Origin: Oscillospiraceae bacterium
GTDB taxonomy: Bacteria > Bacillota_A > Clostridia > Oscillospirales > CAG-272
DNA: 23,047 nucleotides
Assembly: GCA_015064195.1 (NCBI GenBank)
Contig: SVSO01000019.1
Span: 1-23,047, forward strand
Direction of reading: 5' to 3'
Shown in pieces: positions 1 through 23,047 of this stretch. Position 1 is the first letter of the stretch. Each line of letters starts with the position of its first letter. The translations under genes and the position numbers were made by a program. A model generated the notes under the pieces. That model did not search any database. It saw only the letters and a list, made by a program, of their open reading frames with translations, and was not told where the DNA came from.

Positions 1-1
1 C

Positions 2-697
2 ACCGCCCATGCCAACGTCTGGCCCATCTTCGGCGGCAAGGCGACCGTTGAGCTTGACGGAACCGCCACCGATCCCGACGGCGACGAGCTGACCTATTCC
101 ATCGACGATACCGCATTCCGTGAGGGGGACTGGGAGCTTGACGGCGACAAGCTGACCGTGAAAAAGTACAGCATCCGCAAAGGCTCCTTCACTGTCCGCG
201 CAACCGATGAAAAGGGCGCATACTGCACCTTCCAGGTGCTGTTCACCTCCACCAATATCGGCATCATCATGCTGATCGCCATCGCAGTGGGCATTATTCT
301 CGTGGTGTCCCTCATTTCCATCAAGATCTACCGCGATTATCTGCGCACCTTCAACGGCGAGATCACCGTGAGAACCGTGGGCGACGGCTATCCCCAGGAG
401 GTCGTGTTCAGCCCCGCCAATTATCCCAGAATGCGCGGCCGCATCTATCTGACCGAGGCGGGATTTGGCCGGTGCGGATTCCACAAAAAGAGCTATTTCC
501 AGGCCTGCGGCAAGAAAAAGCAAGTCTATTTTGTCAGCGCAAAGCCGGTCTACGGCAGCTACAGCGGCAACGGTAAGAAGAAGATCCTGATCACCAGCGA
601 TCTCGGCGATGTGGAGATCTTTGCTCAGCCCGACTGCAAGGAAGGCATCACCGCCGCATTCCACAGCTATATGGCAGATTCCTACGATTATCAATAA
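2..697 (+). CDS. Membrane protein with extracellular cadherin/Ig-like domain, 5'-truncated
   Basis: The frame is open from base 2 with no convincing start, so the N-terminus lies outside the window. The visible part begins with an Ig/cadherin-like segment containing the acidic motif ATDPDGDELTY, typical of calcium-binding cadherin-like repeats. One hydrophobic helix follows (about bases 254-325, IGIIMLIAIAVGIILVVSLI), then a basic stretch, then a cytoplasmic beta-rich domain of about 120 residues. The layout is a type I single-pass protein with the cadherin-like module outside and the beta domain inside. Clostridial proteins of this shape often carry a von Willebrand A domain further N-terminal, but that cannot be seen here. 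It ends in TAA 29 bases before the tubulin-like gene, in the same direction, so it probably shares its transcript. It may be the surface sensor or anchor of the system. The function is inferred only from architecture. Confidence 0.8.
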   Translation, partial: TAHANVWPIFGGKATVELDGTATDPDGDELTYSIDDTAFREGDWELDGDKLTVKKYSIRKGSFTVRATDEKGAYCTFQVLFTSTNIGIIMLIAIAVGIILVVSLISIKIYRDYLRTFNGEITVRTVGDGYPQEVVFSPANYPRMRGRIYLTEAGFGRCGFHKKSYFQACGKKKQVYFVSAKPVYGSYSGNGKKKILITSDLGDVEIFAQPDCKEGITAAFHSYMADSYDYQ

Positions 698-726
698 GTT
701 CCGATTCGGAGAAAGGGTAGAATAAC

Positions 727-3700
727 ATGAATTACAAGCGTTTGTTACTGAGCACCGGCGGCGGCATCATCAGCGAGAATCAGATGGATGAGCAGGCCAA
801 CTGCGCCACCATTGCCATCGGTCTCGGCGGCACGGGCATTGCCTGCCTGCGCAACTTCAAGAGCCAGATCTATTCCCACGTCAGACCGGACAATGACAAC
901 ACCATTGTGCCGAAATATTCCCACATCAAGTTCCTCGCGGTGGATTCCGATGCCACCTCGCTGAACAATGACGGCGACATCAACGGACAGCTGGACCCCA
1001 ACGACGAATTTTTCCCCATTTCCTGCGATGACATCAACGGCCTTATCTCCAACAGCGCCCGCATCGCAAACTCCCCCGAATGCAAATGGCTGCAGACGTT
1101 GGATCCCGAAAAGGGCAAGCAGGGCCTGTCCATTTTCAGCACTACCGCAGGTGCGGGCGGCGTCCGTCAGATCGGCCGTCTGCTGCTGCTTCAGAAATCC
1201 GACCTGTTCGTTCAGCGCGTGGAGCAGATGATCGATGCCGCCACCGCCAATCTGACCGGCGGCTACAGCATCGTCGTCCACATTTTCACCGGTATCGGCG
1301 GCGGAACCGGATCCGGCACCTTCCTTGATGTGTGCTACCTTGTCCGCCATGCACTGGAGCGCAAGACCGTGCTTGGAAAAGCGGCTCTCCTCGGCTATTT
1401 CTTCCTGCCCGACGTGAACCTGAGCCGCCCCAATCTGCCCGATCCGACGCGCCGCTACATCATGGAAAACGGCTTCTCCGCCATGAAGGAGCTGGACTAC
1501 TGCATGAGCTTTGCCGAGAATCACGGCGAGTGGAATCAGACCTATCGCGGCTTCTCGCTGGATCACGTCAAGGATTCGCCGGTGAAGATCGCGCATCTCA
1601 TCTCCGCCAATACCATCAAGGGCGTTCACATCGACGGCAGCAGTGCCTTTGATTACGCCATGAATGTGGTGTCCGATTACGCCATGATGTTCCTCGTCAA
1701 GAACAACGCTTCCTTCGACATCAACTCCCACATCGGCAACTATTTTGCAAATGTGGCGAAGATCCAGAAGCCCAGCGGCGCGAACTATCACTACTGTCTG
1801 CTGGGTGCGGCAAAGGCCGTCGTGCCGATCCGCGAGATCACCACGTACCTCGGCAGCGCACTCTTTGAGCGGATGTCCTACCTCAAGACCCGTCAGCCCG
1901 ACGATCTGGAGACGGAAGCCATCGCCAAGGAGCTGGGACTCACCGGCGATCTCATCCTTGCCGCGCTGAAGCAGGGAAGCCAGCAGATCGGCATGAGCCC
2001 CGAGCTGTTCAACCCCAACGATTACAAGCATATCGCCATCACCGCCGAGGTGGAGGAGGAAGACAACACCGCCCCCGCCGAGCTGCTGGCACCGCTTCGC
2101 AAGGGCCGCGAAAAGCTGCTTGGCAAGGTGCGCGAGAACGGTGCGGCCATGACCAACGACTGGTCGGTGAAGATGCTGAACGGCGATCAGGGCGAAACCT
2201 CCAAGGTCTGCGCAGTTTACAACAAGCTGAAATCCATCGTTGTCGATTCCGCCACCGGCCCGATCTATGCGGCACTGGTGCTCAACGGCGCGGGCAATAA
2301 GAACCTGATCAATATGCTTCAGGGCACGATCCGCGAGTATGATGTGAAGCTGGATCATCTCCGCTCGGATATGGAGCTTCGCTATAAGGCAGTGTACGGT
2401 GCAAAGCGTGCGCTGGCGGACAGCAATATGTTCAACCGCAAGACCAATTTCGCCAATTATGTGGGTGCGCTGGTGCGTTATTTCCGCGATGCCACCGACA
2501 TCACCATCATTGAAGAAGCGAGAAAGGTCACTGTCAAGATCATCGATCAGCTGAAGGAGCTGTACACCCACTTCTACGTCTATTCCGGCGTGGTGGAAAA
2601 CCTCATCGACACCTTCAACGAGAACAAGCGTTACCTCGATTCCGTGGAAAACGGCGCCATCACCGATCCCTTCGTTCAGCAGCTCATCAAGCTGGAGGAC
2701 GTGCGCGATTCCATTGCGGCGACCATCGAAGGCATGGATCTGGCCGGCGAAATGAGCAGCTTCAACGACGAGCTGTTCCGCGACTTTGAGTGCTGGATCA
2801 ACGGCGATGAGAGAAAGATCGCAAAGAAGGTGTCCGAATATCTGCTGGCGCGGTTCAGCGGCTATACCAACAAGACCCTCACCGATTATCTGGAGATCAA
2901 ATTCCAGACAAACGATCCCACGATCCTCACCCAGCGTGTGCAGAATGAGATCCTCGAGCCGCTGAGCAGCATGGCGGATCCCATGTTCTGGATGGGCTCC
3001 CTCATCTCCTCCTCTGTGGTTCAGCCGGTGGGCTATGCATGGGTGCCCAACTCTGCTGCGGTCATCCAGAATGCCATGACCAATCTGGTGGGCACGGCTA
3101 CTCATAAGCATTATCAGATCAACAGCTGTGACATCAGCGACCGCGTATCGCTGGTACTGTGCAGCTGCGGTATGCCCATGTTCGGCTACGCTGGCATCGC
3201 CAACTACAAGAATGAGTATGACAACGCCGTTTCCGTCGGCCGTCACCTCTACGAAGGCACGGACGCCGATCCCCGCGACTGGCGCACACTCAGCGACCTG
3301 CTCCCCTACAGCACCCAGTCCTATCCCACGGAGATCATGAAACAGCGTTCCGCCGCATATGACCGCGCCATCGAGCTTGGCATCATCATCAATGCCCCCG
3401 GCACCGCTGATTGGCGTGCGGCATTCTGGCCGGACATCACCGCGGATCTGGATGCGGCGAAAGCGGCCATTGCAACCGGCGACGTGAATACCATCAATTC
3501 CGCAAAGGCGGCATTTGAAGCGAAGATGGCATCCATTGCCCCCGAACGCTTCACTCTGCTGGTCAATGACGGCGCCATGGGTCACGAGGAGGCAGTACGC
3601 CGCGACCATGTGGTGAATTCCGCCGCACTCAGCGCCAATCTCGCGAAGGAGATCGCAGTCCGGGAATCCGTGCCTGCCATGATCGCGGCACTGGATGAGG

Positions 3701-4155
3701 CAGTCAAGAGCATCAGCATCGGCTTCAATCTCAAGGCGGACTTCAACAATGCCATGATGACCGGTGTGTTCGACTACAAGCATCCGAAGATCACCTACGA
3801 GTACAAGAACGAATTCGGCGTGCCCACCGTGATCACCCTGAGCGAGCCGGCCATGACTCCCTACGGCGCAGTATGCCCCATCTATCAGGCATACAAGACC
3901 TTCGCCGCACTGGATGAAGCAAAGCGCACCTATGCCGGCAATCTGGCAAACGAGCGTCTTGCACTGGCGGATGAGCAGATGAAGGCAAGCTGTGAACAGC
4001 TGTCCCGCATCTTCAACGACAACTATCTGCGTGCAGTGGGCGGCCTTCTGGAAAGCCGCATTGCCGATTCCGACGAGCGAATGGAGATCCAGAAGTTCGT
4101 CTACCAGTTCCGTCAGCTTCTGGCGGACACCAGCGCAACCTATTTCCTGTCCTGA
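727..4155 (+). CDS. Tubulin-like GTPase (FtsZ/tubulin superfamily, large bacterial tubulin-like family)
   Basis: A 1142-aa cytosolic protein. The N-terminal third carries the tubulin/FtsZ nucleotide-binding elements: a first strand and glycine loop GLGGTG (residues 32-37), an AVDSD strand end (71-75), an AGAGGVRQIGR loop (141-151), the tubulin signature GGGTGSG (191-197) after IFTGI, and an FFLPDV strand end (225-230). A possible equivalent of the catalytic T7 loop lies in NNASFDIN. The remaining roughly 800 residues are mostly helical and unlike FtsZ, which is only about 350-400 aa. This matches the large 'tubulin-like' bacterial families proposed to act in membrane remodelling, not cell division. 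ATG at 727 follows a purine-rich GGAGAAAGGG site. It probably binds GTP and may polymerise. It is followed by an intergenic hairpin and then by a possible degenerate relative. Confidence 0.9.
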   Translation: MNYKRLLLSTGGGIISENQMDEQANCATIAIGLGGTGIACLRNFKSQIYSHVRPDNDNTIVPKYSHIKFLAVDSDATSLNNDGDINGQLDPNDEFFPISCDDINGLISNSARIANSPECKWLQTLDPEKGKQGLSIFSTTAGAGGVRQIGRLLLLQKSDLFVQRVEQMIDAATANLTGGYSIVVHIFTGIGGGTGSGTFLDVCYLVRHALERKTVLGKAALLGYFFLPDVNLSRPNLPDPTRRYIMENGFSAMKELDYCMSFAENHGEWNQTYRGFSLDHVKDSPVKIAHLISANTIKGVHIDGSSAFDYAMNVVSDYAMMFLVKNNASFDINSHIGNYFANVAKIQKPSGANYHYCLLGAAKAVVPIREITTYLGSALFERMSYLKTRQPDDLETEAIAKELGLTGDLILAALKQGSQQIGMSPELFNPNDYKHIAITAEVEEEDNTAPAELLAPLRKGREKLLGKVRENGAAMTNDWSVKMLNGDQGETSKVCAVYNKLKSIVVDSATGPIYAALVLNGAGNKNLINMLQGTIREYDVKLDHLRSDMELRYKAVYGAKRALADSNMFNRKTNFANYVGALVRYFRDATDITIIEEARKVTVKIIDQLKELYTHFYVYSGVVENLIDTFNENKRYLDSVENGAITDPFVQQLIKLEDVRDSIAATIEGMDLAGEMSSFNDELFRDFECWINGDERKIAKKVSEYLLARFSGYTNKTLTDYLEIKFQTNDPTILTQRVQNEILEPLSSMADPMFWMGSLISSSVVQPVGYAWVPNSAAVIQNAMTNLVGTATHKHYQINSCDISDRVSLVLCSCGMPMFGYAGIANYKNEYDNAVSVGRHLYEGTDADPRDWRTLSDLLPYSTQSYPTEIMKQRSAAYDRAIELGIIINAPGTADWRAAFWPDITADLDAAKAAIATGDVNTINSAKAAFEAKMASIAPERFTLLVNDGAMGHEEAVRRDHVVNSAALSANLAKEIAVRESVPAMIAALDEAVKSISIGFNLKADFNNAMMTGVFDYKHPKITYEYKNEFGVPTVITLSEPAMTPYGAVCPIYQAYKTFAALDEAKRTYAGNLANERLALADEQMKASCEQLSRIFNDNYLRAVGGLLESRIADSDERMEIQKFVYQFRQLLADTSATYFLS

Positions 4156-4172
4156 TAAGCCATACCGAAACC

Positions 4173-4210
4173 GCGTATTCGCTGCCCCCATATGGGAGCG
4201 GCGAATACGC
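4173..4210 (+). promoter_or_regulatory. Intergenic hairpin after the tubulin-like gene
   Basis: Two perfect 10-base arms, GCGTATTCGC (4173-4182) and GCGAATACGC (4201-4210), can pair, and the interior adds further partial pairing around CCC/GGG. The hairpin sits 17 bases after the tubulin-like stop codon. No T-run follows; the next bases lead straight into the ribosome binding site of the following gene. It is therefore not a canonical intrinsic terminator. It could protect the 3' end of the upstream message or reduce readthrough, so that the possible filament subunit is made in excess over downstream products. The pairing is seen directly; the role is inference. Confidence 0.6.
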
Positions 4211-4219
4211 AATTCATAA

Positions 4220-4237
4220 GAAGGAGAACCGGCCTTG
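4220..4237 (+). promoter_or_regulatory. Ribosome binding site and TTG start of the 618-aa gene
   Basis: An AAGGAG-type site (within GAAGGAGAACC) lies 8 bases before a TTG codon at 4235. No ATG in this frame near the site is as well placed, and the protein sequence from the TTG (METIKELLQ) begins a plausible helix. I therefore take the TTG as the start. Confidence 0.7.
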
Positions 4238-6091
4238 GAAACCATCAAAGAGCTTCTGCAGACCTTGCAGAATGAGCTGGAAAACCGCATCAGCATCGCC
4301 GCCGCCGCCAACAATCGGCCCTATCGCCCCATGGCGATATTTTACGGCGGCAGATGGGCGCATTCCGCCTATCCCCATGTCATGCACGCCATGCAGTTCT
4401 ATTTCAAAAACCGCGCGGGCATCATCTGTCAGTATCTGATGGAGCGCGATGCCATCACGCGGGCGGATGCACCGGATGCGCCGGCCATGTCCGACGACGC
4501 GCTGTGTGAGGATATGAGCCGTATGTTCAACAGCGCGGAAAATTTCGCGAATCTGAAAAAGCTCCAGCTGTGTACCCTGCTTGCGACCCAGGATTATCCC
4601 GATCTGGACAGCTTTATCGCCGCCTTCGGGAAAATGGCGGAGCTGCGGCGAAAGGTGGAAATCCTCTGCGCCAATCCCGACTGTATGACCATCGTTCTGC
4701 TGAATGAGATCGGCATGAACAGCCGGACGGCGGCAGAGATCCGCAGATGGCTGACCGAGCTGTACCGGGAGGAGAATCCCCTCCGCGTACCGCTGATCCT
4801 CCTCTCAAACAAGCTCTCCAACGGCCTCATGATGACCTCACCCGAGCAGGTTCGCGAGAATTATGAGCTGGCGGGCAATCTTCTTGTGCTGGCAAATGAG
4901 AGCGAAGCCTGCAATCTTACCCGCTTTTTCCCCATCGGCTCGGTGAAGCCGGAGCGGTCGGAGATCCTCACCGCGTCCTATCAGCGCATGGAACGCCCCA
5001 ACCGGCAGATCTGTCAGGCGGCGGTGCATGAGCTGGCGGGATGGCTGGAGAAGGCGAAGCTGCAGCATCGCGTACTGGATGCTGCACAGCTGCGGGAACG
5101 GCTGAATCTGGGCAGCGGAAAATTTTCCCTGTTAGAGGATTACATCACCGAGACCATGCCGGACAATCTGTTCCGGCCGGAGGAGCTGGATGCCATGCCC
5201 CGCCGTGCGGCGGCGATGGGACTCAATCTGTCCGCGCTTCGGGCGGATGAGGTGCAGAAGCATACCTTCGGCGCACTGGAGCTGCTGTACACCCAGTTCT
5301 GGAACCGGTTCGTGGAGAGCGGCGAGCTGCATCGGCTCAAGGCGGGATTTGAAAGCCGGCTGGCGGCGTATTTCTGTCAGCAGCTCGGCTTTGATTCCAC
5401 CGCGTCGGACATTTCAACCGCCGATCTGTTCACCTACACCCGCGCAGAGCTTCCCGGAATGGGCGAGGTCGTCAGCACCTATCTGCCAAAACGCCTCCAT
5501 GCGGACATCATAAACGAGATCCTTTCCGATTATCGCTCCGGAAAACACGATCCCCTGCGCGCATACCTCATGAGCGTGGATGAGCGGATGCGCAGCATTT
5601 CCGCTGTCATTTCCGACTTCAACAATACCTACATCGAAAACGAGATCAGCGAATATTATGAGCAGAAGATCGATGTCCAGCTGGGAAGCGGCGACGGTCA
5701 GCGTCTGCTCGCCGAATGCACGTCCATGCAGAACGGCACGTTTGGCGTCCCCGAAATTCTCGCCGCGCTCCGCCGATGCGGTGCCCACCTGTTCGCATCC
5801 GATTCCGTTTATCGGCTCACGCTGGTGGATGAGATGAAGGTGCGCCTCGGCTACGATGAGGTGTCTCTGCTGGACTATATGAAGCACACCATGATCGATA
5901 CGGTGCTGGATCGCCTGCGCCTCCACGGAACGCTCAATCACACGAAGATCTTCTCGGCGATCCTCTACGATCAGAGCGACCGGAGCTTCTGCGATTTCAT
6001 CGAATCTCACGTGGGCGGCTGTACGTTCCTCAACACCGGCGACAAAAATGTCATCAAAAGCGTCCATCTCTACGCGGTCAACCTGATCTGA
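4235..6091 (+). CDS. Unknown 618-aa protein, possible degenerate tubulin-fold partner
   Basis: I recognise no named family. The first 220 residues show a strand/helix rhythm close to that of the tubulin-like protein just upstream: PMAIFYGGRW at 32-41 in place of AIGLGGTG; a strand at 110-116 (LQLCTLL); a helix at 124-144; the strand MTIVLLNEIG at 151-160 where the tubulin has its strand before GGGTGSG; then a helix; and the strand PLILLSNK at 186-193. The phosphate-binding glycine motif itself is absent (MNSRTAA in its place). If this hand comparison holds, it is a nucleotide-free relative that could cap, nucleate or co-assemble with the GTPase. The remaining 400 residues are predicted helical. 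There is no signal peptide or membrane segment. It starts at TTG, 79 bases after the tubulin-like stop, and is on the same strand. An unrelated alpha/beta adaptor is the main alternative. Confidence 0.85.
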   Translation: METIKELLQTLQNELENRISIAAAANNRPYRPMAIFYGGRWAHSAYPHVMHAMQFYFKNRAGIICQYLMERDAITRADAPDAPAMSDDALCEDMSRMFNSAENFANLKKLQLCTLLATQDYPDLDSFIAAFGKMAELRRKVEILCANPDCMTIVLLNEIGMNSRTAAEIRRWLTELYREENPLRVPLILLSNKLSNGLMMTSPEQVRENYELAGNLLVLANESEACNLTRFFPIGSVKPERSEILTASYQRMERPNRQICQAAVHELAGWLEKAKLQHRVLDAAQLRERLNLGSGKFSLLEDYITETMPDNLFRPEELDAMPRRAAAMGLNLSALRADEVQKHTFGALELLYTQFWNRFVESGELHRLKAGFESRLAAYFCQQLGFDSTASDISTADLFTYTRAELPGMGEVVSTYLPKRLHADIINEILSDYRSGKHDPLRAYLMSVDERMRSISAVISDFNNTYIENEISEYYEQKIDVQLGSGDGQRLLAECTSMQNGTFGVPEILAALRRCGAHLFASDSVYRLTLVDEMKVRLGYDEVSLLDYMKHTMIDTVLDRLRLHGTLNHTKIFSAILYDQSDRSFCDFIESHVGGCTFLNTGDKNVIKSVHLYAVNLI

Positions 6092-6132
6092 ATATCGGGC
6101 GGACAGCCATCATATAAATAAGGAAGAACGAT

Positions 6133-6810
6133 ATGTCAATCATTTTCGATAAGCTGAGCGCAGAGCACTGCGCTGTGTTCAACAGTCTGAGCCGGACGAA
6201 GGAAAACTGCACCGCCCGTATCGATCAGAACGGCTGCACCCATCTGCTCCTCCTGCGCTATGACAGCACAAGAGAGCTGGAGCTATGCTCCGAGCAGGTG
6301 ACAAATGCGCTGTTTTCCATGGGCGAGCGGCTGTATGAGAATCGGTTCATCCCCCTGGAGGGCTGCGAAATGTCCGTCAAATGCGTGCCGCTGACGGTGG
6401 GAACGGGAAGCTGTGTCTCCCTGACACTGCCGCCCACACCGGCAAAATACGGCGTGTTCGGCATGATGGCACAGGGCGGCAATTGCGTGATCTATCGCCC
6501 CGCACCCGGCAGCAACATCACCGTGACCTTCACCGTTATCATGGAGATCACCTACACCATCACCCGCTTTATGAAGGAAAAACGCTCGCTGTTCCGCAAA
6601 ACGAAGGAGCCGACGCCCTTCTGGGAGGTGCGCATCACGCCCAACGAATATTACACCGACGGCACCATTTATTATCAGCTGAACGGCGGCACGATGAAAT
6701 ATCCCGTCTCTGCCGAAATGATGCAGTATCCCTTCTACATCCGCTCCGCCGATCCCATGGAGCCGACCTTTTCCGCCGATACTGCCGCAGTCATCATCAA
6801 CAAACAATAA
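6133..6810 (+). CDS. Hypothetical 225-aa cytosolic protein of the GTPase operon
   Basis: Not recognised. The 225-residue product has no signal peptide and no clear membrane helix. Its sequence alternates short hydrophobic and polar residues as beta-rich domains do (for example NITVTFTVIMEITYTI near residues 128-143). All eight cysteines lie in the first 118 residues and none in the remaining 107. The C-terminal half has an aromatic-rich run of strands around PNEYYTDGTIYYQLNGG. It starts 41 bases after the 618-aa gene behind a GGAAGA site and ends 18 bases before the zinc-ribbon GTPase gene, so it is almost surely co-transcribed and is probably a dedicated adaptor or structural part of the system. 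Nothing in the sequence gives a catalytic role. Confidence 0.8.
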   Translation: MSIIFDKLSAEHCAVFNSLSRTKENCTARIDQNGCTHLLLLRYDSTRELELCSEQVTNALFSMGERLYENRFIPLEGCEMSVKCVPLTVGTGSCVSLTLPPTPAKYGVFGMMAQGGNCVIYRPAPGSNITVTFTVIMEITYTITRFMKEKRSLFRKTKEPTPFWEVRITPNEYYTDGTIYYQLNGGTMKYPVSAEMMQYPFYIRSADPMEPTFSADTAAVIINKQ

Positions 6811-6828
6811 CTCAGGAAGGATGTCAAA

Positions 6829-8328
6829 ATGAAAATCACCTGTCCCTACTGTTTTGAAGAATTCGAGGATCATCAGGTTCATTTCCGCATGGAGACCTGC
6901 TTCGGTGAGGGCGAGCTGAACGATCTCGGTCTTCCGCTGGACGAAATTGAGCACATGGACAATTCTCCTGAAAAGGAGGCACTGCTGGCACAGATGGCGG
7001 AGCGTCAGCCCTTTGAAACGGGTCAGAGCAGCCGATATCAGCAGTTCTGGTCCGTCTACGGTGCGACCAGCGAAAAATATACGGATTTCGATCGGCGCGT
7101 CTATCGCTGTGCATCCTATGAGCTGCCGGTCATCGATCCGCTGAATGCGCCGGAGCATTCTTTACGCGCACCGGACGGAAGCCGGGATGTGCTCATCCGC
7201 GACCGGAAATCCGGCATGGTCACGGCGGTCATCGACCGGTTCGGCCATGAGACGAAGCGCCGTGTCTGCCCCCATTGCCACAATCCGCTCCCCCAGAGCT
7301 ACGGCCAGCATGAGGTGAAATTCATCTCGGTTATCGGCGTGTCCGGCTCGGGCAAGACCATCTACATCTCGCAGATGCTCAAATATATGCAGAAATACGC
7401 TTCCTACGCGGGCATGGCGGCCTTCCCGCTCAGCCACGCGGAGAGCGATTTCGTCAACGATAACCCGGTCATTCAGGGCCATCCCCTCGCGCCGTCCAAT
7501 ATGTCCGGCCGCCTGTCTCAGCCCATGTTCTACGATCTCATGTACAAGGATGAGAAAAAGGGCAATGTGACCAACACCATCGTGCTGTTCGACATCGCAG
7601 GCGAGGACTGCATCACGCCGGAAGGTATGCAGCGGTTCGGACGGTTCGTGCGCAATTCCCACGGCATCATTTTCCTGGTCGATCCCCGACAGCTGGGACT
7701 TATCGGCATGACTGGTCAGGTGGATGCGCCGCCCACACAGGTCATCGATGCCATCCACCACATCTGGAACAGCGCCGTGACCATCCCCATGGCAGTCTGC
7801 GTGCCGAAAAGCGATATGTTCTCCCTGCCGGAGACCCATCCCAACGACATCATCCATTCCGACATCACCGTGGAGGATGGGATGCGTTTCAATGCCACCC
7901 AGTACAACCACATCGTCATGCCGCTGAAGAATCTCATTCAGAATGCGGACGGTCTGCCCCTGCTCAACGCGCTCAAGATGAATTTCCCCAACCACAACCT
8001 GTTCGCGTTCTCCTCCATCGGCTGTTCGGTGGAAAAGCGGGACATCGACGGTCTGGAGCGAAGCGTTCCTGTCGGCCCGACCTTCCCGCGCCGCATCGCT
8101 GAGCCGCTTCTGTGGATGTTCTTCAAATTCGGCTACATCCGCTCGGATGTGAAGATCCGCCTGCCCTTCCGCCGGGAATTCCCCGAAATGATCACGGATT
8201 ACGAAAATGCAAGCTTCTTCCAGAAGCTGACGAAAAAATATCCCAAGCGTCCGCTGAACGAATCGGAAAAGCAGGTCTACGATTACGAACAGCGATGCTT
8301 CACGATCCCCGCCGATTCCGCGCAGTAG
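6829..8328 (+). CDS. Zinc-ribbon TRAFAC-type GTPase (double-GTPase-like)
   Basis: A 499-aa protein. The N-terminus has C5-x2-C8 with H15/H18 and C24 nearby, and a second CPHC pair at 147-150, consistent with one or two zinc-binding ribbons. The GTPase core follows: Walker A/G1 GVSGSGKT (170-177), G3 DIAGE (255-259) after the strand NTIVLF, and a G4-like PKSD (326-329) in place of the usual N/TKxD. This order of zinc ribbon then P-loop, with a partner resembling GAP1 encoded next door, fits the double-GTPase (DO-GTPase) families described from conflict-system genomics. I cannot separate DO-GTPase1 from DO-GTPase2 by eye. It is probably a switch that controls the other components. ATG is preceded by AGGAAGG. 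No membrane segment is seen. Confidence 0.85.
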   Translation: MKITCPYCFEEFEDHQVHFRMETCFGEGELNDLGLPLDEIEHMDNSPEKEALLAQMAERQPFETGQSSRYQQFWSVYGATSEKYTDFDRRVYRCASYELPVIDPLNAPEHSLRAPDGSRDVLIRDRKSGMVTAVIDRFGHETKRRVCPHCHNPLPQSYGQHEVKFISVIGVSGSGKTIYISQMLKYMQKYASYAGMAAFPLSHAESDFVNDNPVIQGHPLAPSNMSGRLSQPMFYDLMYKDEKKGNVTNTIVLFDIAGEDCITPEGMQRFGRFVRNSHGIIFLVDPRQLGLIGMTGQVDAPPTQVIDAIHHIWNSAVTIPMAVCVPKSDMFSLPETHPNDIIHSDITVEDGMRFNATQYNHIVMPLKNLIQNADGLPLLNALKMNFPNHNLFAFSSIGCSVEKRDIDGLERSVPVGPTFPRRIAEPLLWMFFKFGYIRSDVKIRLPFRREFPEMITDYENASFFQKLTKKYPKRPLNESEKQVYDYEQRCFTIPADSAQ

Positions 8329-8349
8329 TGCCGAAAGGAGACAAAGATT

Positions 8350-10533
8350 ATGGCAGAATTCAGATTCTATCAGGGATGCTGTTCCCGCTGCGGTGACACC
8401 AGCGTCATCGGCGGCTGGCAGATGTTCAATCTGTCCCCCGATATGCCGAAATCCACCGGCGAATTCTTCGAGCAGGCGGCAAAACAGCATGAACCCACCA
8501 ATAAAATGATCCTCGACGTTGACGGCCAGCCCTTCTGGGCGCTGGATCTCTATGCGTCGGGCGACAATGTGATCCTTTCGCGCACCCGCTACGCCATGAA
8601 CGACAGCCTTGGCCGCGCCAATCTGTTCACCCATTGCTTCTGCTTCCCCGAAGGCTACGAGCTGCTCAAGGATCCCAATCGCATTCTCACCGTGACCCGG
8701 GAGAATTTCGGTGATACCGCGGAGAAAACTGCCGTTATCCCCACGGAGCTTGTCCGATCCGCGCCCATGACCCGGGACGCCATCCTCGCCGAGCTGCAGA
8801 TGGATTCGGAAAAATACAAAACGCTACTCTGGGCGGCATATGCGGTGCTGGATGCCAATAAATCCTCCAATTCTCTCTACATCGTCACCGACGGCCGCGA
8901 ATCCACGGCCATCAAGCTGCTTTACCTCATCCTGTCCGCCATCCCCTACTCCCTGCGCACCCGCATCAGCGCGTCCACCTATCCGGACACCGTTCCCGGC
9001 CGCGCCATGTTTGTGCTGTGCCAGCGGGAAGCGGTGCGCGATCAGTTCCACTTCATCGACCCTATCACCGGCGAGAACAACGTGGTGAACCAGAATCTCA
9101 TCAACCGGTTCGCCAAGTTCCCGTTCATCACGGCGGCGGCTGATGGCATGGACGAGGCGCAGACGGCGGAGCTTCATGAAAAAATGGAATATTGGAGCGA
9201 TGAGATGGGTGACCGGCAGTATGACAAGCTCTTAAAGCAGTCCCTCATCTGGGAAATGGCACAGGGAACCACCCGCAGTGCCGCCGGACTGTTCCACGAC
9301 TGGCTCACCCTGTCCGTAAGAAGCACCGAACGCTATGAACGCCACCTGACTGAGCTGCTTTCCCGTGTGATGGCGGAGGGGCTGACCCTCGATGCCTCCA
9401 CCGAGCAGGCACTGAACGACCGCGTTTCCCGGGCTGTGACGGATGCATTCCGCGAAACGGCGTTTGATTATCGCTGTCATGCCATCGCCGGCATGGATAC
9501 GGATGCGGGCTGTGCCTATCTCGCAAGCCTGCCCATCGAAGCAGAGACGCAGAAGCCGCTGCGGGATGCGCTGATGGCCATGGAGTCCGGAAAGGCTCTG
9601 CTCACCGAATATTTTGACCGCCGCGCCGCAAAGCTGGCGGAATCCGGCAATACCACCTACGCCGCCATCTGCGCCATGTACGATGAATCGGCGGCATACG
9701 GCAGTGAAAAGCTGACCGGAACGCTTGTCGGAATGGCGGAAAAGACGGCAATGACCGAGCTTTCTGGTGAGCATAATTTTGACAAGGCGGGCAAAGCCTT
9801 TGTGGAATGCATGGAGCATCTTGGTGCAAACGGCGATGCGGAGACCTGTGAAGCCATCTTCCAGCGCCTGTGTGATCACTACGATTCGCTGTTCCTCCAT
9901 TCCTTCCGCGAGGAAAAGATGGCGGAATACAAGCATTTTTACGAGAATCATGCCAAGCGGTATCCCGTTTCCGCAGGAATGTGCCGCGTCATGGACATGA
10001 TCCGCGAGAAGCAGTATCCGGCGGTGCTGGATTATCTCGACAACGAGCTGGATGCGCAGATCCTGCTCATGCCCGATGCCAAAGCAGACGGCGATGCGCT
10101 TGTCGAAATCATCGCGTCCCAGATGGTGAAGCACGGCAGTGACTGCGAGCTGTCCGCACTGTGGATGCGCATTGCGGAGCTGAAAAAGAAAAATCTCGCC
10201 GATTTTATGGTGGACAATCACATCGCCATGGTTTACGATGCGCAGAAAATGCGCACGGCGGTGACAAATGATCCCGCGTGGACATCGGAAAAGCTGACGG
10301 CATTCCAGTCGCGGCTGGGTGCGGCGGTTCTGACCATGCCGAATCCCGCGCTTCAGGCGACGGTGAACGAGCTGACATCGCTCATCAAGGAGATGGATAA
10401 AGCGGAGAAAAAAGCGGCGGCACTTGCCCGTAAGCAGGAACGCCGGCAGTCCAATCCCGTGCTGCTCTTTGCCTCCAATCTGAAGGAGCGTCTGGGCAAA
10501 AAGAAGGATGACGCAGACGAGGATGACCGGTAA
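8350..10533 (+). CDS. GTPase-associated protein 1 (GAP1)-like protein
   Basis: A 727-aa protein. The N-terminus has the pattern remembered for GAP1 N-terminal domains: an opening strand with cysteines, the GWQMFNLSP segment (22-30), then a strand leading to LSRTRYAMNDSLGRANLFTH (76-95), matching the family's arginine...GR.GN.FaH core. The middle (about 155-245) resembles the GAP1 middle domain: a helix, the strand SLYIVTDGRES, a helix ending in IPYSLRTRISASTYPD, then more strands. The C-terminal two thirds is helical and ends in a highly charged tail. GAP1 proteins are typically encoded beside DO-GTPases, as here: 21 bases after that gene behind GAAAGGAG. It presumably binds or regulates the GTPase; a biochemical GAP activity is not shown by the sequence. 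Its stop overlaps the start of the kinase-like gene. Confidence 0.8.
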   Translation: MAEFRFYQGCCSRCGDTSVIGGWQMFNLSPDMPKSTGEFFEQAAKQHEPTNKMILDVDGQPFWALDLYASGDNVILSRTRYAMNDSLGRANLFTHCFCFPEGYELLKDPNRILTVTRENFGDTAEKTAVIPTELVRSAPMTRDAILAELQMDSEKYKTLLWAAYAVLDANKSSNSLYIVTDGRESTAIKLLYLILSAIPYSLRTRISASTYPDTVPGRAMFVLCQREAVRDQFHFIDPITGENNVVNQNLINRFAKFPFITAAADGMDEAQTAELHEKMEYWSDEMGDRQYDKLLKQSLIWEMAQGTTRSAAGLFHDWLTLSVRSTERYERHLTELLSRVMAEGLTLDASTEQALNDRVSRAVTDAFRETAFDYRCHAIAGMDTDAGCAYLASLPIEAETQKPLRDALMAMESGKALLTEYFDRRAAKLAESGNTTYAAICAMYDESAAYGSEKLTGTLVGMAEKTAMTELSGEHNFDKAGKAFVECMEHLGANGDAETCEAIFQRLCDHYDSLFLHSFREEKMAEYKHFYENHAKRYPVSAGMCRVMDMIREKQYPAVLDYLDNELDAQILLMPDAKADGDALVEIIASQMVKHGSDCELSALWMRIAELKKKNLADFMVDNHIAMVYDAQKMRTAVTNDPAWTSEKLTAFQSRLGAAVLTMPNPALQATVNELTSLIKEMDKAEKKAAALARKQERRQSNPVLLFASNLKERLGKKKDDADEDDR

Positions 10534-11579
10534 TGGCTGACATTGTGCGCGCGTACAGTCTTATCGCCGGCCGCGGACGGTATCATCTGCAGATGGAGAA
10601 CGGCAGATTCACCGCCCGCCACTGCGAGACGGGGGAAACCTTCCGCCTGATGCCATTTGAGCGGACGTTTGACAGCTCTGTGCGCTATGACCGGCTGTCG
10701 GAGGATGCAGCGTCCAATGCGTGGAGCGAATTCTTCACCCGCGTGATCCTCCATCCCGTCTGCACGCCGGGCATCGAATGGCCGGTGGATGCGGTGGAGT
10801 ATGCGGATATCACCCGCAAGACTGCGGTGGGCTGGCTGTTCCCGGAAAAGCAGGCCTTTCCCGGATTTCGTCCCATCCGTGAGCTGCTCTATCAGCCGAA
10901 AACCAGCGTGATCCCCGATTGGCGGCAGGGCAATACCCTGACCGTCTGCATCGGACTTGCCCGGCTGCTGACCGCACTGGATGCACAGGGCTGGGCCTAT
11001 CACGATTTCAATCCGGAGACGATCCTTTATCGCCCGGATACGGGGGAAACCGCCCTCCGCTTCACCGGCAGAGTGCGCACCTTCGATCCCCATGCTATCC
11101 CGAACGAACTGGATTCGGCGCGGCTGGCCATCGATTTTCTTCCGCCGTGGCTGGGACGGATCTACGGTCAGACCGCCTATCTTTCCCGCTCGGACGATTC
11201 CTATTCGGCGAGCGCACTGCTGTTTTGCCTGATGATCGGCCGCCTGCCCTATGAAGGCTCCGAGCTGGAGCGGTTCGGCACGGTGTACGATCCCATGCGC
11301 GACACCGATGCGGAAAATCACCGGTATTATTTCACCCAGTATCACCGGTACGCAAACTTTATTTTTTCCGAACAGAACGACTACAACAGCTTAAGTCCGG
11401 CGCAGGTCAACGATCTGCCCCGTGAGCGCTGGGCGGCACTTCCCGTGACCGTGCGATCGCTGTTTCTCCATCAGTTTACCGCCGATGGGGAAGGGCGCAT
11501 CCGACACGACTGCGCGGTGGAGCCGGAGCGGTGGATGCGGGTGCTGACCTCGCTCAAAGAGCTGGAAGTAGACGGATAG
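10533..11579 (+). CDS. Degenerate Ser/Thr protein kinase (pseudokinase)
   Basis: A 348-aa protein with a protein-kinase plan but eroded catalytic motifs. A glycine-rich start (IAGRGRYHLQ, 11-20) is visible, but the expected ATP-binding lysine position reads FRLMPFE. The catalytic-loop equivalent is YHDFNPETIL (156-165): the aspartate remains, HRD has become YHD, and the metal-binding asparagine is threonine. The DFG region reads RFTGRV with no aspartate. The C-lobe helix SYSASALLFCLMIGRLPYEG (223-242) is well kept, as is the later FIFSEQNDYNSL, which recalls the FIF..ND.SN motif of bacterial kinases found with vWA and phosphatase genes. ATG overlaps the GAP1-like stop (TAATG), indicating translational coupling. 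It is likely a scaffold or nucleotide sensor, not an active kinase. Confidence 0.85.
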   Translation: MADIVRAYSLIAGRGRYHLQMENGRFTARHCETGETFRLMPFERTFDSSVRYDRLSEDAASNAWSEFFTRVILHPVCTPGIEWPVDAVEYADITRKTAVGWLFPEKQAFPGFRPIRELLYQPKTSVIPDWRQGNTLTVCIGLARLLTALDAQGWAYHDFNPETILYRPDTGETALRFTGRVRTFDPHAIPNELDSARLAIDFLPPWLGRIYGQTAYLSRSDDSYSASALLFCLMIGRLPYEGSELERFGTVYDPMRDTDAENHRYYFTQYHRYANFIFSEQNDYNSLSPAQVNDLPRERWAALPVTVRSLFLHQFTADGEGRIRHDCAVEPERWMRVLTSLKELEVDG

Positions 11580-11589
11580 GAGACTCGAC

Positions 11590-12633
11590 ATGGAACTTAC
11601 ACAAATCAAAGATCTGCCGCGCCTCCTTGCCGGCAAGCGGAGGACAGCATATCCGCCCTTCGCCCTGAAAATGCGGGAGCTGATGGCAGGCAATGGCTGG
11701 GTGCTCATCTCCGATCCCGCCACATTTGCAGAGCGGATGGCGGCGGCGGGCATTCCCGAATCGGAGCGGCGCTGCATTCTGTTCGTTCTGCAAAGCGATG
11801 TCTGGCAGTCCATGGAGGAGCGTCTGCGCACGAATTACTGCTCGCTGGATCTCAGCCATGTGGTGACGGGCGTGACGCGGGACGGACTGCAGGCAGAAGC
11901 GGCACTTCGCGCGGTGCAGACGCTGGCCTATGGCCTCGGACTGCCGCTGACCGTATTCGACCACGAGAATCTGCCGCCGGAATCGGAGAGCGGCGGAAAA
12001 TCCGAGCTGTTCATCCCGCCCGCTGTCTATGAGGAGGAGCTTGACGAGATCGAACGCCTGCTCCGGGACGGCGATGCACCGGATGAAGCGCAGACGGAAT
12101 TCACGGCACAGCTCTACCGTGCCAAGGTGCCGAGAGCCGCCCGGCTCATGGGCATGATGTACGGCGCGGGGCTTGGCGTGGAGAAAAATGAAAAATCCGC
12201 CATGAAATGTCTCTATCAGGCGGCAAAACAGGGCGACTGCGAGGCCGCCGGACTGCTGGGCGACGCTTACATGGCGGCGAAGGATTACGAAAAAGCGCGC
12301 AAATATTATCTGTTCCCCGGCGCGATGGCACTGAATGCCAAGCGCGCGGAAAATCTCGATGAGATCGACCGGATGCGGACGCGCATTGCAAAGGAATTTC
12401 TCCTGCTGTGTGTCATGTTCGCCCTGAGCGCGATCCTGATGCTGGTATTTCTGCGGGAATCGGCCATCACCGGCCCGCATACGCTGTCGGCCATCATCTG
12501 CACGGTCATCGGCGGCGTGCTGACGGCGGGACTGGGACTTGTCCACTGGGTGATGCCCTATCAGAGCCTTATCCGGAGCGGCATCGTCTATCTGGTGCTG
12601 TTTTTCGTGCATTCCCTGATCTTTATTCTGTAG
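11590..12633 (+). CDS. Sel1-repeat protein with three C-terminal membrane helices
   Basis: A 347-aa protein. Residues 1-130 form a soluble alpha/beta domain of no recognised family, followed by an acidic linker. About residues 183-245 contain Sel1/TPR-type helical repeats (AARLMGMMYGAGLGVEKNEK, then a partial second repeat with GLLGDAYMAAKDYEKARKYY), a fold that mediates protein-protein contacts. Three hydrophobic helices follow at roughly 269-288, 299-319 and 329-347, so the protein is held in the membrane with its repeats in the cytosol. ATG follows a GGAG site only 10 bases after the pseudokinase stop, and its own stop abuts the ribosome binding site of the next gene. It is a plausible bridge between the cytosolic GTPase/pseudokinase parts and the polytopic membrane protein. 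The role is inferred. Confidence 0.85.
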   Translation: MELTQIKDLPRLLAGKRRTAYPPFALKMRELMAGNGWVLISDPATFAERMAAAGIPESERRCILFVLQSDVWQSMEERLRTNYCSLDLSHVVTGVTRDGLQAEAALRAVQTLAYGLGLPLTVFDHENLPPESESGGKSELFIPPAVYEEELDEIERLLRDGDAPDEAQTEFTAQLYRAKVPRAARLMGMMYGAGLGVEKNEKSAMKCLYQAAKQGDCEAAGLLGDAYMAAKDYEKARKYYLFPGAMALNAKRAENLDEIDRMRTRIAKEFLLLCVMFALSAILMLVFLRESAITGPHTLSAIICTVIGGVLTAGLGLVHWVMPYQSLIRSGIVYLVLFFVHSLIFIL

Positions 12634-12645
12634 GAGGGCGGCGAA

Positions 12646-14349
12646 ATGAAATCCAAAGAAAAAAATCTCGCCGCGTTTCTGGGATGCGTCGTGTTCATCT
12701 TTGCAGGCCTCATCGGACATTTCACCATCCCCGGCCTTATCTCCTCCGTGATCATCTGCGGCATTCTCTATCTGCGCACCGTCCATTCGGCGGCGGTGGC
12801 GGAGCGTGAGGTCAGCGAGGATCTGGGCGTGCTGTTCGGATGGCTCGTCACCGCACAGCTGATGATCCACGTGGGCGCGGAGGTCATCACCGGCGTGCTC
12901 CTGCCGAATCTGACAAGCCTCCCCGCATTTTTCCTGTCGCGGGTACAGAATGTGCTGTTCTTCATGGAATCGGTGCATTTCGCGGTCATTATCGCGGTTG
13001 TTGTGCTGACGCTGGTGCGCATTTTCGTCGTCCTCGGCACAGCCAGCCCCTATGTGAGCCTGTGGATGCGCTATCTCTATCTGACGGCGATGATGAGCCT
13101 GTTTCTCATCCTGACCGATTGTTCCGGTCTCATCGGCACCATGCTGCTTGTGATGATGGTGTCGGCAGGCTGTTCGGTGCTGTCTGTGCGATGCACCGGA
13201 AAGCTGGTGAAATCCGCCAACCGGATGTATCTTGTCAATATCCTTCTGATCCTGCTGTTTCTCATCCTCTCCGAGCCGCTGACGGTGGAGATTCAATTCA
13301 CCAACATAAATGACCGGCTGATGGATGTGATCTTCGGCGTGCCGAGCCTGATTCTGGCAGCGGCAGGCACGGCGGCACTCACCGTCTGCGCCGTCGTCTG
13401 GCGCAAGGAGGATTCCTACACCGGCCGGCTTGACCCGTGCAGCTTCCTCTGGGGCGGCGCATTTTATCTGACGCTCTGGTTCATGCATCGGTTTCCCTTC
13501 GGCTGGCAGGCGATCCTGCTTGTGATCTTCCTGTTTCTGGCGAACTTCGGCCTGTCCCATCATACGCCGAATAAGCGGTACAACAAGGATTTTCTGCGCA
13601 TGAACCAAAATGCGCAGAAAAGCAGCATGATCTACGCCATGTCGTGGCCGCTGGTACTGGCCGCGGCAACGGTGGGACTGAATCTCATCTGCAATCGCGG
13701 CGGCCTCATTCCGGCCATGGCGTTGCTGGTGTTCGGACTGCCGCTCATCGGCGTCATTCGCTATGCGCGCAAAAAAGGTGCAGTTCGGGCAAAAACCATC
13801 ATCTGCACCTACACGGCGGTGCTGATCGGCATCACAGCGGCGGCATTTGCGGCGGTTTATCGGAGCATACCGCAGAATTTCGTCATCATCCTCGCATCCA
13901 CTCTGCTGGCGGCGGTATTCATCGTCATGCTGGGCGTGGGTGAAGCGAAGAAATGGTATGTGGAAGGCGCATCGCTTGGCGTTCTCGCGCTCATCTGCCT
14001 TCTCGCCCTCAGCCGGTACGGCACGGCGTTGACGGCGGAAACAGACGACGAGGGTCAGCTGACTGCCATCTCTGTGGAAGCGCGGGGGGATGGAAATGCC
14101 GTGGAGGAAGCGATCTATTACTGGCAGCCCAGTCTGCGGGATGCCATGCGGCTGGCGCTGGACGAGAATCTGATGGCGGAATTTGAAGCTTCGCCGGAGG
14201 AACTGCCTGCACTGGCGGCTGAACTTCGGTACGGCGGAAAAATCCGGGTGGAGACGGTGGATTCCTTCGGCATCCGCACCAGCCTTACCTGGTGGATCCC
14301 GGAAAAATGGTCGCCGGACAGCTATATTATCCCTGTGGATTCTGAATAA
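12646..14349 (+). CDS. Polytopic membrane protein, about 14 helices, unknown function
   Basis: A 567-aa protein. By eye it has about 14 hydrophobic segments across residues 8-460 (for example VFIFAGLIGHFTI, FAVIIAVVVLTLVRIFVVLG, YLVNILLILLFLIL, TIICTYTAVLIGITAAAFA), then a soluble acidic C-terminal domain of about 110 residues ending in PDSYIIPVDSE. No transporter signature is recognised. The many helices and the low charge in the membrane part fit a transporter, channel or membrane scaffold. It starts behind GGAGG 12 bases after the Sel1 protein gene and is the last gene before a strong terminator. Position and linkage suggest it is the membrane component on which the cytosolic GTPase machinery acts. 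Its function cannot be read from the sequence. Confidence 0.85.
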   Translation: MKSKEKNLAAFLGCVVFIFAGLIGHFTIPGLISSVIICGILYLRTVHSAAVAEREVSEDLGVLFGWLVTAQLMIHVGAEVITGVLLPNLTSLPAFFLSRVQNVLFFMESVHFAVIIAVVVLTLVRIFVVLGTASPYVSLWMRYLYLTAMMSLFLILTDCSGLIGTMLLVMMVSAGCSVLSVRCTGKLVKSANRMYLVNILLILLFLILSEPLTVEIQFTNINDRLMDVIFGVPSLILAAAGTAALTVCAVVWRKEDSYTGRLDPCSFLWGGAFYLTLWFMHRFPFGWQAILLVIFLFLANFGLSHHTPNKRYNKDFLRMNQNAQKSSMIYAMSWPLVLAAATVGLNLICNRGGLIPAMALLVFGLPLIGVIRYARKKGAVRAKTIICTYTAVLIGITAAAFAAVYRSIPQNFVIILASTLLAAVFIVMLGVGEAKKWYVEGASLGVLALICLLALSRYGTALTAETDDEGQLTAISVEARGDGNAVEEAIYYWQPSLRDAMRLALDENLMAEFEASPEELPALAAELRYGGKIRVETVDSFGIRTSLTWWIPEKWSPDSYIIPVDSE

Positions 14350-14350
14350 T

Positions 14351-14386
14351 AAGAAAGCCTGATTGAAAAATCAGGCTTTCTTTTAT
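14351..14386. terminator. Bidirectional intrinsic terminator between convergent genes
   Basis: Perfect 14-base arms AAGAAAGCCTGATT (14351-14364) and AATCAGGCTTTCTT (14369-14382) flank a GAAA loop. On the + strand the hairpin runs into TTCTTTTATT, a good U-tract. On the - strand it ends in TTATTATT. It closes the GTPase operon and directly abuts the dpaL stop codon (14383-14385), so it probably serves both transcripts. Confidence 0.92.
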
Positions 14387-15573
14387 TCCCGGTCAGAGAA
14401 GCATCCGTCCCAGACGATGGCGCGGTAGTTGGCACGGTCGGTTGCGCCCTCGGTGCTGAAAAAGAGCAGGCGGGAGGATGCGTCCAGCTCCAGCGCGTCC
14501 CGGATCGGCGCATTTGCGGGATTTGTCATGATCTCCGCCGCGCATCCGAAGGCGGCCGCACCGCTTTCGCCGGAGATCACCCGGTCATCCCCGCCCCACG
14601 GATTGCCAAGCATCCGCATTCCCTTGGCCGCCGCATGATCGGGGCAGGAGAGGAAATGATCGGCGTGGCGGGACAGCACATCCCACGCCAGACTGCACGG
14701 TTCACCGCAGGCGAGACCCGCCATGATGGTGTCAAGCGAACCGCCCACAAAATGCAGCTTTCCGTCATTTGCCGCGGCGGTGCGGTAGATGCAGTTGGCG
14801 CGATGCGGCTCAACGATGACGATCTTCGGTCGGTTTTCGCCGTAAATGGAAGCGAACAGCCCGGTCATCGCTCCCGCCATCGCACCGACGCCCGCCTGCA
14901 GAAAAATGTGCGTGGGCGTATCAGGCAGCTGTTCATATGCTTCAAGGCCTATGGTTCCGTAGCCCTGCATGATGCGGGCGGGGATGTCCTCGTAGCCGTC
15001 GAGGGTGGTATCCTGCACCAGAATCCATCCGTTTGCATCCGCATCCGCCCGCGCCATCCGCACGGTGTCGTCATAATTTTTGTCCGTGATGATGGCATCC
15101 GCACCCAGCGCACGGATGTTGTCAAGCCGCTCTTTTGCAGTCCCGTGGGGCATATATACCACCGCCCGCGCACCGAATTCTGCGGCAGTCCATGCAACAC
15201 CGCGGCCGTGATTGCCGTCGGTGGCGGTGATAAAAGTGAGCGTTTTGGCAAATTCCCGCGCATCCGGCGTGGTGAGGGATGAAAAATCCATGGGCCGCCC
15301 CAGCTTTTGTGCCAGCAGACTTCCGATGGCATAGCTTCCGCCAAGCGCTTTGAACGCATTCAGCCCGAAGCGGTGGGATTCATCCTTCACATAAATGCCG
15401 CCAAGTCCCAGCAGAGCGGCGGTTTCCGGCAGCTTTGCCAGCGGTGTGGGCGAATATCCGGGCAAACTACGGTGAAAATCGCGCACGGATGCCAGCGTAT
15501 CCGCCGACAGAAATGCCGGCGCTTTTTCGGAATGCGTATGGGTGAGACTGGCAAGCAGGATCGATTTGTCCAT
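14383..15573 (-). CDS. dpaL: Diaminopropionate ammonia-lyase
   Basis: A 396-aa pyridoxal-phosphate enzyme of fold type II that converts 2,3-diaminopropionate to pyruvate and two ammonia (EC 4.3.1.15). The PLP-lysine motif is HRFGLNAFKALGGSYA with K75. ATDGNHGRGVAW holds D118, and VQDTTLDGYEDIP holds D187. These sit at a constant offset of two from K77, D120 and D189 of the E. coli enzyme, as I recall it. The phosphate-binding glycine loop is QAGVGAMAGAM. I chose the ATG at 15573 because GGAGG lies six bases upstream and the protein then has family length; a longer frame would run into the lipoprotein gene. The gene sits just after an intrinsic terminator, so expression may depend on readthrough. 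It likely serves amino-acid catabolism and appears unrelated to the GTPase operon. Confidence 0.93.
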   Translation of the reverse strand: MDKSILLASLTHTHSEKAPAFLSADTLASVRDFHRSLPGYSPTPLAKLPETAALLGLGGIYVKDESHRFGLNAFKALGGSYAIGSLLAQKLGRPMDFSSLTTPDAREFAKTLTFITATDGNHGRGVAWTAAEFGARAVVYMPHGTAKERLDNIRALGADAIITDKNYDDTVRMARADADANGWILVQDTTLDGYEDIPARIMQGYGTIGLEAYEQLPDTPTHIFLQAGVGAMAGAMTGLFASIYGENRPKIVIVEPHRANCIYRTAAANDGKLHFVGGSLDTIMAGLACGEPCSLAWDVLSRHADHFLSCPDHAAAKGMRMLGNPWGGDDRVISGESGAAAFGCAAEIMTNPANAPIRDALELDASSRLLFFSTEGATDRANYRAIVWDGCFSDRE

Positions 15574-15589
15574 ATAGACCTCCGCGTGA

Positions 15590-15624
15590 TAAAAATGAGC
15601 TGCCGCACGGTCATGCAGCAGCTC
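15590..15624 (-). terminator. Intrinsic terminator after the lipoprotein gene, in the dpaL leader
   Basis: Read on the - strand, GAGCTGCTGCA and TGCGGCAGCTC pair over 11 positions (one G-T wobble) around a TGACCG loop, followed by ATTTTTATC. It lies between the lipoprotein stop and the dpaL ribosome binding site, leaving only 16 bases to the dpaL start, which is too little for a separate promoter after it. Confidence 0.85.
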
Positions 15625-15637
15625 AGCTATGTTGCGA

Positions 15638-16336
15638 TTATTTCTTGGTGATCTTGGTGATGTGGGGGTTAGCGCCCTGATACCAGTACAGGAAAGCTTC
15701 AACATCAACGGTGTCGCCAACTGCCAGTGCGCCGACAGTCTTGTAAACATCGCTCTCAGTGCCGGTGAGGTAAACTTCAACGCAGAAGCTGTAGGAAGCG
15801 CCGTTCAGACCGAGGGTGACATAGATGTCATCGCCGGGCTCGCCGTTCTTGTACTCAACTGCTTCAACGGTCAGGCCCTTGAATGCGCACAGCTTGTTCT
15901 GATGCTTGATCAGATCGTCAGTGCCGAGGAGTGCGGTAGCGTCCATAGCATCAGCAACCCAAGTGCCCTCGAGGATTTCAAAGGACTCAACGTCTGCGAT
16001 CTCAATTTCTCCATTGAACTCAGCCTTGAAGCCCTTTACGCGGATCTTCGTGCCGGGAACGAGCTTGTTGTACTCTTCTTCGGTGCAGGGCATTTCATAG
16101 ATGAAATAGCCGCCTTCGCCATCCTGCGTGTAGAATGTACCCTTGTTGTCCCACCAGCTCTGCTTACCCTGAACGTAAGTCTCAACGACTACTTCAGCCT
16201 GAAGCTCAGCTGCATCGTACTCAGCGTAGGTCATAACGCCCTCGCCCTTGGTGGTGTCAGGTCCCTTGCTTCCGCCGCAAGCAACGAGTGCAAGTGCGAG
16301 CACGAGAGCCATGGCAACTGCAAGAATTCTCTTCAT
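15638..16336 (-). CDS. OB-fold-like lipoprotein, function unknown
   Basis: A 232-aa secreted lipoprotein. The signal peptide MKRILAVAMALVLALALVAC ends in an LVAC lipobox with C20 as the lipidated residue, followed by a GGSKG linker. The mature part reads as two beta-barrel units of the OB kind: VVVETYV...GTFYTQDGEGGYFIY...LVPGTKIRVKGF, then a second half with KLCAFKGLTVEAVEY and AVGDTVDVEAFLYWYQG. Such clostridial lipoproteins are common and uncharacterised. The gene has a consensus promoter, an AAGGAG site and its own terminator. Its codons lean to AAG, GTT and GCT more than those of its GC-rich neighbours. Taken together this suggests high expression. It could receive readthrough from the ABC operon, whose last stop is only about 10 bases upstream of the -35 element. 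Confidence 0.85.
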   Translation of the reverse strand: MKRILAVAMALVLALALVACGGSKGPDTTKGEGVMTYAEYDAAELQAEVVVETYVQGKQSWWDNKGTFYTQDGEGGYFIYEMPCTEEEYNKLVPGTKIRVKGFKAEFNGEIEIADVESFEILEGTWVADAMDATALLGTDDLIKHQNKLCAFKGLTVEAVEYKNGEPGDDIYVTLGLNGASYSFCVEVYLTGTESDVYKTVGALAVGDTVDVEAFLYWYQGANPHITKITKK

Positions 16337-16362
16337 TTTTCAAACTCTCCTTGTTTGTAATC

Positions 16363-16374
16363 GGTGTAAACACC
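16363..16374. promoter_or_regulatory. Palindrome GGTGTAAACACC in the lipoprotein leader
   Basis: A near-perfect inverted repeat (arms GGTGT and ACACC) lies about 25 bases inside the predicted transcript start and just upstream of the ribosome binding site. It has the size and symmetry of a repressor operator, or could form a very small RNA stem. No regulator is identifiable. Confidence 0.35.
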
Positions 16375-16381
16375 TAAATTT

Positions 16382-16399
16382 TGTACAAAAATCTGTACA
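16382..16399. promoter_or_regulatory. Paired TGTACA sites at the predicted transcript start
   Basis: The 6-base palindrome TGTACA occurs at 16382-16387 and again at 16394-16399, centres 12 bases apart, right at the predicted start of the lipoprotein transcript. This suggests a tandem operator. It may also be chance in an AT-rich stretch. Confidence 0.3.
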
Positions 16400-16405
16400 T
16401 CTTAT

Positions 16406-16434
16406 ATTATACTAAATTATTTCCAAAATGTCAA
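16406..16434 (-). promoter_or_regulatory. Consensus sigma-A promoter for the lipoprotein gene
   Basis: On the - strand a perfect TTGACA (-35, 16429-16434) and a perfect TATAAT (-10, 16406-16411) are separated by exactly 17 bases. Full consensus in both hexamers predicts a strong, probably vegetative promoter. The predicted start is near 16399. Confidence 0.92.
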
Positions 16435-16444
16435 TATCCTGAGA

Positions 16445-18040
16445 CTATTTTCTTAATTTTTTACGAAAACTCAGCCCAACATATGTCAGAATCAGTACCC
16501 ATGCACAGATAAGTGCGCCGATCAGCACCACAGCCGTGGTCGGAAGCGGGCCAAGCTCCGCTTTTCCGGCGGTCGATCCGCTGCCTGTATCGATCTGATC
16601 CAGCCGATAGAGGGAGATCATGTCGCTGTACAGCGTGTCGTAGAATGCATCGTCCACCGTCTGACCGCGCATCACCGCCTTGGTGGTGTTCTCGATCATC
16701 TGTCCCGCCGCATTGCGCAGGGATGCCGAGCCGTTGAATACCGGCGTGACAAAGGTGTTCTCCACGTTGTCAAGCAGAAGTCTCGTGGCGAGGATCTTGA
16801 TGTTGTAGTGGAGATCGCCGTCCGTGCCGATCTTTGCGAGATAATCCTTGTATTCCGCCGATTCCAGCGCCTTGGTCGTCACCGGTGCATAGCCCTCTGT
16901 GCCGGAGTAGGCCAGCTGTACGCTGTTGGTCAGCAGAAACTGGGTGAACAGCCACGATGCCATGACCTCCTGCGGATCTTCCTTGTTGAACACGCAGACG
17001 GACGGGCCTTGGGAGATCATCTCCGGATGCTTGGGGTCAAACTGGGGGATCATCATGACCTCCGTCTCAAACTGCACGATGGCATCCTCGGCAATGTCGC
17101 AGAGGGGCGCATCACTGCCCATCCACGTCGCACCCGCTGTGGAGTCGATGGCGAAGATGCACTGTCCGGCGTTTAAGTAGTTTGCCGGATAGCCGTTGAT
17201 CTTGAAGGTGTCAAAGGCATCCTTGCCCACATATCCGGCGATGGTTTTGAGCAGCTCCTTCGTTTCATCGTTGAAAATGAGGATGTCGCCCCCATCGGTG
17301 GAATAGCCGGCATCCAGCTGGGCCAGCATCTGGATCATCATATTGTCCGTGGATTTGTAGATGAAGGGCAGCAGCACCTTCTGACCGTTGATGCGGTAAG
17401 TGCCGTCCGCATCCTTGGCGGAAGAAGCGGCGGCGGAAACTTCAAAGACGAAATCCCACGTCAGCACCTCGGGCAGGGTATAGCCCAGCGCCTCCACATA
17501 GGTTTTGTTCACATAGCAGGCCTCCGTGGAGCGCATGAAGGGCAGAGCGTAGGTGGAGCCGCCGAATGCGCATTCCCCGAGGAATTTCGGCACGATCTCA
17601 TCTGCAGTCGGCCCGTCAAACTTCACCTCACTGCCGCCGAGTCCCCACCGCTCATCCGCCATCAGCTCATCCAGCGGGATCACGATGTTGGTGCCGGTGA
17701 GATAGGTGGCGATGTGGTCGGGATAGGTGATGCAGACATTGGGCGTGGTCTGGGTGGCGATGTTGGTGATGACATCGTTGTAGATCTTGCCGTAGTCGGT
17801 GTACAGCCGCAGATTGACGGTGATGTTGGGATACACCGCCTCAAAATCGGCGATGGCTTTCTTGTAGATCTCCACCTGCGTCAGATTGGTGTCGTTTTTC
17901 GCCCAGAAGGTGATCTCATAGTCCCGCGTCATGTCGAATTCGGCGGGAATGGCGAAGGGTTCGAGTCCTCTCGCGCCGTGACAGCCTGCGAGAGCCGTAA
18001 GAAGCAGGAGCGCGAGGAACAGTGACAGCAGCTTTTTCAT
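16445..18040 (-). CDS. Carbohydrate ABC transporter substrate-binding lipoprotein with C-terminal membrane helix
   Basis: A 531-aa extracellular binding protein (family 1 type) for a sugar importer. The signal peptide MKKLLSLFLALLLLTALAGC ends in an LAGC lipobox (C20). The mature domain shows the usual opening EITFWAKND, a helix, then NITVNLRLYTDYGKIYNDV, and the later family-like segments VCVFNKEDPQEVMASWLFTQF and YAPVTTKA. Unusually, a short Gly/Ser linker near the end leads to a strong membrane helix (about residues 502-523, AVVLIGALICAWVLILTYVG) and a basic tail FRKKLRK. The start ATG at 18040 overlaps the permease stop as ATGA, showing translational coupling; a longer frame upstream only overlaps the permease gene. 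It is the last gene of the ABC operon. The neighbouring beta-mannosidase suggests a manno-oligosaccharide ligand, which is inference. Confidence 0.9.
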   Translation of the reverse strand: MKKLLSLFLALLLLTALAGCHGARGLEPFAIPAEFDMTRDYEITFWAKNDTNLTQVEIYKKAIADFEAVYPNITVNLRLYTDYGKIYNDVITNIATQTTPNVCITYPDHIATYLTGTNIVIPLDELMADERWGLGGSEVKFDGPTADEIVPKFLGECAFGGSTYALPFMRSTEACYVNKTYVEALGYTLPEVLTWDFVFEVSAAASSAKDADGTYRINGQKVLLPFIYKSTDNMMIQMLAQLDAGYSTDGGDILIFNDETKELLKTIAGYVGKDAFDTFKINGYPANYLNAGQCIFAIDSTAGATWMGSDAPLCDIAEDAIVQFETEVMMIPQFDPKHPEMISQGPSVCVFNKEDPQEVMASWLFTQFLLTNSVQLAYSGTEGYAPVTTKALESAEYKDYLAKIGTDGDLHYNIKILATRLLLDNVENTFVTPVFNGSASLRNAAGQMIENTTKAVMRGQTVDDAFYDTLYSDMISLYRLDQIDTGSGSTAGKAELGPLPTTAVVLIGALICAWVLILTYVGLSFRKKLRK

Positions 18041-18909
18041 CCCTTTGTACCTCCTCTTGCGACGCCCTCCATGATCTTCTTGCGGAAGATTAAGAACAGC
18101 ACGATCAGCGGCACGGAGATGACCACCACCGCCGCCATCATCGCGGGGATATTTTCCCGTCCGAAGCCGTTTTCGCGGATTTCCTGAATGCCGTTGGACA
18201 CGAGGAAATAGGCGGGATCGTCGGTGATGAGACGCGGCCAGACGTAGGAGTTCCAGCATTCGATGACCTTCAGGATGGTGACGGTGATGACCGTCGGGCG
18301 GCAGATGGGAAGCATGACCTTCCACAGATACTTGAAGTCGGATGTGCCGTCCACCTTGGCGGCGAGATACAGCTCATCGGGGATCTGCGCGAAATTCTCC
18401 TTCAGCAGATAGATGTAGAAAACCGACGTGACCGACGGGAGAATCAGACCGAGGAAGGTGTTGCGCAGGTCGAGATTTGTGATGGTGACGAAATTTGTGA
18501 TGATAACCAGCTCATTGGGGATCATCATCAGGGAAAGAAAGAGGGTGAACACGAGATTTTTGCCCTTGAAATCGAGGCGGGCAAATGCGAATGCGGCGGG
18601 AATGATGACCACCAGCATGATGGCCGTCGTCGCCACGGTGAAGATCAGCGTGTTGAGGAAATAATCCGCCAGCGGAACCGCAGTGAACGCATCCGCATAG
18701 TTCTGGAAGGTGGGCGATGTGGGGATAAACTGCGGCACATATTCCGCATTATAGGAGGCATAGCTCTTGATGGAGGTGACGACCATCCAGTAAAAGGGAA
18801 AGAGCACTATGATGCCCCAGAAAACCAGCAGGATGTAGATGAGCGTCTTGCCGATGGTTGCCCGGAGCTTGGCATTTTTTTCGATTTTGTCGAAGTCCTG
18901 ATTTGTCAT
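18037..18909 (-). CDS. Carbohydrate ABC transporter permease, MalG/UgpE-like
   Basis: A 290-aa inner-membrane permease of the MalG type with a cytosolic N-terminus and six hydrophobic segments (the first, LIYILLVFWGIIVLFPFYWM, at about 23-42). The cytoplasmic EAA loop that docks on the ATPase is DELYLAAKVDGTSDFKYLWK, followed by VMLPICRPTV. It forms the translocation channel with the MalF-like partner encoded just upstream. Its AAGGAGGTGAG ribosome binding site overlaps the stop codon of the partner gene, and its own TGA overlaps the start of the binding-protein gene, so the three genes are translationally linked. Length and motifs are normal for the family. Confidence 0.93.
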   Translation of the reverse strand: MTNQDFDKIEKNAKLRATIGKTLIYILLVFWGIIVLFPFYWMVVTSIKSYASYNAEYVPQFIPTSPTFQNYADAFTAVPLADYFLNTLIFTVATTAIMLVVIIPAAFAFARLDFKGKNLVFTLFLSLMMIPNELVIITNFVTITNLDLRNTFLGLILPSVTSVFYIYLLKENFAQIPDELYLAAKVDGTSDFKYLWKVMLPICRPTVITVTILKVIECWNSYVWPRLITDDPAYFLVSNGIQEIRENGFGRENIPAMMAAVVVISVPLIVLFLIFRKKIMEGVARGGTKG

Positions 18910-18921
18910 GCGCTCACCTCC

Positions 18922-19809
18922 TTAATAATGAACGTGCTTTTTGCTGACCAGCAGATTGATGACCGTGATGGTCAGCACGATGGCGAACAGGATGATGGCC
19001 GCCGCCGATGCGTAGGACGGATAACCGCCGCCGTCGCCGTAGAGCATATCGTAGATGTAGCCCACGATGGTATTCATCTCCGCCGCGTTCAGGTTTGTGC
19101 CGAACAGCGCGACCGCATCGCTGTACGCCTTGAATGCGCCGATGAAGCCGGTGATGACCAGATAAAAGAGCATGGGGGAGATCATGGGCAGGGTGATTTT
19201 TGTGAAGATGCGCCATTTCGGTGTGCCGTCCACCTTGGCGGCATTGTAGTAGTTCTCATTGACCGACGCCAGCGCACTGGTCAGAATGAGGATCTTGAAG
19301 GGCATGACCACCCAGATGGTGTAAATACACAGCACCAGCATCTTCGCCCAGTAGGGGCCTTCGATGAAATCCACCGTAGAGCCGCCGAAAAAGTTGATGA
19401 TGAGGTTGACAAGACCATCAGTGTACGCCGTGGGCTTAAACAGGATCATGAACACCAGTCCCACCGCCAGCGTATTTGTGACATAGGGGAGAAAATACAC
19501 GGTCTGGAACAGATCGCGCAGCTTTTTGATGGACGAGAGTGCCACAGAAATGGCAAGCGCGATGCCGGTGGACAGGGGCACGGTGATGATAACGAGGATG
19601 AAGGTATTCTTCACCGCCTGCAGAAAATAGGGATCGTGGAGCACATAGGAATAATTGTAGCCGCCGATGCCGAAGAAGGTCTGGGAGGCGGAGTTGTAGC
19701 CCTCCTCGAAGGAATAGATGAGCACGTCGATGAGGGGATAGACCATGAACACGCCGAGGAAGATCATGGCCGGCAGCAGATAGAGCCACGCTTTGAGATT
19801 ACTTTTCAT
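18922..19809 (-). CDS. Carbohydrate ABC transporter permease, MalF/UgpA-like
   Basis: A 295-aa permease with six hydrophobic segments, beginning MKSNLKAWLYLLPAMIFLGV. The EAA loop is ENYYNAAKVDGTPKWRIFTK, followed by ITLPMISPML, as in MalF/UgpA-type subunits that pair with a MalG-type protein. I chose the ATG at 19809 because GAGGTG lies just upstream and the first membrane helix then starts promptly; 12 additional upstream codons are open but lie inside the ATPase gene and lack a site. Only one base separates it from the ATPase stop. The short N-terminus, without the extra helices of E. coli MalF, is usual in Bacillota. Confidence 0.93.
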   Translation of the reverse strand: MKSNLKAWLYLLPAMIFLGVFMVYPLIDVLIYSFEEGYNSASQTFFGIGGYNYSYVLHDPYFLQAVKNTFILVIITVPLSTGIALAISVALSSIKKLRDLFQTVYFLPYVTNTLAVGLVFMILFKPTAYTDGLVNLIINFFGGSTVDFIEGPYWAKMLVLCIYTIWVVMPFKILILTSALASVNENYYNAAKVDGTPKWRIFTKITLPMISPMLFYLVITGFIGAFKAYSDAVALFGTNLNAAEMNTIVGYIYDMLYGDGGGYPSYASAAAIILFAIVLTITVINLLVSKKHVHY

Positions 19810-19810
19810 G

Positions 19811-20911
19811 TCACACCTCAAACAGAATCCGCGCGCCGGTGGCATTGTCGAACAGATACACCTTGCTTGGCTTGAGCCTGAATTTCACCGTCTCTGCGTC
19901 TCCATCCACCGCATCGTCACCGCTGATGATGGCGCGGATGTCGTCATTTTCGGCGCAGTCGTGGGTGGAAACGATGGAAATGTCCCGTCCCATCACCTCA
20001 ATGCCGGAGAGCTTCAGCGTGAGCGATCCGTCATCCGCCGGCACAAAGCCTTCGGGCCGGATGCCGACGGTGACATCACCGTCCGGCGCACCGGACACGG
20101 CCATCACAGCCTCCGCGCCGATGTACAGCATTCCGCCTTCCACACGGCCCGCAAACACGTTGATTGGCGGTGTGCCGAGGAATTTCGCGACGAACAGATT
20201 GATGGGATTGTTGTAGACCTCCTGCGGCGCACCGATCTGCTGGATCACGCCGTCCTTCATGACCACGATCTGGTCGGAGATGCTCATGGCTTCCTCCTGA
20301 TCGTGGGTGACGAAAATGGTGGTGATGCCGGTGCTTTTCTGAATGCGGCGGATCTCCTCGCGGGTGGCGAGACGCAGACGCGCATCCAGATTGGACAGCG
20401 GCTCATCGAGAAGCAGAACCCGGGGCATCTTCACAAGAGCGCGGGCAATGGCGACGCGCTGCTGCTGACCGCCGGACAGCTCGCCCGGCTTTCTGTCCAT
20501 CAGCTCGTCCAGCTGCACCAGCTTTGCGATCTCCAGTGCCTTTTCGTTCATGGCCTCCCGGGTCATTTTGTCCTTGCCCCGCAGATTTTCCAGCGGGAAC
20601 GTGATGTTCTGGCGCACGGTGAGATGGGGATAGAGGGCGTAATTCTGGAACACCATGCCGACGCCCCGATTTTCCGGCGGGAGCTTTGTCACATCGTCAT
20701 CGCCGAAAAAGATCTGGCCGGAGGTGGGCTTCTGCAGGCCGCAGATCAGGGAGAGGGTGGTGGATTTGCCGCATCCGGATGGGCCAAGCAGACCGATCAG
20801 CTTGCCGTCGGGAATGGTAAAGGTGAAATCGTTCACCGCCACCACCTCCGCCGGATTTTTTTTGTTGCGGCTGGGGAATTTTTTTGTCAGATTTTGCAGT
20901 ACGACTTTCAT
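19811..20911 (-). CDS. Sugar ABC transporter ATP-binding protein, MalK/UgpC family
   Basis: A 366-aa ATPase that powers the importer from the cytosolic face. All motifs are intact: Walker A GPSGCGKST, Q-loop VFQNYALYPHLTV, signature LSGGQQQR, Walker B VLLLDEP with SNLDARLR, and H-loop VTHDQEEAM. The C-terminal third, after GTPPINVFAGRVEGG, is a TOBE-type regulatory domain, giving the usual MalK/UgpC length. An insertion (PSRNKKNPAEV) sits between the first two strands. It is the first gene of the operon, with a promoter at 20946-20974 and an AAGGA site. In-operon placement of the ATPase, and first, contrasts with the many Bacillota in which one shared MsmK-type ATPase is encoded elsewhere, and suggests a dedicated subunit. 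Confidence 0.95.
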   Translation of the reverse strand: MKVVLQNLTKKFPSRNKKNPAEVVAVNDFTFTIPDGKLIGLLGPSGCGKSTTLSLICGLQKPTSGQIFFGDDDVTKLPPENRGVGMVFQNYALYPHLTVRQNITFPLENLRGKDKMTREAMNEKALEIAKLVQLDELMDRKPGELSGGQQQRVAIARALVKMPRVLLLDEPLSNLDARLRLATREEIRRIQKSTGITTIFVTHDQEEAMSISDQIVVMKDGVIQQIGAPQEVYNNPINLFVAKFLGTPPINVFAGRVEGGMLYIGAEAVMAVSGAPDGDVTVGIRPEGFVPADDGSLTLKLSGIEVMGRDISIVSTHDCAENDDIRAIISGDDAVDGDAETVKFRLKPSKVYLFDNATGARILFEV

Positions 20912-20945
20912 GTTATCCGTCCTTCCGAGGATTTATTTACCTTTA

Positions 20946-20974
20946 ATTATATCACAACCCGGCGGACAAATCAA
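20946..20974 (-). promoter_or_regulatory. Promoter of the ABC transporter operon
   Basis: On the - strand TTGATT (-35, 20969-20974) and TATAAT (-10, 20946-20951) are spaced by 17 bases, with TGA just before the -10 (extended -10 type). It lies about 35 bases upstream of the ATPase start. Confidence 0.82.
20964..20972. repeat. GGACAAATC repeat, copy 1, at the ABC operon -35
   Basis: The nonamer GGACAAATC, preceded by GGC, overlaps the -35 element of the ABC promoter. The same nonamer occurs at 21056-21064 at the divergent promoter. It is a candidate binding site for a shared regulator; no regulator gene is visible in the window. Confidence 0.4.
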
Positions 20975-21054
20975 GAGAATCCGGCAAGTTTTTGCATCTT
21001 TGGAGCGGCAAAAAAATAATCCGTAAAAATGCAACAATATTCCGAAAAAATGGC

Positions 21055-21083
21055 AGGACAAATCGGGCAATATGCGATATAAT
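21055..21083 (+). promoter_or_regulatory. Promoter of the beta-mannosidase gene
   Basis: TATAAT at 21078-21083 lies 17 bases after AGGACA (21055-21060), a 4-of-6 match to the -35 consensus. The perfect -10 and weak -35 suggest an activator-dependent or otherwise regulated promoter. The start codon is about 35 bases downstream. Confidence 0.72.
21056..21064. repeat. GGACAAATC repeat, copy 2, at the mannosidase -35
   Basis: This is the second copy of the nonamer, preceded by GGCA, covering most of the -35 region of the mannosidase promoter. It lies 92 bases from copy 1 in the same orientation. Confidence 0.4.
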
Positions 21084-21117
21084 AACAGTAGCAAAAAAAT
21101 CACAGGAGGATTATCAA

Positions 21118-23047
21118 ATGCTGCACAATCAACGGATTTCCCTCGACGGCGACTGGAAGCTGACCTATGTGGAAAACAAACGCTTCAAGACCGAAGGGCG
21201 GGACATTTCCACCATCGCCAAGGTGAACGCCGCCGGATGGAATTCGGTGGATGCCAAGGTGCCGGGCAATTTTGAGCTGGATTTCCAGCGCGCCGGCATG
21301 ATCGACGACCCCTATTACGGCACGAATTTCATCGACAACTACAAGTTTGAATACCTGCATCTCATCTACACCCGCACGGTGGAGCTGGAGTATGAGCCGG
21401 ATGAGAACACCATCCTGCATTTCGACGGTATCGACACCATCGCCGAGATCTTCGTCAACGGACGGCTGATCGGCGAGGCGGACAATATGCTCATCCCCTT
21501 CGATTTCGCAAACGCCAACCTCCACAAGGGCTTAAACGAGATTGTCATCCACATCACACCCGCCCGCATTGCTGCCAGACGCTATCCCATGGCGCCCACC
21601 AGCACGGGCGGCGGATCGCTGCTTTCCATCCGCAAAGCCCCCCACATGATCGGCTGGGACATTCTCCCCCGCGTCATGACCGGCGGTATCTGGCGTCCGT
21701 GCTGGATCGAGCAGAAAAAGGCTGACCGCATCGATGACATTTTCTGCTATGTCAAGGGCATGGATGTGGAAAAAGCCACCGCAAATCTGGCCTTCGTCTA
21801 TAATGTGACCCTCGCCGAGGATGAAGCCTTCGACTACAAGCTGATCATCGAGGGCGAATGCGGCGACAGCAAGTTCCGCACCGGCGGAATGCTGTGGGAT
21901 CCTTATGGCTGCATGGGCGCGGGCGTGTCCAATGCCAAGTTCTGGTGGCCGAGAAACTACGGCGATCCCAATCTCTACAACATCACCGCCACCCTCTATT
22001 ACAAGGACGAGCCGGTGTACGAATACAAAATGCGTCAGGGCATCCGCACCGTCCGTCTGGAGCGCACCTCCACCACCAATGAGGCAGGTGAGGGCGAGTT
22101 CTGCTTCTATATCAACGGCAGAAAGATCTTCTGGCAGGGCACGAACTGGGTGCCGGTGGATGCCTTCCACTCCCGCGATGCCGAGCGACTGCCGGAAATT
22201 CTGCCCATGCTCACCGACATCGGCTGCAATTGCGTCAGATGCTGGGGCGGCAATGTTTACGAGGACGATATTTTCTACGATTTCTGCGATGAAAACGGCA
22301 TCATGATCTGGCAGGATTTCGCACACGCCTGCGCCGTCAATCCGCAGGATGACGAATACTGCGCGCGCTTCTACAAGGAAGTGGAGAAGATCGTGCTTCG
22401 TCTGAGAGGCCACACGTCCATCGTGCTGTGGGCCGGCGACAACGAGGTGGATGCCTGCTACTGCTGGAACTGGGGCAATATGCGCAATCCCAACATCAAT
22501 CGCCTCACCCGCCGCGTGATCCCGGATGTGCTGGAGATCCACGATTTCACCCGCCCCTATCTGCCAAGCTCGCCCTATTATGACGAGAAAAAATTCACCA
22601 CCGGCGCATCTTCCTCCGAGGAGCATCTGTGGGGCCCCCGCGACTACTTCAAGGGCCGCTTCTACGGCCATTCCGTCTGCCATTTCGCATCGGAGACAGG
22701 CTATCACGGCTGTCCGTCGCCCGTATCGCTGAAGCGGTACATCCATCCCGAGCAGCTGTGGCATTGGCGCAGTGCGCCCGACAGCGACCTGCCGAAGCCG
22801 GACTGGGCGGCGCATTCCGCGGCACGCATGGTGGACGGCAGTGACGGCAATGTTTACCGCATCCGCCTGATGAGCAATCAGGTCAAGACCCTGTTCCCCG
22901 CCTTCCGCGAGGATGAAGCGGCCATGGGACTGGACAAATTCGCCCGCGCAAGCCAGATCTCCCAGGCTGAGGCGAAAAAATATTTCATCGAGCGCTTCCG
23001 CATCACCAAATGGCGGCGCACCGGCATCATCTGGTGGAATCTCATCG
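21118..23047 (+). CDS. Glycoside hydrolase family 2 beta-mannosidase-like enzyme, 3'-truncated
   Basis: The frame is open from ATG 21118 to the window end (643 residues, no stop); family members run to about 800-850. A well placed AGGAGG (21104-21109) precedes it, and no signal peptide is present, so it is cytosolic. The N-terminal GH2 jelly-roll starts RISLDGDWKL. Beta-mannosidase hallmarks follow: IRKAPHMIGWDILPRVMTGG, NGRKIFWQGTNWVPVDAF, CVRCWGGNVYEDDIFYDFCD and MIWQDFAHACA. The catalytic acid/base is E443 in WAGDNEVD, and the nucleophile is E526 in FASETGYHG. It should release terminal beta-mannosyl residues (EC 3.2.1.25) from sugars brought in by the divergent ABC importer. A GH2 enzyme of different aglycone preference is possible. 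Confidence 0.92.
   Translation, partial: MLHNQRISLDGDWKLTYVENKRFKTEGRDISTIAKVNAAGWNSVDAKVPGNFELDFQRAGMIDDPYYGTNFIDNYKFEYLHLIYTRTVELEYEPDENTILHFDGIDTIAEIFVNGRLIGEADNMLIPFDFANANLHKGLNEIVIHITPARIAARRYPMAPTSTGGGSLLSIRKAPHMIGWDILPRVMTGGIWRPCWIEQKKADRIDDIFCYVKGMDVEKATANLAFVYNVTLAEDEAFDYKLIIEGECGDSKFRTGGMLWDPYGCMGAGVSNAKFWWPRNYGDPNLYNITATLYYKDEPVYEYKMRQGIRTVRLERTSTTNEAGEGEFCFYINGRKIFWQGTNWVPVDAFHSRDAERLPEILPMLTDIGCNCVRCWGGNVYEDDIFYDFCDENGIMIWQDFAHACAVNPQDDEYCARFYKEVEKIVLRLRGHTSIVLWAGDNEVDACYCWNWGNMRNPNINRLTRRVIPDVLEIHDFTRPYLPSSPYYDEKKFTTGASSSEEHLWGPRDYFKGRFYGHSVCHFASETGYHGCPSPVSLKRYIHPEQLWHWRSAPDSDLPKPDWAAHSAARMVDGSDGNVYRIRLMSNQVKTLFPAFREDEAAMGLDKFARASQISQAEAKKYFIERFRITKWRRTGIIWWNLI

Follow-up and report, generated by a model that had tools for sequence, protein, structure and literature searches.

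The window analysed here is a stretch of 23,047 nucleotides from an Oscillospiraceae bacterium. Nine genes, called g1 to g9, lie on its forward strand (Table 1) and are separated, in order, by 29, 79, 41, 18, 21, −1, 10 and 12 bases. All nine have a third-position GC content of 0.72–0.77. A Shine-Dalgarno-like motif of 4–6 nt precedes each of the eight starts inside the window (g2–g9), that of g2 being badly spaced (15 nt); motifs of at least 5 nt at the usual distance were found for g3, g6, g8 and g9, whereas among all 1095 start codons in the window, regardless of kind, 20 have one. The hairpin 3' of g9 has a perfect 14-bp stem and a T-rich tail, and the folding energy of positions 14345–14395 (−21.4 kcal/mol) was equalled by none of 200 shuffled sequences (z = −7.2); the hairpin was absent from the output of a consensus terminator scan. 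Promoter-like sites in positions 1–20000, counted on both strands, were at chance level (10 found, 10.9 expected) and therefore gave no pointer to internal promoters. Scans for Rfam families and tRNAs found nothing in the window. The preliminary description had seen a run of same-strand cistrons ending at one strong terminator, which these data bear out, and no promoters that would split the run into separate units are indicated.

Table 1. Positions of the genes and signals in the window, with their assignments.
Feature	Position	Strand	Assignment	Details
g1	2..697	+	Probable membrane-anchored vWA surface protein, C-terminal part	N-terminal signal/vWA part would be outside the window
g2	727..4155	+	Tubulin-like GTPase (FtsZl1/Tubulin_2)	1142 aa; PF13809 1.2e-51
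g2 G-box (T4 loop)	1297..1317	+	GGGTGSG	Residues 191–197
g3	4235..6091	+	Predicted tubulin-fold protein without G-box	618 aa; TTG start, AGGAG at 8 nt
g4	6133..6810	+	Tandem beta-sandwiches of FN3/Ig-like type (predicted)	225 aa; neither TM nor signal seen
g5	6829..8328	+	DO-GTPase2 switch GTPase	PF19993 3.7e-9
g6	8350..10533	+	GAP1 (GTPase-associated protein 1)	Polar C-terminal extension; GAP1-M PF20014 5e-6
g7	10533..11579	+	Pseudokinase	Profile matches PDB Ser/Thr kinases, 1.8e-10
g8	11590..12633	+	Sel1-repeat protein	Three C-terminal hydrophobic segments (3 TM); PF08238 1.2e-8
g9	12646..14349	+	Polytopic membrane protein	~13 TM; hydrophilic C-terminal domain
Terminator-like hairpin and tail (intrinsic)	14351..14385	+		Stem 14351–14382; adjoins convergent gene 14383–15780

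The family names first given to g2, g5, g6 and g8 held in Pfam searches (Table 1), as did the kinase fold of g7 by its profile. The FtsZ-like GTPase domain at the N terminus, with the GGGTG[ST]G motif, that marks FtsZl1 proteins is present in g2, and GGTG[SA]G was conserved in all 29 g2 copies that adjoin g3. A protein-database search with g2 recovered 993 proteins at E ≤ 0.001 out of 7992 scored, and a PDB sequence search with the g2 profile returned no tubulin match. g5 carries two N-terminal CxxC motifs (zinc ribbon), a P-loop (GVSGSGKT) and a DIAGE motif, and thus has the zinc ribbon and Walker B glutamate of the DO-GTPase in DO-GTPase/GAP1-N2 systems; the GAP1 gene, g6, lies directly downstream of it, as in those systems. 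The GAP1-N2 domain (PF20013) was matched in 7 of 21 g6 family members (best 5.1e-4) and is not listed for g6 of the window. The catalytic triad of g7 (HRD Asp, HRDxxxxN Asn and DFG Asp) was complete in none of 17 sequences, that of the window included.

Within the window, g1 comprises an Ig/cadherin-like domain with a Big_9 match (5.6e-4) under Pfam's cut-off, one TM helix near residue 86 and a tail of ~125 residues. An orthologue (L003:7867-9912) showed a VWA domain (PF00092, 3.2e-17) along with a weak Big_9 match, and because orthologues bear a vWA domain we read g1 as probably the C-terminal third of a secreted or membrane-anchored vWA protein. This corrects the earlier description of a cadherin-like surface protein, and the vWA partner suspected outside the window is very likely g1 itself. 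The guess of an active kinase upstream is supported by one relative from the window's own clade, L003, in which an intact-looking PknB-like kinase of 368 residues (L003:4231-5337; HRDIKPQNI and DFG; PDB PknB, 3.1e-25) lies on the same strand three genes upstream of g1; the other close loci checked showed no such intact kinase near the operon. For g9, a simple hydropathy count gave about 13 hydrophobic segments and not the 14 helices proposed, and its hydrophilic C-terminal domain is inferred to be extracytoplasmic. Comparison of the g9 tail with the slot proteins of L001, L002 and L021 was matched by 1, 0 and 0 of 1000 shuffles, respectively, and no similarity was seen with that of L042 (768 of 1000 shuffles as good). 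A search for g9 relatives returned only a fragment identical to g9.

The order tubulin-g3-g4-GTPase-GAP1 was kept in all 21 distinct relative loci that hold both g3 and GAP1. The genes are not scattered in relatives, and the view of one operon encoding one machine is supported. The pseudokinase was present in 16 of these loci and the Sel1 protein in 15; five relatives were without both and one more without g8, so that a g7-g8 bridge is not universal. It is hardly credible that the nine genes are mere neighbours without joint function, since their order is held in every distinct locus, in two phyla and despite deep divergence; nothing was found in favour of that explanation. Hosts are mostly Clostridia, with Actinomycetota and a Lactococcus in addition. 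Cultured hosts include Lactococcus hodotermopsidis and Bifidobacterium callimiconis. Of 391 genomes in one class sample, two had a clear g3, and the locus scan had already yielded both; in a sample of 296 genomes from the phylum of the Bifidobacterium, the only one was the genome at its centre. The system is rare and patchy across two phyla. We considered a mobile element and rejected the idea: no relatives of the system were found in IMG/VR or in a phage collection, and close relatives of g2 were missing from phage and viral records, with one distant match on a plasmid (Meiothermus).

g3 and g4 had no name in the preliminary description. The structure predicted for g4 is a tandem FN3-like beta-sandwich. 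The predicted model of g3, for which we use the working name pseudo-tubulin, has a tubulin/FtsZ fold in which a long helical stretch separates two tubulin-like parts. In Foldseek it resembled the bacterial, plasmid and phage tubulins TubZ and PhuZ and the archaeal CetZ; unlike these, g3 has no G-box and carries the helical stretch. The motif GGGTG[ST]G was missing from all 25 g3 sequences. Each of 13 genomes had a single g3. The genomes of 13 relatives hold one to three Tubulin_2 places. g3 seems to be a second protein of tubulin-like fold in the operon, apparently incapable of binding GTP in the usual way. Profile comparison found no similarity between g3 and g2, so that the tubulin reading of g3 depends on the predicted fold. 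An unrelated Rossmann-like protein, with a model that is tubulin-like through convergence, would agree with the failure of Pfam, of the g3 profile run against PDB sequences and of profile comparison to match tubulins, with the weak Foldseek E-values (best 3.5e-3, with MIDAS and flavodoxin-like chains also listed) and with the mixed folds returned from a viral structure library; we nevertheless consider such an origin improbable. A profile comparison of GAP1 with g3 gave nothing usable, and a protein-database search with the g3 alignment found the window's own protein only, despite 24 relatives in that alignment, a result uninformative on family size. A degenerate tubulin-like protein exists in eukaryotes, where Misato/DML1 combines a tubulin-like fold with degraded GTP motifs and is without operon partners.

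The preliminary description gave no established function for the combined machine. A system of tubulin, zinc-ribbon GTPase, GAP1, vWA and membrane proteins is, however, in print (PMC7159879, section 29; see also PMC2875224), and both FtsZl1 tubulins and DO-GTPase/GAP1 pairs are established families whose functions have been predicted. The operon is a member of this known class, which takes in the 'tubulin' systems of DO-GTPase/GAP1-N2 type (Kaur 2020) and the operons of FtsZl1 (Makarova & Koonin 2010). In the parts of Kaur 2020 (PMC7159879) used for comparison, the shared components are the zinc-ribbon DO-GTPase, GAP1 with a polar C-terminal extension, a tubulin with a long C-terminal part and membrane proteins, together with a vWA protein (here by orthology) and perhaps, to judge by the predicted fold of g4, an FN3-like protein; that account gives FNIII repeats and hosts of multicellular habit among the features of the system. 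Its Firmicutes layout has two tubulin genes and two vWA genes, one of them TM-rich. The nine genes of the window include one Tubulin_2 gene by Pfam, plus the predicted tubulin-fold g3, and one vWA gene by orthology, the remaining eight matching no vWA family. The pseudokinase, Sel1-3TM and polytopic proteins (g7–g9) appear to replace the second, TM-rich vWA gene, and in a Lactococcus relative the same three genes accompany a TM-vWA. Section 29, in the parts used, makes no mention of a tubulin-fold protein without G-box, and in the main text covered 'Sel1' occurs once, for another system, and 'pseudokinase' never. With FtsZl1 operons, again in the parts of the account covered (PMC2875224), the window shares an FtsZl1 protein, a vWA protein, a diverged P-loop GTPase (which some of those operons have as a fusion with a cysteine-rich domain), a kinase and TM proteins. 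The kinase of the window is degraded, unlike that of the published operons, and GAP1 and g3 are unnamed there. The same account describes FtsZl1 proteins as having a coiled coil and a helical C-terminal domain but no recognised T6-H7 elements; polymer formation by g2 is thus not assured. No experimental test of FtsZl1 tubulins or of DO-GTPase/GAP1 pairs was found in the literature searched.

With moderate confidence, we propose that the product of the operon is a tubulin scaffold, docked at the membrane and switched by a GTPase, that belongs to the DO-GTPase/GAP1-N2 and FtsZl1 class and senses an extracellular cue. The cue would be detected by g1 and g9. From their cytoplasmic parts the signal may reach the g5-g6 switch by way of the g7-g8 bridge, and a polymer of g2 would then be licensed or dispersed according to the GTP state of g5. 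In this scheme g3, not binding GTP in the usual way, would serve g2 as a partner in capping, nucleation or docking, with g4 as adaptor. The rare and patchy spread over two phyla suggests an accessory, transferable module, for which contact sensing or conflict is a likelier output than housekeeping division.

The claim that no nuclease or toxin is visible was confirmed, as no such family is listed for the nine proteins. Their best PADLOC match was only 0.032, so that they do not qualify as a known anti-phage system. We scanned 81 of 125 flanking ORFs of relatives as one set against PADLOC and Pfam (those of L018, L021, L025, L031 and L037, among others, being outside the set), without ORF-level assignment except for the first member, the HipA-like protein of L002. 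Among the best 25 of 66 PADLOC families, the set matched PDC-S01 (5.9e-87), mad6 (6.3e-50), PDC-M37B (5.3e-45), PD-T4-6 (2.7e-39) and mad3 (1e-27), with mad8 matches in five members. We take the PD-T4-6 and mad3 models to be probably protein kinases. When ten flanking ORFs were compared singly with PADLOC, six had no match and four had partial, shared-domain matches (GlgB-like, MotA-like, AAA and a serine-protease-like stretch, the last by model name only). Downstream of g9 in L021, L090, L091, L092 and L093, a search for effectors by profile labels and by eye, with Pfam scans only of L093:4068-5300 and of the truncated g9 in L094, showed extra tubulins, a TM-vWA protein, proteins of zinc-ribbon and Sel1-like type, and otherwise ordinary genes.

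These results bear on a conflict (immune) system, in which FN3 and vWA proteins sense an invader, the DO-GTPase flips and the polymer of tubulin acts as effector by sequestering or halting the cell (Kaur 2020). The class assignment, the patchy hosts, the strong matches in the flanking set and the faster divergence of most partner genes than of g2 and g5 (the g1 tail excepted, at 37%) are consistent with such a role; the weak PADLOC result for the nine proteins, the singly checked flanks, the lack of a lethal domain and an order and content that are stable, in contrast to modular effector sets, argue against it, and we lean only slightly away from this reading. A machine for envelope or membrane remodelling, with the polymer shaping the membrane or placing surface proteins, was proposed by Makarova & Koonin (2010) and doubted in a reviewer's comment printed with it (both in the parts of PMC2875224 used here). 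Three TM-bearing components, with g1 and g9 each having a domain outside the membrane part, would suit remodelling, whereas the patchy distribution and the lack of wall or lipid enzymes among the nine genes by Pfam would not; we regard it as possible, while leaning against it somewhat more.

Returning to the GTPase-switched scaffold, we suggest tentatively, as a rather doubtful extension, that g2 and g3 form an obligate pair of active and inactive tubulins in which g3 caps or nucleates g2 under a separate switch GTPase, with the pseudoenzyme g7 as membrane-side scaffold. The operon is of a gut-type bacterium, and the class of tubulin-plus-GTPase machines to which it belongs is thought to be membrane-located. 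The reading of g3 may explain why one gene of the operon has no family name, and a fixed partner that has the tubulin fold but lacks the GTP loop would give g2 a concrete binding partner, making the assembly of such machines more accessible to testing. If g3 caps or nucleates g2, polymerisation of FtsZl1 proteins without recognised T6-H7 elements becomes testable in vitro, and the g2-g3 pair, if true, would be a hetero-tubulin machine that arose independently of the eukaryotic alpha/beta pair.

The operon consists of nine open reading frames (g1 to g9) separated by 29, 79, 41, 18, 21, -1, 10 and 12 bases. Shine-Dalgarno-like motifs of 4-6 nt were found upstream of all eight starts inside the window, that of the tubulin gene g2 being poorly spaced, and third codon positions were GC-rich in 9/9 genes. 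After the last gene comes a perfect hairpin of 14 bp whose tail is T-rich (z -7.2; as good in 0/200 shuffles); it adjoins a convergent gene, and the preliminary description of closely spaced same-strand cistrons ending at one terminator was therefore borne out. A promoter scan gave promoter-like sites at chance level. The long antisense frames are presumably by-products of the GC-rich third positions, because homologues match the + frames.

Features of the window and of relative loci (L-numbers), with domain matches
Feature	Position	Remarks
Nine-gene operon	2-14349, + strand	
g1, putative tail and last extracellular domain	2-697	
g2, Tubulin_2/FtsZl1		Pfam 1.2e-51
g5, DO-GTPase2		Pfam 3.7e-9
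g6, GAP1-M		Pfam 5e-6
g8, Sel1		Pfam 1.2e-8
Ordinary metabolic genes	14383-23046	right of operon
PLP-dependent enzyme	right flank	PALP 9.7e-55
Small lipoprotein-like ORF	15638-16336	- strand promoter in front; by eye
Perfect sigma-70 consensus promoter, TTGACA-17-TATAAT	16434-16406, - strand	precedes lipoprotein-like gene
Binding-protein ABC importer (SBP, two permeases, ATPase)	right flank	
Family-2 glycoside hydrolase	right flank	cut by window end
Kinase, surface-type and zinc-ribbon genes	L003:4231-7486	same strand, upstream of g1
Kinase-like/DO-GTPase fusion	L015:8284-10671	one 795-aa ORF
Four tubulin-like genes	L025:2172-16597	Hungatella contig
FHA/DUF6382 and MinD/TadZ-like ATPase genes	L028:20263-22343	after GAP1

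The family assignment of the operon is firm. No Pfam family scored above cut-off for g1, g3, g4, g7 or g9, the Big_9 match of g1 lying below threshold. Among NCBIfam models none reached its curated cut-off for the nine proteins (best sub-threshold match 5.6e-4, g8), and the best PADLOC match was 0.032. The g3 product, a 'pseudo-tubulin' lacking the GTP-binding G-box, probably adopts the tubulin fold, as judged from prediction; Misato/DML1 is a degenerate tubulin-like protein of eukaryotes, and no bacterial pseudo-tubulin was found among the open-licence papers listed.

To find relatives, an 18-row alignment of g2 was used to scan the species genome collection, which yielded 75 loci (L001-L038 of the close type) as a sample, two peptide patterns being used and 80/120 confirmed stretches kept. 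Profiles of the nine genes were run against six-frame ORFs of at least 70 aa; g2 is present in these loci by construction, the other genes are not. Excluding the window, and counting L021 with L013, whose contig it shares, 21 distinct relatives held both g3 and g6. In 21/21 the order g2-g3-g4-g5-g6 was kept on one strand, so that the genes are linked as the preliminary description required, not scattered; the single wide gap, of 535 bases, separates g4 from g5 in L017. Sixteen of the 21 carried g7 and 15 carried g8. In seven loci without g3 the sequence stops no more than two bases from the tubulin ORF. The gene is also absent from L018 despite 10 kb of sequence after the tubulin, and from L025, with 1.1 kb after the last of its four tubulins; in L021, likewise among the loci without g3, the tubulin lies outside the set. 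The isolate title of L025 is that of L037, which carries g2-g6; the four-tubulin cluster, within 15 kb and with no GGTG[SA]G motif, is separate from that set. In L018 (Ruminococcaceae) a Tubulin_2-type gene with an intact G-box stands among many ~300-aa genes, with no g3-g6 match within 22.9 kb, and is probably a different tubulin system.

A protein with at least three hydrophobic segments followed g8 in 12/15 loci whose sequence extends that far; none was present in L011 or L027, and the L020 frame was unscored. Such proteins from distant loci gave no mutual phmmer matches, and g9 of the window matched none; by shuffle test its C-terminal tail resembled those of L001, L002 and L021, with no similarity to that of L042. 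A further tubulin follows g9 both in the L003 genome and in L021, and no recognised part follows it in L038. A TM-rich g1-profile protein replaces g7-g9 directly in L024, L033 (where Pfam VWA scored 2.5e-9) and L037, and one gene after GAP1 in L029; in L028 it lies on the opposite side and points the other way. This agrees with the Firmicutes layout of two vWA genes published in PMC7159879. The FHA and MinD/TadZ-like genes of L028 hint at a polarity or pilus-like link in the two-vWA branch. A Lactococcus relative (L026/L093) carries g7-g8-g9, then a TM-vWA protein (1.7e-16) and a 4-TM protein, and links the two layouts. The more distant loci L040, L041 and L045 hold two g1-profile proteins on either side of a tubulin, the second of the two TM-rich; in L040 and L041 the tubulin has 1260-1280 aa, and these two loci gave no g3-g8 matches.

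Full-length g1 orthologues begin with a hydrophobic N-terminus and have one more TM helix, at about residue 530-600, followed by a tail; both that were scanned contain a vWA domain (L003, 3.2e-17, with a weak Ig-like match; L033, 1e-17). The window's g1 corresponds to this tail together with the last extracellular domain. Its missing part is thus very likely the vWA partner anticipated outside the window.

A degraded kinase had also been proposed, and a 17-row g7 profile matched PDB protein kinases (1.8e-10). Pfam Pkinase was listed for 7/17 members at E up to 1 (best 0.0012), and the HRD-Asp, following Asn and DFG-Asp were all kept in 0/17; to judge from these residues, g7 represents a pseudokinase family, not one degraded gene. 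The L015 fusion joins a degenerate kinase-like domain (residues about 4-269, without HRD and DFG; PDB kinases 1e-12) to a DO-GTPase with its P-loop at residue 462, beside a separate pseudokinase gene, and directly ties kinase-like parts to the switch GTPase. The suggestion of an active kinase upstream found one supporting case in L003, where an intact-looking PknB-like kinase (3.1e-25) precedes a 464-aa surface-type protein, whose repeats resemble those of IgA proteases and internalins, and a zinc-ribbon protein that has a single hydrophobic stretch and stands 380 bases before g1. It did not extend to other close loci, in which none of the trio was found except for similarity of the kinase to the L015 fusion.

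In the class to which L003 belongs, 2/391 genomes had clear g3 matches (the search centre and G004, both from the locus scan), a third match (E 1e-3) containing stops; in the phylum of the Bifidobacterium relative the count was 1/296, the search centre itself. Tubulin_2 reached cut-off in 11/391 genomes of the former sample; g3 is therefore the rarer marker. In a 28-row g2 tree, unrooted and with MAG labels that may be wrong, the three Actinomycetota rows formed one clan, nested together with four Bacillota rows in a clan of seven (100/100). The two Bacilli-labelled rows were placed apart from each other, L015 with a Clostridia row and L026 with Clostridia rows. Together with the patchiness, the tree suggests lateral transfer of the operon. 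No relative was found in IMG/VR or by a phage search, and a plasmid search gave one distant match. Median pairwise identity over 12 loci was 39% for g5, 36% for g2, 30% for g7 and 24-26% for g3, g4, g6 and g8; the 24% for g9, over eight slot proteins (those in the g9 position), some cut, is near chance level for hydrophobic proteins. The window's g1 tail was 37% identical to the others. Animal guts are given as the sample source in several titles among L001-L038, the animals being chicken, goat, sheep, roe deer and rabbit (written 'Lapin'); termites are presumably indicated by some isolate codes and by the name Lactococcus hodotermopsidis.

Rarity and transfer favour an accessory role of the conflict type proposed by Kaur 2020 (PMC7159879), whereas the lack of effectors and the stable gene content speak against it. 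Membrane remodelling was proposed by Makarova & Koonin 2010 (PMC2875224), a reviewer suggesting transport or signalling; the present evidence does not separate these proposals. No experimental study of this operon class was found among the open-licence papers listed. Mechanistically, a polymer core would be controlled by the GTPase switch and docked to the membrane by g8, with g1 and g9 as a possible read-out. The operon class is already known, and the window's version differs from the published layouts.
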